Source: a virus
Length of the DNA: 64,000 bases
Direction: 5' to 3' (one strand)
Virus record (IMG/VR): IMGVR_UViG_3300007513_001761
Span: 49,249-113,248 of that record
Part shown: in pieces, positions 1 through 64,000 of the stretch
Layout of the letters: the number at the start of each line of letters is the position of its first letter
Position numbering within the stretch: position 1 is the stretch's first letter
Program-made: the position numbers and the translations under genes
The notes under the pieces: generated by a model
Told to the model about the DNA's origin: nothing
The model's input: the letters and a program-made list of their open reading frames with translations, nothing else
Database searches by the model: none

Positions 1-308
1 AGAATGCGCTCGTTTGTGGCCAACAAATCGTAAGCATATTTATGGAAATATGTGATACCACCGATCATAGCTGCGCCGGCAACAATGTATTGAATATCTT
101 GAAGTACTTCTGGAACATTATTCGGATCAAAGTCAATCACATCCATCTCAATCAGATGAAAGTTTGGATGAGTATCGTGAGGGCGTGTGATTGGCCCATA
201 CTTTGAGAAGTTGTCAACCCCAACAACCGTGTATCCTTTATCCAAAAACTCGGCACACAGGTATGAGCCGATAAAGCCTTGACTTCCTGTGATTAGTATT
301 TTACTCAT
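1..308 (-). CDS. NAD-dependent sugar epimerase/dehydratase, 3' part cut by the window edge
   Basis: The N-terminal 102 residues are visible and the C-terminus lies beyond position 1. The protein begins MSKILITGSQGFIGSYL, the glycine-rich GxxGxxG Rossmann motif of the extended short-chain dehydrogenase family, followed by an acidic residue after beta-2 (VVGVDNF) that fits NAD binding. It probably converts a nucleotide sugar. Its ATG overlaps the stop of the methyltransferase gene by one base (TAATG), so the two are translationally coupled in the glycan operon. Confidence 0.85.
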   Translation of the reverse strand, partial: MSKILITGSQGFIGSYLCAEFLDKGYTVVGVDNFSKYGPITRPHDTHPNFHLIEMDVIDFDPNNVPEVLQDIQYIVAGAAMIGGITYFHKYAYDLLATNERI

Positions 309-1129
309 TAGTTTGGACTCATTGGTTGGCGTGGGATCATATTAATATAAGTTTTATCACTTCCTTTTCTCTTTGCCCAAATTGGAATCCCTATCGTTTG
401 ACAGGGTATTACCACGACTTCTTCACCAAAAGAATCATATACAGCCTGTATTACGCCAGGATGGCACCCAGTTTTTTCGTCTAATTGTAAATAATGAGAG
501 TTAATCTGTTCATCAGTAAAAGTGTTGGCCAAGTTTATATCTAAGCAATCATGCCCACAAATAATGCCACCTTCTTTTACCTTCGGCAAATATGCTTCAA
601 TATCTCTCTTAACACCTTTATAGGTGTGATCCGCATCAATAAAACATAAATCTAACGAATTATCGCGTATGTGTTTGCTCATTGCAACCGAATCCCCTTT
701 CAATATTTCCACTGTGTCTTCTATGTTGGCCGCTTTCAAATTATGCTGCAGTCTTTGTTCTGTTAACATCATCTGGTTTTCATCATTATCGTAAGCGTGG
801 CGATCTCCTCCCTTTAAAGTACGCGGCGAATCGTGCCCTTCGTTTCCTTTAAACCAATCGATAGCATATATTTTTCCGTTTAAATTTTTTATCGTAGGTG
901 CGTAGTGTAATAATGTTTCTCCACACCAAACACCAACTTCAGCCATCGTAAAGGTGGGTTTTATTACACTGTGGATCAGCCAAAGCAACGCATCAATAGG
1001 TTCATCTTGTATAGCTAATGGCATTACGTGTATACCCCCTTCTTGTACCTCCAACCAATACGGGATGCCGTTAAGCAAATAAGGTCCATTATTAAGCTTT
1101 CGATAATAGCTGAGTTTGTGTTTTTTCAT
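308..1129 (-). CDS. Class I SAM-dependent methyltransferase
   Basis: 273 aa. Motif I is EVGVWCGETL, and the later CFIDADHTYKGVKRD followed by KEGGIICGHD is typical of the Methyltransf_24 group, in which the aspartates and histidine sit near the SAM and acceptor sites. Such enzymes often lie in glycan or natural-product clusters and methylate sugars or small metabolites. Here it sits between a sulfotransferase-like protein and an epimerase, so sugar or surface-glycan methylation is the likeliest role. The acceptor cannot be read from sequence. Confidence 0.8.
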   Translation of the reverse strand: MKKHKLSYYRKLNNGPYLLNGIPYWLEVQEGGIHVMPLAIQDEPIDALLWLIHSVIKPTFTMAEVGVWCGETLLHYAPTIKNLNGKIYAIDWFKGNEGHDSPRTLKGGDRHAYDNDENQMMLTEQRLQHNLKAANIEDTVEILKGDSVAMSKHIRDNSLDLCFIDADHTYKGVKRDIEAYLPKVKEGGIICGHDCLDINLANTFTDEQINSHYLQLDEKTGCHPGVIQAVYDSFGEEVVVIPCQTIGIPIWAKRKGSDKTYINMIPRQPMSPN

Positions 1130-2145
1130 TTTAGCTTTCCTTTGGTATATGGCAACATTTCAAAATCAGCGGCACGAAAAGTATGAATAATGTCCATTAT
1201 TTCATCCGTATACCAATCTAATATGTTTTCAGGCATATATTCTTTCCATTTCGCCCCCAAGTTTAAAATATGCGGCATTTTCATAGATTTGCGCGGTATC
1301 TTTTGGTTTACACATAACCGATTATAATCTTCTTCGATGTGTTCTAATCGAATAAGATATAATGGTCGCAGGGGATCGCCAACGAACTGATCACCTGGCG
1401 AAAGGTAAAAGGCTTGATCCGGCAGACCCCCAAATCGCATGCTCTGCGGATCGACAGAAGGACGTGGTCCTGGGGTTGGGAGTGTTGGGCAATCCCAAGC
1501 ATCAGTCACATGTGGATGTGGGGCTCTTCCTGCATGCGCACTGTTTATCATCCACTGTTCCCATGCTTTTTGTACAAACTCTCGCTTCTTTAAGGCGTCG
1601 GCGCGGGCAAAATTGAGATCTTTCAGCTTGTTTTGGAGAGTATGAGAATTTTGATAAAAAAACCATGAAACTTCTCTGGTGTACGGGTTCCTGCAGCTTC
1701 CGTAAAATGTATACTCATCCATCTCCAAAAAGCTTTTATATAGAGAGAAGCGCGGATCGCCCATAAGCTGCAACCACCAAAACAGAGGTAAATGTTTTAT
1801 ATTTCCCTGTCCAACATCCGGGATCCCGGATGTGACACTAAAAACAGCATCTGCCCCCCACAGCATGTGTGGGAGACGATAGTCTATTGGGATATCGTTC
1901 GCTATAGCCCACTCAACCCCTCCATCATGTTTCGCTGCGGTGCTGTATACCCAGGGCGACCACCAGGGGAAATCTTCACCGGGCGGGTAAATAGCTGCAA
2001 TAGCGCCTTTTCCCAGGCGCGCGTCTTCTTCTTCATATACCACAGAACACTCTTGACCTGTGTCCGCATGAAGGGCTGTATTAATAGAAGTTCCGCCGGC
2101 TTTAGATGTATGAATGTATATAAATCTATATTTATTAGAAATCAT
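1126..2145 (-). CDS. Sulfotransferase-like protein
   Basis: 339 aa. The N-terminus FIYIHTSKAGGTSI matches the 5'-phosphosulfate-binding loop of the Sulfotransfer_2-type fold (HxxKxGGTS). The segment SCRNPYTREVSWF resembles the 3'-phosphate-binding RxPxxRxxS motif. Together they suggest PAPS-dependent transfer of sulfate to a glycan. The start overlaps its neighbour by 4 nt in a tight operon with the UDP-sugar dehydrogenase and methyltransferase. The middle part (proline-rich, about residues 205-245) is unlike the core family, so substrate and activity remain uncertain. Confidence 0.7.
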   Translation of the reverse strand: MISNKYRFIYIHTSKAGGTSINTALHADTGQECSVVYEEEDARLGKGAIAAIYPPGEDFPWWSPWVYSTAAKHDGGVEWAIANDIPIDYRLPHMLWGADAVFSVTSGIPDVGQGNIKHLPLFWWLQLMGDPRFSLYKSFLEMDEYTFYGSCRNPYTREVSWFFYQNSHTLQNKLKDLNFARADALKKREFVQKAWEQWMINSAHAGRAPHPHVTDAWDCPTLPTPGPRPSVDPQSMRFGGLPDQAFYLSPGDQFVGDPLRPLYLIRLEHIEEDYNRLCVNQKIPRKSMKMPHILNLGAKWKEYMPENILDWYTDEIMDIIHTFRAADFEMLPYTKGKLK

Positions 2146-2927
2146 TTTCGCATCCCCTTGAAAACTGTAACTCTATATTTACTGTTTTCATCCAAAAGAT
2201 CTTCGAAAAAGTCTACTCCAGTATCCGCCATCAACTTGGCCATGGCAGAAACATCTTTGGGCAAACACATTCCCCCAAACCCTCTGAAGTTATCATTACA
2301 TTCTAGATAATTGCTGTGGATGTGCTTTCGTTTAACGACAGCATTCTTTACATTGGTATAGTCAACACCTTGTATTTTGCATGCTTCGTAAAAGCTGTTA
2401 GCAAAAATAATCAGCATTGCGTTGTATACGTTGTTGAAATACTTACAGAATTCTGCCTCGGAGGGCGTCAGGCGCACAAATTCGTCCGGAAAGGAGCCGT
2501 GACAATCTTTGAGGATCTTGTAGGTCTTGTCGTCTTCGCAACCTAAAATACAAACATCGTGATTTTCGGTGAAGTCTGTGATGGCGCACCGCTCACGCAA
2601 AAACTCGGGAACGAAGCAAACGTTCAAACCTGTTTCTTCGCGAAGGCGATCTGTTGTTCCAGGAACGACTGTAGACTTAATGGCTACAATGCCTTCATAA
2701 CCTTTTGTTTTAAGTTCACCAATGACTTCTTCAACGATTGAAACATCGCAAGACCCGTCATTATCGCGTGGTGTTGGTACACAAATGAAAACAGCTTCAG
2801 TGTCTAAAACCGCATCGATGGTGGTACCCAAAACAATATCGTGTGCGGACACATTATGGCCCAACAACTCAAATCCAAACTGACAGGCACCACCTACCAC
2901 GCCGATTCCTACAACTCCAATATTCAT
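2142..2927 (-). CDS. UDP-glucose/GDP-mannose 6-dehydrogenase, short form
   Basis: 261 aa. It starts with a Rossmann NAD motif (GVVGIGVVGGACQ) and carries the catalytic cysteine motif GGMCLPKD near residue 220, which defines the UDP-glucose/GDP-mannose dehydrogenase family. Family members normally run to 400-450 aa. This one lacks the C-terminal UDP-sugar-binding domain, so it is either a reduced form seen in phages or part of a split function. Expected reaction: two-step NAD-dependent oxidation of a nucleotide hexose to the uronate, which would supply acidic sugar to the glycosyltransferases next door. Confidence 0.85.
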   Translation of the reverse strand: MNIGVVGIGVVGGACQFGFELLGHNVSAHDIVLGTTIDAVLDTEAVFICVPTPRDNDGSCDVSIVEEVIGELKTKGYEGIVAIKSTVVPGTTDRLREETGLNVCFVPEFLRERCAITDFTENHDVCILGCEDDKTYKILKDCHGSFPDEFVRLTPSEAEFCKYFNNVYNAMLIIFANSFYEACKIQGVDYTNVKNAVVKRKHIHSNYLECNDNFRGFGGMCLPKDVSAMAKLMADTGVDFFEDLLDENSKYRVTVFKGMRK

Positions 2928-3754
2928 TCGTATCCAAGCTCCTTGTAACTCTGCGGCAATTTGCCGTCTTTAAATTCAAACCTTCGTTTCCAAATCGGAG
3001 ATGATTGTTGCCAGTTGTCTAAATCTATTTGAATGCGCTGGTTGGCAGCGGCAGGCTGCATATAAATCTCATCAAACTTGGGCTTGTCAGAGAATGTTTG
3101 CGCATCGAAGATTGGTGCATGATCCTTTGTCTTGTTAACATAATGATTACATGTAGTTGCGTCCGTTTGAGAGTCGAACAAGCGCCCCCCATCAGCCTGA
3201 ACTCTGAACATCAGATCGTGAAGGGGATGGTTGATGTATTCAAATTGACAGTCCCAGCCGCCAAGCTCCTTAAAGTAATCCATCATCATAAAGTGATGAA
3301 GAGAGATCTTATATTCCTGGGGGATCCCTGGTAATCTCAGTTCGTTGTGGAAGTGTGCAGTCCAGAATCCCATGGGGAGCGTTTGTCCGCCGTACATCGC
3401 GCCTTCTCGATAGCGCATGTTGATTACATCTTTAGTTGTGCAAATATCGCGATGAAATCTAACAGCATTGTCGATAGCATCCGGCAAGAAGATCGCATCA
3501 TCTACGCAGTGATACATATACTCGCCTGTACATTGCAAGGCGCCAATTTGTGCGGCCCTAGTCGGGGCGCCATAATCCTTAATCAATTTGACATTATCAA
3601 AGTGAGTCATTTCTGAAGGTAAATCAAAAGGACTTACCAACACCAATTCCCAAGTATGCTCTTTGCATGCGTTAAATAAACTGCCATACATCATCAGCCA
3701 TTGGTGCGTTCGAATTGCCGGCATTAAAACCGATACATCATACTCAAAGCTCAT
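2924..3754 (-). CDS. Glycosyltransferase, GT2/GT-A-like
   Basis: 276 aa. The N-terminal strand pattern YDVSVLMPAIRTHQWL, followed by PTRAAQIGALQCTGEYMYHCVDDAIFLPDA, is the GT-A nucleotide-sugar fold with a DD motif standing in for DxD. A later MDYFKELGGWD matches the acceptor-side GGWDE-like region. It probably transfers a sugar from a nucleotide donor to a surface or virion glycan. It overlaps both neighbours by 4-11 nt. Confidence 0.78.
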   Translation of the reverse strand: MSFEYDVSVLMPAIRTHQWLMMYGSLFNACKEHTWELVLVSPFDLPSEMTHFDNVKLIKDYGAPTRAAQIGALQCTGEYMYHCVDDAIFLPDAIDNAVRFHRDICTTKDVINMRYREGAMYGGQTLPMGFWTAHFHNELRLPGIPQEYKISLHHFMMMDYFKELGGWDCQFEYINHPLHDLMFRVQADGGRLFDSQTDATTCNHYVNKTKDHAPIFDAQTFSDKPKFDEIYMQPAAANQRIQIDLDNWQQSSPIWKRRFEFKDGKLPQSYKELGYE

Positions 3755-4733
3755 AGCCTACTCCTCCCATAACTTCATTCCAAAAGGTTGTGGCGTTGAA
3801 TTTCTTCTTGTAAATTTTGTAACCTTTCTCTACAATATAATTCCTTTCTTTCTCGTTGTCAAGATAATACTGCATCTTTTCTACCAAATCTTCTTCGTTT
3901 TCAAACTCTACATAATGCACGCTTGGTTTCAGGTAGTTTTCGATGGGGCTGTTTTTCCGCTCTAATAACAACGACTTACTTGCCAGGATCTCCCAGACGC
4001 GACCTTTACATTGGTCATAGCCATCGGGACCCTCTGGGAAGTTGAGGCTAATCTTGCTTTGTCTCATTAATTGAGCATAGCGCTCGGGGCTTAAGCCTTC
4101 TTCGCGTTGACCTCCTCCCACATGAACCTGAACCCCGTTGGTGATAAGGTGAGTCAAATAACGTTGTCGCTCTGGATATCGAGGAGATCCTAAAAAGCTC
4201 ACATTAATCGTTTGATGTTCTTTGCTCTCAATTGGATGATACAAGTTTTCGTCTTGAGGAGCCCAGAGCCACACTAAGTTATCAATCTTGGTGTTAGTGT
4301 TGCGCTCGGATCCCCAGCACACATGCAAGTCCGCAAATCCTTTCTCGTTCAGTTCTTGGATTTCGGGCAATCCCCACCCATCAAAAACATCGGGCCACAT
4401 AAACACGGTTTTGCATCCCTTTTCGCGGATGTATTCATAGCTTGCTGCTGTAGGGTTTAAATGGGATTTCCCCAAGAGAGAAAAAATCACCACGGTTGGC
4501 TCAACCCGATCAATAAGGGTTGGCATAAATGCGTCAATGTGCTTCTTTTTAATGAGAGAATACTCATCCATATGCACAATGTTGAATTCTACATCGGGGT
4601 ATGTTGTTTTAAACGTTCGAAACAAGTTGTGATAGTTGTTTGTGAGTCCTCGGGCCGGATTCGCGTCACACCATTTCTCTGTTACAAACAACACTTTTGC
4701 GCTATTTTTCTCCATAATAATCTCCATATTCAA
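3744..4733 (-). CDS. CgeB-like glycosyltransferase, GT-B fold
   Basis: 329 aa. The C-terminal half shows the pattern of the CgeB/Glyco_trans_1_2 group: a sugar-donor-site stretch (KGRVWEILASKSLLLERK), then an acidic DLVEKMQYYL segment and a closing KERNYIVEKGYK. The N-terminal half is a Rossmann-like acceptor domain. Two starts are possible: M1 and an internal MEKNSAKV 6 codons later. The gene begins inside the end of the E1 beta-like gene (32-nt overlap), which favours the later start. Substrate unknown. Confidence 0.72.
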   Translation of the reverse strand: MNMEIIMEKNSAKVLFVTEKWCDANPARGLTNNYHNLFRTFKTTYPDVEFNIVHMDEYSLIKKKHIDAFMPTLIDRVEPTVVIFSLLGKSHLNPTAASYEYIREKGCKTVFMWPDVFDGWGLPEIQELNEKGFADLHVCWGSERNTNTKIDNLVWLWAPQDENLYHPIESKEHQTINVSFLGSPRYPERQRYLTHLITNGVQVHVGGGQREEGLSPERYAQLMRQSKISLNFPEGPDGYDQCKGRVWEILASKSLLLERKNSPIENYLKPSVHYVEFENEEDLVEKMQYYLDNEKERNYIVEKGYKIYKKKFNATTFWNEVMGGVGYEL

Positions 4734-5241
4734 CCACTAAAGTGCTTTTTCCGTCAGTTCTATTATATGCCTTATAATATGCTGGGAATATATCCGATGG
4801 TTCTTCCAACCGAATCACTTCAATGTTATTTACCATCAATCGCAAACCATCGGTAAAATCGCCAACATGTTGCGCTTGCGGATGTAGTGGCCTTTCGGAT
4901 CCAATTCCAGTGCGGATGATAACCTTTGGGATGTATTCCCCATGCGAGAATTCAGGCATCCTGTCTAAGTGATTGATTAGCTGATTCATTGTGAGCAACA
5001 AAAAGTTCCATCTAGGATAAATGCTAATTGGCACCGTACCGGCCACTGCAAGTCCGTTGGTGATGCCCATCTGCATTTCTTCATCTACGGGCATTTCTAA
5101 AAGCTTTTCTCTCGCGACATCCTGGAGCGTGTTAGTCATTGCTGTACCTTTATAGGCAACCGCTTGTCCTAAAAACAAGGTATCTGGCTGTTCTCCCAGA
5201 TAGGTCATGGCTCTCTGCAATTCGTCAAAATACTGTCCCAT
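4702..5241 (-). CDS. E1 beta-like thiamine-diphosphate enzyme subunit (Pyr domain only)
   Basis: 179 aa. The segment MPVDEEMQMGITNGLAVAG, then PISIYPRWNF and LINHLDRMPE, is the transketolase pyrimidine-binding domain of 2-oxoacid dehydrogenase E1 beta chains. It includes the glutamate (DEE) expected to activate the thiamine ring. Full E1 beta chains are about 320 aa. This one lacks the C-terminal transketolase_C domain. It abuts the E1 alpha-like gene (1-nt overlap), so the two probably form one enzyme. In a sugar cassette it may make an activated two-carbon unit or a branched sugar, but that is inference. Confidence 0.75.
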   Translation of the reverse strand: MGQYFDELQRAMTYLGEQPDTLFLGQAVAYKGTAMTNTLQDVAREKLLEMPVDEEMQMGITNGLAVAGTVPISIYPRWNFLLLTMNQLINHLDRMPEFSHGEYIPKVIIRTGIGSERPLHPQAQHVGDFTDGLRLMVNNIEVIRLEEPSDIFPAYYKAYNRTDGKSTLVVEYGDYYGEK

Positions 5242-5855
5242 TAAAATTGTACCCTCTTTCCTGCACCAGCGTGCGGATATTTATCTAGTTTATAGCTGTA
5301 ATATGTCACATAGTCGTCATTAACACCTTCATAGGTGAGCTTTTCTTGGTTCCAGGTTGCGCGGGTGTCAGTACAGACTGATTTACCGTTATCTTCGACA
5401 ATAAAGTGAATAGGCAATTCATGATTACGAGAGTACTTGATACACTCGTGTGCAATACCTGTTTCGGATGTCATGTCTCCCATGAAGCAGTATACCTTGT
5501 TCGTACCCCCATTGCGCTTGATATCGAGAGCAAGCCCAACTGAAATCGGTAGCACTCCGGTCACAATGCCCGATGATAACACTCTGTATTCTTTGAAACA
5601 CAGTGAAATGCTTCGGCCTTGTAGAATTGCAGCCTTAAGCTCCTCTGGCGGGACTCCCTTTAATAGGCATTGATAATGACTTCTCCAAGAGCAAAGAACC
5701 CAATCTTCGGGTCCTATGTTATGTTTTTGGAATATCTCGATTACCTGTTCTTCGTTGCCGTTATATAAGTGTACCGGAGCACGGATTTGAGCGTCGTCAA
5801 AACATCGCGCAATCTCAGTTTCAAATTCAACCAATTCTTCTTTTGAAAGCACCAT
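5241..5855 (-). CDS. E1 alpha-like thiamine-diphosphate enzyme subunit
   Basis: 204 aa, against about 320-360 for bacterial E1 alpha chains. The thiamine-diphosphate motif appears as GDMTSETG, then about 20 residues, then VEDNGKS (family pattern GDG...N.N). SSGIVTGVLPISVGLALDIK is the conserved stretch ahead of it. It pairs with the downstream E1 beta-like gene. No E2 or E3 gene is visible, so this is unlikely to be a complete oxoacid dehydrogenase. Transketolase-like or acyloin-type chemistry on a glycan precursor is more plausible. Confidence 0.78.
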   Translation of the reverse strand: MVLSKEELVEFETEIARCFDDAQIRAPVHLYNGNEEQVIEIFQKHNIGPEDWVLCSWRSHYQCLLKGVPPEELKAAILQGRSISLCFKEYRVLSSGIVTGVLPISVGLALDIKRNGGTNKVYCFMGDMTSETGIAHECIKYSRNHELPIHFIVEDNGKSVCTDTRATWNQEKLTYEGVNDDYVTYYSYKLDKYPHAGAGKRVQF

Positions 5856-7363
5856 TAATCTCCTAAAAGTTTTCGTTTGAGCTTAATCTTCGTCATCTTT
5901 TCAAGATCGGCTCTTGTGTTCAGCCCGAACTTATCTTCTATCATATTAAGATATCGTTCATTTGTATAGTATTTTAAGAACGCTTCATCCCGAAACTTGA
6001 GAACGTCAGCGGCCGAGATGTGTTTCGTTGGAAGTGGTTGTGTTTCATACGAATGCTGAGAATATCCCACATATTCTTCTGGCAGTTCCCATCCCTCTTT
6101 TAAGGCGTCCAAATAGAGCTTTGAGCCGGGGTATGCCATAGCCGAATAATAGTTGGCAAATTCACAATTAAGCTCCATAGACAAGTCTAACGTGTCTTGC
6201 ATGGTATCAACAGTATCTTCTGGAAGTCCAAAAATATAGTTACCGATTACGTTAATGCCGTGACCTTGAATCTTTTCGACCAAATCTCGGATGTTTACTT
6301 CCGTAAATTTTCCCTTAACCACATCCTTGCGAACTACTGTGTTTCCCGACTCGATGCCCAGGGCCAACCAGTTGATACCAGCGTTCTTGAGGGTTTCAAG
6401 GTACTCTTCTTTGACTGTGTCAATACGAGCATATGCCCAAATGTTAAAGTCATAATTCCTTTCAATCAACAGATCACACAGCTTCATAAAGTGATCCTTG
6501 TACAAGACAAACATCTCGTCAGCTATCTTAACGTTCTTAATACCCATCTGATGGAGTAGTTCGAACTCCGAGACGATGAATTCCGGATCCCAAAAACGGA
6601 ATTTATTGCGACCGTAGTCCCAATTTTCCAGATTATTGTTACCAAAGGGCGCATTAATGCAGCAAAAACTGCACTTAAACGGGCATCCTAGGCTGGTGTA
6701 TAAAGATGCGAATGGGGTCTTGTCATTGTCATTAGACATCGCATGCCAATTGGAGGTTCTATATCGATCCATTGGCAACAAGTCCCAAGCCATTCCTGGC
6801 AATTCACTTGGCAACTCTTCTTGTGTAATTAAAGGCGCGGGTCTTGTGCACAAAACATGCCCGTCGTCCCGATACCAAAGTCCCGGCACCTTTTTTAGTT
6901 GTGTAGGATCATCCATATCCACATTGAGCAATCCGGCGATTGTGAGTGGACCTTCACCCTGACACACAAAGTCGGTTTCTTCCTCTTCCATCGTTTGGCG
7001 AGAAACGGCGGACGGATGAAGTCCTATCATGAGCGTTTTTAAATCGGGGTACCTCTGCTTAAGCTCTTGCACCAACAGGCGCGCCCCAATCATATTCTGC
7101 GTGGAAGCAGAGGGCTGCTGTCCATAGATCACAATCGCCACCAACTTGGGGCGATAGTAACCGATCATAGACGCAGATTCGGCAGCATCGATACGTGCAG
7201 CCTCACAATCCAAGATTTTGGCAGAATAGCCGTTTTTGCGTGCATTGTTAGCTAACAACGCAGCCCAAATCGGAGGTTCAATCGCAGAATACTCTTTACT
7301 GAGTTTCTGATAAATGATTGGTGCACCGTTGGGATGCACGAATAATACGTCTAATTGTTTCAT
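5855..7363 (-). CDS. B12-binding radical SAM protein
   Basis: 502 aa. The N-terminal 140 residues form a cobalamin-binding Rossmann domain (KTLMIGLHPSAV, FVCQGEGP). The radical SAM cluster motif CPFKCSFC (CxxxCxxC) follows at about residue 225, with family motifs IKIADEMF-like and LALGIESGN further on. The domain order matches cobalamin-dependent radical SAM methylases and HpnJ/BchE-like enzymes. In this glycan operon a C-methylation or other radical modification of a sugar or lipid is likely. It has a 1-nt overlap with the E1 alpha gene. Confidence 0.88.
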   Translation of the reverse strand: MKQLDVLFVHPNGAPIIYQKLSKEYSAIEPPIWAALLANNARKNGYSAKILDCEAARIDAAESASMIGYYRPKLVAIVIYGQQPSASTQNMIGARLLVQELKQRYPDLKTLMIGLHPSAVSRQTMEEEETDFVCQGEGPLTIAGLLNVDMDDPTQLKKVPGLWYRDDGHVLCTRPAPLITQEELPSELPGMAWDLLPMDRYRTSNWHAMSNDNDKTPFASLYTSLGCPFKCSFCCINAPFGNNNLENWDYGRNKFRFWDPEFIVSEFELLHQMGIKNVKIADEMFVLYKDHFMKLCDLLIERNYDFNIWAYARIDTVKEEYLETLKNAGINWLALGIESGNTVVRKDVVKGKFTEVNIRDLVEKIQGHGINVIGNYIFGLPEDTVDTMQDTLDLSMELNCEFANYYSAMAYPGSKLYLDALKEGWELPEEYVGYSQHSYETQPLPTKHISAADVLKFRDEAFLKYYTNERYLNMIEDKFGLNTRADLEKMTKIKLKRKLLGD

Positions 7364-7375
7364 TTCTTGCCTAGG

Positions 7376-8308
7376 TTAATAATTTGCATACCAAGGAGAT
7401 TCAATAATACTGTATGCCTTAATAAGCTGCTGAATGCCATCATCTAAATCATATTGACATTCAAATCCTTTGTCGTAAAACTTCTGACTACTCACAATAT
7501 AATCACGAGTGTCGGGATCGGAAGTAAATTCTGCCCTCATAATTTCGAGAGGCAAGTGTTCTTGAATCTTTTCGGCCAACTGAAGCTTGTTCATGTTCAA
7601 GCTGTCGTTGCCAACGTTATAGGTTTCGTTCTTACAAGATTCCCAATTGTCGATGACGTGCTTAAATGCCAGACATACATCCTGCAAGTGTACGTAATTT
7701 CTCATAAATTCGCACTCATATAAAACCAAAATGCGCTCACGCAATGTCTTCAGAACAAAGCTATTAACCAACAAATCGGTGCGCATGCGAGTACCAGGGC
7801 CAAAAACAGTGGCCAGTCTAAATGTAACGTGGTTTTCCACATTCTGGTATTCTTTTTCAGCTTCTACTTTTGTAATTCCATAGAGTGAAACTGGATTTAA
7901 TGGAGACTCTTCTGTACAAACAGAACCATCGACGCTAACGCCGTACCCTGAATTAGTGCAAGGATAAATTACCAATTGCTCATCAGTTTTGTTCTGAGCA
8001 ATCCAGGCGTTTACTCCGTGATTGATTTCGACGGCGCTGCGCTTGTCTTTCTCACATAGCGGAAATCCTACCAGCGCTGCCAGCGGAATAATGATATCCG
8101 CTTTCTCTACGTTTTCTTTTAGTGTGGGAATATCTCTCACATCTGCTTTAATGAATTCGAAATTAGGATGAATTGTATACCTCAACAATGAAGTAGGATC
8201 ATACATCAAGTTATCGTATGCCACGACTTTGTGTCCATCATCCAACAAATGCTGCGTCAGTTCGCTACCAATGTAGCCTGCGCCGCCTGTAATTAAAATA
8301 TTAGCCAT
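7376..8308 (-). CDS. NAD-dependent epimerase/dehydratase
   Basis: 310 aa, normal length for the family. It begins MANILITGGAGYIGSEL (GxxGxxG), with an acidic residue after beta-2 (VVAYDNL) and the catalytic YGITKVEAE, i.e. YxxxK at about residue 148. This is an extended SDR acting on a nucleotide sugar (4-epimerase, 4,6-dehydratase or reductase; the exact reaction cannot be fixed). It starts immediately downstream of the DUF962-like gene. Confidence 0.9.
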   Translation of the reverse strand: MANILITGGAGYIGSELTQHLLDDGHKVVAYDNLMYDPTSLLRYTIHPNFEFIKADVRDIPTLKENVEKADIIIPLAALVGFPLCEKDKRSAVEINHGVNAWIAQNKTDEQLVIYPCTNSGYGVSVDGSVCTEESPLNPVSLYGITKVEAEKEYQNVENHVTFRLATVFGPGTRMRTDLLVNSFVLKTLRERILVLYECEFMRNYVHLQDVCLAFKHVIDNWESCKNETYNVGNDSLNMNKLQLAEKIQEHLPLEIMRAEFTSDPDTRDYIVSSQKFYDKGFECQYDLDDGIQQLIKAYSIIESPWYANY

Positions 8309-8599
8309 TTACCACTCCAATTTTCCTGTTAAAATGTCTTTGAGCATTACCCAATCGCAGGCTTTGGCCCAGATGGGACGAGAGAATGCTGCGGGTTTGT
8401 TCTTTTCGATAAAAAAGTGACCACTCCACGCAAAAGGATACACAATAAATGGTGCAGCCACAAGCAGCAGCCATACCTTCATATATATTACCGCAGCTAC
8501 AAAGCCAATTGTAGCCATTTGTCCCATAACATGCAGCCGACGCGTCCATTTGTTTTGATGAAGCGTCAGATAGTATTCATAATATTCTTTAAACGTCAT
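8309..8599 (-). CDS. Mpo1/DUF962-like membrane protein
   Basis: 96 aa with two or three hydrophobic segments (about residues 26-55). The pattern HQNKWTRRLHVMG and WSGHFFIEKNKPA matches the DUF962 family (yeast Mpo1), whose conserved histidines bind iron for alpha-oxidation of 2-hydroxy fatty acids. In phages it occurs as a small accessory gene. The stop codon abuts the epimerase start. Activity in lipid remodelling is inferred from family only. Confidence 0.75.
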   Translation of the reverse strand: MTFKEYYEYYLTLHQNKWTRRLHVMGQMATIGFVAAVIYMKVWLLLVAAPFIVYPFAWSGHFFIEKNKPAAFSRPIWAKACDWVMLKDILTGKLEW

Positions 8600-8811
8600 T
8601 CTTTTGTTTTTACCTTCCCATATGATATTTGATTACAAACTCTTTCATAAAAATAATAAATAATAAACCCAGTTATGTTCATAAATAAAGCATTTAATAA
8701 AGCATCATCAGTTGTAGTACTCACTAAAATAACAAAACTATTGAGAATCGCAATTATTCTCCATATGACAGTCTTTAAGATGCTTCTTTGTCGGGTCTCC
8801 CTAATTTCCAA
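8596..8811 (-). CDS. DUF2061-like small membrane protein
   Basis: 71 aa. RQRSILKTVIWRIIA opens a predicted transmembrane pair (residues 13-33 and 38-56), ending with a YERVC motif. The arrangement fits DUF2061, a small inner-membrane family of unknown function. It has a 4-nt overlap with the DUF962-like gene, so the two membrane proteins are co-translated. Confidence 0.7.
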   Translation of the reverse strand: MEIRETRQRSILKTVIWRIIAILNSFVILVSTTTDDALLNALFMNITGFIIYYFYERVCNQISYGKVKTKE

Positions 8812-9209
8812 CTAATCTCCCAATCTTTAAACTCGGCTGCTAGGCAGTCAATTTTATAATCTTTTCTACCACCTACAATCTCTTGAATTTTGTTTTTAGC
8901 CGTATTTCTAATACCATTCAGACCATGAGTTAGCTCAAGATTATTTCCATCTTTAATTCCCTTGCGATAATTTGACTCATTGTGCCAAATGTGTAAATTC
9001 ATCTGTGAAAGCACAACAATAGATCTAATCAAATCTGCGTCAATCCCTTCGCTTTCAGGCAACAAAATATCAATATCATGACAAATGTCAGCAATTTCCT
9101 GAGCATATTCTGCTTTGTGTTCTGTGATAAATACTTCTTTTAACTGTGCAATGGAAAGCCTATCTACGAGTTCAGAGAGGGTTGGTAAATATCGCCGTTC
9201 GTCAGCCAT
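8775..9209 (-). CDS. Conserved phage-type protein of unknown function
   Basis: 144 aa, mostly helical and acidic. The opening LPTLSELVDRLSIAQLKEVF recalls hypothetical proteins common beside glycan genes in marine T4-like phages. There is no catalytic motif that I recognise. It overlaps the DUF2061-like gene by 37 nt and the large glycosyltransferase by 8 nt. Confidence 0.6.
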   Translation of the reverse strand: MADERRYLPTLSELVDRLSIAQLKEVFITEHKAEYAQEIADICHDIDILLPESEGIDADLIRSIVVLSQMNLHIWHNESNYRKGIKDGNNLELTHGLNGIRNTAKNKIQEIVGGRKDYKIDCLAAEFKDWEISWKLGRPDKEAS

Positions 9210-10857
9210 TTAATTCTCCTGTGTATTGTTGAAAATATCCTTTGTATTGATCAAAGTTTCTTTGTCCAAATATTTCTTTGTATTTAAAAAACACTGTCGA
9301 TTCTTCTTGCAATCGTTTTTCTGAGTGTTCGGTCGAAGTGGACAACCCTTCATTATTATAATAATATAATCCAAGGGGAATGTTAACCTTTTTAAATTTG
9401 AATCCAGACTCGACCATACGCAAGAACATCTCCCAATCGCCAGCGTGTGCTAGCTCGTCATTAAAATAACCAGCTTTCTCGTGAATACTTTTTCTCCACA
9501 TCGGCATTGGCCCTGGCAAACACTTAATCATATTCTCTTTAGAAAACGAATTGCGTGAGTGTTCATAGAAAGCGCCTTGCGCAGAATTGTTCTCAAAAGT
9601 TTCGTTTGCGACAGTCGTTTGATAGCAATCAGCGTAAACCAAGTCAATTCCTGTGGAGTAGTGCAAATGTTTTGCGAGAGTTTCTAAGTAGTGTGGTGAG
9701 TGTCGATCATCCACACATGCTTGCGCAAAAAACTCGCCAGTGGCCATTTTGAGGGCCATGTTCTCAGTTTCCATGACTGTTGCTCTATAATCAAGCTTTT
9801 TGTAAACCACGTTTTTATTGGTTTTCATGAACTCTCTAATATACTTTTCTTCATTCTCCGGTGAGTTGGCGTCAATAATGATCAATTCACACTGGTCAAA
9901 AATGGTCTGATTTTTGATGCTTTGTAAAAAATTTTCAATGTATTTTTCCCCAGCATACAGGGGACAGAAAACGGTAACTTTGGGTAATTCGGGTGCTGGG
10001 AAGTAATTTGCTTTGTTGTTATCAATCAGATCGAACCACTTATTAAGAAGCGTGGTGTTGTTCTCTCGAATGAAGTCCAACATCTCCTTCCCGTTCAATT
10101 TAAAATAATCTTCACTAGCTGCGCCAATCAAAGTGTTGGTGATTATCTTACATCCCACGATTTTGGCTTCAATCGAAAGGCGATTATATGTTTCCAGCCA
10201 TTGAGGGAAAAACACTAGATGCTTTACTTGGGCCAAATTGGCAACAAAGCTTTCAAATGGCTGATGACGTAACAGTTCATATTCCAAGCCATGGTGAGCA
10301 CAAAAGCTGATAGCTGCTGGCATGCCTTTGTTTTTATTCTGAGAATCCAGCAGCGCATATTCAATCGTCTTTTCGGTTCCGATATTTTCTTCTAGAACGT
10401 TTAATTGCTCTTCTGTCCAAATGTTGCCGCTTAAACTTACAATATTATTGAGCAACAAGTTCTTCTGAATTACGCTAGCATGCTTTTTGCTCTGACACAT
10501 AACTGCAGCAGCGTTGGCATAAAAATCTTTGTTGATTAATTGATTTTCTGGCGCAAGAAAGTCTTTGTAAAGAGATGGATTGTTGGAAGCCACATATTTG
10601 TGGTCATGCTCCAGAATTGCGTATGTCATGCCAGCAAACGCATGTTTAAATGCTTCTGCCAACATAAAAAAATTAGCTATAATGAAAAAACTATCTCTAT
10701 TGTTTTCCAACAGTGGTCCTGTTACATTGATAGATTTTACTGTTTCTACTGTATATTTCTCGCGCAATAATCGAATGAGGGCGTCATTGCAAAGTTCTGC
10801 GCCGCCCCTTATTTCATCCGCAAAAAAGTCAGAAATAAAAACAATTTTTTTAATCAT
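9202..10857 (-). CDS. Two-domain glycosyltransferase (GT-B-like plus GT2)
   Basis: 551 aa. The N-terminal half (about 1-270) opens with IVFISDFFADEIRGGAEL, the glycine-rich entry of GT4/GT-B acceptor domains. The C-terminal half (from about 290) starts PKVTVFCPLYAGEKYI and has CVDDRHSP as the DxD-like donor site and GPMPMWRKSIHEKAGYF, a clear GT2 domain. A fused enzyme could add two sugars in turn. The N-terminal unit seems to lack the complete GT4 donor half, so it may serve acceptor or partner binding. Confidence 0.8.
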   Translation of the reverse strand: MIKKIVFISDFFADEIRGGAELCNDALIRLLREKYTVETVKSINVTGPLLENNRDSFFIIANFFMLAEAFKHAFAGMTYAILEHDHKYVASNNPSLYKDFLAPENQLINKDFYANAAAVMCQSKKHASVIQKNLLLNNIVSLSGNIWTEEQLNVLEENIGTEKTIEYALLDSQNKNKGMPAAISFCAHHGLEYELLRHQPFESFVANLAQVKHLVFFPQWLETYNRLSIEAKIVGCKIITNTLIGAASEDYFKLNGKEMLDFIRENNTTLLNKWFDLIDNNKANYFPAPELPKVTVFCPLYAGEKYIENFLQSIKNQTIFDQCELIIIDANSPENEEKYIREFMKTNKNVVYKKLDYRATVMETENMALKMATGEFFAQACVDDRHSPHYLETLAKHLHYSTGIDLVYADCYQTTVANETFENNSAQGAFYEHSRNSFSKENMIKCLPGPMPMWRKSIHEKAGYFNDELAHAGDWEMFLRMVESGFKFKKVNIPLGLYYYNNEGLSTSTEHSEKRLQEESTVFFKYKEIFGQRNFDQYKGYFQQYTGELNG

Positions 10858-12115
10858 ATGTTACAACTTGATCCAACACATCACGCCATTCTTTTTCTTC
10901 GGCAGTTTCAACAAAATGAGATAAACTTTCTACAAAAAGCGCATTCTGTTTGGTTTCTGAGAATCTTTCGTGAACTTCCATGGAATACTCACACGAATTG
11001 AGAGCAATACTATCTTCCTTTTTCTCTACAATATCATTGTAGCACAAGCGTAATTGCTCCTTAGTTGACGATTCACGAGGATAAGCCCACATCGACTCCT
11101 TAATCAGCACGCCATCCCAGACGACCTCGTCGGGTACGGGCGCCATATCATAGGCCACGTTGTAAAACTGATCCTTTCCTTTTTCATCCACTAAAAAGTC
11201 TAATTGTCCGGACCACCCTGTACAAACTACAGGGAGACCTGAATAGCATGCTTCATAAATAGGAAGACCAAAACCTTCACCGTGAGCCAAAGAAATCAAT
11301 GCAGCAATTTGTGGGTGTACATAGAGGGAATGAATTTCGTCGTCCTCCATGTCGCCATGAAGGAGATATACCTTACAAGCATGCTCACCAAGGGGTCTCA
11401 AAAAGGCTCTAAGATCGTTTTCTACCTTCTCGCGATCCATTAAACAATTCTTAGCAAAATTGGTTTTAAGCACGAGTCCGACTTCTTCGTCTCTAAACTC
11501 CTCCACAAACCACTTTACCGTGTTCGGAATGTTCTTTCGTGGCCCAAATTGCGCAACGGTCAAAAAGTTAACATCGAAATCAAGCTCAATACCCAAATCT
11601 GGCAAATTATCGAAAGTCTTAGTCGGATAATCGACTGCATCAATTTCTGTCGTTAAGGCGAATTCTTGCTCAGAGCCGGGGACATTTTGTTGTGCAACAA
11701 TATATTTCGTATCTTCGTAAACTTTTTTAGAGTGATTCGAAACAACAATGATTCTATCCATTTGATTGCCTTTTTCAATCCACTGGTGTGCTACTTTTGT
11801 CGTTTCAATACCGGCGGTATACCCAATATTTACGGGTGCCATTCTTTCCCACTCGTTGGGAATCGTTACCTGAAGAGAAATGTCAAATTGACCACCTTGT
11901 TGAACATATGCGATTGTCTTTTCGATAGTTTGGTCGATCCAGGCGCGCTCTGTGTCTACCATCGCCATCCAAGATGTCTGTCCCCACTGCAATGGCTGAA
12001 TATAAATATCAAACAGGTCTTCTCGCGAGCGTAGGGCTCTCAGAGCAAACCTTGATTGCTCTCCATACCCAGAGCGTGTCAAGAGAGGAGCCTTTAAAAT
12101 AATCTTCTTTTTCAT
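10850..12115 (-). CDS. GT4-family glycosyltransferase
   Basis: About 421 aa from the preferred ATG at 12115 (MKKKIILKAPL). That start overlaps the upstream stop by one base (TAATG), as elsewhere in the operon. A further in-frame ATG at 12139 would cause a 25-nt overlap. The C-terminal donor domain shows ALISLAHGEGFGLPIYEACYSGLPVVCTGWSG, the GT4 E-x7-E region that binds the nucleotide sugar. N-terminal GYGEQSRFALRAL is the glycine loop of GT-B enzymes. Confidence 0.85.
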   Translation of the reverse strand: MKKKIILKAPLLTRSGYGEQSRFALRALRSREDLFDIYIQPLQWGQTSWMAMVDTERAWIDQTIEKTIAYVQQGGQFDISLQVTIPNEWERMAPVNIGYTAGIETTKVAHQWIEKGNQMDRIIVVSNHSKKVYEDTKYIVAQQNVPGSEQEFALTTEIDAVDYPTKTFDNLPDLGIELDFDVNFLTVAQFGPRKNIPNTVKWFVEEFRDEEVGLVLKTNFAKNCLMDREKVENDLRAFLRPLGEHACKVYLLHGDMEDDEIHSLYVHPQIAALISLAHGEGFGLPIYEACYSGLPVVCTGWSGQLDFLVDEKGKDQFYNVAYDMAPVPDEVVWDGVLIKESMWAYPRESSTKEQLRLCYNDIVEKKEDSIALNSCEYSMEVHERFSETKQNALFVESLSHFVETAEEKEWRDVLDQVVTYD

Positions 12116-13401
12116 TAGGCCACCTCCATCAAGTGCCATCTATCATAACCCTTTCGAGTTTCCCAGGATCCGTGAGTTTCAACTGCATTGTCCATAACTT
12201 CAATCCATTGCTTTTCAAAATTTTCAAAATTGTAATTGGTCTTAACATGCTTGATACCCTTTTCCGACATTTTCTTATATACGGCCGGGCGCATGTCAAT
12301 TGCTGATTGAAGAGCTTTATTAAAGTCTTCCTGAGCAATGCGATCCTCATAAATATAAGGCACCTCAAGGGAGCCAATTATCGCTTTCGACGAAGGTTGA
12401 AGTCCAAAGCCAAACCAGTCCTTTCCATCAGTTACCTGCTCTTGTAGTCCGCCGGTCATGTTCACAATAATAGGTGTTCCGCAAGACATCGATTCTAATG
12501 TTGCTAGTCCAAAACCTTCGGCGTCGGAAATGTTGATTGTGAAGTCTGCTGCATTATACATCCCGGCCAATTCCAATGAGTCCACTTTTTGTGTCGAAAG
12601 TAAAACTTGTCCGTCACCGACATTTAGATGCTCAATAAGATGTGGTAAATCTTGTCCGTGGGGATCTCGTGCATCTGTATGCATCAATAAAGTGGCCTTG
12701 TCGTGGCCCACTTCGTCCAAGAATTCTTTAAACCACCAAATTAGAGTGCCCGACTGTTTGCGCCGTGCGTTGCGATTGTTCCAAAAGAAAATTTTCTTAT
12801 CTTTATTTTTATGGTGAAAACTAGATTCTACGCAAATACGCTCACGCAGAATTTCAACCTTTGCCTTATCTTCAGCAGATTTATATTTATAAAAAATACT
12901 TGAATTAACAGCATGAGGGAGGTAATGACTCCGCACTCCTGGTGAAACTGTTTTAACAATATCGTGCGTTACCTTTGAGATACACACAATTTCGTCAGTA
13001 GAGCGATAGAATCTTCCATTAAAGTGCGGATGAGGAAAATTATCCCAGACATGATAATACATCATGGGAACATTCGCTCGTATTTCGTTTTCAATTTCCC
13101 ACAGCCAGCCAAAAAAGCGAGGATCGGTCATAAACCAAAGCATATCCGGCTTTTCCTTCTGAAGAATAGAACGAATAATCTCGTGGTTACCATATCCATC
13201 TACTGGATAAATAATCCAATCGTCTTTCCACGGTTCAACTCGTTGCGGTTGGTAGTCGGCGTGCTTCATGGCACCCCCCAAACACACAAACTCATAGCGC
13301 CCTGTCTTTAAGAGCGCCTCAATAAAATACTTCGTCTGGGTACCCACTCCAGAGGGTGATAACGGGTGATCTGACAGAGTCAGAATTTTTGTCTTTTTCA
13401 T
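12115..13401 (-). CDS. GT4-family glycosyltransferase
   Basis: 428 aa. The N-terminal loop is HPLSPSGVGTQTKYF. The donor site contains INISDAEGFGLATLESMSCGTPIIVNMTGG, the GT4 E-x7-E signature. The fold is GT-B with full length, so it is probably active on a surface or virion glycan. It is the first gene of the glycan run after the nuclease and overlaps the next glycosyltransferase by one base. Confidence 0.86.
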   Translation of the reverse strand: MKKTKILTLSDHPLSPSGVGTQTKYFIEALLKTGRYEFVCLGGAMKHADYQPQRVEPWKDDWIIYPVDGYGNHEIIRSILQKEKPDMLWFMTDPRFFGWLWEIENEIRANVPMMYYHVWDNFPHPHFNGRFYRSTDEIVCISKVTHDIVKTVSPGVRSHYLPHAVNSSIFYKYKSAEDKAKVEILRERICVESSFHHKNKDKKIFFWNNRNARRKQSGTLIWWFKEFLDEVGHDKATLLMHTDARDPHGQDLPHLIEHLNVGDGQVLLSTQKVDSLELAGMYNAADFTINISDAEGFGLATLESMSCGTPIIVNMTGGLQEQVTDGKDWFGFGLQPSSKAIIGSLEVPYIYEDRIAQEDFNKALQSAIDMRPAVYKKMSEKGIKHVKTNYNFENFEKQWIEVMDNAVETHGSWETRKGYDRWHLMEVA

Positions 13402-13408
13402 TAATACC

Positions 13409-14170
13409 TCAAGGACAATGTTCGGTATGTCTAAAGTTGCAGTTCCTGCAAGACAACCTATTCTTAATATAACGTTTATTTTTAATATTGTATAGTGCCG
13501 TGTTCAACATTTTTATTGCATTCGCTGTTTTACGCGGTCCACTAGTGACTCTAAATAGTTCCACTCGGTTTTTCTTAGCAGTTCTTTTTAGCAGTGCAAA
13601 GTGCGTTTCCACATCTTTTGGATCTATATTCATCTTTTGACAGAAAAAATGTTTATACAAAGTTAACTGGTATGTGACCATCTTATCGCTGCGTTTGCGC
13701 GCATCCCAACCCCACGAACAAGTCTTCCAATCGAAGACGTGAACTTTTCCATCGGGAGTGGCCACAATCGCATCGATGTAGCCCTTAAACATATAATTAT
13801 CTTCGCCCTCTAAAGGTTCATAGAGCGGCATTTCTACTGCCATGACTTCGAACTCGTCAAAATATTCCTTTAACGCATCTTCAATTTCAGGCAAGATTTG
13901 CTTTCCTTGTCCGATCATATCATAGACAAGTTTTTTGTCTACCTCAATGTCGTCATCCAGACTAGCGATGTTCTTTTTAAATTCTTCAACAAAAAAAGCA
14001 TCATTTATCTCTTCTTGAAGCAGCTTCTTTTCGCAAACCGAATGAATAGCACTTCCAAAAGCAGTATAGGCGTTACCTCTAAAGCCGTCAATTTTGTCTA
14101 GGCGCGTCAACTTGTGGTAAAAGGCGCAAAAAACCCAATCTTTGAGTTCAGAGTATGAAATATGTGGCAA
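13409..14170 (-). CDS. PD-(D/E)XK nuclease, RecB/Cas4-like
   Basis: 253 aa. Features in order: an N-terminal SYSELKDWVFCAFYHKL entry with a cysteine, FGSAIHSVCE (the conserved histidine), GYIDAIVATPDGKVHVFDWKTCS (D...DWK, the catalytic D-ExK core), YQLTLYKHF (QxxxY), and a C-terminal LSCRNCNFRHTEHCP. The four cysteines suggest an iron-sulfur or zinc site, as in AddB and Cas4. The start codon is TTG (14168-14170); no closer ATG keeps the first motif. Role: recombination, repair or DNA degradation. A strong promoter lies just upstream. Confidence 0.86.
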   Translation of the reverse strand: MPHISYSELKDWVFCAFYHKLTRLDKIDGFRGNAYTAFGSAIHSVCEKKLLQEEINDAFFVEEFKKNIASLDDDIEVDKKLVYDMIGQGKQILPEIEDALKEYFDEFEVMAVEMPLYEPLEGEDNYMFKGYIDAIVATPDGKVHVFDWKTCSWGWDARKRSDKMVTYQLTLYKHFFCQKMNIDPKDVETHFALLKRTAKKNRVELFRVTSGPRKTANAIKMLNTALYNIKNKRYIKNRLSCRNCNFRHTEHCP

Positions 14171-14191
14171 AGTTTTCTCGTATTTTTAAAT

Positions 14192-14209
14192 GTTATACTA
14201 CAGTATAAC
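14192..14209. promoter_or_regulatory. Perfect inverted repeat overlapping a -10 box
   Basis: GTTATACT-AC-AGTATAAC is an 8-bp perfect palindrome with a 2-bp centre. One half contains the -10 hexamer of the promoter at 14202-14230. The placement fits an operator for a repressor controlling the nuclease and the glycan genes below it. The binding protein is unknown. Confidence 0.6.
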
Positions 14210-14230
14210 CACATTTTTAATGATTGTCAA
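14202..14230 (-). promoter_or_regulatory. Sigma70-type promoter for the nuclease gene
   Basis: On the minus strand TTGACA (14225-14230), 17 nt, TATACT (14202-14207), about 30 nt before the TTG start of the nuclease. It lies across the stop of the upstream metalloprotease-like gene. Confidence 0.75.
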
Positions 14231-14915
14231 GATCTTTTTGACGTTGAAGCATTAATATTTTTTTATATAATGCTGGACTAATCTTTTGCAGAAAAGTGTG
14301 ATTTGGGTCCAGGTAAAACTCGGTGAACCCTGTGGCGTAATATTCTTTAAGGGATGTGGGAGCATACGCTGATAGGAATACCCCGGCCACCAATGAAGAT
14401 AGCTTGTCATATCCCACCGTCTTAAGGAGGAAAGCATCAAACTCTTCATTATATTCTGAATCCATGAAAAACGCCAAGGGTGCTTTAAATCCATGCTTCC
14501 ACAAAATATCATGCAAATACTTCCTCTTTCTTAAAAATTCTTTCTCAAGTTCTTTGTCACCGTAAATGTCATATCCGTAAACGGCTTCCAGCGAGTGTGC
14601 AATTTCGTGTACAATATCATCGAACATATCTTCTTCATCATCTTGCACATTGGAAATGTACAGGGCCCCATCTTTATAAAATGCATTCACAGAGCGCTTT
14701 TCGAATTCATCAAACCAGCCCACAACAATCATTTCTACTTCTTCGAGAAGATGTGTGGGTACAACCTCTTCTACTCTACTGATAACATTATCTAAACTAA
14801 TACTGTCGCTAACGGGCGGATCTTTTACATAGACGTGGATGCCCGTGCTGGTGTAGAAGTCTTGGATGTTAGCTTGCGTCCGCTGGTGGCTCTCTCGTAA
14901 GTAGTTCAGCATCAT
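14217..14915 (-). CDS. Putative zinc metallopeptidase (HExxH)
   Basis: 232 aa. MFDDIVHEIAHSLEAVYG contains HEIAH at about residue 105, the zinc-binding HExxH, and an acidic FTEFYLD further on could give the third ligand. The remainder is helical and not assigned to a family. It overlaps the 95-aa upstream gene by 47 nt, so M2 or a later start is possible. It may act on a phage or cell-wall protein; this is not established. Confidence 0.6.
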   Translation of the reverse strand: MMLNYLRESHQRTQANIQDFYTSTGIHVYVKDPPVSDSISLDNVISRVEEVVPTHLLEEVEMIVVGWFDEFEKRSVNAFYKDGALYISNVQDDEEDMFDDIVHEIAHSLEAVYGYDIYGDKELEKEFLRKRKYLHDILWKHGFKAPLAFFMDSEYNEEFDAFLLKTVGYDKLSSLVAGVFLSAYAPTSLKEYYATGFTEFYLDPNHTFLQKISPALYKKILMLQRQKDLDNH

Positions 14916-15156
14916 CTAGTCCCTGTTGGTATCCTCGCAAAAAATTCTCTTCAGCAAAAGCAAACACAAATTCAGGAAAATCCGTGGCCAATACTTCCGC
15001 AATCATATTCACGGTGACCTCTTCATTATCTAGTTTTGTACCAACGTATTCTACCAGATATTCTTTAAGGGCAGAATCGGTTTCTACAACCATCGCCAGC
15101 ATAGGATTCTCGTGTAATTCCTGTTCGCTGATTACATTTTCAATTTCTTCACTCAT
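14869..15156 (-). CDS. Small acidic protein of unknown function
   Basis: 95 aa, strongly acidic, predicted all-helical, no recognised motif. It is preceded by GGAGAAATTATT, a good ribosome-binding site at a normal distance, and by a T4-late-type TATAAATA box at 15207-15214. The 47-nt overlap with the metallopeptidase suggests coupled expression. Confidence 0.6.
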   Translation of the reverse strand: MSEEIENVISEQELHENPMLAMVVETDSALKEYLVEYVGTKLDNEEVTVNMIAEVLATDFPEFVFAFAEENFLRGYQQGLDDAELLTREPPADAS

Positions 15157-15206
15157 AATAATTTCTCCTTTATTAATATAACAACAAATTGAAGAGTTGT
15201 TTATTT

Positions 15207-15214
15207 TATTTATA
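15207..15214 (-). promoter_or_regulatory. T4-late-like TATAAATA box
   Basis: The minus strand reads TATAAATA, identical to the T4 late promoter core, about 50 nt before the 95-aa gene and overlapping the end of phoH. No -35 element is evident, as expected for late promoters. An AT-rich coincidence cannot be excluded. Confidence 0.35.
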
Positions 15215-16547
15215 AAACTTTAGAGGCCAACGTTGCAAGGTCTGATCTCTCGCCTTTTCTAAACGTAACGTGGCCGGCTACTCGATATTCTTTAAAGCTC
15301 TCAATCGCATGCGCTAACCCATTAGAGGTCTCATTCACATATGCGTTGTCGATTTGTTCAATATCTCCAGTCATAACAATTTTAGTACCTTCGCCTATTC
15401 TAGTAATAATAGTCTTAACTTCGTGTTTTGTTAAATTTTGTGCTTCATCAATCACAATAAAAGCATTTGAAATAGAACGTCCCCGAATATAAGTCAGAGC
15501 TTCAATCTCAATTTTGCCTTTTTGTGTATACATCTCCAGCGACGAACGGTCTCCCATCAAAAATTTAAGATTATCCTGAATAGGCATCAGCCAGGGTAGC
15601 ATTTTCTCTTCCATCGTCCCTGGCAAGAATCCGATGTCTTTGCCCATGGGTTGAACAGGACGCGAAACTATCATGCGTGCATAATGATTGTGTTCCGTTC
15701 TGAGTCCTATGGTTTGTTGAAGCCCTGCTGCAATCGCACACAGTGTTTTACCAGAACCAGCGCGGCCAACCAATGTGACAAGCTTAATCTTGGGATCTAA
15801 CAACATGTCGATTGCAAACGCCTGTTCCTTGTTTCTTGAAGAAACTTTCCAATCGGGTACCTTGTCATGGATTGTCTTTTTGAGCGGCATCTCGTGGCTT
15901 TCAAAGCGCGCTAGCGCGCTCTTCTTGGGGTTGGAGTTGGATATCATTAGCAGATACTGGTTGGGATACCAAACTTCAGGTGCCTCGTCCTCTGAAACAA
16001 TAATTTCGTCTCCAGCATAAAACCGATCAATGATTTGATCGTCTGTAAGAAACTCAGAGAAGCCTTCATATAGCTGATCGGATGATATGACTGCCTTTTC
16101 AGAGATGTAGTCTTCTGTGAGAATTCCGATTGAATCACAAATCACACGCATGTTGATATCGCGGCTTACGACGATAGTTTTGCGCTTGGGGTGTGCTACT
16201 TGCACAGCTTTTCCTGTAGCAATGATTGCATGATCTGGAATACGCATGTCCAAATCAGAAGGAAACACCACATCTTTTAGTGATTCATAAGACATCACCC
16301 GGAGTAATCCGGCGCCCTTTGCAATTCGAACGCCCTTCTCAAGACTACCTCTTCCTCGAAGCTCATCCAAAGATCGAATAATAGCTCTAGCATTGATTCC
16401 TACGGAATCTTGGCGCTTTTTGTGCCCATCAATCTCTTCAAGCACTTTAAGAGGCAAAAACAAATCGTGATTGTCAAATTTATAAATGCAATCAGCATCT
16501 GTCAAACAAACACTAGTGTCTAATAAATAATTCTTTTTAACTGCCAT
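15210..16547 (-). CDS. phoH: PIN-PhoH ATPase (PhoH2 type)
   Basis: 445 aa. The N-terminal PIN ribonuclease domain (residues 1-150) starts YLLDTSVCLTD with conserved acidic residues and continues to PDHAIIATG and SRDINMRV. The C-terminal PhoH ATPase has Walker A GRAGSGKT (about 260), FLPGTMEEKMLPW, and Walker B FIVIDEAQN with ITRIGEGTKIVMTGD. PIN-PhoH proteins combine RNA cleavage with helicase activity. PhoH genes are frequent in marine phages. Start and length match the family. Confidence 0.93.
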   Translation of the reverse strand: MAVKKNYLLDTSVCLTDADCIYKFDNHDLFLPLKVLEEIDGHKKRQDSVGINARAIIRSLDELRGRGSLEKGVRIAKGAGLLRVMSYESLKDVVFPSDLDMRIPDHAIIATGKAVQVAHPKRKTIVVSRDINMRVICDSIGILTEDYISEKAVISSDQLYEGFSEFLTDDQIIDRFYAGDEIIVSEDEAPEVWYPNQYLLMISNSNPKKSALARFESHEMPLKKTIHDKVPDWKVSSRNKEQAFAIDMLLDPKIKLVTLVGRAGSGKTLCAIAAGLQQTIGLRTEHNHYARMIVSRPVQPMGKDIGFLPGTMEEKMLPWLMPIQDNLKFLMGDRSSLEMYTQKGKIEIEALTYIRGRSISNAFIVIDEAQNLTKHEVKTIITRIGEGTKIVMTGDIEQIDNAYVNETSNGLAHAIESFKEYRVAGHVTFRKGERSDLATLASKVL

Positions 16548-16579
16548 GCGATACCGTATGCTGGTTCGTTAATAAGTAG

Positions 16580-16891
16580 TTAAGCCTTTTTAATTCGACG
16601 GGTTTTGCGGTTGCGCCTCTTTTTCGGGGATATTTTTTTAACTATATCTTTTTCAAATACAAAAGTTTCCACATCATCAGGCCACTTAAAGGGAATGCAA
16701 CACTCCTTTCTTAGACGATCTACATCTGCTTCTTTTATCAATACCGCTTCCCACCCTACATACGCTGGCCAATCAAAGGTGCGTCCTTTTTGTGCTTTCG
16801 TTTCAATCCGCTGGACAAGCCTTAAGTGTACAACGGGCACTCCCTCTCCCGCAGGTGAGCCAGCTATCACAATGTCGCCGGCTTTATACAC
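16580..16891 (-). CDS. Small basic protein with a GDIV-type N-terminus
   Basis: 103 aa. It opens MYKAGDIVIAGSPAGEGVPVVHLRL, a strand-loop-strand pattern like the many GDLV proteins further on. It ends in a very basic tail (SPKKRRNRKTRRIKKA) that would suit nucleic-acid binding. It directly follows the gene at 16892 (stop and start adjacent). Function unknown. Confidence 0.6.
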   Translation of the reverse strand: MYKAGDIVIAGSPAGEGVPVVHLRLVQRIETKAQKGRTFDWPAYVGWEAVLIKEADVDRLRKECCIPFKWPDDVETFVFEKDIVKKISPKKRRNRKTRRIKKA

Positions 16892-17155
16892 TTATTTTCG
16901 CGGCAATAACCAAATGTCATCGTCCTTTTCTTCAATCGCTTGTCCTACATCAGAACATACACATTTGCGAGACGTTACTGACTCCATGTGCGTACTAAAC
17001 CCTTTACACGAGTCTTCACAGGTAGTTATAAGCTCATCTTTAAGTTCATAAGAAGATATCATAAAATAAACACCAGTAGTTACGCAGATATAAAACACGA
17101 GTTTCATAATTGTGTTGGCTATGGTGGTAACTAAATGTTTGTCATTATCTTGCAT
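16892..17155 (-). CDS. Small membrane-anchored cysteine-containing protein
   Basis: 87 aa. One predicted transmembrane helix (about residues 16-34) is followed by a short domain with four cysteines (CEDSC and KCVC) that could form disulfides outside the membrane. No family recognised. It lies directly below the tRNA pair. Confidence 0.6.
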   Translation of the reverse strand: MQDNDKHLVTTIANTIMKLVFYICVTTGVYFMISSYELKDELITTCEDSCKGFSTHMESVTSRKCVCSDVGQAIEEKDDDIWLLPRK

Positions 17156-17175
17156 ATTTCTCTCATATAAACGGA

Positions 17176-17247
17176 GCCACCGATAGGAGTCGAACCTACG
17201 ACCTATTGATTACAAATCAATTGCTCTGCCAACTGAGCTACGGTGGC
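17176..17247 (-). tRNA. tRNA-Thr (TGT)
   Basis: Complete cloverleaf: acceptor GCCACCG pairs with CGGTGGC, D-loop AGCTCAGTTGGCAGAGC, anticodon loop TTTGTAA, T-arm GTAGG-TTCGACT-CCTAT. The anticodon UGU reads ACA. No CCA is encoded. Confidence 0.95.
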
Positions 17248-17251
17248 AAAC

Positions 17252-17323
17252 TGGAGCGGCGGGATTCGAACCTGCAACTTCCGGGTTAACAGCCCGACGT
17301 TCTGCCAATTGAACTACACTCCA
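17252..17323 (-). tRNA. tRNA-Asn (GTT)
   Basis: Acceptor TGGAGTG/CGCTCCA, anticodon loop CTGTTAA (anticodon GUU), T-arm GCAGG-TTCGAAT-CCCGC. It lies 4 nt from tRNA-Thr, so both probably come from one transcript. The CCA is not encoded beyond the acceptor. Confidence 0.93.
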
Positions 17324-17432
17324 GAATCCGGTTTTTGTCGCGAACTAGGAGAACCAGAAACCCCTGCCTACGTGTGGGTCGGGCAGCCCCCTACCGTTAA
17401 TTTTAATTCCGACGATACAGCGGAATATCTTT

Positions 17433-17461
17433 ATTATAATCCATCAAGCCTCTTTGTGCAA
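17433..17461 (-). promoter_or_regulatory. Promoter for the tRNA-Asn/tRNA-Thr transcript
   Basis: Minus strand TTGCAC (17456-17461), 17 nt, TATAAT (17433-17438), about 110 nt ahead of tRNA-Asn, just after the stop of the TlpA-like gene. The 143-nt gap holding it (17324-17466) shows no gene. Confidence 0.65.
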
Positions 17462-17466
17462 GAACT

Positions 17467-18060
17467 TTACAACATTTCTTCGATTTGTTCTCTGATATAG
17501 TCTTCATTGAATCCATAAATGCCCCAGTGTACATTTAATTCTCGGTCAATAAAAACGAAAGTTGGCCATGAAGAAACCGGGTATCCCGCTAGCGCGGTGT
17601 AGTCGATCAAATCGCGATTTCCTTGCAGCACAGAAGTGGTCTGAATACCGTGCGTGTCTGCCCAGCCCTGGACCTCGTCCAATTCGACAGTATCTGCGGT
17701 CGGATCGTCAATCAAGACGGTAATATAATTAAATCCTTGTGATTCGTAATCATCTTGCGTTTGTTGTACGGTTTGTGCGGCGTTTTGGCATGGGCCACAC
17801 CACATAGCAGAGAAATCTAACACGATTACATTCCCCTTCAGGGCGTGAAGGCTCCAAATTTCATCGTTCTGATCTTTGAGCACCATCTCACACACGGCGG
17901 CACCTACGGCTTGTCCACAATCATCGGTGGCATATATTCCCAGTACCGGCTCTTCTTCAACAATCGGCGCTGAATCTTCTGGAACTTCTTCTGTAGGAGT
18001 CTCCAGAGTGGGAGTGCACCCAACCAAGAAAGACAAAACCAAAGCCCATAGAAACACCAT
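17467..18060 (-). CDS. TlpA-like thioredoxin lipoprotein
   Basis: 197 aa. The N-terminal signal ends in a lipobox LVGC (cysteine at residue 15). An acidic, proline-rich linker follows, then a thioredoxin domain with the active site MWCGPC (about residue 98), FNYITVLIDD and the cis-proline region SWPTF. It would be exported and lipid-anchored, acting as a thiol-disulfide reductase. Extracytoplasmic lipoproteins are rare in phages, and this one resembles bacterial (deltaproteobacterial) homologues, so it may have come from a host. Confidence 0.85.
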   Translation of the reverse strand: MVFLWALVLSFLVGCTPTLETPTEEVPEDSAPIVEEEPVLGIYATDDCGQAVGAAVCEMVLKDQNDEIWSLHALKGNVIVLDFSAMWCGPCQNAAQTVQQTQDDYESQGFNYITVLIDDPTADTVELDEVQGWADTHGIQTTSVLQGNRDLIDYTALAGYPVSSWPTFVFIDRELNVHWGIYGFNEDYIREQIEEML

Positions 18061-18080
18061 ATCTACAAGTAACTACTCGG

Positions 18081-18584
18081 TTATTTAAATTCCCACAGAT
18101 ATTCTTTCCATGATTCATTGATTTGCCCCTCTGGTAGCGACTTCAATAATGTGCTTTTTGGGCGCCGTGGAGACCGCAAAGGCAACATTCCCGATTCACG
18201 AGGAGTTTTGTTACCTTTTTTCTGATTACATTTTTTGCATGCAGTCACCAAATTTTCCCAAGTGTTTAAACCTCCGCGACTCTTTGGCAACACATGGTCC
18301 ATCGTGAGATTTTCATATTTAAAATATTTGGTACAATATTGACATTGGTTATTATCGCGCCACAGAACGTTTGGGCGGTTCGGAGAAACAGTCGAGCACC
18401 GAAACCGCACATATCTGTTTAACACAATAACAGCAGGAATATCAAAAGAACGATTTGGAGAATGGATTTTCTTTGCATAGTTTTCTATAGCTCTCGCTTT
18501 TCCTACCAAACAAAGTACTAGAGCCTCGACCGCATCCACAATCGCAACAGGACGATATGAGGAATCCAGTTTAAGTGCTTTCAT
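18081..18584 (-). CDS. HNH endonuclease
   Basis: 167 aa. Zinc pairs CQYC and CKKC flank the HNH core TMDHVLPKSRGGLNTWENLVTAC. The N-terminal part (LKLDSSYRPVAIVDAVEAL) matches the standard HNH_5/DUF-type leader of free-standing phage and bacterial HNH proteins. It may be a homing nuclease or a DNA-processing enzyme. No intron is seen nearby. Confidence 0.9.
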   Translation of the reverse strand: MKALKLDSSYRPVAIVDAVEALVLCLVGKARAIENYAKKIHSPNRSFDIPAVIVLNRYVRFRCSTVSPNRPNVLWRDNNQCQYCTKYFKYENLTMDHVLPKSRGGLNTWENLVTACKKCNQKKGNKTPRESGMLPLRSPRRPKSTLLKSLPEGQINESWKEYLWEFK

Positions 18585-18614
18585 ACTTTAACTAGGTGGG
18601 TTGAGTCTATCTAG

Positions 18615-19103
18615 TCATTTCTCAGAATGTCGATTTGTGGCCCGTTTAGGTGGTAACTCAAAATCTCTAGCTTTTTTAACCAAATCTGAGGAACTGCTAA
18701 GTTTTTGATTTCCTCCAATTCCCCACAACAACTCAACTCCAAGTTCTTCACAGACAGCCTGCTCGGGAGTATTACTACGCCCCCGATCACCGCCATTAGC
18801 AAAAAACGTTGGATTCAAGCGACGAATAGCCTCACACACCGTTCCATCGCTATCGTCTACTGAGTCCACCAGAATAACCCCCTTAATTGCATTCAAAATT
18901 TCTACCCGTTGGGTGAATTCCATAAAAACAAACCCCTTCTTACGAAACAACCAATCATCCGAATTTGTGATCACGATCACATCTCCATACTGGGCCGCGT
19001 CTCGAATCATTCGGATATGTCCAGCGTGCACAGGGTCAAATCCGCCAGAAACCATTACAGTCGGTTTCTTCTCCTCATCAAACATTCCATCAGCAATTGT
19101 CAT
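18615..19103 (-). CDS. Cytidylyl/adenylyltransferase-like protein (HxGH)
   Basis: 162 aa. The motif SGGFDPVHAGHIRMI (GxFDxxHxGH) and the late SSSDLVKKA (ISSSxI-like) identify the glycerol-3-phosphate cytidylyltransferase/HldE-C superfamily. It would attach a nucleotide to a phosphorylated sugar or alcohol. It lies 2 nt downstream of the phosphomannomutase-like gene, which suggests a two-step sugar-activation unit. Confidence 0.88.
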   Translation of the reverse strand: MTIADGMFDEEKKPTVMVSGGFDPVHAGHIRMIRDAAQYGDVIVITNSDDWLFRKKGFVFMEFTQRVEILNAIKGVILVDSVDDSDGTVCEAIRRLNPTFFANGGDRGRSNTPEQAVCEELGVELLWGIGGNQKLSSSSDLVKKARDFELPPKRATNRHSEK

Positions 19104-19105
19104 CT

Positions 19106-19927
19106 TTATCTCCTATATTGTAAATCTTCTAAAATGTAAAAATCAATTATTTCAACTGTTTCTTCGGGGTTTCCAGTCTCAAAGGCTCTTCCTTTGGGTT
19201 TTAACAAGTTAAATATCTCATAATCATTGCCGTTAATCCCACAGCGATCTCCTACAAACCAAAAATCCCACTCATGTTCATCAAAATGATTAAGAGCGTA
19301 TGTTTTATCCCAGTTGCACGGATAAATATCAAAAGAGGTATTACCCCCAAGCTTTACAATAACATCAATTCCGAATTTTTTTAATTCTTCCTTCAAAATT
19401 TCTAAATATTTTTTACGAATCCCATAGAGTTTATCCATTGCTTTAAAATGATCGCGAGTGGATTGCTTAGCGTTTCTCCCAATTGGACACCAATTAATCA
19501 TCGATTGGCGATTTTGAACAAAATTGCCTGTCAGGGTTATATCATATTTTTCGGTAACTATTTCTCCTTGTAAAATACACACAGTGCGCATTAATTGATT
19601 AAATTCTTTGTCTCCTAGAAATTCGCGCATTGAGGCTTTAAAAATAGTTTGCATCCCCAGTGTTTCTTCTCCGACGGGGACCAAATATTCAGTTCCATTG
19701 CAGGGTAAAATGTGACAATTATCTCTAATAATTTTATTGTTTAAAGCTGGCCACAACTGTTCTTGTATGTATTCTAGTCCGGAGCCTGTGAGAAATCCAA
19801 TTTCTGCATATCTACACAATTCAGCTAAAGCTGTAATCATGGACATGGTTATGGGCTTCCTGGCTTCTGTAAGAGTTCCGTCTACATCAAAGAGAACCAG
19901 TGTGCCATGACTATTCGTGGGGGTCAT
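19106..19927 (-). CDS. Eukaryotic-type phosphomannomutase (HAD superfamily)
   Basis: 273 aa. HAD motif I is FDVDGTLTEAR (nucleophile and acid-base aspartates). The cap region contains NWCPIGRNAKQSTRD, and GGNTSFDIYPCNWDKTYAL plus FVGDRCGINGNDYEI match the Sec53/PMM2 family almost throughout. The expected reaction is mannose-6-phosphate to mannose-1-phosphate. Bacteria usually use the unrelated alpha-phosphohexomutase ManB, so this type in phage DNA is notable. It is paired with the cytidylyltransferase-like gene. Confidence 0.87.
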   Translation of the reverse strand: MTPTNSHGTLVLFDVDGTLTEARKPITMSMITALAELCRYAEIGFLTGSGLEYIQEQLWPALNNKIIRDNCHILPCNGTEYLVPVGEETLGMQTIFKASMREFLGDKEFNQLMRTVCILQGEIVTEKYDITLTGNFVQNRQSMINWCPIGRNAKQSTRDHFKAMDKLYGIRKKYLEILKEELKKFGIDVIVKLGGNTSFDIYPCNWDKTYALNHFDEHEWDFWFVGDRCGINGNDYEIFNLLKPKGRAFETGNPEETVEIIDFYILEDLQYRR

Positions 19928-19932
19928 GTATC

Positions 19933-20184
19933 CTACTTGGGTTTTGGGTATTTGTTTCGCTCATCGCGATATTCATTAATGTCTATTATTATAGGGGCTT
20001 TATCTATTTTTTTGTATTGCAAAATGTTATCAATTGTTTTGTTAAGCTCGTTGATTCTTTTACGCTCATTATCCTCTTTGACAAATTTAAGAAATTTTAA
20101 AAAATAATAAAATAAGACAGAGAGGCTTACAAACAGGAGTATGCCAAGTGCACTACCCACCATAGACGACGTAACCAACTTCAA
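19933..20184 (-). CDS. Small membrane protein
   Basis: 83 aa. One N-terminal transmembrane helix (about residues 8-30) is followed by a basic, charged cytoplasmic helix (coiled-coil-like, about 35-60). It overlaps the end of the VWA lipoprotein gene by 32 nt. No family recognised; it could be an anchor for a partner protein. Confidence 0.6.
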   Translation of the reverse strand: MKLVTSSMVGSALGILLFVSLSVLFYYFLKFLKFVKEDNERKRINELNKTIDNILQYKKIDKAPIIIDINEYRDERNKYPKPK

Positions 20185-21067
20185 CCAATGAGCCCTCCAC
20201 TGGAATAAAATCTAAATAAACTATATTAGTATTTGGTAAATAGTACCATTCTTCCGTTATCACATGATCAACATAGACGCTGATACTGTCCTCAACAGGT
20301 GTTTGAGATAATTCAATGTAATCTCTCGGTCCTGTTAAAAAGGTGCTATCAGCCAACGCTAGCTCCCAATCACTGCAAATGTCCGTGGGCATCTTACCGT
20401 AATAAGCGCTTAATTCAACGTACTTTTCTCCAATAGAGGCGGACCACCCACTTTCGCAATCACTGGTTTCTGTTTTTACTATCGACACTGTGTCGTGCTG
20501 AACTGCTACATATTCATCTTGAAGCCAGTAATGAAAGGTGTCGGCCGTAAAAATAGATTGTTCGTCTTCATCAGAAATAAAAATAATTAATTTATCAGAG
20601 TCCTCGCGAAAAAAGCTTAAACCCTCTGTTGTCGTTGTCGTAAACTCGTAAGTAGACCAGAAGGCATGCTCTACGCTATCATTAGCCAATAGCCATGGCG
20701 CTAATAAAAAATCGATAGCAGAAGAATAAATGTCATATGGTCCTGAAAAATAGGGCTCTTTCAAAGAGGTATTGATAAAAGCAATTTGATAATCGAACGT
20801 TATTGATTCGATATCTCCTCGCAAGATCTCGACGCCGCGACTAACCTGCTCGTAATTATCTGACATTGAACCAGAAGTATCAAGCACAACCAGCACATCC
20901 AATTGTACAGTCTCGCTAGGCTGCACCAGCGAATCTACGACTACATCGGTAGGCATGACTTCTTCTACGGCTGTCGTAGCTACGATGAACTCATTTTGAC
21001 AGCCTAGCAGTACAATTCCGCATATTAGAAAGGCGGCTTTTAAGGACTTAGTGATCGTCGCAGTCAC
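20153..21067 (-). CDS. VWA-domain lipoprotein
   Basis: About 304 aa from a GTG at 21067, chosen because it puts a signal peptide (SLKAAFLICGIVLLGC, lipobox LLGC) at the N-terminus; an ATG at 21115 would add 16 residues. The VWA domain has the MIDAS motif DTSGSMSDN, and a second acidic loop FISDEDEQS. The C-terminal about 60 residues (FLTGPRDYIELSQTPVED and on) resemble the C-terminus of the lipoprotein at 37815. Predicted role: surface adhesion or binding. It overlaps the upstream 64-aa gene by 20 nt. Confidence 0.75.
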   Translation of the reverse strand: MTATITKSLKAAFLICGIVLLGCQNEFIVATTAVEEVMPTDVVVDSLVQPSETVQLDVLVVLDTSGSMSDNYEQVSRGVEILRGDIESITFDYQIAFINTSLKEPYFSGPYDIYSSAIDFLLAPWLLANDSVEHAFWSTYEFTTTTTEGLSFFREDSDKLIIFISDEDEQSIFTADTFHYWLQDEYVAVQHDTVSIVKTETSDCESGWSASIGEKYVELSAYYGKMPTDICSDWELALADSTFLTGPRDYIELSQTPVEDSISVYVDHVITEEWYYLPNTNIVYLDFIPVEGSLVEVGYVVYGG

Positions 21068-21242
21068 ACGGAGTATATCCGCAGCAAGGACATCTTTCAT
21101 CCTCTTCATCCACAACCACCTCCACAGTATCTAGTCTTCTCGACAGCAATAAAAACAAATTGCCTATTTTTTTTGTCAAATCTACCAGAATGGTACGAAT
21201 GCTTAATGAATCTCTTCCGGACATGGCGATAAGCCCTCCCAT
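21048..21242 (-). CDS. Small protein with cysteine-rich tail
   Basis: 64 aa. A basic/hydrophobic N-terminal part is followed by an acidic turn and CPCCGYTPCDCDD, five cysteines that could bind zinc. It overlaps both neighbours (40 nt with the peptidase and 20 nt with the VWA lipoprotein). Not assigned to a family. Confidence 0.5.
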   Translation of the reverse strand: MGGLIAMSGRDSLSIRTILVDLTKKIGNLFLLLSRRLDTVEVVVDEEDERCPCCGYTPCDCDDH

Positions 21243-21709
21243 ATACTTGCTTTCTCAAGCAGTATATTATATAGCATTCCGGGGGTCAAATCGCGATATC
21301 CAAAAACAGTTGTTTTTTCCCATTTTATAACATTCGCAAGAGTCAACGCGTATGCTATCCATTCGCTGCAGTACCATCTATTTCTGTGTTTTATTCTGAA
21401 GGGCAAGAACTGTGAGGCCAACATCCCAATCCAATCATATCGTGCGCCTTTGGTGAGGGAGTAGAACTTTATAATCTCTTTATATTGAGCATGTGTTATC
21501 TCAAAAAATAAAAATTCCCATTTACTGGGATCTATATTTATATTAACTCTCGAAGAAACTTTTGAATTGTGAAAAGGGCTAATGCTAACCCAAGTATAAC
21601 CATCCGGCATTACCATCTCTACATGGCTATAAATGCTTTTTGTCCACCAGCGAATAAGCTTATTGTGCCAGCGTCCTTTTCCTTTATAAAATGCTACTTT
21701 TATGATCAT
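21203..21709 (-). CDS. Permuted papain-like cysteine peptidase (YiiX/NlpC-P60 clan)
   Basis: 168 aa. IYSHVEMVMPDG supplies the histidine and WYCSEWIAYAL supplies the cysteine: an H...C order typical of circularly permuted NlpC/P60-like enzymes such as YiiX. GARYDWIGMLASQF is a conserved helix of the family. Such proteins occur widely in phage genomes and may act on peptidoglycan or amide bonds. No signal peptide. Confidence 0.75.
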   Translation of the reverse strand: MIIKVAFYKGKGRWHNKLIRWWTKSIYSHVEMVMPDGYTWVSISPFHNSKVSSRVNINIDPSKWEFLFFEITHAQYKEIIKFYSLTKGARYDWIGMLASQFLPFRIKHRNRWYCSEWIAYALTLANVIKWEKTTVFGYRDLTPGMLYNILLEKASIWEGLSPCPEEIH

Positions 21710-21716
21710 TATCAGA

Positions 21717-21926
21717 TTACGAGTCGAGGAAGTGTAAATCTTTATCTAACACTTTTTTATAAATGCCAGGGTCCTCATCAATATATATGTCATAATCGTA
21801 CATTGAGCGTTCACTTTCTTCATAAACATATAAAATAACTGCTCTTCTTGGATGTCTTAATACTGCATTGTTTCTAAATGGGTCATAAATCACCCATTCG
21901 TCCATCTGAAATCTCTTTAGTGTCAT
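21717..21926 (-). CDS. Small beta-rich protein of unknown function
   Basis: 69 aa (62 aa from the internal MDEWVIYDPF start). The pattern DEWVIYDPFRNNAVLRHPRRAVILYVYEE suggests a small barrel like the GDLV proteins, though the GD motif itself is missing. It overlaps the next upstream gene by 44 nt from the longer start. Confidence 0.5.
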   Translation of the reverse strand: MTLKRFQMDEWVIYDPFRNNAVLRHPRRAVILYVYEESERSMYDYDIYIDEDPGIYKKVLDKDLHFLDS

Positions 21927-22044
21927 CTTCTTCGTCTCTTATGCACATCACACAAACAACTTGACCATCTCTTATTTCATATTCGCCCTCATAAATACAT
22001 GTGTCACAGAAATCGCAAACTTTAATGCTGTAGGTTAGGTTCAT
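21883..22044 (-). CDS. Small zinc-ribbon-like protein
   Basis: 53 aa from the internal ATG MNLTYSIKVCDFCD; an upstream in-frame start at 22074 is less likely because of the larger overlap. Two cysteine pairs, CDFC and CVMC, about 23 residues apart with a GEYEIRDGQVVC turn, form a treble-clef or ribbon-type zinc site. Acidic C-terminus. Confidence 0.6.
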   Translation of the reverse strand: MNLTYSIKVCDFCDTCIYEGEYEIRDGQVVCVMCIRDEEDDTKEISDGRMGDL

Positions 22045-22219
22045 TCGAATCTTCTTCTCCTTCGTCTTGTTCAATATCGATAGTAGCAGTAGGTCTGATC
22101 AAATGCTTGTTACCCAACTTCTCTTTCTTTTCAATTAAATACCAGGCATCTTCTAATTGGGCCTTAAAATCATCTTCGGCTCTAACTTTTTTATGCTTGA
22201 TTTTGCTTAATTTTCTCAT
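22022..22219 (-). CDS. Small charged protein
   Basis: 65 aa from ATG at 22219, preceded by GAGGACATA at good spacing; a longer frame to 22285 runs into the tmRNA and is not used. N-terminus basic (MRKLSKIKHKKVRAED), C-terminus acidic (DIEQDEGEEDSNEP). No family recognised. Confidence 0.6.
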   Translation of the reverse strand: MRKLSKIKHKKVRAEDDFKAQLEDAWYLIEKKEKLGNKHLIRPTATIDIEQDEGEEDSNEPNLQH

Positions 22220-22236
22220 TATGTCCTCATGATAAA

Positions 22237-22601
22237 TGGTGGAGGCGGCGGGAGTCGAACCCGCGTCCAAAATAATATCCAACAAAAGTCATTCACAAGT
22301 TTGTCAGCTTTACTATCACAAAACTGAAAAGATAGACAGACTTCCTACCATGCTTACTGTCCTGTTGCATCCCACCTGCTAAAAGCAGGAAACCCATTCT
22401 GATTTTTTAGCTTCGCAGGCATCTACCTGCTATCTCAAATTGGGTAAAAAGGCTTTGAGAAGCCCCTCGATTAGGCCGCTACTGCGACTGCTTCGAAGTG
22501 TGTGTTGTTATTAGCAACTATTGTTTTTGAACTGTTAAGGTCGTATCTAACCTACTTGCACTCTTTATTTTCCTTTACCTTGTCGAATCCGTTTCGCCCC
22601 C
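22237..22601 (-). ncRNA. ssrA: tmRNA, one-piece
   Basis: The 5' end GGGGGCG pairs with CGCCTCC at the 3' end, followed by A-CCA (22237-22240). Upstream of the tag the conserved 5' segment reads GGATTCGACAAGG. The T-arm GCGGG-TTCGACT-CCCGC and the AATAGTTGCTAATAAC entry to the tag match bacterial tmRNA. The resume codon is GCT at 22515 and the tag reads ANNNTHFEAVAVAA, ending in TAA at 22471. The AA end would feed ClpXP-type proteases. It releases stalled ribosomes. Its first 37 nt overlap the coding end of the 22565-22801 gene. No smpB is seen here, so host SmpB would be needed. Confidence 0.95.
22471..22515 (-). other. tmRNA tag reading frame
   Basis: Fourteen codons plus TAA: A N N N T H F E A V A V A A. 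Unlike the enterobacterial AANDENYALAA it has a basic/aromatic centre (THFE) and a VAVAA end. The tag may help identify the host lineage by comparison with chromosomal tags. Confidence 0.9.
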
Positions 22602-22801
22602 TTTTTAGTTTTAACTATAATTCCGACCGCTGTGTGATCTTCATTTTCTAACCAAATCAGAACTTCCTTTGAAGTTTCTTCTTTAACTGTATAAGTATGT
22701 TCTATTTTTTCAATAGCGCTCTTTCTAGCCAATGCTTCTGTTTTATGTTGGCTAATTAGTTCGCCCTGGATATAGTGATTTGCTTTATACACTTTCCACA
22801 T
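22565..22801 (-). CDS. Small basic protein overlapping the tmRNA 5' end
   Basis: 78 aa. Alternating strand/helix pattern with a lysine/arginine-rich C-terminus (KTKKGAKRIRQGKGK). Its last 12 codons are the first 37 nt of tmRNA, so processing of the tmRNA would cut this message. No family recognised; the start is well spaced after the 22807 gene. Confidence 0.6.
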   Translation of the reverse strand: MWKVYKANHYIQGELISQHKTEALARKSAIEKIEHTYTVKEETSKEVLIWLENEDHTAVGIIVKTKKGAKRIRQGKGK

Positions 22802-22806
22802 TTAAC

Positions 22807-23046
22807 TCACAAGGCTTCAATAGCATTGATCATTTCTTGTGGCTCAAAAACCGTTACGGTATCAATTCGAAACCAATTCGATGAAATATTTTTGCTTGGA
22901 GAATTGTATACGTTTGTTGGCTTTCCGCCTCTCCATTCGATTTGTAACCACTTCCAAGAATTCTCTTCTTTTTCTGCGATCACATTTCCAAATTGAATTT
23001 GTGTGGCATCATGAATGTGGTACACTGGCTTTCCTACTAATGACAT
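22807..23046 (-). CDS. Small SH3-like protein of unknown function
   Basis: 79 aa. VGKPVYHIHDATQIQFGNVIAE, then WKWLQIEWRGGKPT and a short helix at the end resemble the barrel pattern of the GDLV group without the GD motif. It starts directly after the HTH gene stop. Confidence 0.55.
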   Translation of the reverse strand: MSLVGKPVYHIHDATQIQFGNVIAEKEENSWKWLQIEWRGGKPTNVYNSPSKNISSNWFRIDTVTVFEPQEMINAIEAL

Positions 23047-23394
23047 TTAGTCCTCCTTGTCAAAATAACTGTTAATATCATACTTTTTAGCGATGGTTCT
23101 AAATTCTGCGTATGTGATTCCTAAGAATCTTGCGGCATCCATCTTCGACTGCGTCGTTGAAATAGCAAATTTCAACAATGCTTCCTTTACAATATAGCAT
23201 GCCTTGTCCCAGATGTCAAGGCCATAAAGTCTCTTATTTACATGAGCACAAGATAGTTCCAATTTCACAGCTATCAAGTCTTCTAATGTTAAACTATTGA
23301 TCAAAACTAGTAGATCTTTACTAGCAATACCTTCACTAGTTAGTTTATTAATAACACTCTTATTAATAGTAGTTGATCTATTATCTACTTTCAT
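23047..23394 (-). CDS. Fis-type helix-turn-helix protein
   Basis: 115 aa. The C-terminal 40 residues include STTQSKMDAARFLGITYAEF, the helix-turn-helix pattern (AA.xLGI....) of Fis/HTH_8 domains. The N-terminal 60 are helical and may dimerise. It has its own strong promoter (23421-23449), which suggests a transcription regulator made early or constitutively. Confidence 0.72.
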   Translation of the reverse strand: MKVDNRSTTINKSVINKLTSEGIASKDLLVLINSLTLEDLIAVKLELSCAHVNKRLYGLDIWDKACYIVKEALLKFAISTTQSKMDAARFLGITYAEFRTIAKKYDINSYFDKED

Positions 23395-23420
23395 TAACTT
23401 TCATAAACTAACACAAACTC

Positions 23421-23449
23421 ATTATAACCAGAGGTCAAAAGCTTGTCAA
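23421..23449 (-). promoter_or_regulatory. Strong sigma70 promoter for the HTH gene
   Basis: Minus strand TTGACA (23444-23449), 17 nt, TATAAT (23421-23426): both hexamers are consensus. It lies about 26 nt before the HTH start codon. Confidence 0.82.
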
Positions 23450-23476
23450 GGACTTTTTTAAAAAAAATTAAAGTCC
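23450..23476. terminator. AT-rich hairpin, likely bidirectional terminator
   Basis: GGACTTT pairs with AAAGTCC across an A/T-only centre. The hairpin contains the stop codon of the 23468 gene and abuts the -35 of the next promoter, so it would separate the two transcripts. Confidence 0.5.
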
Positions 23477-24292
23477 AAACTCTACTTCATCTGGCGTTGG
23501 ACCTTCGGGCACTCCCAAATCAGCTTCTGGTTCTGGTGGTGCACCCGCATCGACAGCATCTTCTTCTGCTCTAGCTGTGTCGTAGGCTTGGTTTGAAGGC
23601 TCGCTAACGGTGTCTGAAAGCTCAGCTTCAAACTTATCAAAATACAGTTTTGTGTTTGCGATCAAATAATCATAAAAGAGTTCTTGGTCTTCAGTGTTTG
23701 AGAGCAGTTCATACGAATCAATAATGGCGCTTTCAATCTTCTTAAAAGTCGAATATGCCATGTTACGGCCAGTTTCATCTTCGCTTTCTAGACCAGTTCC
23801 AAAGTCTGCGCGTGGATCTTCTGGTTCCTCATCAGCAGACTTTTCTGCGTCTGTGCGGATGTCAATAAACTTCTCATCTTCCTCATCACCGATGTCAATT
23901 TCAACTTCCTCGTCCAAGGCATCGATTTCTGCCTCTTCCTCGCCGGCCTCGTTGTTGGTTTCCACGGGAGTTAACGTGTCTACGATGGCTTTGACAATAT
24001 GAGAACGGAAAGAAGTTCTTTGTTCAATATTTGTTGTTAAGAGCTTGTAATCGTCTTCCAAAACTGGTATAATTTTCTTAAGGAGATCTTCTAGGACATT
24101 AATTCCTGTCGATTTGTTCGGTGTGGGGTTTACGTCGGAGACCTGCTTCTCGTTAATCAGTTTTGTCTCATGAGCAATGAGAGAACGGATGATATTCCGT
24201 AATTCTTTTTCCTCATTCAGTCTTTTCTGCTTGACGTGTTTAATCAATTGTCTTATATTAGATCTTAAGACTTTCTCTTCTTTTGGATTCAT
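23468..24292 (-). CDS. Acidic helical protein of unknown function
   Basis: 274 aa. Basic N-terminal helices (EKVLRSNIRQLIKHVKQKR), a central highly acidic stretch rich in E and D (about 120-175), and a proline-rich acidic tail. Low complexity and coiled-coil potential resemble scaffold or internal phage proteins. It overlaps the 817-aa gene by 4 nt. Confidence 0.6.
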   Translation of the reverse strand: MNPKEEKVLRSNIRQLIKHVKQKRLNEEKELRNIIRSLIAHETKLINEKQVSDVNPTPNKSTGINVLEDLLKKIIPVLEDDYKLLTTNIEQRTSFRSHIVKAIVDTLTPVETNNEAGEEEAEIDALDEEVEIDIGDEEDEKFIDIRTDAEKSADEEPEDPRADFGTGLESEDETGRNMAYSTFKKIESAIIDSYELLSNTEDQELFYDYLIANTKLYFDKFEAELSDTVSEPSNQAYDTARAEEDAVDAGAPPEPEADLGVPEGPTPDEVEFGL

Positions 24293-26742
24293 GTTAAAAT
24301 GCCTCTTTCAATAAATAGTTCATATACTTCGTTAACTAAGCTCATATATAAATTTTCCTGCTGGTGGCGCTTTCTTTCACCCCGTGTAGATGGGGAGCGC
24401 GTAACTAAAGGGCGATCATCGTCCTCCTCGTCATCGGTAGGACCAAGCGCAGGACCACCAGCGCCAGCCACTGCACCGCCAGCCATACAACTCGTCTCTT
24501 CTAATTGTTCGCCGCCGGCGTCAATGCCAAGAACACCCAAAACAGCCGCCACATTATCGGCACTCCCTACAAAATCTTCTAGGAGTTTAGCCGCCACTGG
24601 CGTCAATACTTGTCGCCCCCCAACATCTTCGGTTTGGCCAAGTAAAAAGCGCATATCTGACGCATGGAATTGGCGAGGTTCTTTGCCTTTTTTAACGCTA
24701 GGCATATCTTCCTTTAAATCAGCGCTTTCTAAGACGTTCATATATTCGGGAGAATGTTCAACAGGATCTACAGCGCAATTTTCGACCGGCCGCACAACAA
24801 CGCCGTCCTTAGCATATTTAGATGCCATATTGAATCGCGATGGATCATCACCCTTGGAACAAACACCCAAGATGACCTCATCTCCCGGCTCCAGAGGACC
24901 CTCGTCTCCGATAAATTCATACATAGCTGTAATTGGAGACGCGTGGTCTGAAACCTCTACTTCAACATTGTCTCCCAAGTGTTGTGTCATGATTTCCCAG
25001 ATTTTACGTGAGTCTGCTGCGGTAATCTCTCGGCCGTTCGGCAAGCTACGGCTTGCATTGACCGGATTGGAGATTAATACCACTACTTTCCCGTCTGGAT
25101 GGGAGGAAATCTCTTGGGCATACTGTTCTACCATCCCAAGATGTCCGCTGTGAGGTGGCTTGAACGCACCAGGGACCAAAGCGATAACTTTAGTGCCAGC
25201 AGGCGCTTGAATTGGGTCGGCCGCGCTAGCGTCCACTTGTTCTAACTCGTTTACAAACTCTAATTCTACTGTTTCTTTAATCTCGTGATTAATGTAGGTG
25301 TAGACCGTGTTGTATATGGCTTCTTGAGCGTCTTCCTTGCGCACGATGTCTACTAATGGTACGCCGTTCATAATATCTGCATAAACGTGATTAGGGATAC
25401 GCTTGGGAGTATGATTGTTGGTGCGCATCTCGTTCAGCCACTCTTGAGCCGTTTTTGTAACATCTCGTGTTTTGGAAATCTTAATTGTGATTTGTTTCGA
25501 CATTCCTTCGTTCATTCCGGAGCGTCTTGCTCTTCCAATGATTTGATTGGCCATGGCAAACGCTCCTGTAAGTTTATAGACCTTTCCAGAGCCGGGGGGA
25601 TATTCAAAAACAACCCCTTCTAAGGTTGAGGCTACGTTTTCGACTTTTTTGAGCTTTGCTAACTGTTTATCAATCAACTCACCCATTTTAACATCGCCCT
25701 GGTCGGATAATGCTTGTAAATGTTCAATTGATTGTTGAAGCTCTTGTTGCATCCGCAAAATTTCTTTATCATGTTCTGAAACAAAGAAACTTTGAAGGCC
25801 ACGCAAGACTTCGATGGCAAAATCGCTAATTGCGACTTCTAAAGGTTGCAAAATCGAAGCTATTACCTTTTTAGAGTTGGTTTTAGTACCCAGCTTGGAA
25901 ACAACAGCTTTTAAGTCCGGAGAAAGCCCCTTTTTCAAAGAGGAGGCTTTAATTCCCTTTTTAGCTGCCTTTTCGGGATCAAAAAGGAGCATCATCATCG
26001 AATCAGTGATATCGTCGGGTAATCCTTCTTCTCTGGCAAATTGGCGAAGATATAGCTTTACGAGATCTTTCAATGTAGCATCTACACCGAGAGGACGAGC
26101 AAATTCACGGATCTGCTCCTCAACTTCCGCTAAAGCCGTACCATCGGCCAATCTTCGCAATTCTACGATCTTGGGACCATTAATTGTCCACAATTCTTCC
26201 CCAACTGTTGCTTCAGCAGCATCAACCAGAGAAACTAGCTCATCAAAAGCTTCATCAGCCAGATCTTCGAGTCTTTTTTGCTCTTCTTTATCTTCTTTGC
26301 TTCCCACATACTTTAATCCATGCAAAACAACTTGAGGCGCCGCATAATGAATAATATTCGGATTTTCAGGATACATAATTTCCATATTTATGTACCTTTC
26401 CCCACCAGAAAAAAGATTCTGGAGGGTCTGTGGGTCTAGTCTTTTTAAAGCAGTTGTGAGCGCTCTGAAGCCGTTTGTAAAGGCAGACTCGGCGGGGTGG
26501 CCCCGCCATTTCTCGATATACTCTTCGGGAGTCATACCGCCTCGTTTGATGTCTGAGGAGTTGCGAGCGGTACGGATCAATCCCATAGAATCAACGGACA
26601 AAAACAAATTCTGCCCATCAACCTTTTCTGTAGTATTCTTTATGTCTGCGCGTGCTACCTTGCCGAGTACATCGATGATATCCTGAAAGGTGAGGTCCAA
26701 ATCTTCGGACAAGTGCGCCATATGTCCACCAAGTCCGCCCAT
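24289..26742 (-). CDS. Ligase-like nucleotidyltransferase fused to a NMNAT/cytidylyltransferase domain
   Basis: 817 aa. The N-terminal 430 residues carry the covalent nucleotidyltransferase motifs in order: TEKVDGQNLF (KxDG, lysine as AMP/GMP acceptor), YINMEIMYP, TLEGVVFEYP (EGVV, motif IV) and YKLTGAFAM (motif V). This fits an RNA ligase or related enzyme. A second catalytic domain from about 500 has VPGAFKPPHSGHLGMV (HxGH) and VVVLISNPVNASR, as in nicotinamide-nucleotide adenylyltransferases. Such a fusion could couple NAD metabolism with RNA end modification; that link is inference. The M at residue 8 is also a possible start. Confidence 0.72.
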   Translation of the reverse strand: MGGLGGHMAHLSEDLDLTFQDIIDVLGKVARADIKNTTEKVDGQNLFLSVDSMGLIRTARNSSDIKRGGMTPEEYIEKWRGHPAESAFTNGFRALTTALKRLDPQTLQNLFSGGERYINMEIMYPENPNIIHYAAPQVVLHGLKYVGSKEDKEEQKRLEDLADEAFDELVSLVDAAEATVGEELWTINGPKIVELRRLADGTALAEVEEQIREFARPLGVDATLKDLVKLYLRQFAREEGLPDDITDSMMMLLFDPEKAAKKGIKASSLKKGLSPDLKAVVSKLGTKTNSKKVIASILQPLEVAISDFAIEVLRGLQSFFVSEHDKEILRMQQELQQSIEHLQALSDQGDVKMGELIDKQLAKLKKVENVASTLEGVVFEYPPGSGKVYKLTGAFAMANQIIGRARRSGMNEGMSKQITIKISKTRDVTKTAQEWLNEMRTNNHTPKRIPNHVYADIMNGVPLVDIVRKEDAQEAIYNTVYTYINHEIKETVELEFVNELEQVDASAADPIQAPAGTKVIALVPGAFKPPHSGHLGMVEQYAQEISSHPDGKVVVLISNPVNASRSLPNGREITAADSRKIWEIMTQHLGDNVEVEVSDHASPITAMYEFIGDEGPLEPGDEVILGVCSKGDDPSRFNMASKYAKDGVVVRPVENCAVDPVEHSPEYMNVLESADLKEDMPSVKKGKEPRQFHASDMRFLLGQTEDVGGRQVLTPVAAKLLEDFVGSADNVAAVLGVLGIDAGGEQLEETSCMAGGAVAGAGGPALGPTDDEEDDDRPLVTRSPSTRGERKRHQQENLYMSLVNEVYELFIERGILT

Positions 26743-27003
26743 TTAGATTTCCTCGTTTTCATTTAATGCTTCTTCAAGAATATTCAGCTTCTCTTCCAAT
26801 AAACTTACCCTATTCTGTAAACGACGAGAGTACTTCTTAATTTCAGAGAGATGCTGTTTTGCAAGCGTAATTCTACGCTGTTCGGCCATTGATTTTGGCT
26901 TCAAATTGCTGATAATCTCCTGCAAGCCCTGAATATACGTAAAAACGTTTTGTTCAAGGTCTTCATTTAGGAGGTACTTTCGCCAGTTACCATCCAGGGA
27001 CAT
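26743..27003 (-). CDS. Small coiled-coil protein with capsid-targeting-like leader
   Basis: 86 aa. N-terminus MSLDGNWRKYLLNEDLEQ matches the W..YL.E leader found on several larger proteins here. The rest (residues 22-80) is a long amphipathic coiled coil with heptads of L/I. It may be an internal virion or prohead-core protein. It lies directly above the 817-aa gene. Confidence 0.55.
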   Translation of the reverse strand: MSLDGNWRKYLLNEDLEQNVFTYIQGLQEIISNLKPKSMAEQRRITLAKQHLSEIKKYSRRLQNRVSLLEEKLNILEEALNENEEI

Positions 27004-27006
27004 GAT

Positions 27007-28125
27007 TTATTTGTCCTGGCTAGTTTTAGCTGCAATTGCCTTTTTGAGGGCTTCACGAACCATCGCACGAATTTGGGCTTCATTGGCGCGCCTTCCTCGA
27101 TCTTTCGGCATTCGTGTCGCGTTTTCTGGTCTATCTGCCAGACCGCCTTCTTCAAGTTCGTCGCCATCCCCACAATCGCCATTCTCGCCTTCTTCCAAGC
27201 TTTCGTGGTCTTCATCATAATCACGATCACCCTCTAGGGCTTCAAGGTGATGACGAATCGCCTTGATGTGATCTTCATCACTCATAGCGTTGTCAGAATA
27301 GTGTCTGCCTTCTTCCGCACCGGAATCTTCGCTGAGCTTGACTTCGTTTGTTTCCTCTGTCTCCTCTGTCTCACCTGTTTTATAGTGCTCATGTCCCCCC
27401 GGACCCGGAACTTCGCCAGCCTTGTGACCGACAGGGTGCTCAGCACTCTTGCCTCGGCGTTTAAATTCGTGCTTGCCGCGTTTCCATTTGCTACCTTCTT
27501 CTTCCTCAAGCTCGACTTCTTCTTTTGTGACGTTGCCTTCTTCTTCGCGCTCTGTTGGCTTGTCTTTTTCTTTTGCGCCGGGTTCAAGGGTGCCCCCTGG
27601 CCCAATTTCTTCATTCAGGTGGTCTAGATTAAAGCTAAACCCCCACTGTTCTGTTAGGAGAGTTTTAATCTCTTTATTTTTCCAATCTTTTGTAGACATC
27701 GTTTTGTTAACTCCTTTATTTAGATGTTCAAAGTAAATAGTGCTCTTGATACTGTCTTCCCAGTCTCGAAAGCACAAATTTCCCATTTCATATGCTTCAC
27801 TTTCCATATTTCTTAAATGATCGTTGTTTTGGGCGTAACCTTCGCCCATTTCGTTTTCGCCCACCTCATCGAACTGGCCATTGCAATTTTGTGTATGATG
27901 TACCAATTCGTGCGATAATGACCGCATAATATCCTTTGGATGTCGATCTTGGACGTAAATAGTTACTGATTTGGCTCCTGGATCGTAATAAGCGGTCTTT
28001 CCAAGCGGATTTTTCGCATTTTCGGCGTCATTACGCAAAAAAAGCCTTGGCGGGTCCTTAAAACCCATCTTTTCTTGCGCAAAAGGCATAAATTGCTTGA
28101 TTAGCGGTTTCAAAACGTCAATCAT
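27007..28125 (-). CDS. Metallopeptidase-like protein with acidic repetitive tail
   Basis: 372 aa. N-terminal domain (1-140) contains MRSLSHELVHHTQN (HExxH, zinc binding) and a downstream MESEAYEMG that could supply a third ligand. From about 170 onward it is low complexity, rich in E, G, K and H (EEEGSKWKRGKHEFKRR), ending in a basic helix (IRAMVREALKKAIAAK). Similar HELVHH proteins occur in marine phages. The tail suggests a virion-associated or core protein. Confidence 0.65.
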   Translation of the reverse strand: MIDVLKPLIKQFMPFAQEKMGFKDPPRLFLRNDAENAKNPLGKTAYYDPGAKSVTIYVQDRHPKDIMRSLSHELVHHTQNCNGQFDEVGENEMGEGYAQNNDHLRNMESEAYEMGNLCFRDWEDSIKSTIYFEHLNKGVNKTMSTKDWKNKEIKTLLTEQWGFSFNLDHLNEEIGPGGTLEPGAKEKDKPTEREEEGNVTKEEVELEEEEGSKWKRGKHEFKRRGKSAEHPVGHKAGEVPGPGGHEHYKTGETEETEETNEVKLSEDSGAEEGRHYSDNAMSDEDHIKAIRHHLEALEGDRDYDEDHESLEEGENGDCGDGDELEEGGLADRPENATRMPKDRGRRANEAQIRAMVREALKKAIAAKTSQDK

Positions 28126-28477
28126 CGTCTAAAAATACCTCTTTTTGATCTTGAGAGTACCAAATATATTCTAAATAGTTTCCAAACGGGTCTTTTACAT
28201 AAATACCTACAGTTCCATCTCGATGGTGCACCGCATCGCCCTTATCCTGCGGTAAATCGCAAAAATTCTCAACTAAAATCCCAAAATGAGGGTGAGCGTA
28301 GTGTTTTTTGTCTACCAGGGCAATATTTGTGTTTTCTATTTGCAATCTAATGTACTTTTCGTCTCGAAAGGTTACTTTTCCGCTCAAGTGTGCGGTATAC
28401 CACTCCTCGGCCACCTCTAAATCATCTACTAAGACGGCTATGTGATCAACTTTGGACTTCATTTGACAACTCTTCAC
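28118..28477 (-). CDS. VOC/glyoxalase-fold protein
   Basis: 119 aa. KVDHIAVLVDDLEVAEEWY is the first beta-alpha-beta of the vicinal oxygen chelate fold with a metal-binding histidine; AHPHFGILVENF and GIYVKDPFGNYLEYI give the later H and E ligands. It is a single domain that probably dimerises as glyoxalase or dioxygenase-type enzymes do. Starts at 28477 or 28462 (MKSKVDH) are possible. Confidence 0.82.
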   Translation of the reverse strand: MKSCQMKSKVDHIAVLVDDLEVAEEWYTAHLSGKVTFRDEKYIRLQIENTNIALVDKKHYAHPHFGILVENFCDLPQDKGDAVHHRDGTVGIYVKDPFGNYLEYIWYSQDQKEVFLDDD

Positions 28478-28727
28478 GTTTTGAGGGGGATACTAATCGT
28501 AAACTAAGGGTAAAGAACTCGATTTCCCGACCACCATGCCCCTGCAGGGGTATAACACGAGAAACTGACACCAATCGATTGGATTTAATTTCGTTTTTAA
28601 TGTCGATAATGATGCCATAATGTACTTTCCAGTCGTTTTCTTCTTCATTCCACTTGGACCACTCCACGATATCTCCGACTGACAACTCTCGGGCTAATAA
28701 TTCTCCAAATTTTAATGATTCATCCAT
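28446..28727 (-). CDS. Small GDIV-type protein
   Basis: 93 aa. Core LSVGDIVEWSKWNEEE, WKVHYGIIIDIKN and VSRVIPLQG gives the same strand order (GD-V...GIII) as the GDLV proteins in the second half. It overlaps both neighbours (32 nt and 8 nt). No function assigned. Confidence 0.6.
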   Translation of the reverse strand: MDESLKFGELLARELSVGDIVEWSKWNEEENDWKVHYGIIIDIKNEIKSNRLVSVSRVIPLQGHGGREIEFFTLSLRLVSPSKREELSNEVQS

Positions 28728-28938
28728 TGTAGGCGACCATCCAGGCGCACTTTCCCTTAGATAAAAGGCTTTTCATGCAGTCAATGGCAGCGCTTTGGTC
28801 CTCAAAAGGGCCGTCTGTCATTAAAGTTACACTTTCCTCAGTATAAAAGTATACCAAATAGATTTTGGCTTGAAAGGTTTTGGTTTTATCATGAAAAATA
28901 AAACGTCTTTTGCTTCTTCTACGAACATTTTTACCCAT
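28720..28938 (-). CDS. Small basic protein
   Basis: 72 aa. Opens with a basic run (KNVRRRSKRRF) followed by beta strands and a helix (FEDQSAAIDCMKSLL). Preceded by a TATAAATA box. Unknown function. Confidence 0.55.
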   Translation of the reverse strand: MGKNVRRRSKRRFIFHDKTKTFQAKIYLVYFYTEESVTLMTDGPFEDQSAAIDCMKSLLSKGKCAWMVAYNG

Positions 28939-28960
28939 TACGTAGAATAATTAGATTTTT

Positions 28961-28968
28961 TATTTATA
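28961..28968 (-). promoter_or_regulatory. T4-late-like TATAAATA box
   Basis: Minus-strand TATAAATA about 22 nt before the 72-aa gene, where a late promoter -10 would be. It sits over the stop codon of the 49-aa membrane protein. Confidence 0.4.
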
Positions 28969-29113
28969 AATACCTAGAATTCTTTGCTTGAGTGGCCAAA
29001 AGTGCTGCTAACAGAGTAATGGCAGTAAATTCAAACCCCCACACTCCATAAGAAACCCAACATAACACCATTATTGCAAGAACTTTCCAAAACAGATTAA
29101 ATTCAAATAACAT
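28964..29113 (-). CDS. Small membrane protein, 49 aa
   Basis: MLFEFNLFWKVLAIMVLCW and a second hydrophobic stretch (FTAITLLAALLA) predict two transmembrane helices. Its ATG overlaps the upstream stop as TAATG, the coupling used throughout this genome, which supports it despite the size. Confidence 0.55.
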   Translation of the reverse strand: MLFEFNLFWKVLAIMVLCWVSYGVWGFEFTAITLLAALLATQAKNSRYL

Positions 29114-29403
29114 TAGTTATATCCAACACGGATTATTTCCGATTCTTCAATGAGTATCACCTCACCATTAATAGTATAAACCATTATTCTATCTAGTTCA
29201 TCTTTTTTTTCATCTAAGACATAACATACTACACCTCGCGCAATCATTGCAACGTTTCTTTGGGTAATATCATAACATCCGATGTATCCGGAACCTTTAA
29301 TAAGCACTGTGGGTAATAGATCTCCATGATCTTCCGGTAAATTGCCGGTAATCTGTTTAATTATCTTTTTCAGTAACGTTTTATTTAAGGTATGCGTACT
29401 CAT
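29113..29403 (-). CDS. Small protein of unknown function
   Basis: 96 aa. A helical N-terminus (LNKTLLKKIIKQIT) precedes a beta-rich C-terminal half (MIARGVVCYVLDEKK, INGEVILIEESEII) compatible with a small barrel. It is coupled to the 49-aa membrane protein by a one-base overlap. Confidence 0.6.
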   Translation of the reverse strand: MSTHTLNKTLLKKIIKQITGNLPEDHGDLLPTVLIKGSGYIGCYDITQRNVAMIARGVVCYVLDEKKDELDRIMVYTINGEVILIEESEIIRVGYN

Positions 29404-29496
29404 ATTGTAACTAGAGATGCAAAAGCTTAAAAAAAGTTACAAATATCGCTACTATTCTTGCCATCAAACCAATAATTCAAGATTTTGAAATTTATT

Positions 29497-29835
29497 TTAG
29501 AACATTTCCGAATATGCCATCATCGCGGCCATTAAAAACTGAACAACAGCAAAAACTGTCACGGCACGCGTTTTAAAGATCTTCAATTCTTCAATTTCAT
29601 CGAGGGCGCCCTTAAGTTGCGTCGGAGAAGCAACCTCATCTAGTTTTTCTTTCCAAGTTTTGAGATCTTGAACGCGATCTTCTTTTGCTTTCATCTCTGT
29701 TAATTGGTTTTTTACATCTTGTAATTCAGTTCGAAGTCCTTCGATTCCCGTGGTCAAAGTTTCAAGTTGTTGAATTACTAATTTAGAGTAAGTTTCCCAC
29801 CCGTTTGTGTCCGTCATTGTAAAATCCTCCGACAT
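29497..29835 (-). CDS. Coiled-coil protein with C-terminal membrane anchor
   Basis: 112 aa. Residues 14-80 form a heptad-rich coiled coil (LETLTTGIEGLRTELQDVK). The last 24 residues are a hydrophobic helix (VTVFAVVQFLMAAMMAY). The architecture resembles spanin or holin-accessory proteins, but no lysis gene is identified nearby. Confidence 0.6.
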   Translation of the reverse strand: MSEDFTMTDTNGWETYSKLVIQQLETLTTGIEGLRTELQDVKNQLTEMKAKEDRVQDLKTWKEKLDEVASPTQLKGALDEIEELKIFKTRAVTVFAVVQFLMAAMMAYSEMF

Positions 29836-29870
29836 TTTTAAATAGTCAATTAATGGAGAACAATTTAAGA

Positions 29871-30458
29871 TTAATCGTCGCGGACGTAGTTTTCATCGAT
29901 ATCGTCGGCGTATCTCACCTTTCTTGCTCTAATTTTGAGGTCGGGAAAAACATCTTTTAGTTCTTCGACGGCTGCAACGTTCTTACCCGAGTCATCAAAG
30001 AACAAAACGTCTGTCGCACCCATCTGGATACGATCATGGATCCATGACGATTTAGCATGCGGATCCGAGTCGCCTAAAAGCTCGAATGTGATCTTCGACG
30101 TATCAAAACCTATACCCTCTAAGTAATCTCGGATAGGTTCCTCTGCCTCGGGCGCCCTCGCAGTTAAGATCGCAATTTCGCGACCTTCTGTGCCCGCATT
30201 GATAGCGTTCCTTAAGATATTTGTGATTTGCTTGATTTCTCGTGGATTAATGACTTGATCAAATTCAGTAAAATCATATACATAATCTTGGCGTGGTTCA
30301 TGAGTTGCATATTCAGCCGGCGTCATTTCCAAATTTTCTCCGGCGTCTGTTGTGATATGAATCTTGGAATCAGACTTGGCCAGAGTATCATCAAAATCAA
30401 AAACGCGAAGTTTGGATTCGCGTAAATACTCTCGCCAATTTTCAAGTAGGAGTTTCAT
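29871..30458 (-). CDS. HAD hydrolase with capsid-targeting-like leader
   Basis: 195 aa from ATG at 30458, giving MKLLLENWREYLRES; a longer frame to 30581 runs through the upstream gene. HAD motif I is VFDFDDTLAKSD, motif II AILTARAPE, and motif IV FFDDSGKN, so an active phosphatase, perhaps like the phosphatase half of T4 polynucleotide kinase. The leader is nearly identical at DNA level (31 nt) to those at 31461-31491 and 32141-32171, which suggests delivery into the capsid. Confidence 0.78.
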   Translation of the reverse strand: MKLLLENWREYLRESKLRVFDFDDTLAKSDSKIHITTDAGENLEMTPAEYATHEPRQDYVYDFTEFDQVINPREIKQITNILRNAINAGTEGREIAILTARAPEAEEPIRDYLEGIGFDTSKITFELLGDSDPHAKSSWIHDRIQMGATDVLFFDDSGKNVAAVEELKDVFPDLKIRARKVRYADDIDENYVRDD

Positions 30459-30462
30459 TATA

Positions 30463-31491
30463 CTAATTTGTAGGACCCTTCGAATGAGTAGTGGCAGTCG
30501 CATAAACAGGCTTGTCGGCACCCCCCGTGAGGTTCCATTTCCCCCAACCGACCTCCTCGCCCTCGGCATTAAAATATGCAACCTCGGCTGAGATTTCGGT
30601 TGTGCCCAAAGCCTTTGCGAGAGCCTGTTGTGCAGTATCTGTTGCTATCTGGCCCCCGTTTGCGCCTAATTCGGCTAGCCCAGGAATGGTTATAGTAATT
30701 GATGACTGGCCAGCAGCGGTTTTTGTCAATTTGTCGATTTCAAGATCTGCAATTTCACTTGTGCTGGCAGTATCCAAAGTACCTTCAGCACCATCGGTTG
30801 CTTGGGTTATATCCAATCCCAATGTTTCTTTAGCATTATCGGCCGCTTGTGCTATTTTTTGTAATCCCACATCAGCAGATTGGTTCAAAGTATTAGCAAC
30901 TTGCCCAAGTTTTTGTTTCCACTGTGGTACCACCTTTTCTGCAGTTTCTGGTGTAAAATCTTGGGACACCTGTGCCACTCCGTCTGCAACCTCCGGGTCA
31001 ATCGTCGACAGCGCGCTGGCGAGATCCGGCAATCCTTCGGGACTCCCACCGCTGGCCATGGCTTGAGACATCGCTGTTGTGGCGGCAGCAAGAGCTAGTC
31101 CCCTTAGTGTGAATTTAATGGCTTTTGCAATTGCTGGATTCTGCTTCTCGAATGCCTTAAGTTTCTTCATAACATTGATTACAGGACCAACTGCCTTACC
31201 TTTCAGTTTTTGAAGGGCCATATACGCTTGGGTTGACGCTTTTATAATAGAATCGTCAATTGCTGAATCTGTTGTTTGTTCTTTGAGGTTTGCAAACATA
31301 TAATCGATTGATTGTTCCCAGCTTTCTAAAAATCTGATTGTGTCTTCATTCGATTCGGATAGTGTGTTGATCGCCTCGTAGAATGATGTTTTGGATACAT
31401 CATTGGCTTCAAAAAGATACAAACTTCCGTAAATATCCGACACTTGTTCCTGCAAGAGATACTTTCGCCAATTTTCAAGTAGGAGTTTCAT
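30463..31491 (-). CDS. Leader-tagged protein of unknown function
   Basis: 342 aa. Leader MKLLLENWRKYLLQEQ, then helices, a hydrophobic stretch (FTLRGLALAAATTAM, about 125-145), an alanine/threonine-rich middle and a C-terminal beta-rich part (VAYFNAEGEEVGWGKW). No catalytic motif found. A packaged, membrane-active or structural protein is possible. Confidence 0.65.
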   Translation of the reverse strand: MKLLLENWRKYLLQEQVSDIYGSLYLFEANDVSKTSFYEAINTLSESNEDTIRFLESWEQSIDYMFANLKEQTTDSAIDDSIIKASTQAYMALQKLKGKAVGPVINVMKKLKAFEKQNPAIAKAIKFTLRGLALAAATTAMSQAMASGGSPEGLPDLASALSTIDPEVADGVAQVSQDFTPETAEKVVPQWKQKLGQVANTLNQSADVGLQKIAQAADNAKETLGLDITQATDGAEGTLDTASTSEIADLEIDKLTKTAAGQSSITITIPGLAELGANGGQIATDTAQQALAKALGTTEISAEVAYFNAEGEEVGWGKWNLTGGADKPVYATATTHSKGPTN

Positions 31492-32171
31492 AATTTATTC
31501 TCCATAGGAGTTAAAACTTTTGGGTTTACCACAAAAACTTGTTCATATCCCTGATGAAAATCTTTTTTATTCCAAACAATATCATATTCCAACTCACGAA
31601 CTCTATTAATTTGTTCCTCATTATATCCAATCGAATCCATAGAAATCATAGCAACAGGCCCTATACTGAATTTTAAATCACTTAAATCCATCCATTTAGC
31701 GCCTTGAGAGATTTTAAAAGAGTTTAACTCTCCATGCATTGACGATAAATTCTTGTTTGCTGAGAGATATAAGGGAGTTAAATCTCCTTCTATCTTTCCA
31801 CCATGATACCAAGTTTCTTGGTTTTCATTTATAGTCCTCACTAATTCAGGATTCAACACAACAATCGAGGGTTCTTCTCCGTTGGGTTCTATAACTTTAA
31901 CAATATCATATCCTTTAAACATTTCTTGTGGCTGCCAAATTTCTTGAAACTCTTGCCACCAAAAAACCTTGGGATAAACATTTGCTTGAGACAAATCAAT
32001 TTCAACTTCAGATACTTGCCCATCTTTATGTTGTGCTGCATATTTTTCAGCATATGTTTTATCTTTTGAATAGAACGTTCCAATGCGAGTAGGTAAGAAG
32101 TCCTTACCGCCTCCGTGATAATATACTTCCTCTTTCAAATACTCTCGCCAATTTTCAAGTATAAGTTTCAT
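31488..32171 (-). CDS. Possible ADP-ribosyltransferase with capsid-targeting-like leader
   Basis: 227 aa from ATG at 32171 (MKLILENWREYLKEE). Directly after the leader, VYYHGGGKDFLP and FYSKDKTYAEKYAAQ, then VSEVEIDLSQANVYP, resemble the H-Y-(E/Q) layout of ART-fold toxins: YHG, a tyrosine-rich helix, and a later acidic strand. A second WYHGGKIEGD.TPLYLSANK repeat starts at about residue 123. T4 Alt is an injected ADP-ribosyltransferase with a capsid-targeting leader, so the analogy is strong, but the assignment needs a structure search. Confidence 0.5.
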   Translation of the reverse strand: MKLILENWREYLKEEVYYHGGGKDFLPTRIGTFYSKDKTYAEKYAAQHKDGQVSEVEIDLSQANVYPKVFWWQEFQEIWQPQEMFKGYDIVKVIEPNGEEPSIVVLNPELVRTINENQETWYHGGKIEGDLTPLYLSANKNLSSMHGELNSFKISQGAKWMDLSDLKFSIGPVAMISMDSIGYNEEQINRVRELEYDIVWNKKDFHQGYEQVFVVNPKVLTPMENKL

Positions 32172-32692
32172 TTCTTCAGCCCTTTTATATTGTGACCACC
32201 GCGCGCCCACTCTGAGTGCATGATGTGTCCTGTCTGATTATAGTCTCGCCAGCCCAGCGCATGACCAAGCTCGTGTTCCATAATTCTCTCCGAATCTCCC
32301 CAACCTGACATTATCTCTATTTTAGCTTTGAGGATTTGATTAGTATCCTTATGTACCCAGGTTCTTGTGATTGCTAAGTGTTCTGACATGTGAAAATCTT
32401 GACTCGCTAGATTAATTAGTATTTCTCCATACAAAACAATATCTTTGAGACAACTAAAATCATCAGAGTCAGCCACAATTACTTCTCCAATGGTGTATCC
32501 CAGCTTTCGCCAAAACTCGGCCGCTTGTTCTACTCGTGCAGGCTTAACCGGCGCACCATCGCAGATGATGATCGTTGGCTCAACTTTCCATTCGGCGTTT
32601 TGAATCGGAGGTCCAAAAACGATTGAAGCCTCTTCCGGCGGTTGAGTACTGATCCCATACGAGAATACTAAAAACCACAACAGAGACTTCAT
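32168..32692 (-). CDS. Secreted matrixin-like metalloprotease
   Basis: 174 aa. A short N-terminal signal (MKSLLWFLVFSYGIS) is followed by a compact domain ending in MEHELGHALGWRDYNQTGHIMH: HExxHxxGxxD with a Met-turn (HIMH), the metzincin hallmark. The third ligand is aspartate as in snapalysin-type enzymes. It probably acts outside the cytoplasm or in the particle. Confidence 0.8.
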   Translation of the reverse strand: MKSLLWFLVFSYGISTQPPEEASIVFGPPIQNAEWKVEPTIIICDGAPVKPARVEQAAEFWRKLGYTIGEVIVADSDDFSCLKDIVLYGEILINLASQDFHMSEHLAITRTWVHKDTNQILKAKIEIMSGWGDSERIMEHELGHALGWRDYNQTGHIMHSEWARGGHNIKGLKK

Positions 32693-32704
32693 TCATTGAT
32701 ACTC

Positions 32705-32821
32705 CTAATCACCACCATAAGTGATCCAAAGTTCGATCACCTCTTCATACTCTGCGATGTCACTGGCTTTCAATTCTTCCAGCCCATCATCCAGATGTTT
32801 CGTCTTTTCTTCTGTTTCCAT
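32705..32821 (-). CDS. Small acidic protein, 38 aa
   Basis: METEEKTKHLDDGLEELK followed by an acidic helix and a short hydrophobic end (VIELWITYGGD). It starts inside the end of the thioesterase gene with GAGAGAACG upstream. Support is limited to the open frame and position. Confidence 0.4.
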   Translation of the reverse strand: METEEKTKHLDDGLEELKASDIAEYEEVIELWITYGGD

Positions 32822-33206
32822 ATCGTTCTCTCACTTTGTCGGCTAATGGAATAGGTTCTCCATCACCGTCTACTCTTATATAGGTAATTTCTGTCTCACA
32901 AACCGCTTTTTGTGTTCCATTATATGGGCTATGCCTACGAGCCTCCAGCCGGATACACACAGAGGTCGTCCCAACGCCGCACACTTCCCCGTAAATTTTG
33001 ATTAGATGTCCAGGTCTCACTGGCTTTTTGAAGGTGGTCTCAGACATCTTGAGGGTCACCATGCGCGGTGTATCGCAGCACTGGGCCGCATATGCACCAC
33101 CGGCTTCGTCTAGCCAACTGAGCATGACTCCTCCGAAGAGATTGCCATGGACTCCGATGTTCTGCCCCTTGCAGATGTGGGTTGAAATCAGTTCCATCTC
33201 ATCCAT
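32787..33206 (-). CDS. Hotdog acyl-CoA thioesterase
   Basis: 139 aa. GVHGNLFGGVMLSWLDEAGG is the signature of the YciA/ACOT group (GxxGNxFGGxxxxWxD, catalytic aspartate). FKKPVRPGHLIKIYGEV is the second hotdog motif. It hydrolyses acyl-CoA; in a phage this is an unusual metabolic gene. It overlaps the 872-aa gene by 8 nt. Confidence 0.88.
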   Translation of the reverse strand: MDEMELISTHICKGQNIGVHGNLFGGVMLSWLDEAGGAYAAQCCDTPRMVTLKMSETTFKKPVRPGHLIKIYGEVCGVGTTSVCIRLEARRHSPYNGTQKAVCETEITYIRVDGDGEPIPLADKVRERYGNRRKDETSG

Positions 33207-35817
33207 TCAACGCAGCGAGCAAACGCTCGACTTTCAATAACTGAGTCTCTTCATTTTTGTAGCTTTCAGCATAACCACCAGCGCCAGAACCCACTTGTGT
33301 TCCACTAAGGGGGATTTTCTCCTGAAGCATGTCCCGAAAAACCTCGTTAGCAACTCGATTAATTTCGTCTTGATCGTCCCAAACCTCTACAAGGTTGCGT
33401 AAAACTGCGGCTTGTGCGTCAGAACTCTCCTCGTGTACCGAAAACATAACATTAAGCTCTTCGCTTTCACCTTCGGTACCATGAATGCCGACAAGGTCAA
33501 TATCTAAGGGCATTTCTGGGTAGTGTTCCATTTTTGTGTTTTTGAATGCTGGTGCTGTCATTCGTCGTCTAATCTCAAGCCAGTAATTGCGATCTGCGAA
33601 AATCTGAGCGGCTTGTTCTTCTGTGGCACCCAAATCAGCATACCACACTTCTGGGTGGGCTGTGAAATTGATAAATTCGAATTCATCCATTTCATAACCT
33701 TCTTCTGCGTGGGTTTCCCAATGATACAAATCCAGATTGTCATTCACTACATCGTTTCCTAAGTGCATCACACCACCGCCTTTCATTGCGCCTTCGCGCT
33801 TAAAGAAGTTCGTTAAAAGAAACTTGATAGGTTCGCGTTTTTCGTCAACTTCGGCATCAACCGCCTCACAAAAATCTTCATAGTCTTCTGGAGCATAGGC
33901 ATATTCTTGACCACCCCTACCTAAAAGCTTGCTTGGTTCAACATCAATTCGTAAATAGTTTCGCGCCTGCCCTCCAGCGCCCGGAGTCCGACGCATCTGG
34001 TTGGGATAATCTGCCTTAACCCACGGAAAGCCATATTCTTGCAATTGTTCTAGCGCATAACCAATTACCTCAATGCCAGGCCATATTTTCCATTCATCAT
34101 CATCCCAGGTTATAATGATGTCAGCCTCACATGCTATATACACGCCATCACCACCATCATCAAGAGCAGTAGCTTCAACTGAGGTGACTGCCATCATTTC
34201 ATTAACGCGTTCTGATATTGCGTTACATTCGGCTTGATAGCGTTCCAGCAATCCACTCACTAGGTTTGAATCAAGCTCGTCTTCTGTGGTTTCATCGCGC
34301 TTGGGTGTCCCGGAGACTTGTGCTTTTTTGCCGAACAGTGCTGCCACTAAACTAGAAATAGGGGTGTCTTCGTAAGAACCTCCAAATTTAATGAAGTTGC
34401 TAAGATCGATTGTTCCAAATTGCCATGGTTCATCGCCCCATTTATCACCGTAAGCGCGACTAGTATCTCTGGGTGCGTCTTCTAGCTGTTTGGCTTGATT
34501 TTCTTGAGCCCAAGTCATTACGCGTTTGCGGAATCCGGGTATTGCCGCTCCGTAAACCCGGCTTTCGGGTACCGCTAGTTGCACGCCGTCATAGGGATTA
34601 AATTCCTTCTCGCCGGCGCGCTTGATACGCAAAAAGAGCGCACGCAACTCTTCCTTGCTCAAATGATCCGGAAGATCATCGAGTTTGCCGTACTTGGCTA
34701 GCAAAGACTCTTGCTCCTCGGCGCTGTAGTAACGTACTTGTCGTATACGCAAACGAGAAACAGGATTAATCCAGCCATTATCGTAATGACTTCGCGTGTC
34801 ATCAAAAAAGACCTCATCTTCTTGAAATTCGCGGCTGTCAACAATTTGGTCTAAGGTTACATCTTTGCCGTAGTTCTCTAAAATGTTTTCTGTTTTCGCA
34901 ACATATGCGACGGCGCCGTGTCCATGAGCTTCGGCCACTGCACATTTATAATAGGAGTCACCACCGCCGCGCGATGGAGGAGAATGACAAGAAGTAATAT
35001 CCTCAAAGTCACTCATCCGTAAAATATCGATAGGATTGCGAGTGATAATAATAGAATATTGATTTCCGCTCGCCTTGTCAAGATTCTTTTTAATATAATC
35101 AGCATTTTCTTGCCAATAACGCGCCAACTCCTGAATAGCTTTAGTTGACGCCAACTCTCGGGGAATTCCACCCCTGACTTGGGCGCCCATCATGTCAATG
35201 TAAGATCCTAATCTATAATAATTTTTTAATTCTTCTTCACTTAATGCTGCCTCGATCTCTGTACCGGTAAATCCAGTAACAGTGTTCGGGGTCTTCTCTT
35301 CTATTTTTTTTCTTAAAACATCATATTTGATGCGATAATCTATCATTTTGGATAAAAACTTACCAATTTTCATCTTAATTTTCTTGCTTTTGTGGGACAT
35401 TCCACGACCCAAATTCATAATCGTGTTTGTCATTCCATCGGGACTTAAGTCAACCAATTGGCGTTCACCTTCAATTGTGCCTTTTTCCCAATCAACGGTG
35501 TAGCCCAGATCGTCCCATAATCTTATAAACCTTCCTAGCTCTGTACCGGCATCCAAGGTGGGAAAATCAAGAATTAAGCGCATTTTGCCATCGAAAATCT
35601 TATCGAATGCCATGTCTTCGCTTGGCATGTCATCAATGGCCGTTCGAATGTGCTCTATTTCATCTTCCGAGATTTCTCTAAGTAATCTGTCTTTCTTTTC
35701 CAGCTTGATGATTTGTTTTTTGTATAATTCTTTACTTTCTTCGTCTGCGGGCGGCGTTCCTTGTCCAAAACCACCCTCAGTAAGAAATTTCTTCCATGTA
35801 TTATTAAAAGTTCTCAT
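33199..35817 (-). CDS. Large leader-tagged protein of unknown function
   Basis: 872 aa. Leader MRTFNNTWKKFLTEGG. A region at about 257-300 reads IITRNPIDILRMSDFED, then ITSCHSPPSRGGG and CAVAEAHGHGAVAYVA, a Cys/His-containing stretch recurring in large phage proteins that I cannot name. The C-terminal third is acidic. Length and leader suggest an internal virion protein delivered with the DNA. Confidence 0.7.
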   Translation of the reverse strand: MRTFNNTWKKFLTEGGFGQGTPPADEESKELYKKQIIKLEKKDRLLREISEDEIEHIRTAIDDMPSEDMAFDKIFDGKMRLILDFPTLDAGTELGRFIRLWDDLGYTVDWEKGTIEGERQLVDLSPDGMTNTIMNLGRGMSHKSKKIKMKIGKFLSKMIDYRIKYDVLRKKIEEKTPNTVTGFTGTEIEAALSEEELKNYYRLGSYIDMMGAQVRGGIPRELASTKAIQELARYWQENADYIKKNLDKASGNQYSIIITRNPIDILRMSDFEDITSCHSPPSRGGGDSYYKCAVAEAHGHGAVAYVAKTENILENYGKDVTLDQIVDSREFQEDEVFFDDTRSHYDNGWINPVSRLRIRQVRYYSAEEQESLLAKYGKLDDLPDHLSKEELRALFLRIKRAGEKEFNPYDGVQLAVPESRVYGAAIPGFRKRVMTWAQENQAKQLEDAPRDTSRAYGDKWGDEPWQFGTIDLSNFIKFGGSYEDTPISSLVAALFGKKAQVSGTPKRDETTEDELDSNLVSGLLERYQAECNAISERVNEMMAVTSVEATALDDGGDGVYIACEADIIITWDDDEWKIWPGIEVIGYALEQLQEYGFPWVKADYPNQMRRTPGAGGQARNYLRIDVEPSKLLGRGGQEYAYAPEDYEDFCEAVDAEVDEKREPIKFLLTNFFKREGAMKGGGVMHLGNDVVNDNLDLYHWETHAEEGYEMDEFEFINFTAHPEVWYADLGATEEQAAQIFADRNYWLEIRRRMTAPAFKNTKMEHYPEMPLDIDLVGIHGTEGESEELNVMFSVHEESSDAQAAVLRNLVEVWDDQDEINRVANEVFRDMLQEKIPLSGTQVGSGAGGYAESYKNEETQLLKVERLLAALNG

Positions 35818-35963
35818 AATTTATCCATCCATTCGTACAGTGCCACAACCATCACAACCTGGAAAACACAAAATGTTAAATACAACACGCATGCTTTCAA
35901 ATCTCCATAATAATCAGTCTCGTCAATCCAGAATTCTCTCCAAATATGGTGAAACCTAATCAT
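35814..35963 (-). CDS. Small membrane protein, 49 aa
   Basis: MIRFHHIWREFWIDETDYYG precedes one transmembrane helix (VLYLTFCVFQVVMVVALY). The stop overlaps the ATG of the 872-aa gene (ATGA) and the start overlaps the NUDIX gene by 8 nt, so it is a tightly nested gene. Confidence 0.55.
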   Translation of the reverse strand: MIRFHHIWREFWIDETDYYGDLKACVLYLTFCVFQVVMVVALYEWMDKL

Positions 35964-36435
35964 CTTTTACATTTTTTAATGCCTTGTCTAATAAATAGAC
36001 TGGAAATGTTCTTAATTCGAGAGCTTTTTCGCTTTTTATTTCCTCAATTGTTGCCCATTTGTGATCTGAATGTTCAATAATTCCTGTTTTTGGGTTTTTA
36101 ACAAACTTTACATCACCGCTCCACTGCGTAGTGACGTAATAATATTTGTCTGCGTCATCAGTTTGTATTTTATCAACGTATTTTAAATTTGTTAAGGAAG
36201 AGTCAAGCCCAGTTTCTTCTTGTAGTTCTCTTAGGGCCCCAGCCTCAATAGAATTATCGTCATCGTCTATGTGACCACCGGGCAAATCCCAATATCCTTG
36301 TTTAGAATCTTCGCCAGGCGAACGTTTAATTACAAGAATCTTCATATCTTCGTCTATACAAACGATTGAAGCTATGGATTTACGTTCTTTTTTATTTTCT
36401 TTAAGATAAGTGGTCCATGTAGTCGAATAACTCAT
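35956..36435 (-). CDS. NUDIX hydrolase with capsid-targeting-like leader
   Basis: 159 aa. The Nudix box reads GGHIDDDDNSIEAGALRELQEETGL, i.e. Gx5Ex7REUxEExGU with a two-residue insertion. N-terminus MSYSTTWTTYLKENKK fits the leader series. It cleaves nucleoside-diphosphate-linked compounds such as NADH, ADP-ribose or RNA caps. The leader hints that the enzyme enters the capsid. Confidence 0.85.
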   Translation of the reverse strand: MSYSTTWTTYLKENKKERKSIASIVCIDEDMKILVIKRSPGEDSKQGYWDLPGGHIDDDDNSIEAGALRELQEETGLDSSLTNLKYVDKIQTDDADKYYYVTTQWSGDVKFVKNPKTGIIEHSDHKWATIEEIKSEKALELRTFPVYLLDKALKNVKDD

Positions 36436-36438
36436 GGG

Positions 36439-37203
36439 TTAGCGGCATGCCCTGTGTTTGTTATTTTTCGCTTCGCATAACATTTGCAATGCTAAATCCA
36501 TGTGGATGTTTTGAATTGGAGCCACCCACATCAAATTTGCGATTACTTGATGATAGCCCGTAGAGTGTGCGTGCTCAACGTCTATGCCCCACAAAACTCC
36601 CACGATGTCTCCAGTCGAATCATAAACCAAAGAGCCGCTGCAGCCAAACCAGCCGTGCGTATGTAGCAGTATTTGCATCCCCGCATCCGTTAAAATCTCA
36701 TACCCCGCTACCCGGCCACGAAAGGTCATCAATCGATGATCGGAGGGATATCCAGAGTAAGTAATTTCTTCTCCTACGTCTATAATGTCTTTGCGCGGAG
36801 AGAACTTCAAAGGTTTCGCAAATTGAAATTCTTGTAGAACATATAAAACAGCTACATCGTGCAATTCGTCAGAATAAACCAAGACACATTCTCTAATTTC
36901 TGTTCCTTGGAGCGCATAGTACCGGCCACCTAAAATCCCGTCTGCTACATGTTGTGCAGTGAAAACCAAGGTTAAACCTTTGTAATTAACCAAAGCGCCA
37001 CTTCCATGACCTCCGCGTGCACCAGCCTTAACTACTTTTACAGCAGCATCCCGGACCTTTTGTTCGACTGCGGTGATAGTAGAGCTAATGGGGACCGGCT
37101 CTGTGTTCATAGATGTATCTAAAAACGGGGCAACTTCTTCCATGCTTGCAGCCTGCACAGTTGTCGAAAACAAGAGCGCGGCAATGATCATAATGTATTT
37201 CAT
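36439..37203 (-). CDS. Secreted trypsin-like serine protease
   Basis: 254 aa from ATG at 37203, which yields a clean signal peptide (MKYIMIIAALLFSTTVQA) cut near residue 19; a longer frame to 37341 has no signal. Catalytic triad: FTAQHVADG (H), ELHDVAVL (D), GWFGCSGSLVYD (GCSGS, S). Chymotrypsin/HtrA-like domain, no PDZ. Periplasmic or virion-exterior protease genes of this kind are unusual in phages. Confidence 0.85.
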   Translation of the reverse strand: MKYIMIIAALLFSTTVQAASMEEVAPFLDTSMNTEPVPISSTITAVEQKVRDAAVKVVKAGARGGHGSGALVNYKGLTLVFTAQHVADGILGGRYYALQGTEIRECVLVYSDELHDVAVLYVLQEFQFAKPLKFSPRKDIIDVGEEITYSGYPSDHRLMTFRGRVAGYEILTDAGMQILLHTHGWFGCSGSLVYDSTGDIVGVLWGIDVEHAHSTGYHQVIANLMWVAPIQNIHMDLALQMLCEAKNNKHRACR

Positions 37204-37205
37204 TT

Positions 37206-37781
37206 TTATAATGTTCTCCTTTTTGAATCTAAAATGGTACTCACTAAATGAATTCGATTGGATTCTCCTCCGTTTAGCGCTGTATGATATCTTAATGTGT
37301 TGGTATAATAAACTGAACCATTGGCCGGCAAGTGCGTACAAAAATTATCCGCTATAAACAAGCAGCCTGGATTGGTTAGAAGTGGGATGTGGAGCCGAGG
37401 TTCTGGATCTCGATGGTAACTTAAACATCCGCGAGGTTCCAATAAAAGAAGGCGCATGCGCCCCAACGTAAAATATGCGGATAATTCTTCATACACTGTT
37501 TCAAAATACGTGTTTTTTATTTCGGGAATTAATTCTGTGTAAAGACTTTCATCTACAAAGTTTTCGCGTTGAACTTCTTTATACTCATCGTTTTTCATCC
37601 AAAATATTCCACGTGGATCCACTTCTTCTCTATTGGGAATGCAATTTAAGCTAATGGCTTTTACTAATCCGTTAGAATGCTCAATGTCATCCAATAATGT
37701 AACATATGCAACCAATAATTCATCTATGTCAAATCTAACAAACGAGAGGTCGTATATATCATTGTTATAAATCATACCCAA
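37206..37781 (-). CDS. 2OG-Fe(II) oxygenase, Asp/Asn beta-hydroxylase-like
   Basis: 191 aa. LEPRGCLSYHRDPEPRLHIPLLTN gives H-x-D, an iron-binding pair; NTLRYHTALNGGESNRIHLV supplies the distal histidine and the arginine that salt-bridges 2-oxoglutarate. Common in marine phages, where it may hydroxylate proteins or nucleotides. It abuts the serine protease gene. Confidence 0.82.
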   Translation of the reverse strand: MGMIYNNDIYDLSFVRFDIDELLVAYVTLLDDIEHSNGLVKAISLNCIPNREEVDPRGIFWMKNDEYKEVQRENFVDESLYTELIPEIKNTYFETVYEELSAYFTLGRMRLLLLEPRGCLSYHRDPEPRLHIPLLTNPGCLFIADNFCTHLPANGSVYYTNTLRYHTALNGGESNRIHLVSTILDSKRRTL

Positions 37782-37814
37782 TCCTGAATAAGAACAAAGT
37801 AATTAGAACCATTT

Positions 37815-39431
37815 TTAAGTACCCGTATCCTTTTCTTCAGGACAGTCATAAATTGGAGCATAACTGATGTAAATCTCAGAACCCGCCGAAGGGATATTGC
37901 TGTTATCAAAAACCACTACATTCCCGGTAGACTCGTAGGTCCAATCAGTGCTGGTAACCCCGTCTACCTTTACATAAATCGATTGTTCTATGGGTTCTTG
38001 TGTCAGAAGAAACGAGGACTTTAAGATCGATTCGTTGGCCAAAGTCTCCAGCGGGGTACCCCAGTCATCTTCGCAGATTGATAAGTACACTCCATTTAAA
38101 TATGAAACAGTAGTGTAGTACTCAGTGCCTTCTTGCGCTCCACCGTTGGCAGTGCAGCCACCAGGATAGTCGCCAGCCACAGCGTGCGCTGTAACATAGT
38201 CTGCATCGCCCTTTGCAGCTACCGTATATGTTTTGATACTAGTAGGAGTAATTCCACTTGAAGAATCATCTTCGTCAGATACATATATAATGATTAATTT
38301 GGAATCAGTTCTCCAAAAATCACTTCCAGGTCCAAAGTCGTAACCGGCTTGAAGGGCGTAATAAGAATAGAAAAGACCTTTTTCGCTAGCGCTGCCTTGT
38401 GTTCCAATATCATCAATGATGGTGGCTACTTCTGAGACAGGGTCAAGAGTGGAAGTGGTAATTAGAGTTCCTTCTGCGTGATAGCTGTCGGTGGTAATAA
38501 ATCCTATGTGATAATCCACACCAGACGTATCTAATACGTTCATAAACGTATCAAAGTTGGTAGCCAGTTGTGTTTGTTTATCGTTCATGGAACACGAATT
38601 GTCTACGACAAATAAAATATCCACTGCATCAATTTGGCTTTGCTCAAACGTTTCTTCATAAGTTGAGGTATAGGCGCCATCAGCTACTTGATCAGCACTA
38701 GCTAACGGCGTTTGAGGATCATTAGACTGAATCTCGATAACAGCAGCATCCGTATCAATGTCTGTTGGATAATATTGTACCTGCAAGACTACAGCATCCC
38801 CCGGAGCCAAAATCCAAGGCAGAGCACCATATGTGTCTTCGTAATCTTCTATCGCAAAATCGGCTGGGTATGTCACAAAATAATCAATTTGGTCGATAAC
38901 TAGCTCTACATCTCCGATATTGGTAATTGTAACGTCGAGACTCTCCTCGCAGCCAACCAACACAGAATTAAAGTCAAAAGTTTCAGGCTCAACGCTAATA
39001 ACAGGGGCCGAACCGTCTCCTACCAATGTGACAGGAACCGTTGGTGTCTCATAATCATTAGAGAGAATAGAGACAGAATTAGAATTCGTCTCATATGTTT
39101 CAGGGTCGTAAGTTACTGTAAATGTTGCGCTTTCTTCCGGTTCAAGCGAATCATTACCCACGAGAGAAGAGACGGTAAATGCACTGCTAGCAATATCAAG
39201 CTGGATGCTATCTATATCTAATGTATCGGTGCCACCATTTGTGATTGTCACAGTCTCGGTAACCGTATCCCCATCTGCATTGAGGGTTCCGAAATTTATG
39301 AGTGTAGGGTCCACCAGTATATCTGGATTCTCGGGAGGTGGCGGATTGTCAGTTTCTATCTTAGTTACACTATAATCGCTGCATGCTCCCAAAAGTACTA
39401 CAAAAGGTAGTAATTTTAATAGGTGCCCCAT
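37815..39431 (-). CDS. Lipoprotein with HYDIN/SPD-2-like repeats and VWA domain
   Basis: 538 aa. Lipobox LLGAC at residue 17. Two Ig-like repeats (about 35-145 and 147-240) start DILVDPTLINFGTL and ISVEPETFDFNSV, the choice-of-anchor/HYDIN pattern. A VWA domain follows with MIDAS DNSCSMND. The final about 60 residues match the end of the lipoprotein at 20153 (FLLTQEPIEQSIYVKVDG). Composition (D, T, P rich, ending in DTGT) resembles Myxococcota cell-surface proteins. It may serve as a surface adhesin or host-binding factor. Confidence 0.85.
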   Translation of the reverse strand: MGHLLKLLPFVVLLGACSDYSVTKIETDNPPPPENPDILVDPTLINFGTLNADGDTVTETVTITNGGTDTLDIDSIQLDIASSAFTVSSLVGNDSLEPEESATFTVTYDPETYETNSNSVSILSNDYETPTVPVTLVGDGSAPVISVEPETFDFNSVLVGCEESLDVTITNIGDVELVIDQIDYFVTYPADFAIEDYEDTYGALPWILAPGDAVVLQVQYYPTDIDTDAAVIEIQSNDPQTPLASADQVADGAYTSTYEETFEQSQIDAVDILFVVDNSCSMNDKQTQLATNFDTFMNVLDTSGVDYHIGFITTDSYHAEGTLITTSTLDPVSEVATIIDDIGTQGSASEKGLFYSYYALQAGYDFGPGSDFWRTDSKLIIIYVSDEDDSSSGITPTSIKTYTVAAKGDADYVTAHAVAGDYPGGCTANGGAQEGTEYYTTVSYLNGVYLSICEDDWGTPLETLANESILKSSFLLTQEPIEQSIYVKVDGVTSTDWTYESTGNVVVFDNSNIPSAGSEIYISYAPIYDCPEEKDTGT

Positions 39432-39455
39432 ATTATTAACTATGCTGCCGCCACG

Positions 39456-39608
39456 CTATTTTCGTAAGAAAATGAAATTAAGCAACAAAACATTTATGAT
39501 AGAGAGAACCTGCAAATGAGAAAGTTGCAGATGTGTAGCCAACACAAACAACACAATGTTGGCCACAATAGCCGAGATGCACGAATAAAAGTAGATTTTT
39601 CCTAGCAC
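39456..39608 (-). CDS. Small membrane protein, 50 aa (GTG start)
   Basis: MLGKIYFYSCISAIVANIVL and LQVLSIINVLLLNFIF give two transmembrane segments. GTG start at 39608; no strong ribosome-binding site is visible. It fills the gap between the lipoprotein and the next operon. Confidence 0.45.
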   Translation of the reverse strand: MLGKIYFYSCISAIVANIVLFVLATHLQLSHLQVLSIINVLLLNFIFLRK

Positions 39609-39631
39609 TTTAAATAACTAGGGAATTAAAT

Positions 39632-39877
39632 TTAAGAATGTGAAATTATTCTTATATTGTGCGTGATTTCAATTTTCCTTTGGCGCCCAGTATCGAACAT
39701 ATAGGCATATACATGAGGAAACATTCCCATCTGATAGTCGTCTTCTCGTTCAATCTTGTCAGTTACGACAATTCCATAACTTTCTTGCTCGATTTCCATT
39801 TCATAGCTCATTTGTCTTAAGCTAATCAAATCGCCCTTTTTAATTTCCCAAGTTACATGACTGTAATTACGGCTCAT
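39632..39877 (-). CDS. GDLI-type small SH3-like protein
   Basis: 81 aa. IKKGDLISLRQMSYE, ESYGIVVTDK and RKIEITHNIRII follow the strand order of the GDLV family. First of a run of such proteins; 4-nt overlap with the 155-aa gene. Confidence 0.65.
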   Translation of the reverse strand: MSRNYSHVTWEIKKGDLISLRQMSYEMEIEQESYGIVVTDKIEREDDYQMGMFPHVYAYMFDTGRQRKIEITHNIRIISHS

Positions 39878-40341
39878 AAGTTGTCAATTTCCTCTTGCAT
39901 CCACTCTTCGGCCATTTCGAAATTAGCGAAGATAGGCGAGAAGCCAGCGAGATATCGAGACGTGCCCATCTCCAAGAGTGCCCATTGCCACTTCCAGTCG
40001 CTCTCAGCACATAGGGTAAGGGCAGCACAGGCGTGCACCCCCGCTTCAATTTTCACGTCCTTTAGGCGCCCGCGCACGACGCGAGAACGTTTGCGCATGT
40101 CAGCTTCCTTGGTTAGTGATTGTCTTTCTTGCTCTCGCATTTGTGGCAAATCTCCTCTCAAGATGAGTACATGCGAATCGCGATATTTTTTACTAAATTT
40201 TTTTCTAACATTTTCGTTGTAATACTCATTCACCGTTTCCGGGTCACCATACTCAAACACATGAAAGGGAGCTTTAGCGCGTCTCCCGTTTTTAAAAAGC
40301 TTATACACATTCCAATTATAATTCAAAAGAACCTCCGTCAA
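39874..40341 (-). CDS. Protein of unknown function
   Basis: 155 aa, basic, mixed helix and strand: a central RKFSKKYRDSHVLILRGDLP and a C-terminal helix (FEMAEEWMQEEIDN). It contains HACAALTLCAES, which could be a metal site. Not assigned. Confidence 0.6.
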   Translation of the reverse strand: MTEVLLNYNWNVYKLFKNGRRAKAPFHVFEYGDPETVNEYYNENVRKKFSKKYRDSHVLILRGDLPQMREQERQSLTKEADMRKRSRVVRGRLKDVKIEAGVHACAALTLCAESDWKWQWALLEMGTSRYLAGFSPIFANFEMAEEWMQEEIDNL

Positions 40342-40615
40342 TAGATTGCCATTTTATTATACCAAGAATTATAGATAATTTCAACTGTTCTTCTTCCCAA
40401 AGTGAAAGTTTTAGAGCTTCATTGGTGCGGAATTGGCCTCCACGCTCTCCACTTGTCCACTTGATTTCCCAAAAATATAAATCGTCTTGAAGGATGTCGA
40501 TTCGACGTTCGCGCTTAAGCAAGAAACCTATCGCGTTAGTAGAAGCATCAATTATCACATCGCCAACAGCGAGAGTGATTTGATTTAGTTCTTCTTTAAG
40601 TGCATCGATTGTCAT
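40316..40615 (-). CDS. Small SH3-like protein
   Basis: 99 aa. AVGDVIIDASTNAIGFLLKR, FWEIKWTSGERGG and SLWEEEQLKL match the GD-V...GF-L barrel pattern with a longer C-terminal helix. It overlaps the 155-aa gene by 26 nt. Confidence 0.6.
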   Translation of the reverse strand: MTIDALKEELNQITLAVGDVIIDASTNAIGFLLKRERRIDILQDDLYFWEIKWTSGERGGQFRTNEALKLSLWEEEQLKLSIILGIIKWQSIDGGSFEL

Positions 40616-40625
40616 GCATTAATTA

Positions 40626-40895
40626 TCACCCAGGTGCACTTAAAACGCATGTTTCTATTAAAAGAATTAATCCTTCTTCGGTATAGGTTTGCAAGCGATC
40701 CAGTGGCCATGGTCCAGGACCCACCCAAAAAATATCCCAGACCCACACAACTCCCGCCTCATAATTGATTTCTTCCATAACCAAGACTAAATCGTCATCT
40801 TCTTCGAAGATGTTATATCGTCTGACTAGCACGCCGATTTCTCTCGCAGCGTGGTCTATAAGTATGTCGCCAGATTTAAGGGGTTTTTGCTCCAT
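40626..40895 (-). CDS. Small SH3-like protein
   Basis: 89 aa. LKSGDILIDHAAREIGVLVRR then WVWDIFWVGPGPW: a paralogue of the previous gene with the same GDILID-(A)-IG-L start. It probably arose by tandem duplication. Confidence 0.65.
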   Translation of the reverse strand: MEQKPLKSGDILIDHAAREIGVLVRRYNIFEEDDDLVLVMEEINYEAGVVWVWDIFWVGPGPWPLDRLQTYTEEGLILLIETCVLSAPG

Positions 40896-41151
40896 GCATG
40901 CGAACTCTCAACCAATTAGGTTCTTCGTTGATGCAAGATGCAATTTGTGTATATGTATTGTCGCTCGCATCAACTATACATATGTTGTTCGGGCCCTTAA
41001 TCGGCACAATGTTCGAATCCGAAGTGTTTCTAAACATATTTGCGGCAAAATTGACAGCAGTTGTGGGTCGATCTTCCACAATCGGTCTCTCCGCATAATC
41101 AAAACCAAATAAAAAAGCGGCTACTAAGCCAAACATGGTTAAAAGTTTCAT
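40876..41151 (-). CDS. Small exported protein
   Basis: 91 aa. MKLLTMFGLVAAFLFGFDYA reads as a signal peptide, then a short domain with a cysteine pair (NICIV and ASCINE). No lipobox. It overlaps the next gene by 20 nt. Confidence 0.55.
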   Translation of the reverse strand: MKLLTMFGLVAAFLFGFDYAERPIVEDRPTTAVNFAANMFRNTSDSNIVPIKGPNNICIVDASDNTYTQIASCINEEPNWLRVRMHGAKTP

Positions 41152-41166
41152 TTTTTACAATCCTCG

Positions 41167-41361
41167 TTATACTACTTTGTAATGACCATAATTAGTCCAC
41201 ATAATCCAAGCATCCTTTTTAATTTTCGGAAATCGAACATACATCATTTTAGTTTCTCGATTGACTTCCAACACAAAACCAAGCGAGCGCTTTTGTTTTG
41301 TCATATCTTTGACAAAGTCGCCTTTCTTGGCAATTTTAAAAGGGGCAGCAAACGGATCCAT
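41167..41361 (-). CDS. Small SH3-like protein
   Basis: 64 aa from MDPFAAPFK at 41361; a longer frame to 41451 overlaps the upstream gene entirely. AKKGDFVKDMTKQKRSLGFVLEV and WIMWTNYGHYKVV have the family pattern. Confidence 0.6.
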   Translation of the reverse strand: MDPFAAPFKIAKKGDFVKDMTKQKRSLGFVLEVNRETKMMYVRFPKIKKDAWIMWTNYGHYKVV

Positions 41362-41362
41362 T

Positions 41363-41632
41363 CTATACCTTAATGCGATCAATAATATACGGATGATGGA
41401 ACGACAAATCTTTGTACAACTTCTTGATGACCTTCTTGGCAATTTCGCCAATGTCTTCTTTCGTCTTTTTAGAGTCCAAAGCTTTTGCTAGTTCGTCTTC
41501 TAAAGCTTTCTTTAGCTCCTTTTGGAAAGAATTGTCCAATTCCTTGGAAATCATTTTTTTGATTTCGGCCTTATCGGTCTTGGTCAATTCTTCCACAATG
41601 AGTTGCTTGAGTCGTTGTTCAGTTAATCGCAT
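41363..41632 (-). CDS. Helical protein with MRLTEQRLKQLI leader
   Basis: 89 aa, all-helical, lysine/glutamate rich. The start MRLTEQRLKQLIVEEL resembles the short N-terminal leaders found on virion proteins in marine phages (basic, amphipathic, ending in EEL), a second leader type beside W..YL.E. May be a prohead core component. Confidence 0.6.
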   Translation of the reverse strand: MRLTEQRLKQLIVEELTKTDKAEIKKMISKELDNSFQKELKKALEDELAKALDSKKTKEDIGEIAKKVIKKLYKDLSFHHPYIIDRIKV

Positions 41633-41676
41633 TCCATCACACCTTTAAACAGTATACCATAAATAGTTCGCAAAAG

Positions 41677-41928
41677 CTATTGGGAATCAGATTTTTTATC
41701 AGCAATTTTCTGAAGGATTAGATCGTACTTATCCGAGGGTAGATCAGAGAGGTAGTCAGCCACCACATTAGACGCCGCCTCTATGTACACAGTACCCTGG
41801 TCATCGCAATAAGGGCACGCAGCCCACCTACCGGGCTCCATCGCATTGTAATAGCCTCCAGCGCTGAAATGGCCGCCCCCCGAACACATTGTACACTTAA
41901 TTCGAACATACAGCTTATCTAAAGGCAT
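41677..41928 (-). CDS. DnaJ-type zinc-finger protein
   Basis: 83 aa. CTMCSGGGHFSAGG and CPYCDDQGTVYI give two CxxCxxxG units as in the DnaJ central domain. Short, so probably one metal site; it may bind unfolded or nucleic-acid partners. Confidence 0.65.
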   Translation of the reverse strand: MPLDKLYVRIKCTMCSGGGHFSAGGYYNAMEPGRWAACPYCDDQGTVYIEAASNVVADYLSDLPSDKYDLILQKIADKKSDSQ

Positions 41929-41939
41929 ACTGTAAGTAA

Positions 41940-42239
41940 CTATGGCATTGGATACCTTTTACGCACTACGCGGTGTGGAACAAGACGATTATCTAAATTG
42001 TATATGCGCACGTCTCCATCCGGCATACGCACCACTGTGCCCACCCACTCGCATATAAAGATATTACGCGGGTCTGTAATGATTCTCGTGGCCGAACCAT
42101 TGTTCGCGCAATGCGCGGGTGCGGAGGCGCCGGATTTACCACTGATTAGTGACCAATAAATAGGTGCACGGCACATTGGGCACATAGGCACCAATTCGAA
42201 CCGTTCGCCCGTTTCCTTCCTCACATACGCGCGCTTCAT
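41940..42239 (-). CDS. Zinc-binding small protein
   Basis: 99 aa. CPMCRAP near residue 20 plus HCANNG and IFICEW may form a single zinc site; the end (RLVPHRVVRKRYPMP) is basic. No family recognised. Confidence 0.55.
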   Translation of the reverse strand: MKRAYVRKETGERFELVPMCPMCRAPIYWSLISGKSGASAPAHCANNGSATRIITDPRNIFICEWVGTVVRMPDGDVRIYNLDNRLVPHRVVRKRYPMP

Positions 42240-42248
42240 TCATACTAA

Positions 42249-42521
42249 CTATGCGCGGTTCACCAATCTTAGGAACCTGGCGCTATTAATTCTCGCTTTT
42301 TCCTGGTATATGTTTGTATCCCTAAACCAATACACTAATATGTTAGGGGTACCATTTTTATTTGTGCTCTCTCGCACTTCTAATACAATCCCATACGGCT
42401 GCGGGATCGTATACTTATTGATATCGTTGTCTTCTCCGAGTAACGGATCCCCTATACTATACGCTCTATACGTTCTCGTTACTAGGTCTCCGACCTTGAA
42501 TTTCTTCTTCTTGATGCTCAT
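42249..42521 (-). CDS. GDLV-type small SH3-like protein
   Basis: 90 aa. KKKFKVGDLVTRTYRAYS, QPYGIVLEVRE, ILVYWFRDT and the C-terminal ARFLRLVNRA place it firmly in the family. It overlaps the 56-aa zinc ribbon gene by 56 nt. Confidence 0.7.
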   Translation of the reverse strand: MSIKKKKFKVGDLVTRTYRAYSIGDPLLGEDNDINKYTIPQPYGIVLEVRESTNKNGTPNILVYWFRDTNIYQEKARINSARFLRLVNRA

Positions 42522-42636
42522 GTTTGTATAGGTATCTGTTCTCGACCTCTGTATTAAGTAGTCTCTCGCACTCCGGACATCTCGCCGGCAATTCCCTCAC
42601 TGTGCCTGTGCGGCAGTGTGCGCATGTGTAGCTCAT
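42466..42636 (-). CDS. Small zinc-ribbon protein, 56 aa
   Basis: MSYTCAHCRTGTV and RCPECERLL: two CxxC pairs forming a ribbon. Good ribosome-binding site (GGAGGG, 5 nt before ATG) and a promoter 24 nt upstream make it the first gene of its operon. Confidence 0.72.
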   Translation of the reverse strand: MSYTCAHCRTGTVRELPARCPECERLLNTEVENRYLYKHEHQEEEIQGRRPSNENV

Positions 42637-42659
42637 GATACCCTCCTTAGTATGTATCC

Positions 42660-42688
42660 ATCATACCACAAAATGCGGGGGTGTGCAA
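42660..42688 (-). promoter_or_regulatory. Sigma70-type promoter
   Basis: Minus strand TTGCAC (42683-42688), 17 nt, TATGAT (42660-42665), 24 nt ahead of the zinc-ribbon gene. It lacks the upstream doublet found on promoters at 45-58 kb. Confidence 0.65.
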
Positions 42689-42891
42689 GTCCTAGTTTTC
42701 AGTTTTTTATAATCTGAAATTTTTAGGCGCGTATCGAGAACGGGCCATACCACGGCATGGCACGGTGCGTCTATGCAGGGACATAGATCCCGGAGGGGAG
42801 GGGGAGGGGGGTACTACCGCATAGCTGACGTTGCAAGCGCATTACTAGCGATGTTAAGTGAGTGTCAAGTGTTACGGTTGTAAAGTATATG
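42689..42891. other. Noncoding boundary with G-rich tract
   Basis: No gene of either strand is convincing. It holds a 20-base G-rich run interrupted by single A (42792-42811, plus strand) that could form a quadruplex, a GCCAT...ATGGC hairpin near 42742-42759, and, on the minus strand, a TTGACA (42863-42868) with a poor -10. It divides the AT-rich first half from the GC-richer second half. Confidence 0.5.
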
Positions 42892-43023
42892 TCATTTGTT
42901 ACTGTATACGTTGTTATACAATACTCTTATATACACTAACGCAATGATAGTACCCCAGAATGTAATGTTAGTTGGTAACTGTAATAGCTTTTTAATATAT
43001 CTTTTTGTATTACTCTCGGACAT
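42892..43023 (-). CDS. Small membrane protein, 43 aa
   Basis: MSESNTKRYIKKLLQLP leads into one transmembrane helix (ITFWGTIIALVYIRVLY). AGGAAA precedes the ATG. Reasonable but unsupported by homology. Confidence 0.45.
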   Translation of the reverse strand: MSESNTKRYIKKLLQLPTNITFWGTIIALVYIRVLYNNVYSNK

Positions 43024-43145
43024 TTTCCTACTCTCCCTCAATGTATATAGTGTAACTCTCGCACACACGGCCCCATCGCAACGCTGTCACAAAAAAGCGC
43101 GAAAGAAAAAGGCGTGAGATTACAGCTACTTAGTTAACGTTCGCC

Positions 43146-43271
43146 TTAAGGGGAGACGATTAGTTCTGCTGTTGGTATGCCAATGGTGAACGACAGCACA
43201 GCCGTGGCCACTAAGACCGCACACAAGACCAACGCACCAACGCCGTCTACGATTGTATCGGTATCACGCAT
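43146..43271 (-). CDS. Small membrane protein, 41 aa
   Basis: MRDTDTIVDGVGALVLCAVLV continues as a single long transmembrane helix. AAAGGAG lies 6 nt before the ATG. Unknown role. Confidence 0.55.
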   Translation of the reverse strand: MRDTDTIVDGVGALVLCAVLVATAVLSFTIGIPTAELIVSP

Positions 43272-43483
43272 AGTGATTCTCCTTTATAGTATATGTTTTG
43301 ATAGGGTGAAAGCTCATACGGTAGCGTATACATAGTTATACGGACAGTAAAAGACTTGACAAAAGATTGCGCTTGACATGCGGTGGGTATATGTATATGG
43401 CCCCCTCGCACAACTCCCACAATACTATTACAAATATAATCACATAACAAACGCAATCCCTTTATGTACTTCGGGCTATTCAT
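43247..43483 (-). CDS. Doubtful 78-aa frame
   Basis: Starts in an ATGA overlap with the 51-aa gene and runs 25 nt into the 41-aa gene, positions typical of real genes here, but the protein (MNSPKYIKGLRLLCDYIC...) has no recognisable features and covers likely leader sequence. Confidence 0.25.
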   Translation of the reverse strand: MNSPKYIKGLRLLCDYICNSIVGVVRGGHIHIPTACQAQSFVKSFTVRITMYTLPYELSPYQNIYYKGESLCVIPIQS

Positions 43484-43631
43484 TACCTATATCCACTTTG
43501 TTTAATGTTGTGTTAAATGCTACTCTCACACAAAAGCCTCTACCTGTCCATTCTCTGAATGCATTAATAGCATCATCTATAGCTGTGAATGTATTGAACA
43601 GTGTACCGTTAATGAATAGCTGATGTACCAT
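43476..43631 (-). CDS. Small protein, 51 aa
   Basis: MVHQLFINGTLFNTFTAIDD followed by a helix (INAFREWTGRG) and strands. GAGAGG lies about 12 nt upstream. No family recognised. Confidence 0.5.
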   Translation of the reverse strand: MVHQLFINGTLFNTFTAIDDAINAFREWTGRGFCVRVAFNTTLNKVDIGNE

Positions 43632-43639
43632 ATATATTT

Positions 43640-43912
43640 TTATACCTCTCGGAACTTTGTCTTGTTACCATGACGCCACAACTTTACAATCTCGCCGTGC
43701 GGAGTTAAAACTTTATAGCGGTGTTCTCCGTCTTCGCCCATACACAAGAACACATCGCCATCGGTGTAAATGTGTACGTTGGATCGTATTGAGTTATCAG
43801 TAGATGTATTCGCTAGCGCGCCGTACATGGTTCGCATCCACTTCTCGTGTTTGTTCTTTTGTAACCCTTGCAACATATACAAGTTGCCAAGTTTCATCTG
43901 TAGTCTATTCAT
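43640..43912 (-). CDS. Small basic protein, KOW-like end
   Basis: 90 aa from ATG at 43912, which overlaps the stop of the 33-aa frame as ATGA. Helical basic N-terminus; C-terminal strands YTDGDVFLCMGEDGEHRYKVL and GEIVKLWRHGNKTKF form a small barrel-like unit. Confidence 0.6.
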   Translation of the reverse strand: MNRLQMKLGNLYMLQGLQKNKHEKWMRTMYGALANTSTDNSIRSNVHIYTDGDVFLCMGEDGEHRYKVLTPHGEIVKLWRHGNKTKFREV

Positions 43913-44010
43913 AACGTTGCCTTTATTAAGTTGCCTGCGAATGTTACAATCTCTACTCTGTACTCCCAAAGTACGATTGTAATCGCGGCTGTGATTAGTC
44001 TGTCTACCAT
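43909..44010 (-). CDS. Very small protein, 33 aa
   Basis: MVDRLITAAITIVLWEYRVE and on; GGGAG precedes the ATG and the stop overlaps the next start (ATGA). Possibly a membrane or leader peptide. Confidence 0.4.
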   Translation of the reverse strand: MVDRLITAAITIVLWEYRVEIVTFAGNLIKATL

Positions 44011-44011
44011 T

Positions 44012-44224
44012 TTATTCTCCCTTTTGTACTCTCATATGTTTTAGTAATGACTTGTCGAACAGTCGAGGTTGACTGTCACCAACTAACAATACTTTGTGAT
44101 TCTCTATTACAACTCCATCGGTGCGGTTGATCCGATTGATGCCCAGATAGATACCTGTGCGTCGGTTAATGTCTCGGCAATGGCCATTGATGTAATCAAG
44201 TTTGAATAGTTCACCGGGTTTCAT
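44012..44224 (-). CDS. GEL-type SH3-like array protein
   Basis: 70 aa. MKPGELFKLDYINGH, TGIYLGINR and KVLLVGDSQPRLFDKSLL follow the array pattern with GEL instead of GDL. It begins with the 14-nt overlap (44211-44224) shared with the neighbour. Confidence 0.7.
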   Translation of the reverse strand: MKPGELFKLDYINGHCRDINRRTGIYLGINRINRTDGVVIENHKVLLVGDSQPRLFDKSLLKHMRVQKGE

Positions 44225-44408
44225 TAATCACCTCTAAATCTCTATCCAAAACGCGGCGAGGGGCGCGGTTGCCGATGAAGTGAACCTCAAGCAAAGTGTG
44301 CGCACCCTGGATGTGCGTCTGATCAAACTTACGCAAGATAAGGCCAACAGAACCAGCAGGTAAAAGGATTGAACTGCGCGTTATTCTCACTAAATCACCG
44401 GGCTGCAT
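44211..44408 (-). CDS. GDLV array protein
   Basis: 65 aa from MQPGDLVRITRS at 44408; a longer frame extends across the next member. AGSVGLILRKFD and LLEVHFIGNRAP fit the barrel; the end EVINETR overlaps the next start by 14 nt. Confidence 0.7.
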   Translation of the reverse strand: MQPGDLVRITRSSILLPAGSVGLILRKFDQTHIQGAHTLLEVHFIGNRAPRRVLDRDLEVINETR

Positions 44409-44592
44409 TGATAACCTCCAACCACTTAATAGGTTCCCATGATATCTCTTGATCTTGAATCCAATAAACTTTAACGCGCGGTCGTGTACTCGGATCAACA
44501 CGCAGCGCACCATTAGCGGTAGTCTGTAAAACAACACCGAGAGGCACGATCTTTTCATCACAAGGAAACTTTACCAGATCACCGACTTTCAT
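44395..44592 (-). CDS. GDLV array protein
   Basis: 65 aa: MKVGDLVKFPCDEKIVPLGVV, VKVYWIQDQ and WLEVINAAR. Strand order matches SH3/KOW domains: a first strand with GDLV, a G-V-V strand, and a W..L strand near the end. Confidence 0.75.
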   Translation of the reverse strand: MKVGDLVKFPCDEKIVPLGVVLQTTANGALRVDPSTRPRVKVYWIQDQEISWEPIKWLEVINAAR

Positions 44593-44791
44593 TTTTTACC
44601 ACCTCGATGTCGTCAACGTTTGCAATCTGAACGCAACCGTTACCCCACGCAACGAGCCAGTGGTGTACGCCCTCAAGCAGATATAGCCCCATGTCCGCGT
44701 CTGCTGGGCGAACAAGCACACCAAGTGTACCACCATAAAGGGTCCACAGCGGATCGGTCTCAATCTCTCTAACCAGATCACCGACTTTCAT
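44579..44791 (-). CDS. GDLV array protein
   Basis: 70 aa: MKVGDLVREIETD, GGTLGVLVRPADAD, HWLVAWGNG and IEVVKNESR. The last five codons and the next start share ATGAAAGTCGGTGA. Confidence 0.75.
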   Translation of the reverse strand: MKVGDLVREIETDPLWTLYGGTLGVLVRPADADMGLYLLEGVHHWLVAWGNGCVQIANVDDIEVVKNESR

Positions 44792-44969
44792 TTAGAACCT
44801 CCACATCGCACAGAGCAGCCGAACACCAGCGCCCATCGGAAAGCTGCACATCGATGATTGTGTTTGACTCTTCTTCTGCGTCAATCACCATTGCAATGCC
44901 GATCACATACTGACCGCCATGGCGTGCGTTGGCGCGCCGATAGACGCGAACCAGATCACCGACTTTCAT
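44778..44969 (-). CDS. GDLV array protein
   Basis: 63 aa: MKVGDLVRVYRRANARHGG, IGIAMVIDAEEES, DVQLSDGRWCS and DVEVLNESR. Same cassette ends. Confidence 0.75.
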   Translation of the reverse strand: MKVGDLVRVYRRANARHGGQYVIGIAMVIDAEEESNTIIDVQLSDGRWCSAALCDVEVLNESR

Positions 44970-45270
44970 TTTTTACCCCCTCGATGTGACGGCAACGACG
45001 CCGAAACTGATAGCCGGGACACGAGCAACGCCATGCGCCGCCGAACTCTTCCACCCGGTACGTCGCACCCTTGGAGCCTGTCACGGTCCACCGCTGCATC
45101 TGCGTGGCCGTCTCGCTCGGAGCGTTCCACGTCATGTACTTGGGAAGGTCTGCGCGAGTTGTGCCATCGGGCACAGGGATCCACGTCCCACCGCTGATCG
45201 CGTACAACTGCCCGTCCAGCATGCGGGACAGGATCGGGTTCCATGGAACGGTGACGGGTTTATCGGTCAT
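44956..45270 (-). CDS. SWIM zinc-finger protein
   Basis: 104 aa from MTDKPVTVPWN at 45270. Near its C-terminus, RVEEFGGAWRCSCPG and RRRCRHIEG form CxC...CxH, the SWIM zinc signature, normally a DNA or protein binding element. The NESR end uses the same cassette junction as the array, so it has been captured into the array. Confidence 0.78.
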   Translation of the reverse strand: MTDKPVTVPWNPILSRMLDGQLYAISGGTWIPVPDGTTRADLPKYMTWNAPSETATQMQRWTVTGSKGATYRVEEFGGAWRCSCPGYQFRRRCRHIEGVKNESR

Positions 45271-45496
45271 TGATAGCCTCAAAATAATGTACGTTAAAGG
45301 TTTCTTTTCGGCTACCTGCCAAGAAGGTGGCCATCGGGTTGCCAGACAAACAGGTAGAAAGGCTCACCAGTACGCCGACCGTGCCGTGCAAGGCTGTGAA
45401 GGAGCCGCTCCCAGACCGGGATCCGCTGCTGATGTCTTTGAAGCGAACGAGATCGCCCACTTTCAGTCCGGTATCGTTTTCAAAATATGGGTTCAT
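45260..45496 (-). CDS. GDLV array protein
   Basis: 78 aa from MNPYFENDTGLKVGDLV at 45496; an upstream frame to 45727 is noise. SFTALHGTVGVLVSL and KETFNVHYFEAIN complete the barrel. Confidence 0.68.
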   Translation of the reverse strand: MNPYFENDTGLKVGDLVRFKDISSGSRSGSGSFTALHGTVGVLVSLSTCLSGNPMATFLAGSRKETFNVHYFEAINDR

Positions 45497-45702
45497 GCTT
45501 GGGCAACCTCGGAGATTTCGGCAGCAAAGAGCAACGCATTCACGCGCTGCATGTTTGTTTGCACTGCATCGTTGGGCGGTGTGGCCAAGTCGGCATAGAT
45601 GGCAAGCTGGAGCACCAGCACGTTGCACGCAGCAGCTTGCTGCTCCATGGGCGTGAGTGCCTTTGGGGCGTTGCTGGCGGAAAGGGTCAGGTCGCTGAAC
45701 AT
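45493..45702 (-). CDS. Small protein of unknown function
   Basis: 69 aa from MFSDLTLSASNAPK at 45702, preceded by GAGGATTTAC. Alanine-rich helices (MEQQAAACNVLVLQLAIYADL) dominate. First gene after promoter 45746-45799. Confidence 0.6.
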   Translation of the reverse strand: MFSDLTLSASNAPKALTPMEQQAAACNVLVLQLAIYADLATPPNDAVQTNMQRVNALLFAAEISEVAQA

Positions 45703-45745
45703 GTAAATCCTCGGGGGGTGCGGGCAAATCTCTAACTTATGATCT

Positions 45746-45799
45746 ATTATCTCATATGCGAGCGAGAAAAGCAAGCCGATCCTGTCAAGAGAATGTCAA
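45746..45799 (-). promoter_or_regulatory. Doublet promoter 1
   Basis: TTGACATTCTCTTGACA (45783-45799), 8 nt, TTGCTT (45769-45774), 17 nt, GATAAT (45746-45751), reading on the minus strand. The doublet includes the TGA stop of the gene at 45796. Confidence 0.82.
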
Positions 45800-46020
45800 G
45801 TCACAGCCTCCAACCACATCGGGTGAAAACACAGGATCTTCGCGCCAAACTGGACATGGTACAGATCCCTGTTTTTATGCCGTCTCTCTGATCTGACGAC
45901 TTCCACAACCAGACCGGTCCTGCTCTCTGGGAGCATCGGATCGTGGGTGCCGTCAATCACCCGAACCAGATCGCCAACGGCGAAAGGTTTATTCGTCTTC
46001 GTCGGTGTAGTAGCCATCAA
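45796..46020 (-). CDS. GDLV-type SH3-like protein
   Basis: 74 aa: NKPFAVGDLVRVIDGTHDP, RTGLVVEVVRSE and YHVQFGAKIL. Ends in AVT with its TGA inside the doublet of promoter 1. Confidence 0.7.
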   Translation of the reverse strand: MMATTPTKTNKPFAVGDLVRVIDGTHDPMLPESRTGLVVEVVRSERRHKNRDLYHVQFGAKILCFHPMWLEAVT

Positions 46021-46198
46021 GGTTTGTTTGGGAAGAGGACAAGGGCATTCGATAAACCATCTCGTCCTGAATGAAATAGGCGTGCTGCTCCATATCGGGC
46101 AAATAAGCTAGGATATGGTCAAGTAGTTCTTTGAGTTTCTCAATCTCTTCTTCGTTGCGCATGCGCCGGTAGTCGTCAAGGTTTATTAGCTCGCCCAT
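45989..46198 (-). CDS. Small acidic helical protein
   Basis: 69 aa from MGELINLDDYRRMRN at 46198, giving an ATGA overlap with the gene above. Helix-rich N-terminal half, acidic end (GYYTDEDE). Unknown. Confidence 0.6.
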   Translation of the reverse strand: MGELINLDDYRRMRNEEEIEKLKELLDHILAYLPDMEQHAYFIQDEMVYRMPLSSSQTNLDGYYTDEDE

Positions 46199-46503
46199 CA
46201 GAAAGGCACCTCTAAATAGGGGTCTTGCGTGAAGGGTGTCGCCTCGAAGATAATCGGCAACATGACGAGAGTAACCCCGGAACGCATGGCCAAGCCGACG
46301 TGACAACTTGTGGTCTGAGACTTGAAGGCGTTGCCGCCTGCCATGTACTCGGCCACAATGGTGCCGCCCATGCTTGTACGATGTCCGATCTTGAGATGGT
46401 AGGAATAAAGGTTTGTTCCGTCTGTGCTCATGGTGCAACGTCCATTGCGTGCGCGCTCTCCGCGCTTCCATGCTTCAATAACTCCTTGATTGGTGGTTCT
46501 CAT
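46198..46503 (-). CDS. Protein of unknown function
   Basis: 101 aa, beta-rich. The stretch TNLYSYHLKIGHRTSMGG and two conserved-looking cysteines do not identify it. Co-transcribed with the VWA/DUF2201 gene above. Confidence 0.55.
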   Translation of the reverse strand: MRTTNQGVIEAWKRGERARNGRCTMSTDGTNLYSYHLKIGHRTSMGGTIVAEYMAGGNAFKSQTTSCHVGLAMRSGVTLVMLPIIFEATPFTQDPYLEVPF

Positions 46504-46515
46504 GGTTGTAACTCC

Positions 46516-47799
46516 TTAATCGACCGCAATGACGCGCTCGTTGGTTTCAAAGTAGGGACGATCCGCATATGCCTTCGTCGTCATCCACATACGCTGGCAT
46601 GCGCTGGGAATGGGCTTAGGAGCACACATATCGGTGAGGATGATGTGACCGTCAAAGTTGTTTTCGTTGACGTACTTGGTGGGTGCATCAAAACACGTCC
46701 CACCGCAAAGCACTCGTTCCCATGCGCGGGTCTGTCCACGCTTCCAAGTATAAATCTTGTCCTCTGCAACGGCAGAATCAAAGGGGATCACCGTGAACTC
46801 TGCGATCTCGGCCAACTCGTTCAACTCGTTGAAAAACGCCGCCAGCATGCCGTCATCCACCGATCCGCTCTGATCAATGCTGATCGCGATCTTGGCGTGG
46901 CGACGGACGCGCTTGCCAGGATGGATCTTGGGGAAGCGACGGTTGATCCGTCGTGGCGTCGAGCGCCGATCAGCGCGTTGGGAAGTTTTAACGAAGTACC
47001 GCAGCACCTTGCGCCAGTCCACGCGGGTCTGGATGCGCTCAAGAATGTCTTTGCGCATGGATGCAGACACGGATCCCCAGCTACGAGCCTTTTCGGCTTC
47101 TTCTGCTGCCTTCTTGATCGCGTCCTTCAATCGCTCCGTGGCGATGTCTTTGGCAGTGCCTTCGGCATCACCGAACTGCTCGTGTGAATCAAAGCTATCG
47201 GCACCACCGAACGGATCGCCGTTGCCAGGCTGACCGGGCTGGCCACCTTCACCGGGCTGACCTTCGCCCGGCTGGCCTTCGCCGCCGCCGTCGCCTTCAC
47301 CTTCGCCCATCTTCTTGAGGGCTTCCAGATACCACTCGTAGGTCTGGTTGGCTGGCAGGTCGGCAAATGGACCTTCGCCCGGAATGCAACCCTTCATAGG
47401 CTCGCCGTTAATGTCCGGTCCTGGGTCGGTCTCACCTGGCAGCTTGCCGATCATTTCGGGCAAGCCGTTGATGGCCAAGTCCATCGCGATATTGTCGATG
47501 CGCTTCAAGCCGTCGATGGGCTTGCGACCGGTCACATGCTCAAAGATGATGTGATAGAACTCGTGCATGAGAACGCCCAGCTTGTGCTCGTCCTTCAAAG
47601 CGCCCATAAAAGAAGGGTTATAAAGAAGCTCAAACTGCTGCCGTTCTGGGTTCACGCGCACGCCCGCAGTCGGGATCGCAGTTGATGCGGTCTTGTCAAT
47701 CCGACGCGACAACGCAGCAAAAAACGGCTCTTGCATCAGCAAGCGCGCGGTGTGCATGTTCAAGTTGAAGGGGGTTTTAGTTGCGTTGTCGTCGTTCAT
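46516..47799 (-). CDS. DUF2201-like metallopeptidase/VWA protein
   Basis: 427 aa. N-terminal putative peptidase domain with LGVLMHEFYHIIFEH (HExxH) at about residue 80, a glycine/proline/glutamate linker (about 170-200), then a C-terminal VWA-like domain (KIAISIDQSGSVDDG, MIDAS DxSxS; HIILTDMCAP). This is the partner of MoxR AAA+ ATPases, where ATPase and VWA protein work as a chaperone pair for metal-cofactor insertion or complex remodelling. The MoxR gene lies at 48680. Promoter at 47820-47873. Confidence 0.88.
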   Translation of the reverse strand: MNDDNATKTPFNLNMHTARLLMQEPFFAALSRRIDKTASTAIPTAGVRVNPERQQFELLYNPSFMGALKDEHKLGVLMHEFYHIIFEHVTGRKPIDGLKRIDNIAMDLAINGLPEMIGKLPGETDPGPDINGEPMKGCIPGEGPFADLPANQTYEWYLEALKKMGEGEGDGGGEGQPGEGQPGEGGQPGQPGNGDPFGGADSFDSHEQFGDAEGTAKDIATERLKDAIKKAAEEAEKARSWGSVSASMRKDILERIQTRVDWRKVLRYFVKTSQRADRRSTPRRINRRFPKIHPGKRVRRHAKIAISIDQSGSVDDGMLAAFFNELNELAEIAEFTVIPFDSAVAEDKIYTWKRGQTRAWERVLCGGTCFDAPTKYVNENNFDGHIILTDMCAPKPIPSACQRMWMTTKAYADRPYFETNERVIAVD

Positions 47800-47819
47800 T
47801 TCCTTACCTCACTATACTA

Positions 47820-47873
47820 AGTATAGCAGTTGAACGGTTTGAAGTCAATAGTTTCGTGTCAAGAGAATGTCAA
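47820..47873 (-). promoter_or_regulatory. Doublet promoter 2
   Basis: TTGACATTCTCTTGACA (47857-47873), 8 nt, TTGACT (47843-47848), 17 nt, TATACT (47820-47825). Drives the VWA gene; the stop TGA of the 94-aa gene lies in the doublet. Confidence 0.85.
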
Positions 47874-48154
47874 GACTCATTTTTCTCGTCATCGTCTGCC
47901 ATGATCTCAGCGACCTCGGCCACCGTTAGCTGACGATCAGCCTTCCGGCGCTTGTTGTACTCGCGCAACAGGCGGTTGTACCGCTTGGAGTTGGGCTTAC
48001 AAACATGGATATGAGGCACTCCGATCCGGCTCATGCGCCGGAACATCTCGCGCGTTGCCTGCTCCGTGTCAGGGCGCGTTAGTGGCACCTCGGTTGCAAC
48101 AGGTTTGCCATCGACGATGGCCACAGACGTTTGACTCACATACCACTTGCTCAA
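47870..48154 (-). CDS. Small basic protein of unknown function
   Basis: 94 aa. YVSQTSVAIVDGKPVATEVPL opens with strands; the middle is basic (RYNRLLREYNKRRKA) and the end acidic (ADDDEKNES). No family. Confidence 0.6.
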   Translation of the reverse strand: MSKWYVSQTSVAIVDGKPVATEVPLTRPDTEQATREMFRRMSRIGVPHIHVCKPNSKRYNRLLREYNKRRKADRQLTVAEVAEIMADDDEKNES

Positions 48155-48183
48155 GATAAGCTCCTTTCTCTAGCTGATGATCT

Positions 48184-48237
48184 ATTATCTCATTTTTTGA
48201 CCTAAAAGTCAACCTCCACATGTCAGGAGAATGTCAA
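48184..48237 (-). promoter_or_regulatory. Doublet promoter 3
   Basis: TTGACATTCTCCTGACA (48221-48237), 8 nt, TTGACT (48207-48212), 17 nt, GATAAT (48184-48189); drives the 94-aa gene. Confidence 0.84.
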
Positions 48238-48241
48238 AGGT

Positions 48242-48454
48242 CTAAGGTTTGTTTGGGGTGTAATACTTGGCGCGCACTTCGATGTCCTTCATCCAAAAGT
48301 ATCGACCCTCTTGAAAGAGCCGGTAGATCCTGCGTGGTTGCTTGATGTTGCCGTACTCGTGTAGGTAGTCATCATTGACCTCGGTCACAATCGCCGGTTG
48401 ACCGGTCTTGTACTGGATGAGGAGCGCGCCAAGCTCAAAGGTTTGTTTGCTCAT
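48242..48454 (-). CDS. Small SH3-like protein
   Basis: 70 aa: FELGALLIQYKTGQPAIVTEV, RIYRLFQEGRYFWMKDIEV. G-A-LL replaces GDLV, but the strand order and length match. Codons 3-6 contain the recurrent AAACAAACCTT motif. Confidence 0.65.
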   Translation of the reverse strand: MSKQTFELGALLIQYKTGQPAIVTEVNDDYLHEYGNIKQPRRIYRLFQEGRYFWMKDIEVRAKYYTPNKP

Positions 48455-48678
48455 AGCTTCTCGCCTGGCACACGCATGAGGACATCGCCGTGGAAGATCA
48501 TGGACTTCCTACTTTTCAACCAGCGCACGGTGTAGCGGGCACGATAGGGTTTCTCAGTTATAACCTCGGTTATCATCCCTGGCCCGCTGGTTTCCGTGAA
48601 CGCCTGGTCAGGCGACCCTCTTGCAAGGCGGTTGGTCAGATAGACCAACTCGCCCAAAGAGAAGGTTGGATCAGACAT
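48451..48678 (-). CDS. GELV-type SH3-like protein
   Basis: 75 aa: FSLGELVYLTNRLARG, GPGMITEVITEK, YTVRWLKSRK. A close relative of the previous gene (4-nt overlap). Confidence 0.65.
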   Translation of the reverse strand: MSDPTFSLGELVYLTNRLARGSPDQAFTETSGPGMITEVITEKPYRARYTVRWLKSRKSMIFHGDVLMRVPGEKL

Positions 48679-48679
48679 T

Positions 48680-49759
48680 TTAGCCTCCCAAGATGCTGAC
48701 CAAGTGATCGCTGACGCGCTTGCCGCCAGTAGTTTCTGCCTTGTGCAGTGCGACCACGTTGTTCACGTTGTCGGCATCACCCAGGACGGTCCACATCTTC
48801 ATAGCCACCTCGGAGGGCAGCGTGACGAAGTAGTTGGCCAGGTTCTGCACCTGCGTCTCGGTCAGATCCGCTGCAAAGGTCTCCGCAGCTTCAAACTTTT
48901 GGATCATGGCAGCGTGATCGTTGATGCCCCACTCGGAGGTCTTAGCGATATCGCCACTATCAAGGATGTCCTCAATGGTCACCTGCCAAGCGTAGTTAAC
49001 AACGAAGTCCTTGAGTGCTACCGCTGCCTCGAAACCGAGAAACGCAGTGGCCAGGTTGAAAAGCAGGTCTTGATCGCCGCCCTCTTCAAACACGCCAGCA
49101 GGTGCGGCGGTGTTGTTGAACCGTGCCCAAGACCGGCGAGAAGGATAAACCTTGTTGGGCTCAAAGTCGCCCTTGTGCTCAAGGTGCAACCGGTTGTGGT
49201 TGATGAAGTCCCAGACAACGGTGTTCACCTTGCCGTCCTTCGCCCAGTTCAGCCAGTCCTCGTCAGAGGGATCCACATCGAAGACGGTCCAGCGGTCGAG
49301 TTCTGCCGGGTCCATCTCACCGACTTGGTACTGGGCACCATGCTCGCCACCGTTCACGGCTGCGATGATGATGGTCTCCGGGTGAAGGTTCCACCCGTTG
49401 ATCTTGCGGGAATCGGTCAACTCGAAGAGACCCTGACGGACCTCCATCGTTGCGCGGTCTACCTCATCGAGAAACAGCACCACCGGCTGCTCGCATGCGG
49501 TCACGAGCCAGTCGGGCGCGTTCCACGTCGTGGCCTTGCGACCGTTGATCGAAGTGTCTGCCGTGTCGGGCAGACCGAGAAGATCGCCCTCGGTCATCTG
49601 GGACGCCCGGCGCTCCACCACAGGCAGAGTCATCTGATCAGCGATCATGTAGACCACCTCGGACTTGCCGACGCCATGGCGACCGCGAATAAGCACGGGC
49701 AGCTTGGCGCTGATGATGTGAGGGGCGACGGAAAGGAAGGTTGCGAAATCGACGGACAT
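48680..49759 (-). CDS. MoxR-family AAA+ ATPase
   Basis: 359 aa. Walker A GRHGVGKSE at about residue 26, Walker B VVLFLDEVDR at about 90, then ELTDSRKINGWNLHPE and IIAAVNGGE, as in MoxR/RavA ATPases. It acts with the VWA protein at 46516. The two genes are in the same orientation but separated by four small genes and carry separate promoters. Confidence 0.9.
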   Translation of the reverse strand: MSVDFATFLSVAPHIISAKLPVLIRGRHGVGKSEVVYMIADQMTLPVVERRASQMTEGDLLGLPDTADTSINGRKATTWNAPDWLVTACEQPVVLFLDEVDRATMEVRQGLFELTDSRKINGWNLHPETIIIAAVNGGEHGAQYQVGEMDPAELDRWTVFDVDPSDEDWLNWAKDGKVNTVVWDFINHNRLHLEHKGDFEPNKVYPSRRSWARFNNTAAPAGVFEEGGDQDLLFNLATAFLGFEAAVALKDFVVNYAWQVTIEDILDSGDIAKTSEWGINDHAAMIQKFEAAETFAADLTETQVQNLANYFVTLPSEVAMKMWTVLGDADNVNNVVALHKAETTGGKRVSDHLVSILGG

Positions 49760-49800
49760 TTAGGCTCCAGAGATTAGTTGTTTCTCACTCTTACTTTATA

Positions 49801-49854
49801 AGTATACAGGAAAAAAGGTTTCAGGTCAAGGTTTATTTGTCAAGAGAATGTCAA
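49801..49854 (-). promoter_or_regulatory. Doublet promoter 4
   Basis: TTGACATTCTCTTGACA (49838-49854), 8 nt, TTGACC (49824-49829), 17 nt, TATACT (49801-49806). Drives MoxR; the stop of the gene at 49840 lies in the doublet. Confidence 0.85.
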
Positions 49855-50106
49855 AGGAAAGCCGCCGTCTGCCCATTGCAAACCCGACTCTGTGATGGTC
49901 CACTCATCGAGCCAACGCCCATCCATGGATCGCTCACGCTCGATCAAACCTTCGAGCACAAGCATGTCCAGGGCAAGACGTGGCCACGAGGTTTCGGGCG
50001 CTTGCAGGCTATACATGCCATCGCGACTGGTCACGACACGACGCAGCATGTAGATATCCCGCCTCGAAAGCAGCTTATCGTTGAACATATAAAGTCTCTC
50101 TCTCAT
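49840..50106 (-). CDS. Winged-helix-like small protein
   Basis: 88 aa (82 from internal MFNDKLLS). SRRDIYMLRRVVTSRDGMYS, ALDMLVLEGLIERER and DEWTITESGLQW follow the helix-helix-wing order of winged-helix proteins, with no clear family. Confidence 0.6.
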   Translation of the reverse strand: MRERLYMFNDKLLSRRDIYMLRRVVTSRDGMYSLQAPETSWPRLALDMLVLEGLIERERSMDGRWLDEWTITESGLQWADGGFPLTFS

Positions 50107-50936
50107 GCTTTCTTTGCCTTAAAGGCGGCAACGATGGTGTCTGATTCCCCGGAAAGCCAGTTAGCAGGGGGATTAATCTTGTCCGCGCTGACGGGGGAAA
50201 CCAGGGCACGGCGCTGGTAGTCGTTTTCTGAATCGTCCAGCTTCCAAGCTCCCAGGGTGCTGCCCATGCGAGGGGTAACATCGCCATGCACATCGACTCG
50301 AAGGATGTCCTGGTCCTCATTACGAAGATAGGGAAGCTCCATAGACTCACGGCGCTGGGTGTCCAGCTTATCCATCCGATGCAGAACGAGCACCGGGGCG
50401 CGCGAGTTGTAAATAGACATTTTATCCCACATTACATCGGTCACCATGCACACCACCTCGCGGCGATCCCAGCGCTTCTCGCCTGGGTTCTCGGGATCTG
50501 GGAAGTAGTCAGAATACCTTTGTGAAACGAGAGATCCCACCCCGATACCAGCGGCGCGCATGCCCTCAAGCACTACGCTGCGCATGGCGGCGGTCTTTTC
50601 GATGGCCCTCTGAATGTCTGCTTTTAGGGCAGAGCAGGTGCGGCGCGTGTGCCCCAAACCTTCTTCGGCCTCATCGCCATACTTGTACTTGCAGTAGGAG
50701 CAGCGGCGAGTGGGTCCGCGCTTTTCCAGCTTGTCGCCGGTCAGCGGGTTAACACCAGTCCGCACGGCGATCTTATCGGCCATCATTTTAGCCATGCGCT
50801 TGTCATAATCACAATCGCTAGCGTTGAAGCGATCAAAACGTTTTTGCAAACGCTTGAGTGCTTCAGGGCAAGACCTTCTGTTGTGTCCGCGCTGGTAGCA
50901 CGCGCCGCATCGAACTGTTCCGTAGTGATTACCCAT
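50103..50936 (-). CDS. Double zinc-knuckle protein
   Basis: 277 aa. CGACYQRGHNRRSC is a perfect CX2CX4HX4C knuckle near residue 9; CSYCKYKYGDEAEEGLGH..C gives a second, longer finger at about 80. The C-terminal half (GIGVGSLVSQRYSDYF, CMVTDVMWDKM, LVLHRMDKL) is an SH3-like unit. Zinc knuckles bind single-stranded nucleic acid. Confidence 0.8.
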   Translation of the reverse strand: MGNHYGTVRCGACYQRGHNRRSCPEALKRLQKRFDRFNASDCDYDKRMAKMMADKIAVRTGVNPLTGDKLEKRGPTRRCSYCKYKYGDEAEEGLGHTRRTCSALKADIQRAIEKTAAMRSVVLEGMRAAGIGVGSLVSQRYSDYFPDPENPGEKRWDRREVVCMVTDVMWDKMSIYNSRAPVLVLHRMDKLDTQRRESMELPYLRNEDQDILRVDVHGDVTPRMGSTLGAWKLDDSENDYQRRALVSPVSADKINPPANWLSGESDTIVAAFKAKKA

Positions 50937-50981
50937 GTTTTCTATCCTCTCGGGGGGGTGTCTTTCTCGACTTGATGATCT

Positions 50982-51035
50982 ATTATCTCATATGCGGCGC
51001 GCAAAGTCAACGCCCAAATGCAAAGTGAATGTCAA
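50982..51035 (-). promoter_or_regulatory. Doublet promoter 5
   Basis: TTGACATTCACTTTGCA (51019-51035), 8 nt, TTGACT (51005-51010), 17 nt, GATAAT (50982-50987). The second half-site is degenerate. Drives the zinc-knuckle gene. Confidence 0.8.
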
Positions 51036-51262
51036 GAGACGATTTCCAAGGCCGAAGCTGCCATACGAGCAGGTTTCTTCTCGCCCGCCCAGAGCACCAG
51101 CGGATCACCCTTGTCGGGGTTCACATCTCCAAAGTGATCGAAGGCGACGAGAACGCCGACCTTGCGAGCATGCACGGACAGACGAAGTCGGGCGCGCTCG
51201 GCAGCGCGATCCGCCTTGAAGCGGACCAGGCAGCCGGGGGAAATGTCGTCTTTCGTCATCAT
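51032..51262 (-). CDS. SH3-like protein
   Basis: 76 aa: DISPGCLVRFKADRAAE, KVGVLVAFDHFG, PLVLWAGEKKP. The start is only 6 nt after the -10 of promoter 6, so the message is probably leaderless. Confidence 0.65.
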   Translation of the reverse strand: MMTKDDISPGCLVRFKADRAAERARLRLSVHARKVGVLVAFDHFGDVNPDKGDPLVLWAGEKKPARMAASALEIVS

Positions 51263-51268
51263 GTATAC

Positions 51269-51322
51269 ATTATCCCATGAAACAGGGAAGAAGTCAAGGT
51301 TGGTTTGTCAGGAGAATGCAAA
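51269..51322 (-). promoter_or_regulatory. Doublet promoter 6
   Basis: TTTGCATTCTCCTGACA (51306-51322), 8 nt, TTGACT (51292-51297), 17 nt, GATAAT (51269-51274). It abuts the structured element at 51324. Confidence 0.8.
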
Positions 51323-51323
51323 A

Positions 51324-51506
51324 GGAGGCGATAGAGAGTGTGCGCTGTCCTTACCGCGCACGTCGCTTAGTCCCGCTTCAACTGCCACTTCGCGGCTAGC
51401 CTGCCTAAGAAGTCCGCGTTATGTGACTTCTAACCCTTGTTTTCAGCAGATGGGTTCGTTTGGGACGGTGAACCCGTTACTTTAGTTATGGCTCTCTATC
51501 GCCTCC
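51324..51506. ncRNA. Candidate structured RNA element, strand uncertain
   Basis: A 15-bp perfect stem (51324-51338 with 51492-51506) encloses about 153 nt with at least four internal hairpins: GTGCGC/GCGCAC, CTTAG/CTAAG around a GCC..GGC hairpin, AGAAGTC/GACTTCT and GGGTTC/GAACCC. GUCCC and GGGAC in two of the loops could pair. No gene fits. It lies between the stop at 51523 and promoter 6. GU pairs favour the plus strand in two stems and the minus strand in one. Alternatives: a DNA signal or a complex terminator. Confidence 0.55.
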
Positions 51507-51522
51507 GGCACTTACTCCTCCA

Positions 51523-52338
51523 TTATCGACTTTCTCCCTTCTTTTTCTTGGGTACTCGATGGGTTTTAAGATCGCGCTCTTCTGCGATGATCGTTTGGGT
51601 GCCTCCCACCGGCAGAAGTTTGTAAACCTTGTTGCCGCGCGCTGCGGCGACGGGAATCTCGGCGTTGGCTTGAATGACCACGGCCATTTCGGAAGGCATC
51701 TTGCGCCGGAGCGCCCAGGAAGCACTACCGCGCAGCGATACCATGCTTCCAACCTCGTATTTCGGGGCATCGAAGTAGCCCGCTAGTACCTTGGTTGCGT
51801 ACTTGTTGTTGGTCAAGCGGTCATAATCGCCCTTTGATGGTACACTTTCGGGGCTCAGACGCGCGCGCGACACGATCCGCTGAAAGTAGCCGTTCTTCCG
51901 GTAGTATTCCACCATCACATCAAACTTTTGACGCATCTCTGGGGTAAAGTCCTTCTCCCATGAGGCGCGCGTGGCCACTTGTCCGGCGGTCCAGTTGCTT
52001 TCAATGTTGGCCAAAACCTCTTGCTGACGAGGAGACAACGCGCTGCCTGCCATCAGTTGCTTCAGAAGGCTCTCGGTGAAGCCGAGCCCCCACTGTGCAT
52101 CGTCTCCACTCATGCGAGAACGCAACCCCTTGATGCGCGCGATCATTTCTTCATCGCGTGCAGGAGGGCTGTCATAGCGCGCTTCCAGTTGCAGCAGGCA
52201 ACGCTTCCGTCCGGCGGTCAGCGTGCGGCGGTGTTTGTAAGAACCATAGAGAGATTCCGCAAACGTCCGATCTCGCTCGCTCAAGTAATCTTTGGCGAGA
52301 AGGGCGGCGAAGCGGTCAGCGTAAGTGATGCGAGGCAT
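51523..52338 (-). CDS. Protein with C-terminal SH3-like domain
   Basis: 271 aa. The N-terminal 190 residues are helical and basic (SLYGSYKHRRTLTAGRKR). The C-terminal 80 (YEVGSMVSLRGSASWA, MAVVIQANAEIPVA, KVYKLLPVGGTQ) form a GSMV-type barrel related to the array proteins. It ends KKKKGESR. A fused helical domain makes it a possible clue to what the array barrels bind. Confidence 0.65.
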   Translation of the reverse strand: MPRITYADRFAALLAKDYLSERDRTFAESLYGSYKHRRTLTAGRKRCLLQLEARYDSPPARDEEMIARIKGLRSRMSGDDAQWGLGFTESLLKQLMAGSALSPRQQEVLANIESNWTAGQVATRASWEKDFTPEMRQKFDVMVEYYRKNGYFQRIVSRARLSPESVPSKGDYDRLTNNKYATKVLAGYFDAPKYEVGSMVSLRGSASWALRRKMPSEMAVVIQANAEIPVAAARGNKVYKLLPVGGTQTIIAEERDLKTHRVPKKKKGESR

Positions 52339-52363
52339 GGGTTAAACTCCTTTCTACTCTCTA

Positions 52364-52417
52364 AGTATCTCATAGAACGAGGTAGAAGTCAAGGTTTCTT
52401 TGTCAGGGAAATGTCAA
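52364..52417 (-). promoter_or_regulatory. Doublet promoter 7
   Basis: TTGACATTTCCCTGACA (52401-52417), 8 nt, TTGACT (52387-52392), 17 nt, GATACT (52364-52369). Drives the 271-aa gene. Confidence 0.83.
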
Positions 52418-52424
52418 CAAAGGT

Positions 52425-52820
52425 TTATTCGTCTTCTTCCACGATCACAGGGGTTGCTGTGCCCTGCATCATGCGCTGGAGGGCTGCACGTCGCTGTGCT
52501 GCCATCGAGCCCAGCCGCACATCAGAATCACCAAAAGCCTGTTGAGACCTGGCTTTCTTTATTTCGCGCGCTTGGAGTCCAATCTGAATAAACTGCTCTG
52601 CTGCTGCGGGCGGTGCTTCGTTGAACCTATCGTCCCACCCATCATCGCGGTGCAACATTTCGCGCAAGTCATCCTCCAATGCTGTAAGTTCGTTGATGCG
52701 ATCAGCAAGCTCCGGCGACGGCAAACAACCTGCTGACGTTTTGCCCACTTCAATGATGTGTGCGCCGACTGCCGTCATCAGCAGGGAAAGTTCGCGATCT
52801 GTTAGTTCGAGGGTTTTCAT
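52425..52820 (-). CDS. Small helical protein
   Basis: 131 aa. LELTDRELSLLMTAVGAHIIE and ELADRINELTALEDDLREM suggest helical bundles; no family. Acidic end EEDE. Confidence 0.55.
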   Translation of the reverse strand: MKTLELTDRELSLLMTAVGAHIIEVGKTSAGCLPSPELADRINELTALEDDLREMLHRDDGWDDRFNEAPPAAAEQFIQIGLQAREIKKARSQQAFGDSDVRLGSMAAQRRAALQRMMQGTATPVIVEEDE

Positions 52821-52845
52821 GTGTCATATCTCCAAGTGATGCTCT

Positions 52846-52899
52846 ATTATCTCATTAAACAGGGGGAAAGTCAAGGTTTGTTTGTGAGGGAAATGTCAA
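52846..52899 (-). promoter_or_regulatory. Doublet promoter 8
   Basis: TTGACATTTCCCTCACA (52883-52899), 8 nt, TTGACT (52869-52874), 17 nt, GATAAT (52846-52851). The upstream gene's TGA is in the doublet. Confidence 0.83.
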
Positions 52900-53180
52900 G
52901 TAATCTTCTGGAACATGTCGAACCGGTCATCAACAAAGTTTTTGACTTCGCGCAGCCCATCAAAACGTGGAGGTTCGCCGGACCCGCGTGCTGTTTCTGC
53001 CATTTTTGCGCATTCATGCCCGTAAGCACGGAGCAACTTGATCAACTCGATCTTGCTGAAAATCGCCTTTCTTCCGTAAGAAGAAAGACCTGCGTGTTTG
53101 CGCGCAAGAATGTTTGCGATCTGAAGTGCGTCTTTCAAACCTTCTCGATCTTCCGTGTCTAAAACTAGTGTAACTTTCAT
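52896..53180 (-). CDS. Small mixed-fold protein
   Basis: 94 aa. MKVTLVLDTEDREGLKDALQI opens with a strand and helix; SKIELIKLLRAYGHECAKMAE follows. No family. The ATG overlaps the stop of the GTG-started array gene (ATGA). Confidence 0.6.
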   Translation of the reverse strand: MKVTLVLDTEDREGLKDALQIANILARKHAGLSSYGRKAIFSKIELIKLLRAYGHECAKMAETARGSGEPPRFDGLREVKNFVDDRFDMFQKIT

Positions 53181-53338
53181 TTAACTGCCTCAATGCTTCG
53201 GTGGTGGAATGGCCAAACCTTTCCCTGAACGAGCACATCGTAAAAGGTGTTGTTGACCCCGTGGCGCGGTTCACTCACAATGATCCCGATGGGCTTACCA
53301 TCAATATACTTGCAACGTACTAAATCACCGACTTTCAC
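53177..53338 (-). CDS. GDLV array protein, GTG start
   Basis: 53 aa: MKVGDLVRCKYIDGKPIGII, VNNTFYDVLVQGKVW, HHRSIEAVK. The start codon is GTG within the 14-nt overlap GTGAAAGTCGGTGA. Confidence 0.7.
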   Translation of the reverse strand: MKVGDLVRCKYIDGKPIGIIVSEPRHGVNNTFYDVLVQGKVWPFHHRSIEAVK

Positions 53339-53528
53339 TGATCACCTCTGCTTCGTCGGCTCGCACTTCCACGGCTCCAAGTTTGTCCGCAACTTTCAGC
53401 ACTCGCACCAAGCCCTCCATGCGCTCGCCTATGATGATGCCTCGATACTGTGTGTATTCCCACGGCTCAAAAGCTGAGCCGGTACCGGTTGAGTACCATT
53501 TCCAACGGATAAGATCACCGATTTCCAT
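53325..53528 (-). CDS. GDLI array protein
   Basis: 67 aa: MEIGDLIRWKWYSTGTGSAF, YRGIIIGERMEG, VEVRADEAEVISESR. Cassette junctions at both ends. Confidence 0.75.
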   Translation of the reverse strand: MEIGDLIRWKWYSTGTGSAFEPWEYTQYRGIIIGERMEGLVRVLKVADKLGAVEVRADEAEVISESR

Positions 53529-53688
53529 TTAGAACCTCCACTTCACCCAAGTGACAAGAATAATACTCGCCGTTCCATAAAACCCTTGCACGAGCATAGA
53601 CATGGGGATCGTAATCATCAAACGACATGAAGATCCCGATAACCTTCTTACCCTCAACTGTGAACCTCACCAGATCACCCTTTTCCAT
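53515..53688 (-). CDS. GDLV array protein
   Basis: 57 aa: MEKGDLVRFTVEGKKVIGIF, YARARVLWNGEYYSC, VEVLNGNR. 14-nt overlaps on both sides. Confidence 0.75.
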   Translation of the reverse strand: MEKGDLVRFTVEGKKVIGIFMSFDDYDPHVYARARVLWNGEYYSCHLGEVEVLNGNR

Positions 53689-53881
53689 TAACCACCTCCC
53701 ATTCGCTCGCCATGCCGCGATACTTGGTGCTACCGACTAAAACCGTGATCACTTCATAAGGGGTACCAAGCACGCCTATGGTGATCACAACACCAGGCTT
53801 ATCAGTGTACGTGAAGCGCTTGTTGTTTTTAGCAGCCCAAAACATCATAGGTTTCATTTTCACCAAATCACCGACGTTCAT
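53675..53881 (-). CDS. GDLV array protein
   Basis: 68 aa: MNVGDLVKMKPMMFWA, KPGVVITIGVLG, ITVLVGSTKYRG, WEVVNGKG. Confidence 0.74.
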   Translation of the reverse strand: MNVGDLVKMKPMMFWAAKNNKRFTYTDKPGVVITIGVLGTPYEVITVLVGSTKYRGMASEWEVVNGKG

Positions 53882-54059
53882 TGATCACCTCAATATCTCG
53901 GCGGTAGTAAGCCGATGGCTGCTCGTGGGCATAGCCGTGAAAAGCAATAATCGGATCGTTGTCGCTGTCGAAACTGACCACAATGCCAGTTCCTAAGCGG
54001 GACGGCTTTTCCACATCTTCACGGGCATCAGCGAAAACTACCAGATCACCGACGTTCAT
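53868..54059 (-). CDS. GDLV array protein
   Basis: 63 aa: MNVGDLVVFADAREDVEK, LGTGIVVSFDSDN, IIAFHGYAHEQ, DIEVINERR. Confidence 0.75.
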   Translation of the reverse strand: MNVGDLVVFADAREDVEKPSRLGTGIVVSFDSDNDPIIAFHGYAHEQPSAYYRRDIEVINERR

Positions 54060-54204
54060 CTGCTTGCCCCTTGTGCTTGCCGTGCCGCACGTAACCGCGC
54101 TTGCTGTGAAATCCTGCGCCTTTGCGTCCAGTGAGACCTTTGGCGTGTGCGATCACCCAGTTGCGGGCTTTCGGCGTCTTGTTCTTGCTCTTTCTCTTAC
54201 TCAT
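54046..54204 (-). CDS. Small very basic protein, conserved in phages
   Basis: 52 aa: MSKRKSKNKTPKARNWVIAH, then GFHSKRGYVRHGKHKG. About a third is K/R, so it probably binds nucleic acid. Its end uses the 14-nt junction (DERR/MNVGD). It starts 6 nt after the -10 of promoter 9. Confidence 0.65.
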   Translation of the reverse strand: MSKRKSKNKTPKARNWVIAHAKGLTGRKGAGFHSKRGYVRHGKHKGQADERR

Positions 54205-54210
54205 ACATGT

Positions 54211-54264
54211 ATTATAGAGGATTTCGCCCTCAGAGTCAAGGGTTTAATGTCAGGAGAATGTCAG
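54211..54264 (-). promoter_or_regulatory. Doublet promoter 9
   Basis: CTGACATTCTCCTGACA (54248-54264), 8 nt, TTGACT (54234-54239), 17 nt, TATAAT (54211-54216). The first half-site TGA ends the upstream gene. Confidence 0.84.
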
Positions 54265-54446
54265 GTCTTTGCCATCCTCTCAAGCCGACTTTCCCGAAAA
54301 GGTTTAATCAGGTTCCGCTTCGTGAGGTATACATAGTAGCATAAATGCCCGACTATCGGCTCGGGATGTTTGCGCATCACGATACCCGTATGCAGAATGT
54401 GGCCAGTCCCCACAATACGCACCAGATCGCCTTTCTTAAAGCTCAT
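54261..54446 (-). CDS. GDLV-type protein
   Basis: 61 aa from MSFKKGDLVRIVGTGH at 54446; the frame above it is noise. HTGIVMRKHPEP and YYVYLTKRNLIK complete the barrel. Confidence 0.68.
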   Translation of the reverse strand: MSFKKGDLVRIVGTGHILHTGIVMRKHPEPIVGHLCYYVYLTKRNLIKPFRESRLERMAKT

Positions 54447-54454
54447 TTCAATCC

Positions 54455-54772
54455 TCAACCCTGCAACTGGGTTTGTACCACGGCAATCCGATACTCGGCG
54501 TGGCTTTGGTCCCAGAGCACATCGCACCATGAGCGAAAGATGGAATACAGATCGCCGCTCGATTTTGCCTTAAGCTCTTCGGTGGAACCGACAAAGCAAC
54601 GTTCGCCGTTGTCATCCACATATGTGGACAACGAGCCCTGTTGTGGCAGCGCGCCTATCAGATACTCATAGATGTCTTCAATAGCGCAGATTAAAGCCCC
54701 CTTACGGGTCATGTGAACGCTCGTAAAAGCCTCACCATCATAGGTGCCCACTGTGGAATATACTTTTATCAT
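54455..54772 (-). CDS. Small protein of unknown function
   Basis: 105 aa from MIKVYSTVGTYDGEAFTS at 54772. VHMTRKGALICAIEDIYEYL is followed by GSLSTYVDDNGERCFVGSTEE. A mixed fold, no family recognised. Overlaps the next gene by 4 nt. Confidence 0.6.
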   Translation of the reverse strand: MIKVYSTVGTYDGEAFTSVHMTRKGALICAIEDIYEYLIGALPQQGSLSTYVDDNGERCFVGSTEELKAKSSGDLYSIFRSWCDVLWDQSHAEYRIAVVQTQLQG

Positions 54773-55113
54773 GCGCTTCTCTTCTCTTTGCTCTCGGCCA
54801 ACATCTTCTCTACCCATGCACCACCAAACTCGGCTGCGTACTTGTCGCGGAGAACCAGCAACTTCTCGCCGTCCTTCACTTCGTTGCGCAGCTTGTAGCC
54901 AGGAATCAAAAACTCGGTCCCTGGAGGCATGCCGATAAACACAGAGCACACAGCATAGGGCACAGACTTCCACCGGGTTTTTTGCTCTCCGGTCTTCTTG
55001 TCCTTCCAACTGCTGCGGAAGCGCCGAAAGCGCATGTCAATCACGCGCGCTTGAAGCAAGCCGCCGTCTGGTTTTTGAATCATTACGATGTCGTCTTTGG
55101 TCAGATAAGCCAT
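54769..55113 (-). CDS. Protein with GD-like SH3 N-terminus
   Basis: 114 aa: LTKDDIVMIQKPDGGLLQARVI, then YAVCSVFIGMPPGT. A charged loop (RFRSSWKDKKTGEQK) interrupts the strands, and a helix (YAAEFGGAWVEKML) closes the protein. Confidence 0.6.
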   Translation of the reverse strand: MAYLTKDDIVMIQKPDGGLLQARVIDMRFRRFRSSWKDKKTGEQKTRWKSVPYAVCSVFIGMPPGTEFLIPGYKLRNEVKDGEKLLVLRDKYAAEFGGAWVEKMLAESKEKRSA

Positions 55114-55143
55114 TGAATGTGTCCTTTCTTGAGGTTATGCCTT

Positions 55144-55197
55144 ATTATGCCACAGGGAGATTGAGAAGTCAACCCTCAAATGTCAAGAGGATGTCAG
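55144..55197 (-). promoter_or_regulatory. Doublet promoter 10
   Basis: CTGACATCCTCTTGACA (55181-55197), 8 nt, TTGACT (55167-55172), 17 nt, CATAAT (55144-55149). Confidence 0.82.
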
Positions 55198-55386
55198 GAC
55201 TTCAAGGGTGTGCGTTGGAGTTTGAAAGGTGCCGTAAGATCCCCAGCAAACCTTGGCAATCCCCGCATTCATCTCTACAATGATTCCGATTCCCTTCCAG
55301 GTGCTGCGCTTGGCCAGTAGTCCATACTTCTTGCGGACCAGATCGCCAATGGCCAAAGGTTTATTCACAGTTTCAGAGTTTTTCAT
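55183..55386 (-). CDS. GDLV-type protein
   Basis: 67 aa: NKPLAIGDLVRKKYGLLAKR, GIGIIVEMNAGIA, KVCWGSYGTF. The stop lies in the doublet of promoter 10. Confidence 0.72.
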   Translation of the reverse strand: MKNSETVNKPLAIGDLVRKKYGLLAKRSTWKGIGIIVEMNAGIAKVCWGSYGTFQTPTHTLEVLTSS

Positions 55387-55564
55387 AGTAGTAGCTCGGA
55401 TCTTGAATGATTCCCTCAGAAAGAGAATGGATTTTGAGAATGGGATATTCGGACTCTCCCCACCCTAGTGCTTTTGATTCTGGAGTTTCAACGTGGATAA
55501 TATCCAAAATGACACAAACACCACCGGGCTTGCGATGTTGCCACACCAAATCACCCACTTTCAT
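55373..55564 (-). CDS. GDLV array protein
   Basis: 63 aa: MKVGDLVWQHRKPGGVCVIL, YPILKIHSLSEG. The C-terminus (YYYEKL) departs from the NESR pattern. Confidence 0.7.
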   Translation of the reverse strand: MKVGDLVWQHRKPGGVCVILDIIHVETPESKALGWGESEYPILKIHSLSEGIIQDPSYYYEKL

Positions 55565-55739
55565 TTAGCACCTCTAAGTTCGCACCCAGACACGAGAAAC
55601 TATGGCCATCAAGAGCGCGCAAGTCGTAAATAAACCGCGTTTCACCAGCGGAATCTTTGACTGAATGGCGAACACGCACAATCAAAGCCAAGATCATGCC
55701 AGGGTGGGTTTTGACCACCACCAGATCACCGACTTTCAT
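55551..55739 (-). CDS. GDLV array protein
   Basis: 62 aa: MKVGDLVVVKTHPGMILALI, FIYDLRALDGHSF, NLEVLNESG. Confidence 0.74.
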   Translation of the reverse strand: MKVGDLVVVKTHPGMILALIVRVRHSVKDSAGETRFIYDLRALDGHSFSCLGANLEVLNESG

Positions 55740-56114
55740 TTAGAAGTCCAGATTGATGGTGGTGTAGGGGTAGATATCCTGAAAGCCGTATCCGCGACTC
55801 TCAATGTCTGTACTATTTTCGCCCACTCGAACAAAGCGATAAAGCTCATCCAGTTGCATGCGTTGGCCATTAACTTCAATCTCAGTGCCCTCGTCGAGCT
55901 TTTCCATGAACGCCTCAATGGCTTCAATGACTGCATAGGAACTATACCATTTAATAGAGTTCCACCGAAACATGATCCCATCTTCGCGTTCTCTCTTTTC
56001 GTCGCAATCCTCATGGCACAAAGTGTGTGCGCCTGGACAACTTGTGAAAAGATGCATCAGCATTCCTTCGATTCGCTTGTCAACCACCAACACTACTTCT
56101 GAACGATAACCCAT
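55740..56114 (-). CDS. Conserved phage protein of unknown function
   Basis: 124 aa. MGYRSEVVLVVDKRIEGMLM and WNSIKWYSSYAVIEAIEAFM, with a two-cysteine loop (CPGAHTLCHEDC), a pattern seen in phage hypotheticals that sense or process small ligands (similar to ferredoxin-like folds). Not assigned. Confidence 0.62.
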   Translation of the reverse strand: MGYRSEVVLVVDKRIEGMLMHLFTSCPGAHTLCHEDCDEKREREDGIMFRWNSIKWYSSYAVIEAIEAFMEKLDEGTEIEVNGQRMQLDELYRFVRVGENSTDIESRGYGFQDIYPYTTINLDF

Positions 56115-56143
56115 GTGCTCTCCTTTTTTGAGCTTGTGATAAG

Positions 56144-56197
56144 AGTATAGCAGAAGACCAGAGCGCGGTCAAGGACCAAATGTCAGAGACATGTCAA
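56144..56197 (-). promoter_or_regulatory. Doublet promoter 11
   Basis: TTGACATGTCTCTGACA (56181-56197), 8 nt, TTGACC (56167-56172), 17 nt, TATACT (56144-56149). Confidence 0.83.
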
Positions 56198-56200
56198 AGG

Positions 56201-56407
56201 TCATGCGCTGCTGATTAAATCCAGTTCTCCCAAATGAAACCAGACTGAGGGCACCCACTTGTGCTCGGAGTTAATGTGGTTAGTGTGAAAGTAAACACGA
56301 TAGGAGGTATCTATCAGCGGATGTTTTGACCGTTCTATTTCCACAATAATGCCCACCATGTGGTGCGCCGTTCGTCGTTTGGGTTTAACCAAGTCACCGA
56401 CTTTCAC
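56201..56407 (-). CDS. GDLV array protein, recent duplicate A
   Basis: 68 aa: MKVGDLVKPKRRTAHHMVGI, SYRVYFHTNHINSEHKWV, LGELDLISSA. Nearly identical to the protein at 56685 (10 differences in 68). Confidence 0.78.
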   Translation of the reverse strand: MKVGDLVKPKRRTAHHMVGIIVEIERSKHPLIDTSYRVYFHTNHINSEHKWVPSVWFHLGELDLISSA

Positions 56408-56621
56408 TTAGTACCTCAAATCGTTCCAACGCAAAGTGTGAGAGGGTAGTAGCATGGCCACCGTGGACCGGCAACGGCTCAAACCATCGCACTGCTAAAC
56501 GAGGCTTACCATCGACCGGAGCAACCGGCGTAAAGTGTGTAATGTAACCCACATGCCCGATGAAGTGATGATAACTCTCACCTTCGGACAACCCAACGTA
56601 TTTAATAATCGATCCAATCAT
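56394..56621 (-). CDS. GSII-type SH3-like protein
   Basis: 75 aa from MIGSIIKYVGLSEG at 56621, 6 nt after the -10 of promoter 12, so probably leaderless. HVGYITHFTPV, LAVRWFEPL and FEVLSESR keep the family features though GDLV is replaced. Confidence 0.66.
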   Translation of the reverse strand: MIGSIIKYVGLSEGESYHHFIGHVGYITHFTPVAPVDGKPRLAVRWFEPLPVHGGHATTLSHFALERFEVLSESR

Positions 56622-56627
56622 GTTATG

Positions 56628-56681
56628 ATTATAGTCTCTGGCGATCAAAAAGTCAAGCGCCACATGTCAGAGAAATGTCAA
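56628..56681 (-). promoter_or_regulatory. Doublet promoter 12
   Basis: TTGACATTTCTCTGACA (56665-56681), 8 nt, TTGACT (56651-56656), 17 nt, TATAAT (56628-56633). Confidence 0.85.
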
Positions 56682-56684
56682 ACG

Positions 56685-56891
56685 TCAGGCGCTGCTGATC
56701 AAGTCCAGTTCTCCCAAATGAAACCACACGGACCTCACCCACTTGTGCTCGGAGTTGATGTGGTTCGTGTGGAAATAGACGAGATAGGATGTGTCTATCA
56801 TCGGATGTGGCGGTCGGCTGATCTCCACGATAATGCCCAGCATGTGGTGTGCTGTAAAACGTTTGGGTTTGACCAAATCACCGATTTTCAC
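56685..56891 (-). CDS. GDLV array protein, recent duplicate B
   Basis: 68 aa: MKIGDLVKPKRFTAHHMLGI, SYLVYFHTNHINSEHKWV, LGELDLISSA. A near copy of the 56201 gene, each followed by its own promoter. Confidence 0.78.
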   Translation of the reverse strand: MKIGDLVKPKRFTAHHMLGIIVEISRPPHPMIDTSYLVYFHTNHINSEHKWVRSVWFHLGELDLISSA

Positions 56892-57078
56892 TGATCACCT
56901 CTATGTTTTCGGGACACTCAGCCGAAAGACCCTCAACATCGGTCCACATAGGAGTATCCCAGTGTACCAGCACTTGTTTGTGATCCCACCCGGTATTTAT
57001 ACACATCACAATACCGAATCGTCTTGATCCAGACAGTAGGTTAGCTTTCGTTGGGCGTACTAGATCACCCACTTTCAT
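56878..57078 (-). CDS. GDLV array protein
   Basis: 66 aa from MKVGDLVRPTKANLLSG at 57078. RFGIVMCINTGWD, VLVHWDTPMW, NIEVISENR. Confidence 0.74.
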   Translation of the reverse strand: MKVGDLVRPTKANLLSGSRRFGIVMCINTGWDHKQVLVHWDTPMWTDVEGLSAECPENIEVISENR

Positions 57079-57286
57079 CGTACACCTCAAAAGGTTTATA
57101 TGTAAGTCGGTTAAACCATTTGGCTGGGTAGGCGGTAAGACCATGACCCCACAAAATGTGATATTCGCTCGGGTGTCCCTCGTGCATGACGATTTTTACC
57201 AACAAACCCAGCCAAGATTGGGTGTAGTCTAGCCCTGGCCTTGCTTGATGCGCCTTAGAAAACATCACCAGATCACCCACTTTCAT
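57065..57286 (-). CDS. GDLV array protein
   Basis: 73 aa: MKVGDLVMFSKAHQARPG, LGLLVKIVMHEGH, YHILWGHGLTAY, FEVYDESG. Confidence 0.74.
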   Translation of the reverse strand: MKVGDLVMFSKAHQARPGLDYTQSWLGLLVKIVMHEGHPSEYHILWGHGLTAYPAKWFNRLTYKPFEVYDESG

Positions 57287-57473
57287 TTACAACCTCCATT
57301 TGTTCAAGGGGTGTGGAGTAGATTTGGCCATCCCACAACACATAGGCGCGAGTAATGACCGGATAGCCTTCGGCGTCTCTGCCGATAGCAACGATGTCAT
57401 CCCGAATAAAAACCCCAAGAACGGGTTTCTCATGCGGACCAAACATTACTTTCACCAAATCACCGGGCTTCAC
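57273..57473 (-). CDS. GDLV array protein
   Basis: 66 aa: MKPGDLVKVMFGPHEKPVLG, RAYVLWDGQIYS, MEVVNESG. Confidence 0.74.
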   Translation of the reverse strand: MKPGDLVKVMFGPHEKPVLGVFIRDDIVAIGRDAEGYPVITRAYVLWDGQIYSTPLEQMEVVNESG

Positions 57474-57675
57474 TGATCACCTCTGCTTCGTCATTAGCCA
57501 GTTCCCACTCGCCACAATCAAACTGAACGATCCACATCTGACAGCCGTGTCGGTATTCTTCTTGCTTCTTCACCACTCCGAGGCGGCTGCTTTCATGGAA
57601 GCAAAAGAAACATTCACACTCTCCTTGGCTGTACCCAGGACAATCCGCAACCTTTACTAAGTCACCCACTTTCAT
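57460..57675 (-). CDS. GDLV array protein with cysteine insert
   Basis: 71 aa: MKVGDLVKVADCPGY, then an insert CECFFCFHESS with three cysteines (possible metal site), LGVVKKQEEY, WIVQFDCGEW, AEVISEAR. Confidence 0.74.
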   Translation of the reverse strand: MKVGDLVKVADCPGYSQGECECFFCFHESSRLGVVKKQEEYRHGCQMWIVQFDCGEWELANDEAEVISEAR

Positions 57676-57898
57676 TTACAACCTCCAACATCGCGCGCAT
57701 GTGCCAGCTTTTGCCATGGCGTGGCCAGATCACGATGGCATCATTCCACACATCACAATCGAGATCGCGGTCCAGCGAATAGCCTCTTTGTTCAAAAGCA
57801 ATCACAATGCCATATCCCATCTCATCAATGGTTTTGCGGAGAGCGTCACGGTCTAGTAGCTCGTCATTCTTTAGTCTAACGATGTCACCCACTTTCAT
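57662..57898 (-). CDS. GDIV array protein
   Basis: 78 aa: MKVGDIVRLKNDELLDRD, with a helical insert (ALRKTIDEMG), YGIVIAFEQRGY, AIVIWPRHGK, LEVVNESG. Confidence 0.74.
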   Translation of the reverse strand: MKVGDIVRLKNDELLDRDALRKTIDEMGYGIVIAFEQRGYSLDRDLDCDVWNDAIVIWPRHGKSWHMRAMLEVVNESG

Positions 57899-58061
57899 TG
57901 ATCACCTCATAGTTCCAGCCTTGTAGCCAGCCCGCCTCTCCGATAACCTTTATCCACCCCCCATCTGTGGCACGCACCAAGTAGGCTTTATCATAGCGAG
58001 TTGTGATAGACTTGGCTCTCACTAAGTCACCCACTTTAATCCGGGGCTTCACCTGCCTCAT
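57885..58061 (-). CDS. GDLV array protein, first of its operon
   Basis: 58 aa: MRQVKPRIKVGDLVRAKS, DKAYLVRATDGGWIKVI, YEVINESG. The leader MRQVKPRI replaces the usual short start because no gene precedes it in the transcript. Confidence 0.72.
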   Translation of the reverse strand: MRQVKPRIKVGDLVRAKSITTRYDKAYLVRATDGGWIKVIGEAGWLQGWNYEVINESG

Positions 58062-58088
58062 CAATGCCTCTTTCTTTAGGTTGTGTCA

Positions 58089-58142
58089 ACTATACCACAG
58101 CCCCCTTAAACGGTCAAGCCTGTTTTGTCAGAGGCTTGTCAA
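58089..58142 (-). promoter_or_regulatory. Doublet promoter 13
   Basis: TTGACAAGCCTCTGACA (58126-58142), 8 nt, TTGACC (58112-58117), 17 nt, TATAGT (58089-58094). Confidence 0.82.
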
Positions 58143-58308
58143 GTTCAACGCGGCGAAGCTGCTCGCGAATAGTTTTTACGTTCTGATCTGTGAGGGTGGT
58201 CTGCACAGGCTCACAAAGATACCCGCGCAGCCACCACACAAACTGTGCGGCCGAAAGGTTTGTTTGGTCAAGACTCAAACTTGATGACTCCCGGCGGTAG
58301 TTCGCCAT
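58114..58308 (-). CDS. Conserved phage protein (FVWWLRGYL type)
   Basis: 64 aa from MANYRRESSSLSLD at 58308. The LSAAQFVWWLRGYLCEP pattern recurs in small phage proteins, and the rest is helical (VKTIREQLRRVELD). Overlaps the 99-aa gene by 41 nt. Function unknown. Confidence 0.6.
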   Translation of the reverse strand: MANYRRESSSLSLDQTNLSAAQFVWWLRGYLCEPVQTTLTDQNVKTIREQLRRVELDKPLTKQA

Positions 58309-58567
58309 CCACCATCCCACCATGCTTGGCGATGACGGTGGCCACAGTGAACACGGGAACGTATGCGTACACGGTTTCGGTGGGCTTGGCATGATCCTCC
58401 ACGTATTCCATCAGCATCTCTTCTTTTTCGGAAGGAAAGCCCACTTCCACCTCGGTGTAACGTGTGGCGTGGTCCATTCGCGGGCTACAGTATGCTCCAT
58501 CGTGCGCTTGGACGCTCATTGTAAAGCCGTCCGCACACACTACCATTTTATTGCGTTTAAGGTTCAT
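58268..58567 (-). CDS. Conserved phage protein
   Basis: 99 aa from MNLKRNKMVVCADG at 58567 after AGGAGG. ADGFTMSVQAHDGAYCSPR, YTEVEVGFPSEKEE and VYAYVPVFTVATVIAKHGG occur as a block in many phage hypothetical proteins. Function unknown. Confidence 0.66.
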   Translation of the reverse strand: MNLKRNKMVVCADGFTMSVQAHDGAYCSPRMDHATRYTEVEVGFPSEKEEMLMEYVEDHAKPTETVYAYVPVFTVATVIAKHGGMVDGELPPGVIKFES

Positions 58568-58571
58568 TGTT

Positions 58572-58778
58572 TTATCCTCCTCTCTTGTCAAACAATGTGT
58601 CAATGCTTCCAGTGAAGCTGTTGGGCGCCATGTCGCGGAGATTTTCTCGCGTTCTCTTGGCAGCAATGCGACGTGCGGAATGATCCCCGCATGTCAGACA
58701 TGTATCATAGCCCAGTTCTTTGCGGCGGTAGTTGTACTCCTCTCCGCATTTAATGCATTCAGCGATTTTCGCTAACAT
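58572..58778 (-). CDS. Zinc-ribbon protein
   Basis: 68 aa. CIKCGEEYNYRR and CLTCGDHSARR form a CxxC...CxxC ribbon, followed by a basic helix. Common small phage protein, probably nucleic-acid or protein binding. Confidence 0.66.
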   Translation of the reverse strand: MLAKIAECIKCGEEYNYRRKELGYDTCLTCGDHSARRIAAKRTRENLRDMAPNSFTGSIDTLFDKRGG

Positions 58779-59019
58779 AATATTCTCCTTGGTTGTTGTA
58801 AAAGTGATATTGCCTTCTCAAATTGAAAAGGTTTGTTTCGCACTCTCGGGGTACTGCCCATCGTGCGCCGGGTTTCTTGGTGGTCCAGTGAATCTCCCAA
58901 AAGGCTGTGCCGTATTCTATCTTTCTCTCCGTCAAGATACCCTGACATCCTGGCTCCGCGTGGTGTGCGCTGGTGACTACGAGGTCACCTGGACTAAACT
59001 TATAGCGATTGTAGCTCAT
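58759..59019 (-). CDS. GDLV-type protein
   Basis: 86 aa: YKFSPGDLVVTSAHHAEPG, CQGILTERKIEYGT, WEIHWTTKKPG. A C-terminal tail (LRRQYHFYNNQGEYYV) is extra. Confidence 0.68.
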   Translation of the reverse strand: MSYNRYKFSPGDLVVTSAHHAEPGCQGILTERKIEYGTAFWEIHWTTKKPGARWAVPRECETNLFNLRRQYHFYNNQGEYYVSENR

Positions 59020-59261
59020 TTATTTCCTTTGCTGATTAGCTCAAGGTCAGTAGGGAGCCAGTCAAAGACGGAGCCGTCAGTGTGACGAACCTCCACCACT
59101 TCCGTGTGTTGAAAACTTGTACCGGCTGCTTTCATTTCTCCCTCCGAAACATTTATAACGACACCCGGATTGTAGATGGCAACGGGGAATCCTCCGTTTT
59201 CGGTGTGCCAGTCTGCGATGTTTGAATGCATTTGCACCAAGTCTCCAACTTCAAACTTCAT
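59016..59261 (-). CDS. GDLV-type protein
   Basis: 81 aa: MKFEVGDLVQMHSNIADWH, NPGVVINVSEGEM, VVEVRHTDGSVF, LELISKGNK. Confidence 0.7.
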   Translation of the reverse strand: MKFEVGDLVQMHSNIADWHTENGGFPVAIYNPGVVINVSEGEMKAAGTSFQHTEVVEVRHTDGSVFDWLPTDLELISKGNK

Positions 59262-59285
59262 TTGTGCCTCCTAAAAAGGAAAAAT

Positions 59286-59534
59286 TTAGCGCGAAGTTTC
59301 GGCGGGTTCTTCGCCAACAATGCACACCACCTCTGCGTCTGTCTCAATCCACACGCGCGCGCCGCATGACAAAGGTTTATCTGGTGAGTATATAACTCGA
59401 CATGGCCCGTCAATGCGGGCTTCATGGCAATAGTCATTTGATTTATAAGTTTTAACCGTCAATACGGGCTCTCGCTCTCCTTTCTTTTGATTGGAGCGAA
59501 TGATGTGTTGATTAACGTGGATTCTTCTCTTCAT
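59286..59534 (-). CDS. Conserved phage protein
   Basis: 82 aa. MKRRIHVNQHIIRSNQKKGE and GPCRVIYSPDKPLSCGARVW match a small phage protein of unknown function that I recall from several phage groups. Basic at the start, acidic at the end. Confidence 0.66.
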   Translation of the reverse strand: MKRRIHVNQHIIRSNQKKGEREPVLTVKTYKSNDYCHEARIDGPCRVIYSPDKPLSCGARVWIETDAEVVCIVGEEPAETSR

Positions 59535-59549
59535 CTTTCCTCTGCGGTC

Positions 59550-60041
59550 TTACCAGTTCACGCCTGTGGTTGCGGCGAAACGCCAATAATCATTTACATC
59601 TGGAATGTAGATAGCATGCACTGGCACACTAAACTTTCCGGCTGTCAAGGTATAGCCCACCGCGCCAACCAAATGAAAATAGTTATTTTCCCCACCTGGG
59701 TCAAAAGCTGAGAGGTTTGGTCCTACTCCTACTTGAAGCTGGTTGTTGATCTCAAAGCCAGCCAACACACTCACAGAGGGTGCAGCAAAACTCTGGTCTA
59801 ATCCTGCAATACTAAGGTTTTGAATGAAAAGCAAATCTAGCCATTCGCCCCCTTCCATCGTCTGCTGAAGCTCAAACCCCAACACGGTCATGTGAGGCGA
59901 ATTTACATCTGCGTCTGCTTCTTCGGCGCCGTTAACATAGTTATACCCAAAACGCAAACCTTTCCGAGAATCCCAGTTCTCGGCCATAGCTGTGGATGAC
60001 AACGTCAATGCTGCCATGCACGTCAAAATCTTCTTAATCAT
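59550..60041 (-). CDS. Secreted beta-barrel-like protein
   Basis: 163 aa. Signal peptide MIKKILTCMAALTLSSTAMA, then alternating strands (LRFGYNYVNGAE, SVLAGFEINNQLQVGVGP, YFHLVGAVGYTLTAGKF) ending in W. This is typical of small outer-membrane barrels, possibly for host-envelope modification or superinfection control. Confidence 0.7.
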   Translation of the reverse strand: MIKKILTCMAALTLSSTAMAENWDSRKGLRFGYNYVNGAEEADADVNSPHMTVLGFELQQTMEGGEWLDLLFIQNLSIAGLDQSFAAPSVSVLAGFEINNQLQVGVGPNLSAFDPGGENNYFHLVGAVGYTLTAGKFSVPVHAIYIPDVNDYWRFAATTGVNW

Positions 60042-60073
60042 ATCTTTCTCCTATTTCGTTTAAGAATCTGTGG

Positions 60074-60148
60074 CACCCCCAGCAGGATTCGAACCTGCGG
60101 CCCACGGCTTAGAAGGCCGTTGCTCTATCCATCTGAGCTATGGGGGTG
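60074..60148 (-). tRNA. tRNA-Arg (TCT)
   Basis: Anticodon loop CTTCTAA reads AGA. T-arm GCAGG-TTCGAAT-CCTGC, D-loop AGCTCAGATGGATAGAGC, acceptor CACCCCC/GGGGGTG. No full CCA. Preceded by promoter 60161-60189. Confidence 0.92.
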
Positions 60149-60160
60149 TAGCTCTATGAT

Positions 60161-60189
60161 AGTATACTATTTTGTAGGTCCAGTGTCAA
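60161..60189 (-). promoter_or_regulatory. Promoter upstream of tRNA-Arg
   Basis: TTGACA (60184-60189), 17 nt, TATACT (60161-60166), 13 nt ahead of the tRNA; no doublet. Confidence 0.72.
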
Positions 60190-60374
60190 GTGTTATTTTG
60201 CTTTATGTACACTTCATTCTCGCCTGCAACTAACGCAATCACAGTCACCGCTGGTGGCCAAAACTCACCAAACTTTTTCTGTGCTTCCTCTAGTGCTGCA
60301 CGCTTGTCATTAGATCCATAAAAGACCTTGTGAGAGTATGCGCTGCCATCATGTAAAATAGCTGTCCATGTCAT
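60186..60374 (-). CDS. Small protein of unknown function
   Basis: 62 aa: MTWTAILHDGSAYSHKVFYG, then a helix (ALEEAQKKFGEF) and strand (VTVIALVAGENEVYI). Similar short proteins occur in phages; no function. Confidence 0.58.
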   Translation of the reverse strand: MTWTAILHDGSAYSHKVFYGSNDKRAALEEAQKKFGEFWPPAVTVIALVAGENEVYIKQNNT

Positions 60375-60393
60375 TTTGTTTCTCCTATTGAAG

Positions 60394-60469
60394 TGGTGGG
60401 TTGTCAGGGGTTCGAACCCTGGACCTAAAGGTTAAAAGCCTTTTGCTCTCCCGACTGAGCTAACAACCC
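60394..60469 (-). tRNA. tRNA-Lys (TTT)
   Basis: Anticodon loop CTTTTAA; T-arm CAGGG-TTCGAAC-CCCTG; acceptor GGGTTGT/ACAACCC, and CCA is encoded. Confidence 0.94.
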
Positions 60470-60476
60470 CTAAAAG

Positions 60477-60553
60477 TGGTGGGCTCTCTGGGACTTGAAC
60501 CCAGGACCATTCGGTTATGAGCCGAGTGCTCTGACCAACTGAGCTAAGAGCCC
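60477..60553 (-). tRNA. tRNA-Met (CAT)
   Basis: Anticodon loop CTCATAA; T-arm CTGGG-TTCAAGT-CCCAG; acceptor GGGCTCT/AGAGCCC with encoded CCA. It could be elongator Met or an Ile2 tRNA with modified C34; the G-C first pair argues against initiator. Confidence 0.9.
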
Positions 60554-60677
60554 ATAAAAAAACCCCCCAGCACCATCTCCTTACGCATACGCTAGCAGAT
60601 AATCGCCGCTTATGTGTATCCTGGTGGCCTGCAGTGACTATGCGAACGCAACTTCGCCGCTGAACAAGGGCATGCAC

Positions 60678-60763
60678 TGGTAGCTCCGGTGGGAGTCGAA
60701 CCCACAAGCCCAATCGGGCGCGAGATTTTAAGTCTCGTGTGTATACCATTCCACCACGGAGCC
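60678..60763 (-). tRNA. tRNA-Leu (TAA)
   Basis: Class II tRNA with a 13-nt variable arm (CGCCCGATTGGGC). Anticodon loop CTTAAAA reads UUA. CCA encoded. Acceptor GGCTCCG/CGGAGCT begins with a G-U pair. The 124 nt to tRNA-Met hold a T7 run but no clear gene. Confidence 0.9.
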
Positions 60764-60783
60764 TCTTAAATGATTACTCTACT

Positions 60784-60812
60784 AATATAGCAGATTTGGA
60801 GAGCAATGTCAA
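60784..60812 (-). promoter_or_regulatory. Promoter for tRNA-Leu/Met/Lys
   Basis: TTGACA (60807-60812), 17 nt, TATATT (60784-60789), 20 nt before tRNA-Leu; no doublet. Confidence 0.72.
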
Positions 60813-60821
60813 CCCCTAACC

Positions 60822-61055
60822 CTAAAGTATTGTCATTTCCCAAGTGGTAAAATACCGTCGTTCGCCATCAACACACAACACCTCAAAATGGGCGGACTGA
60901 TCAAGAAAAATGGTGGCACCACTCCGCTTGCCTATGATGATTCCGATGTAATACACATCTTTGGCGTCATATGGAAAGGTGGTGATAAAGTAATAATCGA
61001 AATCATATTTGCATACCACCAAATCCCCCACCTTGAATTTTTCAGTTGGTACCAC
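60822..61055 (-). CDS. GDLV-type protein
   Basis: 77 aa: KFKVGDLVVCKYDFDYY, YYIGIIIGKRSGA, FEVLCVDGERRYF. Confidence 0.68.
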   Translation of the reverse strand: MVPTEKFKVGDLVVCKYDFDYYFITTFPYDAKDVYYIGIIIGKRSGATIFLDQSAHFEVLCVDGERRYFTTWEMTIL

Positions 61056-61069
61056 ATACTAACTATCAA

Positions 61070-61453
61070 CTAATACTTCTTAAACCAGTCGATGGGAAAC
61101 CATCCAGACTTTTGTTTCATTTCGCTCATTTCATAATCGGATGGCAGCTTAATCCATGATACCCACACAAATTCACGTTTGAGACGATTGTGTTCTCGAA
61201 TAGAGGGGGAATAAAAGGAATTATAGTGCATGAAGGCTTCGGCTATAGCTTTATTCTTGGACTTCTTAGTGAACAAATGGCGCAATGATTCGCGTTCTTT
61301 CCAAGTTCCTGCTTGGTGCCAATCGGTAAGAATCTCATCAAGGTCATCACAGATGTCTAGCTCTTCAATGGCATCCTCCATATGTTTAACCACCAACCCA
61401 AGACCCGGCTTCTTGCGCCGATAAAGGTATACTAAATCTCCTACTTTCACCAT
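61070..61453 (-). CDS. GDLV-type protein with helical insert
   Basis: 127 aa: MVKVGDLVYLYRRKKPGLGLVV, then an insert of about 70 helical, charged residues, then EFVWVSWIKLP and WFPIDWFKKY. The barrel is split by the insert, which may be an added binding region. Confidence 0.66.
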   Translation of the reverse strand: MVKVGDLVYLYRRKKPGLGLVVKHMEDAIEELDICDDLDEILTDWHQAGTWKERESLRHLFTKKSKNKAIAEAFMHYNSFYSPSIREHNRLKREFVWVSWIKLPSDYEMSEMKQKSGWFPIDWFKKY

Positions 61454-61454
61454 T

Positions 61455-61739
61455 TCAACCTGCCTTTAACACCAACGCATCAATGTACCCGTAAGGAACC
61501 TTTAGAAGAATAAAACGCCACCCCCTCCACTTAGGAGTGTGAAGAGCGTCACTTAAATAAGCCTCCAAAGGTTCAGAAGGTTCTTCTACCTCCACGTACA
61601 ACACCATGTGATTACCTCCATCGTCAGACTCAAACCTAACTGCATGCCGCAAATCACAAATCTCTTTCACATGTTTCTTTAAGGCAGCAGATGCCTTATC
61701 TTTAGTTTCTTTTTCACCTGCAAAATGTAAGTTAGCCAT
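61455..61739 (-). CDS. Small protein of unknown function
   Basis: 94 aa. Helix-strand pattern (ASAALKKHVKEICDL, HMVLYVEVEEPS, RGWRFILLKVPYG), possibly ferredoxin-like. No family. Confidence 0.58.
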   Translation of the reverse strand: MANLHFAGEKETKDKASAALKKHVKEICDLRHAVRFESDDGGNHMVLYVEVEEPSEPLEAYLSDALHTPKWRGWRFILLKVPYGYIDALVLKAG

Positions 61740-61979
61740 CTAATCTCCTCCGTTCAAGATTTCAAATTCATCATGTATCATGTTTAATATAGTCCATCCC
61801 TCATTATCAAAACAAAAGATAACGGCGTTGTAAGGTTCTACTGGTGAGATTTCCATCACAATTCCGTAGTTGTATATTGGCCCTTCCAGAACCACCCCGG
61901 TTGAATTAGGGGGCGCTGTATAGTATTTATAGTCTACCACCCAGCGCACTAGTGAACCTTTTTGCGGCCGCTGCTCCAT
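61740..61979 (-). CDS. SH3-like protein
   Basis: 79 aa from MEQRPQKGSLVRWVVDYKYY at 61979. YGIVMEISPVEP and AVIFCFDNEGW keep the barrel pattern with GSLV. Confidence 0.65.
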   Translation of the reverse strand: MEQRPQKGSLVRWVVDYKYYTAPPNSTGVVLEGPIYNYGIVMEISPVEPYNAVIFCFDNEGWTILNMIHDEFEILNGGD

Positions 61980-62053
61980 GTTATAACTATGTTCAACACA
62001 AAACAACTCTATACATTATAATTCATTCGTGTGTCGCTGTCCACCTTCTCATC

Positions 62054-62317
62054 TTATTCTTTCAGTTTTGTTTTAATGATCTTAGCTACACTTGGGCCGC
62101 TGCGATAGCGCACAAGCACATCACACTTTCCCTTAAGCATGTTTCGAAGGGTAGTAAGGGAAGGCTCGACACTTCGGCCTCCAATCTCTACTCTCACCGG
62201 TCGATTGCCTTGGTTAGCGATCTTTAGCGCATCACGGTGAACTGATTTAATAGAAGAATAAACCCCAAAGAAGTTATCTCCCCCGTCGAAGAGGCAATAA
62301 ATGTAGATGTTGGTCAC
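62054..62317 (-). CDS. Small basic protein
   Basis: 87 aa. IYIYCLFDGGDNFFGVYSSI precedes a basic helical end (GPSVAKIIKTKLKE). No function recognised. Confidence 0.56.
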   Translation of the reverse strand: MTNIYIYCLFDGGDNFFGVYSSIKSVHRDALKIANQGNRPVRVEIGGRSVEPSLTTLRNMLKGKCDVLVRYRSGPSVAKIIKTKLKE

Positions 62318-62577
62318 TGTGTATACTCATCTAAGTGACTAAACATTTTAGTAGCCAAAGCTATCATGCTTTCACACATCTCTAATTCTTCTCGCTTTTG
62401 GAGAATTAAAGATTTGTTTTCGCTCAACAAAACCTCCTCGTATTCTTGCATTAATTCTTGTTGATGTTTCATGGTGGTGTCAAAGTAATGTCCAGCGTAC
62501 AGGTTGGTTCCAAACTCTTGGATGTTTTTCACAGCATCCGCGAATGGCCCACAACTAAAGAAAGGCTCATAGCTCAT
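62314..62577 (-). CDS. Small helical protein
   Basis: 87 aa from MSYEPFFSCGPF. Long helices (MKHQQELMQEYEEVLLSENK) with coiled-coil potential. Overlaps its neighbours by 4 nt. Confidence 0.56.
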   Translation of the reverse strand: MSYEPFFSCGPFADAVKNIQEFGTNLYAGHYFDTTMKHQQELMQEYEEVLLSENKSLILQKREELEMCESMIALATKMFSHLDEYTQ

Positions 62578-62816
62578 TTGCCACACTTTTTACACCCTCC
62601 CGAGCGAGGAATAGGTCCGCGCCGAGTGTTCTTTTTTACTTTAATCTTTTGAAAATTTTCAATTTTGTCTTCCAGGACGCGGCCTTTTGCAATTGCTTTA
62701 ATAGTCCCTGCATCTGGCTTGTAAGCGCCACACAACACAATTTGCTGGGTCGGCTTGTGAAGAATATACTCTCCAGGGTGAACCTTTATTTTGTCGGTTA
62801 TCTTTTCAAACTCCAT
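62574..62816 (-). CDS. Small basic protein with C-terminal cysteine pair
   Basis: 80 aa from MEFEKITDKIKV at 62816. HPGEYILHKPTQQIVLCGAY reads as a small barrel, and the end KKNTRRGPIPRSGGCKKCGK is basic with a CxxC. Confidence 0.58.
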   Translation of the reverse strand: MEFEKITDKIKVHPGEYILHKPTQQIVLCGAYKPDAGTIKAIAKGRVLEDKIENFQKIKVKKNTRRGPIPRSGGCKKCGK

Positions 62817-62817
62817 T

Positions 62818-63753
62818 TCATTCCTCTTCAATGCTCATGAGTTGATCATATGCCACATACTTCAAGTCGTGTAGCTTTTTTAAGGCGTCGTCGCGGCGCA
62901 AAATCTTAAACGCAATGTTCTCCGGTGAGAAAACGCTGTCAGGCGAACTCAAACCTGCCTTGCGCATGTCGCGGATCTTCTCTTTGATGCGGTCGATACA
63001 CCGCAAAGCTAACTCGTAGTCCTGACGGTTCTCCATGACCTCTGTCGCAATGCAGTCGATCCTATCTTTATAGTCTTGAGCTTTCTTGTCGGCGGTTTCA
63101 TAATCAATGGTCTGCTCGCTGGGCGGTATAGGCTGTGCAATCCATTCGTTATCTAACAAAGAGTAGATTCCTGTAGAGTAGTGTTCCTCGTCTACATTCT
63201 CCAGGTACACCTCTACCTCAAAGCCATGTATCATAATGCGATGCTTGTCGTTCCAGCGCATCCGTGCCTGGTCAAAAAATGCTTTGACTAGCTCGACATT
63301 GTCATCAATTTTGGAGAAGTCTACAACGATGTGTAGGTCGATGTCTGAGTACTTTGACCAGGTATAGTTGGCCAGCGAACCGGTGAACCTCAAGTCCTCC
63401 ATCCTCACCGGCACATCCAGGTCTTCTAGAAAGTCGTGGGTGATTTCCATGAGACGCTGGCGTACTTCAGGGCGAAGCTCGTCACCATCCCAAATGTCAG
63501 GTTGTAACTCGTCATGTGGCTGAAAGCTCTCCTCCTCTGCTTCTTCCAATGCTGGGGCTGAAATATCATCAAAATTCTTCCCCTTAAAGCTCACCTTAAC
63601 ATTGTCAAGTGGGCTTCCTTCTTGTGCTTTTTTCGATCCTTTATTCGAACCCACACCATAATCGCCCATGTCGCTCTTAAGGCGCGCCGGCTCTACTCGC
63701 TTTCGGTAACCCTCGGCCTCCCGTAACACCTGTAAGTATTCATTCCAACTCAT
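62818..63753 (-). CDS. Pol beta-type nucleotidyltransferase with short leader
   Basis: 311 aa. FTGSLANYTWSKYSDIDLHI is the NTP_transf_2 motif (GS...DxD) near residue 105, with FEVEVYLEN as the third carboxylate. The N-terminus MSWNEYLQVLREAEG fits the W..YL.E series. Substrate unclear: tRNA, antibiotic or protein nucleotidylation are all possible. Confidence 0.75.
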   Translation of the reverse strand: MSWNEYLQVLREAEGYRKRVEPARLKSDMGDYGVGSNKGSKKAQEGSPLDNVKVSFKGKNFDDISAPALEEAEEESFQPHDELQPDIWDGDELRPEVRQRLMEITHDFLEDLDVPVRMEDLRFTGSLANYTWSKYSDIDLHIVVDFSKIDDNVELVKAFFDQARMRWNDKHRIMIHGFEVEVYLENVDEEHYSTGIYSLLDNEWIAQPIPPSEQTIDYETADKKAQDYKDRIDCIATEVMENRQDYELALRCIDRIKEKIRDMRKAGLSSPDSVFSPENIAFKILRRDDALKKLHDLKYVAYDQLMSIEEE

Positions 63754-63757
63754 CTTA

Positions 63758-64000
63758 TCACCTCATTCCTGCGCCAATTATGTCACAAGATACAGAATAT
63801 AGAATATAAGTAATAGCGGGCGAGTGAGTTACAATCGTCCAATCGATTGCATTCGTGCTCGTAACAACAGTTCCGTTATTACCCACGGCAACAATAGTAG
63901 TGCCATCTGTTGCAATTCCGCGCAGACTATATGATGTAGGATTGGGTGTGACTGCGGTCCATGTTGCACCATCCGCACTGTATGAAGTTTTTCCGTTACT
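63758..64000 (-). CDS. C-terminal end of a repeat (beta-propeller-like) protein
   Basis: 81 codons visible, the 5' end lies beyond the window. Units read GKTSYSADGATWTAVTP and GTTIVAVGNNGTVVTSTNAIDWT: the GxxxxSxDGxxWT repeat of YCF48/exo-alpha-sialidase-like propellers. In phages such proteins are often tail or receptor-binding parts. Confidence 0.7.
   Translation of the reverse strand, partial: SNGKTSYSADGATWTAVTPNPTSYSLRGIATDGTTIVAVGNNGTVVTSTNAIDWTIVTHSPAITYILYSVSCDIIGAGMR

Follow-up and report, generated by a model that had tools for sequence, protein, structure and literature searches.

The stretch of DNA analysed here, referred to below as the window, comprises 64,000 nucleotides of a 113-kb virus record, and the virus is one that infects bacteria. 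On its minus strand, positions 24,289 to 26,742 form one clean reading frame, with an ATG start and no internal stop, which encodes an 817-aa protein. This protein joins a ligase-like nucleotidyltransferase to a HIGH-type adenylyltransferase, and the motifs listed in the initial annotation are all found in it: EKVDG at aa 39-43, EGVVF at 375-379, YKLTG at 389-393, and GAFKPPHSGH at 525-534. The complete AlphaFold2 model (pLDDT 80.5) shows two confident, separate domains. It had been cautioned that a frame error might have joined two genes. This is excluded because ten close relatives (L006 to L015), whose proteins are 54-58% identical to that of the window, encode the same fusion in the same order, ligase and then HIGH; in one of them (L009), the gene is truncated by the contig end. 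Chance motif matches were also dismissed, since the key residues are invariant across 53 aligned sequences. The two-domain enzyme is thus genuine, as had been proposed. Pfam has a single match to the whole protein, CTP_transf_like at aa 522-580, above its gathering score; NCBIfam gives only adenylyltransferase matches, all sub-threshold, and a search of PHROGs with the 817-aa protein gave no match.

The genes around the fusion lie on the same strand. An acidic 274-aa protein (23,468-24,292) overlaps the ligase stop and is kept in 7 of the 11 loci of the genus. On the upstream side, the stop of a gene for an 86-aa coiled-coil protein (26,743-27,003), which carries the N-terminal tag MSLDGNWRKYLLNE, adjoins the ligase start (TAA-ATG); this protein is conserved in 9 of the 11 loci. 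Next comes a putative HExxH-type metallopeptidase with the motif SHELVHH (27,007-28,125), present in all 11; in Flavobacterium phage immuto, a similar segment and a HIGH domain are joined in a fusion. Farther upstream are a HAD phosphatase (29,871-30,458; tag MKLLLENWREYLRE) that matches a PHROG polynucleotide kinase at 1e-7, a 342-aa protein with an N-terminal tag (30,463-31,491; MKLLLENWRKYLLQE), a tagged ADP-ribosyltransferase-like protein (31,488-32,171) with a weak ART-PolyVal match (E 0.0017, below the gathering score), a tagged 872-aa protein kept in the genus (33,199-35,817; MRTFNNTWKKFLTE), and a tagged Nudix hydrolase (35,956-36,435; MSYSTTWTTYLKE; PF00293, 1.3e-19). The Nudix gene had been described as a neighbour of the fusion. 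It does belong to the same cluster and strand, and Nudix domains are fused to the ligase in two sampled relatives, but it lies about 9 kb upstream and is not adjacent.

The first half of the protein (aa 1-412; 25,507-26,742), which starts MGGLGGHM, was modelled separately because the fold search with the whole protein mostly returned matches to the HIGH domain. Folded alone, it reaches a pLDDT of 89.8 and a pTM of 0.86. In VIA-align, its top rows are all RNA ligases: Naegleria Rnl (6vte; a modest Z of 8.8, rmsd 3.9 Å over 189 residues), Trl1 (8.6), and T4 Rnl2 and Rnl1 (both 8.4). Archaeal RNA ligases (about 7) and DNA ligases (mostly 5-7) appear in lower rows. Similarly, the best nine matches in a Foldseek search of the PDB are RNA ligases, with modest E values of 0.004-0.08. 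This half is matched by no model of Pfam, PHROG, or NCBIfam, and a PDB sequence search with the ligase profile gave no credible match; one relative matches Pfam RNA_ligase (9.5e-4). In hhalign, the ligase profile was aligned with seven T4 Rnl2 homologues at an E of 8e-4 and a probability of only 24% (an unrelated HIGH profile, used as a control, gave E 0.41), and Lys40 and Arg60 fell on K35 and R55 of T4 Rnl2.

The residues expected of such a fold are largely in place. Motif I is EKVDG (26,614-26,628), with Lys40 as the predicted adenylated residue and E-K-x-D-G invariant in the 53 sequences; Arg60 (26,563-26,565), at K+20, is the equivalent of motif Ia, Glu121 of NMEI (26,380-26,382) that of motif III, and Glu375 belongs to the EGVV of motif IV (25,609-25,620). 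Motif V is YKLTG (25,564-25,578), in which Lys390 is followed by a threonine in place of the second lysine of KxK. Lys40, Asp42, Gly43, Arg60, Glu121, His141, Glu375, Gly376, Lys390, and Gly393 are all invariant in the alignment, although the residues in GH[ML]xH and EKxDG were partly selected, since the scan patterns contained them. The spacing also equals that of T4 Rnl2, with 20 residues from K to R and 20 from Glu121 to His141 (E99 to F119). The family shares with T4 Rnl1 and Rnl2, Naegleria Rnl, and Trl1 the fold, a KxDG-type motif I, the Arg at K+20, the motif III Glu, the EGxV of motif IV, and the first lysine of motif V. Unlike these enzymes, it has KxT in motif V, and the window protein adds a mostly helical insert of about 200 aa (aa ~150-370) between motifs III and IV, an N-terminal GGxxGH[ML]xH motif, and the HIGH fusion, and has no curated family match. 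The motif set that had been reported is therefore present, except that motif V reads KLT rather than KxK. The missing lysine (K227 of T4 Rnl2) is essential in T4 Rnl2 and is invariant in the alignment of its homologues, while threonine is nearly invariant in the 53 sequences here. Its activity could consequently be reduced or changed. As judged from the model, the assignment of this half to the RNA-ligase fold is well supported, in agreement with the ligase-type domain first proposed.

The altered motif V and the big alpha-helical insert could also suit a domain that, after injection, would adenylylate a protein or a small molecule as an effector of host take-over. To our knowledge, no covalent ligase-type domain AMPylates proteins or small molecules. 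The ART-like and peptidase neighbours are typical of phage effectors, according to a survey of polyvalent proteins (PMC5512222). The RNA-repair partners point elsewhere, and such an activity seems distinctly improbable.

Two further suggestions of the initial annotation concerned NAD. That the protein might make NAD and use it is unlikely in the sense of an NAD-dependent ligase (LigA), a class that could be ruled out because only 39 residues precede Lys40, which cannot house an Ia domain. The NAD-binding Ia domain is the defining feature of NAD-dependent ligases (PMC9503650). The second suggestion was that the ligase-fold domain would add an NAD-like group, supplied by the HIGH domain, to RNA 5′ ends, and that the Nudix protein would remove such caps. 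The covalent nucleotidyltransferase fold is common to capping enzymes, human RNGTT appears at a low rank in the Foldseek list, and the window Nudix has weak similarity to RppH and Nudt16. Nevertheless, nothing specific to capping was found: the closest folds belong to RNA ligases and those of capping enzymes rank far lower, the genomic partners are RNA-repair enzymes, and neither an RNA triphosphatase nor a cap methyltransferase could be recognised among them. We know of no precedent for the transfer of NMN or NAD by a covalent nucleotidyltransferase domain, and capping must be considered very unlikely indeed.

The second half (aa 515-743; 24,514-25,200) is an NMNAT-type (HIGH) adenylyltransferase, as had been claimed. 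CTP_transf_like covers part of it above the gathering score, and VIA-align places it with PPAT (Z 14.0), NadD (12.8), and NadM (12.5). It shares with NMNAT, PPAT, NadD, and NadM the fold, the HxGH motif, found in GAFKPPHSGH (25,141-25,170; H, G, and H invariant in 10 genus members), and a distal arginine motif, HASDMR, the equivalent of ISSTxxR (24,649-24,666; Arg invariant in the same number of members). In contrast to those enzymes, it reaches the curated cut-off of no specific family model, PPAT, NadD, and NadM matching about equally, and many relatives have GxHH in place of HxGH, so that the first His is lost. These features bear on another explanation, a counter-defence centred on NAD. 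Here the HIGH domain would act as a genuine NMNAT and restore the NAD that host NADases consume, the ligase-fold domain would have an accessory role in using or sensing the nucleotide, and the Nudix would regulate NAD, as in NadM. The resemblance to NadD and NadM agrees with this, as do the HIGH domain of huge phage LR756508, whose best model is the NMNAT/Nudix NadM (2.3e-6, below cut-off), a relative (L046) that holds NMNAT, Nudix, and ligase domains in a single chain, and the ART-like tagged protein of the cassette. In addition, phages are known to make NAD with HIGH enzymes (PMC9503650). By contrast, PPAT fits equally well, a NadV/NAMPT gene was not recognised (no dedicated search was made), and, among the best 80 of at least 573 relatives, the part kept in every member is the ligase domain and not the HIGH domain. 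An NAD-centred role is therefore judged unlikely, if less so than capping.

The relatives extend well beyond the genus. Among annotated phages, tblastn found Microcystis phage Mel-JY01, LR756508, and LR756500. A search of IMG/VR with a single sequence found no relatives, but a four-sequence profile, made from the window protein and the annotated-phage relatives, recovered the family, with at least 573 relatives in viral contigs, the best 80 of which were analysed. This is a large viral family that has no curated name or model. A bacterial origin was considered and rejected, as a scan of genome contigs gave only six matches, all in metagenome-assembled contigs that are probably viral.

Domain order varies in the family. 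The Mel-JY01 protein WWT39297 (cytidylyltransferase-like) contains the same two domains in one chain, with a ligase domain 28% identical to that of the window, but in reversed order, with HIGH N-terminal and an IAE|GG junction. LR756508 has the order ParB, HIGH, ligase, while LR756500 encodes a lone ligase behind the tag MKFLKSYEEFLNE, with the HIGH domain in the next gene. Outside L006 to L015, the ligase is C-terminal in most of the best 80 of the at least 573 relatives and follows HIGH with or without Nudix, P-loop kinase (Zeta/AAA_33), or exonuclease domains; a kinase is fused to the ligase in eight, a Nudix in two, and an RNase_T in one. In the same sample, several of the lone-ligase loci have a HIGH-domain gene nearby (exceptions are L016, L017, and L078/L079). 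Ligase and HIGH thus occur together in either order within one chain and also in adjacent genes, which suggests that they are linked in function and were not fused by accident. With several disparate domains in a chain (kinase, HIGH, Nudix, exonuclease, ParB, and ligase), and with some of their genes directly upstream of a terminase/capsid-like run, relatives fit the description of phage polyvalent proteins, which are multidomain effectors encoded near virion genes in the company of ParB, ART, and peptidase domains (PMC5512222). In contrast, the parts of that survey used here do not describe the ligase, HIGH, kinase, and Nudix core; they report that polyvalent 2H domains are never associated with RNA ligases (PMC5512222). 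In the present family, the ligase junction resembles a protease site.

This junction is where the most informative feature lies, an exposed Gly-Gly N-terminus that was overlooked in the initial annotation and is a new finding of the present analysis. The ligase domain begins with GGxxGH[ML]xH, and its residues 2, 3, 6, 7, and 10 are invariant in the 53 aligned sequences. The glycine pair and the residue before it lay outside the scan patterns. Among the best 80 of at least 573 relatives, the preceding residue is the start Met in 11, Glu in 58, and an internal Met in 11. Wherever it is Glu, [LIM] stands at -3, in all 58 of these non-Met cases and across 17 flank types, whereas, of the 405 other Gly-Gly pairs in these proteins, only 4 have a Glu before them. 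The prohead protease of T4, gp21, cleaves at L/I-X-E (PMC9026906). The 11 internal-Met cases of this sample read approximately aaggag-ttattactt-ATG at the DNA level, which resembles a Shine-Dalgarno sequence at a good distance, and this state requires at least four changes on the tree. LR756508, which has no Gly-Gly, is the sole exception among the sequences examined. From these sequence patterns, it is well supported that the residue before Gly-Gly is never random, being a start Met, a putative T4-type prohead-protease site ([LIM]xE), or a predicted internal start. The glycines could instead serve folding alone, the Glu being structural with no processing involved, and the invariance of residues 2, 3, 6, 7, and 10 would suit such a role. 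Nonetheless, the Glu is missing exactly where its place is taken, in the 80 best relatives, by a start codon (11) or by an internal ATG that follows an AAGGAG-like stretch (11), and [LIM] at -3 is retained despite otherwise dissimilar flanks, which makes folding alone a highly improbable explanation.

Evidence for a link to the head comes from protease genes and from N-terminal tags. Peptidase_S77, the gp21 family, is found in 13 of 23 records, including L008, a close kin of the window; the remainder include many short fragments. A run of terminase, portal, protease, scaffold, and capsid-like genes, recognised by eye except for the S77 protease, directly follows the ligase gene in L042 and L080. 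A distant homologue in PA5oct sits among virion genes confirmed by mass spectrometry, although it bears no detection flag of its own. The tag, aromatic-xx-aromatic-[LIVM]-x(1,2)-E, occurs at 38 of 337 ORF N-termini in the window's genus, a few of which look accidental, compared with 2.4 in shuffled sequences (maximum 7). Tagged proteins of the genus include seven Nudix hydrolases, four relatives of the HAD neighbour that match HAD_SAK_1 (Swiss-army-knife RNA-repair HADs), one tRNA_lig_CPD (a cyclic phosphodiesterase of the fungal-tRNA-ligase type), and one ART-like protein. The cyclic phosphodiesterase is from L007 and the kinases are from distant fused relatives, and neither is in the window.

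These tags resemble that of the T4 internal protein IPIII, which begins MKTYQEFIAE and has the form aromatic-xx-aromatic-[LI]-x-E. In IPIII, positions 4 and 7 matter for targeting, and 8 and 10 for processing (PMC9026906). The resemblance to T4 internal proteins includes the presence of a gp21-type Peptidase_S77. In contrast to T4, the tags here are mostly W-xx-[YF], the cargo is enzymatic, relatives string cargo domains together in one chain, and the window ligase carries no tag of its own. Instead, tags are found on its upstream 86-aa partner and on relatives of the LR756500 type. Since the gene of this tagged partner, a protein conserved in 9 of the 11 loci, directly precedes the ligase ATG, it is possible that the coiled-coil protein acts as a packaging adaptor for piggy-back loading of the ligase. 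A helix shared at the C-terminal end of the fusion was considered as a second packaging signal and rejected, as it occurs in the fusion alone. For the ligase itself, packaging stays putative, because the window protein is untagged and relatives with internal starts would also yield an untagged ligase.

Taken together, these observations suggest an RNA-repair set coupled to dinucleotide metabolism and probably packaged in the head, a reading to which we assign a probability of about 0.5. RNA repair is the best guess for the function, because an RNA-ligase fold joins partners that process RNA ends. The ligase domain would self-adenylate on Lys40 and pass the AMP to a 5′-phosphate RNA end, and the RNA, for instance a tRNA cut by host defence nucleases, would then be sealed. 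HAD phosphatase, cyclic phosphodiesterase, P-loop kinase, and nucleotidyltransferase partners could prepare the ends, while the HIGH domain would make NAD or a similar adenine dinucleotide and might thereby refill a pool that defence has emptied. Many of the relatives resemble T4-type internal head proteins or cargo polyproteins; a capsid tag would bring them into the prohead, where a gp21-like protease would cut [LI]xE|GG and leave the freed ligase domain with Gly-Gly at its N-terminus. In the window's genus, a gene start at MGG would give the identical N-terminus, and the ligase could enter the head with the tagged coiled-coil partner. Family members resemble repair tools, some of them probably head-borne. 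More tentatively, they may form a new class of injected enzymes, a tagged or polyprotein set for RNA repair and dinucleotide synthesis that is cut by the prohead protease and whose ligase activity needs the free Gly-Gly N-terminus, making activation dependent on maturation of the capsid; this we regard as possible but somewhat doubtful.

The family is common in uncultured viruses (at least 573 matches). If the proposal is correct, some phages inject RNA-repair and nucleotide enzymes ready-made instead of synthesising them later, which would bear on how phages survive defences that cut tRNA or drain NAD, and a prohead protease would have been put to a new use, in which enzymes are released as the capsid matures. 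Two other observations concern the surroundings of the locus. Genes of T4-like baseplate type, recognised by eye, adjoin the window. In six genus members, a tmRNA gene lies near the locus, which fits a theme of translation rescue.

A distant homologue of the ligase-like domain, carrying the motif EKIDG, is EST35_0228 of Pseudomonas phage PA5oct (L110, 6525-7865), which sits within a cluster of virion genes confirmed by mass spectrometry. At two further loci, a gene adjoining a stand-alone ligase has another KxxG-like segment at its beginning. In the L021 gene (11378-14458) this reads VVTEKLSGSSF, and in the L005 gene (7244-9205) IISENLDGSTV, in which the lysine is lost. Perhaps these segments represent another nucleotidyltransferase, partly dead.

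In the window, a complete tmRNA gene (22237-22601, minus strand; Rfam RF00023, 123 bits) encodes the tag ANNNTHFEAVAVAA, and a tmRNA is found at the corresponding position in five relatives (L006, L007, L012, L014 and L015). A heptose-1-phosphate-adenylyltransferase-like gene (PHROG, 5e-18) adjoins a eukaryotic-type phosphomannomutase (PF03332, 2e-36) at 18615-19927 on the minus strand, and this is conserved in L006 and L014. Farther to the right, a protein encoded at 62818-63753 (minus strand) has a start, MSWNEYLQVLRE, resembling the T4-like capsid-targeting N-terminus, and weakly matches Pol-beta nucleotidyltransferases (PF01909, 0.0028).

At 42249-61453, also on the minus strand, at least eight small proteins have (K)VGDLV/I at the N-terminus, after which comes a G-I/L-V strand; they apparently form one expanded small family. 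Between 44000 and 60000, a G+C fraction of about 0.42 gives way to a higher one of 0.55, and few long ORFs are called in this stretch.

Follow-up and report, generated by a model that had tools for sequence, protein, structure and literature searches.

Two-module promoters with an upstream TGACA doublet in one gene block of uncultured T4-like phages

The window, that is, the whole stretch of 64,000 nucleotides that was analysed (bases 49249-113248 of a virus record), contains a block of genes encoding a MoxR protein, a DUF2201-VWA protein, Cys-knuckle proteins, and arrays of small KVGDLV proteins that look SH3-like by eye. The promoters of this block and three of its genes are, in window coordinates:

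58089-58142, minus strand: doublet promoter 1 (TTGACA-N5-CTGACA-N8-TTGACC-N17-TATAGT); strict and tolerant pattern searches
56628-56681, minus strand: doublet promoter 2; strict and tolerant pattern searches
56144-56197, minus strand: doublet promoter 3; strict and tolerant pattern searches
55144-55197, minus strand: doublet promoter 4; strict and tolerant pattern searches
54211-54264, minus strand: doublet promoter 5; strict and tolerant pattern searches
52846-52899, minus strand: doublet promoter 6, second half-site CTCACA; tolerant search
52364-52417, minus strand: doublet promoter 7, upstream of the conserved 271-aa gene 51523-52338; strict and tolerant searches
51269-51322, minus strand: doublet promoter 8, first half-site TTTGCA; tolerant search
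50982-51035, minus strand: doublet promoter 9, second half-site TTTGCA, upstream of the Cys-knuckle gene 50103-50936; tolerant search
49801-49854, minus strand: doublet promoter 10, upstream of the MoxR-like ATPase gene; strict search
48680-49759, minus strand: MoxR/AAA_5 ATPase, conserved block gene and anchor for relatives
48184-48237, minus strand: doublet promoter 11, upstream of the candidate regulator gene; strict search
47870-48154, minus strand: 94-aa protein, candidate reader or modulator, from a family whose distribution among phages follows the doublet
47820-47873, minus strand: doublet promoter 12, upstream of the DUF2201 gene; strict search
46516-47799, minus strand: DUF2201 metallopeptidase and VWA-like protein, conserved block gene
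45746-45799, minus strand: doublet promoter 13, poor -35 TTGCTT; tolerant search

A strict search for YTGACA-N5-YTGACA-N8-TTGACY-N17-NATANT gave nine matches, which span 47820-58142 and are confined to the minus strand, and this 54-bp pattern had 0 matches in 100 dinucleotide shuffles (0 expected). When up to six mismatches were tolerated, 13 minus-strand copies were obtained in the window, all of them within two mismatches when scored against a slightly stricter -10. The same search returned a single plus-strand match, with six mismatches and unrelated. An earlier note on this DNA had described thirteen minus-strand copies at fixed spacing, and the spacings of 5, 8, and 17 nt are indeed kept in 13/13. 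The downstream part has the arrangement of a sigma70-type promoter (-35 TTGAC and a TATAAT-like -10, 16-18 nt apart), with TTGACY in 12 of the 13 copies and TTGCTT in the copy at 45799, while one half-site is damaged in each of the copies at 52899, 51322, and 51035.

With a weight matrix trained on the same 13 copies that it scores, the copies reach 46-63 bits, and no site in the rest of the 113,248-base record exceeds 9 bits (shuffled maxima, about 8). A count over the whole record, as the earlier note had proposed, places all copies in one block, with nothing comparable elsewhere in the 113 kb. The record holds ten exact doublets, each with a -35 at N8 downstream (10/10), and none on the other strand, so that no doublet was found outside promoters. 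In an independent scan, 12/12 well-formed sigma70-like intergenic promoters between 47 and 58.2 kb carry the doublet; outside the block, the tRNA promoters (60812 and 60189), from which the earlier note had reported it missing, and the other sigma70-like sites lack it. The scan also hit position 46655, inside the DUF2201 gene, which does not look like a promoter. Because the inter-box spacers and flanks vary among copies, it is the boxes that are conserved and not whole cassettes; recent duplication of whole cassettes was rejected, as the 17-nt spacers and flanks differ. The doublet promoters are a real, non-random class. The view that they form one class with a rigid upstream element is upheld. 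The 17-mer TTGACATTCTCTTGACA occurs in only three copies. Another sequence, GAGATAATAGATCAT, is common to three or four copies.

The class extends well beyond this phage. A 31-bp part of the pattern, scanned across 2.9 million virus contigs, was found in 40 stretches, and in most of them a -10 follows at 17 nt. In whole records searched with up to three mismatches, the copies are clustered on one strand, compared with one match in 32 records for a reversed control. We also assembled an unselected set of 80 virus loci, fetched via the neighbouring MoxR gene alone, and 55 of the 80 hold at least two doublet promoters. Across these loci, 860 sigma70-like sites lie on the gene strand and 182 on the other; the doublet accompanies 383 and 2 of them, respectively, and TGACA-N6-TGACA occurs 364 times, against 15 for N5, 14 for N7, and 9 for the reversed form. 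Where genomes are nearly complete (about 200 kb), doublets are restricted to one block of small genes of about 15 kb. Judged from sequence, the carriers are a large group of uncultured T4-like phages without a close cultured relative: their gene content, assigned partly by eye, includes a T4-type baseplate, a DnaE-type polymerase, and GroEL/GroES-like and IMP-dehydrogenase-like genes. No DNA match to the window phage was found among the closest cultured phages, and the best baseplate match is 31%, to Microcystis phage Mel-JY01. On our reading of the sample numbers and relatives, the carriers are probably marine.

The relatives define the geometry of the element. The half-sites are separated by N5 in 55 cases and by any other spacing in 0-1, and the core spacing is N17 in 52. 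The distance from doublet to -35 is 8 nt (55) or 9 nt (30), and therefore the promoter consists of two rigid modules (N5 and N17) with 1 bp of play between them. Thus, the gap of exactly 8 nt and the fixed 54-bp geometry hold for the window phage, whereas for the class the gap is 8 or 9 and the rigidity resides in each module separately. The upstream module also undergoes turnover, as relatives replace the doublet with A-tracts, with a pitch-10 version, or with a palindrome near -62. The A-tracts adjoin the -35 in the same block of a more distant branch, the pitch-10 repeats occur in L174, L217, and L233, and the palindrome GGACAGAACTTGTCC near -62 is found in L166, which has a MoxR 82% identical to that of the window; this comparison of operator types covers a handful of long genomes per type and few independent switches. 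Some lineages pair the doublet with a weak -35, either TAGACA (43) or TGGACA.

With respect to timing, a second motif, ACTATTTA, which has no -35, lies directly upstream of genes on the coding strand, mostly outside the block (e.g., 24 on the coding strand vs 2 on the other), and looks like the mark of a late gene class. The T4 late motif TATAAATA showed no coding-strand enrichment. A free-standing sigma-region-4 protein is encoded beside head genes, next to a gp33-like neighbour (our assignment). Given this late-like class and the position of the sigma-region-4 and gp33-like genes, the doublet class is most likely early.

Among known systems, the doublet promoters resemble T4 early promoters in their number and their strength as sigma70 promoters, and in serving blocks of genes that are small and poorly conserved. 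T4-type early promoters carry an A-rich UP element (PMC1524935); here, in contrast, a sequence-specific tandem element replaces the A-rich -40/-44 element, and the spacer of the doublet promoters is not A-rich, whereas distant members of this phage group do resemble T4 early promoters in having A-tracts. T4 middle promoters are different, as the MotA box (consensus TGCTTtA) lies 11-13 nt from the -10 without a -35 (PMC1524935), whereas the doublet promoters have a canonical -35 at 17 nt. Like the operators and stoperators of mycobacteriophage L5, the doublets are numerous copies of a single asymmetric site, oriented with transcription and diversifying between relatives; however, the L5 stoperators are single 13-mers that are also intergenic (PMC9283540), whereas doublets occur only at the promoters of one block. 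In E. coli, the Pho box has the core TGTCA-N6-TGTCA and replaces the -35. The doublet read on its opposite strand gives the same core, and like the boxes of OmpR/PhoB-type regulators it is a direct hexamer repeat with 5 nt between the hexamers, lying upstream of the -10, which bears out the PhoB-like 11-bp pitch seen by the earlier note; the repeat occurs at N5 only, other spacings being absent. However, a near-consensus TTGACY -35 is retained 8-9 nt downstream of it. We therefore class the doublet promoters among phage early promoters that have a regulator site upstream, rather than as Pho boxes.

Our preferred explanation is that the 13 sites are early promoters of an uncultured T4-like phage, built from two modules. 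The downstream module would serve the host RNA polymerase as an ordinary sigma70 core close to consensus (TTGACY-N17-TATAAT type). The upstream module consists of a pair of TGACA half-sites (at about -60 and -49, a distance of 11 bp) and would be the operator of one dedicated DNA-binding protein. This protein would occupy a single helix face in a head-to-tail arrangement, 8 or 9 bp away from the -35, and may aid polymerase binding. The earlier note had allowed for one regulator or a modified polymerase; the latter is unlikely, because the block has strong sigma70 cores and the doublet is limited to one region of about 15 kb. Activation through the doublet, by a factor of either phage or host origin, appears probable. 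That the weak -35 elements are kept together with the doublet suggests activation as well. The cores look strong enough to fire unaided, which counts against it. More specifically, the reader would most likely be a protein of the phage lineage and not one supplied by a host regulon, and we assign a probability of roughly 45% to the reading of the doublet as the operator of an activator from the phage lineage at early promoters. A point against it is the need at time zero, which would have to be served by a host protein or by one that arrives with the virion.

The best candidate for the reader, as yet unproven, is the 94-aa protein encoded at 47870-48154. At the locus level, its family is present in 47 and absent from 8 of the doublet loci, compared with 1 and 23 of the others. 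In a screen of 164 families, it was found in 13/14 doublet genomes and 0/6 non-doublet genomes and ranked top among the block genes. A lipoprotein outside the block tracks the doublet about equally (7/7 complete genomes vs 0/6), and clade membership alone can therefore yield such a pattern. L221 and L233 carry both the candidate and the doublet within an otherwise negative branch, and of the independent contrasts on the MoxR tree, too few for significance, about 3/4 agree and 0 are opposed. The exceptions are L224 (185 kb) and the L205-L212 group, with the doublet and no candidate, and L223, with the candidate and no doublet. The confidently predicted fold (pLDDT 87.5) is beta-beta-alpha-beta-alpha with a C-terminal helix, for which Pfam/PHROG and fold searches gave no match, including none to a known DNA-binding protein fold. 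If this protein reads the doublet, it would be made from a doublet promoter and would reinforce its own class. It is doubtful whether the stronger version also holds, namely that a new-fold phage regulator of this family reads the TGACA tandem operator at all block promoters and that operator and protein were repeatedly swapped together, the operator giving way to a pitch-10 repeat, a palindrome at -62, or an A-tract.

Alternatively, a host response regulator of the OmpR/PhoB winged-helix type could read the doublet as a Pho-like box borrowed by the phage. PhoP boxes, which belong to the same family, are defined as direct hexamer repeats with 5 nt between them and function in both orientations (PMC3335776), so that the direction, which the earlier note gave as reversed, is no obstacle. 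Host PhoB binds some promoters of T4-like cyanophages and acts on some of their genes (PMC10976474). A host factor would already be present at time zero, and no phage-encoded OmpR/PhoB-type domain (PF00486) was found in 18 virus records. The PhoB-bound promoters of S-PM2d and P-SSM2 likewise belong to T4-like marine phages and have an upstream direct-repeat regulator site; however, they concern some genes, with weak boxes and a known host factor, whereas here a whole promoter block shares a rigid element. Moreover, the doublet promoters do not lead into phosphate genes, upstream elements differ between closely related phages, and a host Pho regulon of this architecture was not found, the full promoter pattern having 0 matches in 84,980 bacterial and archaeal species. 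In 91 genomes of a Myxococcota class, chosen via one phage-bearing MAG, a stricter doublet occurred 5 times vs 1 for the reversed control and formed no regulon, although this is a weak test. The WOR-3 'chromosome' CP070664 was also considered, with 10 doublets vs 0 in the control; as several of these sites precede phage early genes, it is a MAG containing phage pieces and was rejected as host evidence. On balance, we regard a borrowed host regulator as a tentative alternative that is rather unlikely.

A different role for a phage protein, which we consider unlikely, is shut-off, in which a product of these promoters would later bind the doublet and, for example, hold the polymerase at a strong promoter. 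Near-consensus cores need little help, the candidate gene has a doublet promoter (48184-48237) in front of it, as expected of an autoregulator, and operators evolve quickly, matching the turnover. However, the doublet sits upstream of the -35 and not over the core, and its retention with TAGACA fits help better than blockage. Direct reading by polymerase, with the doublet acting as a UP element of unusual kind for the alpha C-terminal domain (either of the host or modified by the phage), is improbable. The position of the doublet fits the usual subsites at -57 and -46, in more distant relatives A-tracts adjoin the -35 within this block, and the A-rich UP element of T4-type early promoters is read by ADP-ribosylated alpha (PMC1524935), but invariant G/C positions and precise hexamers set the doublet apart from A-tracts, and differing alpha specificities would be needed among close relatives. 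As the half-sites are perfect -35 hexamers, the free-standing sigma-region-4 protein (about 80-105 aa, Cys-rich; Sigma70_r4 match, E 1.7e-10) might also read them, and almost every doublet record of sufficient length encodes it. Nevertheless, it also occurs in relatives without any doublet, its recognition helix (SFARVKQIE) is nearly invariant while the upstream element changes, and its gene lies outside the block beside the gp33-like gene, so that it is more likely a late factor and a highly improbable reader. The gp33-like/ribbon-helix protein was rejected as a reader since it is present in all operator types.

The doublet promoters are a class common to dozens of uncultured phages, and their short, searchable signature can be used to map early regions. 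How these phages claim the host polymerase becomes a directly testable question, for which a single gene is the candidate. Should a phage protein and the upstream module truly change together, these phages would provide ready-made orthogonal activator-operator pairs and show, as is rarely seen, how promoter specificity turns over in lytic phages; and if the swapping reading is true, they would form a natural series of orthogonal early-promoter/regulator pairs.

The element upstream of the core promoter varies among relatives of this phage. In the virus locus L166, a close relative with a MoxR identity of 82%, the promoters of the small-gene block (2607-10338, plus strand) have, in place of the doublet, the palindrome GGACAGAACTTGTCC, whose centre lies near -62. 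A variant with a 10-bp pitch, GTGACA-N4-GTGACA, is found in L174, L217, L233, L213, and L219, and the repeat lies directly against the -35 box in L213 and L219 and partly so in L217. In a further sub-group (L167, L183, and L205-L212), the doublet is combined with a -35 box that reads TAGACA or TGGACA.

The doublet also occurs reversed, as TGTCA-N6-TGTCA, at L175:6840, L176:5241, L177:10683, L191:11557, and L214:5303, with a conserved tract rich in C (CCCCCTACCC) and a segment resembling GTATGTCTC after it. This reversed form is not a promoter of the doublet class, and is possibly a further site for the doublet's putative regulator.

On the minus strand of the window, 42249-62006 holds an array of small ORFs that begin with (M)KVGDLV (about two dozen motifs), many of them immediately preceded by doublet promoters; by eye, their products appear SH3/KOW-like. 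The phage also encodes a tmRNA (window 22237-22601, minus strand) with an unusual tag, ANNNTHFEAVAVAA.

Free-standing sigma-region-4 proteins and pieces of the phage group in a MAG were located as follows.

L052, 12681-12941, minus strand: gene for a free-standing sigma-region-4 protein
G033 (a long record), 141593-141853: gene for one example of the relatives of the L052 protein
CP070664.1, around 8 kb, 594-600 kb, 1263 kb, 2078 kb, and 2143 kb: phage-group pieces

The sigma-region-4 family, which has an N-terminal Cys cluster, was found in 297 virus loci in a single scan, and no match to it was found in cultured phages. The gene adjoining the sigma-region-4 gene is taken to be gp33-like. CP070664.1 (WOR-3 bin77, G046) is a MAG deposited as a single chromosome; its several phage-group pieces carry doublet promoters, and it is probably a chimeric assembly.

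A ACTATTTA motif without a -35 box occurs on the minus strand of the window (13559-41667) and in the records G033, G034, G022, G031, G035, G039, and G043. It lies immediately 5' of genes and has a strong bias to the coding strand; this motif is probably the late promoter of the phage group.
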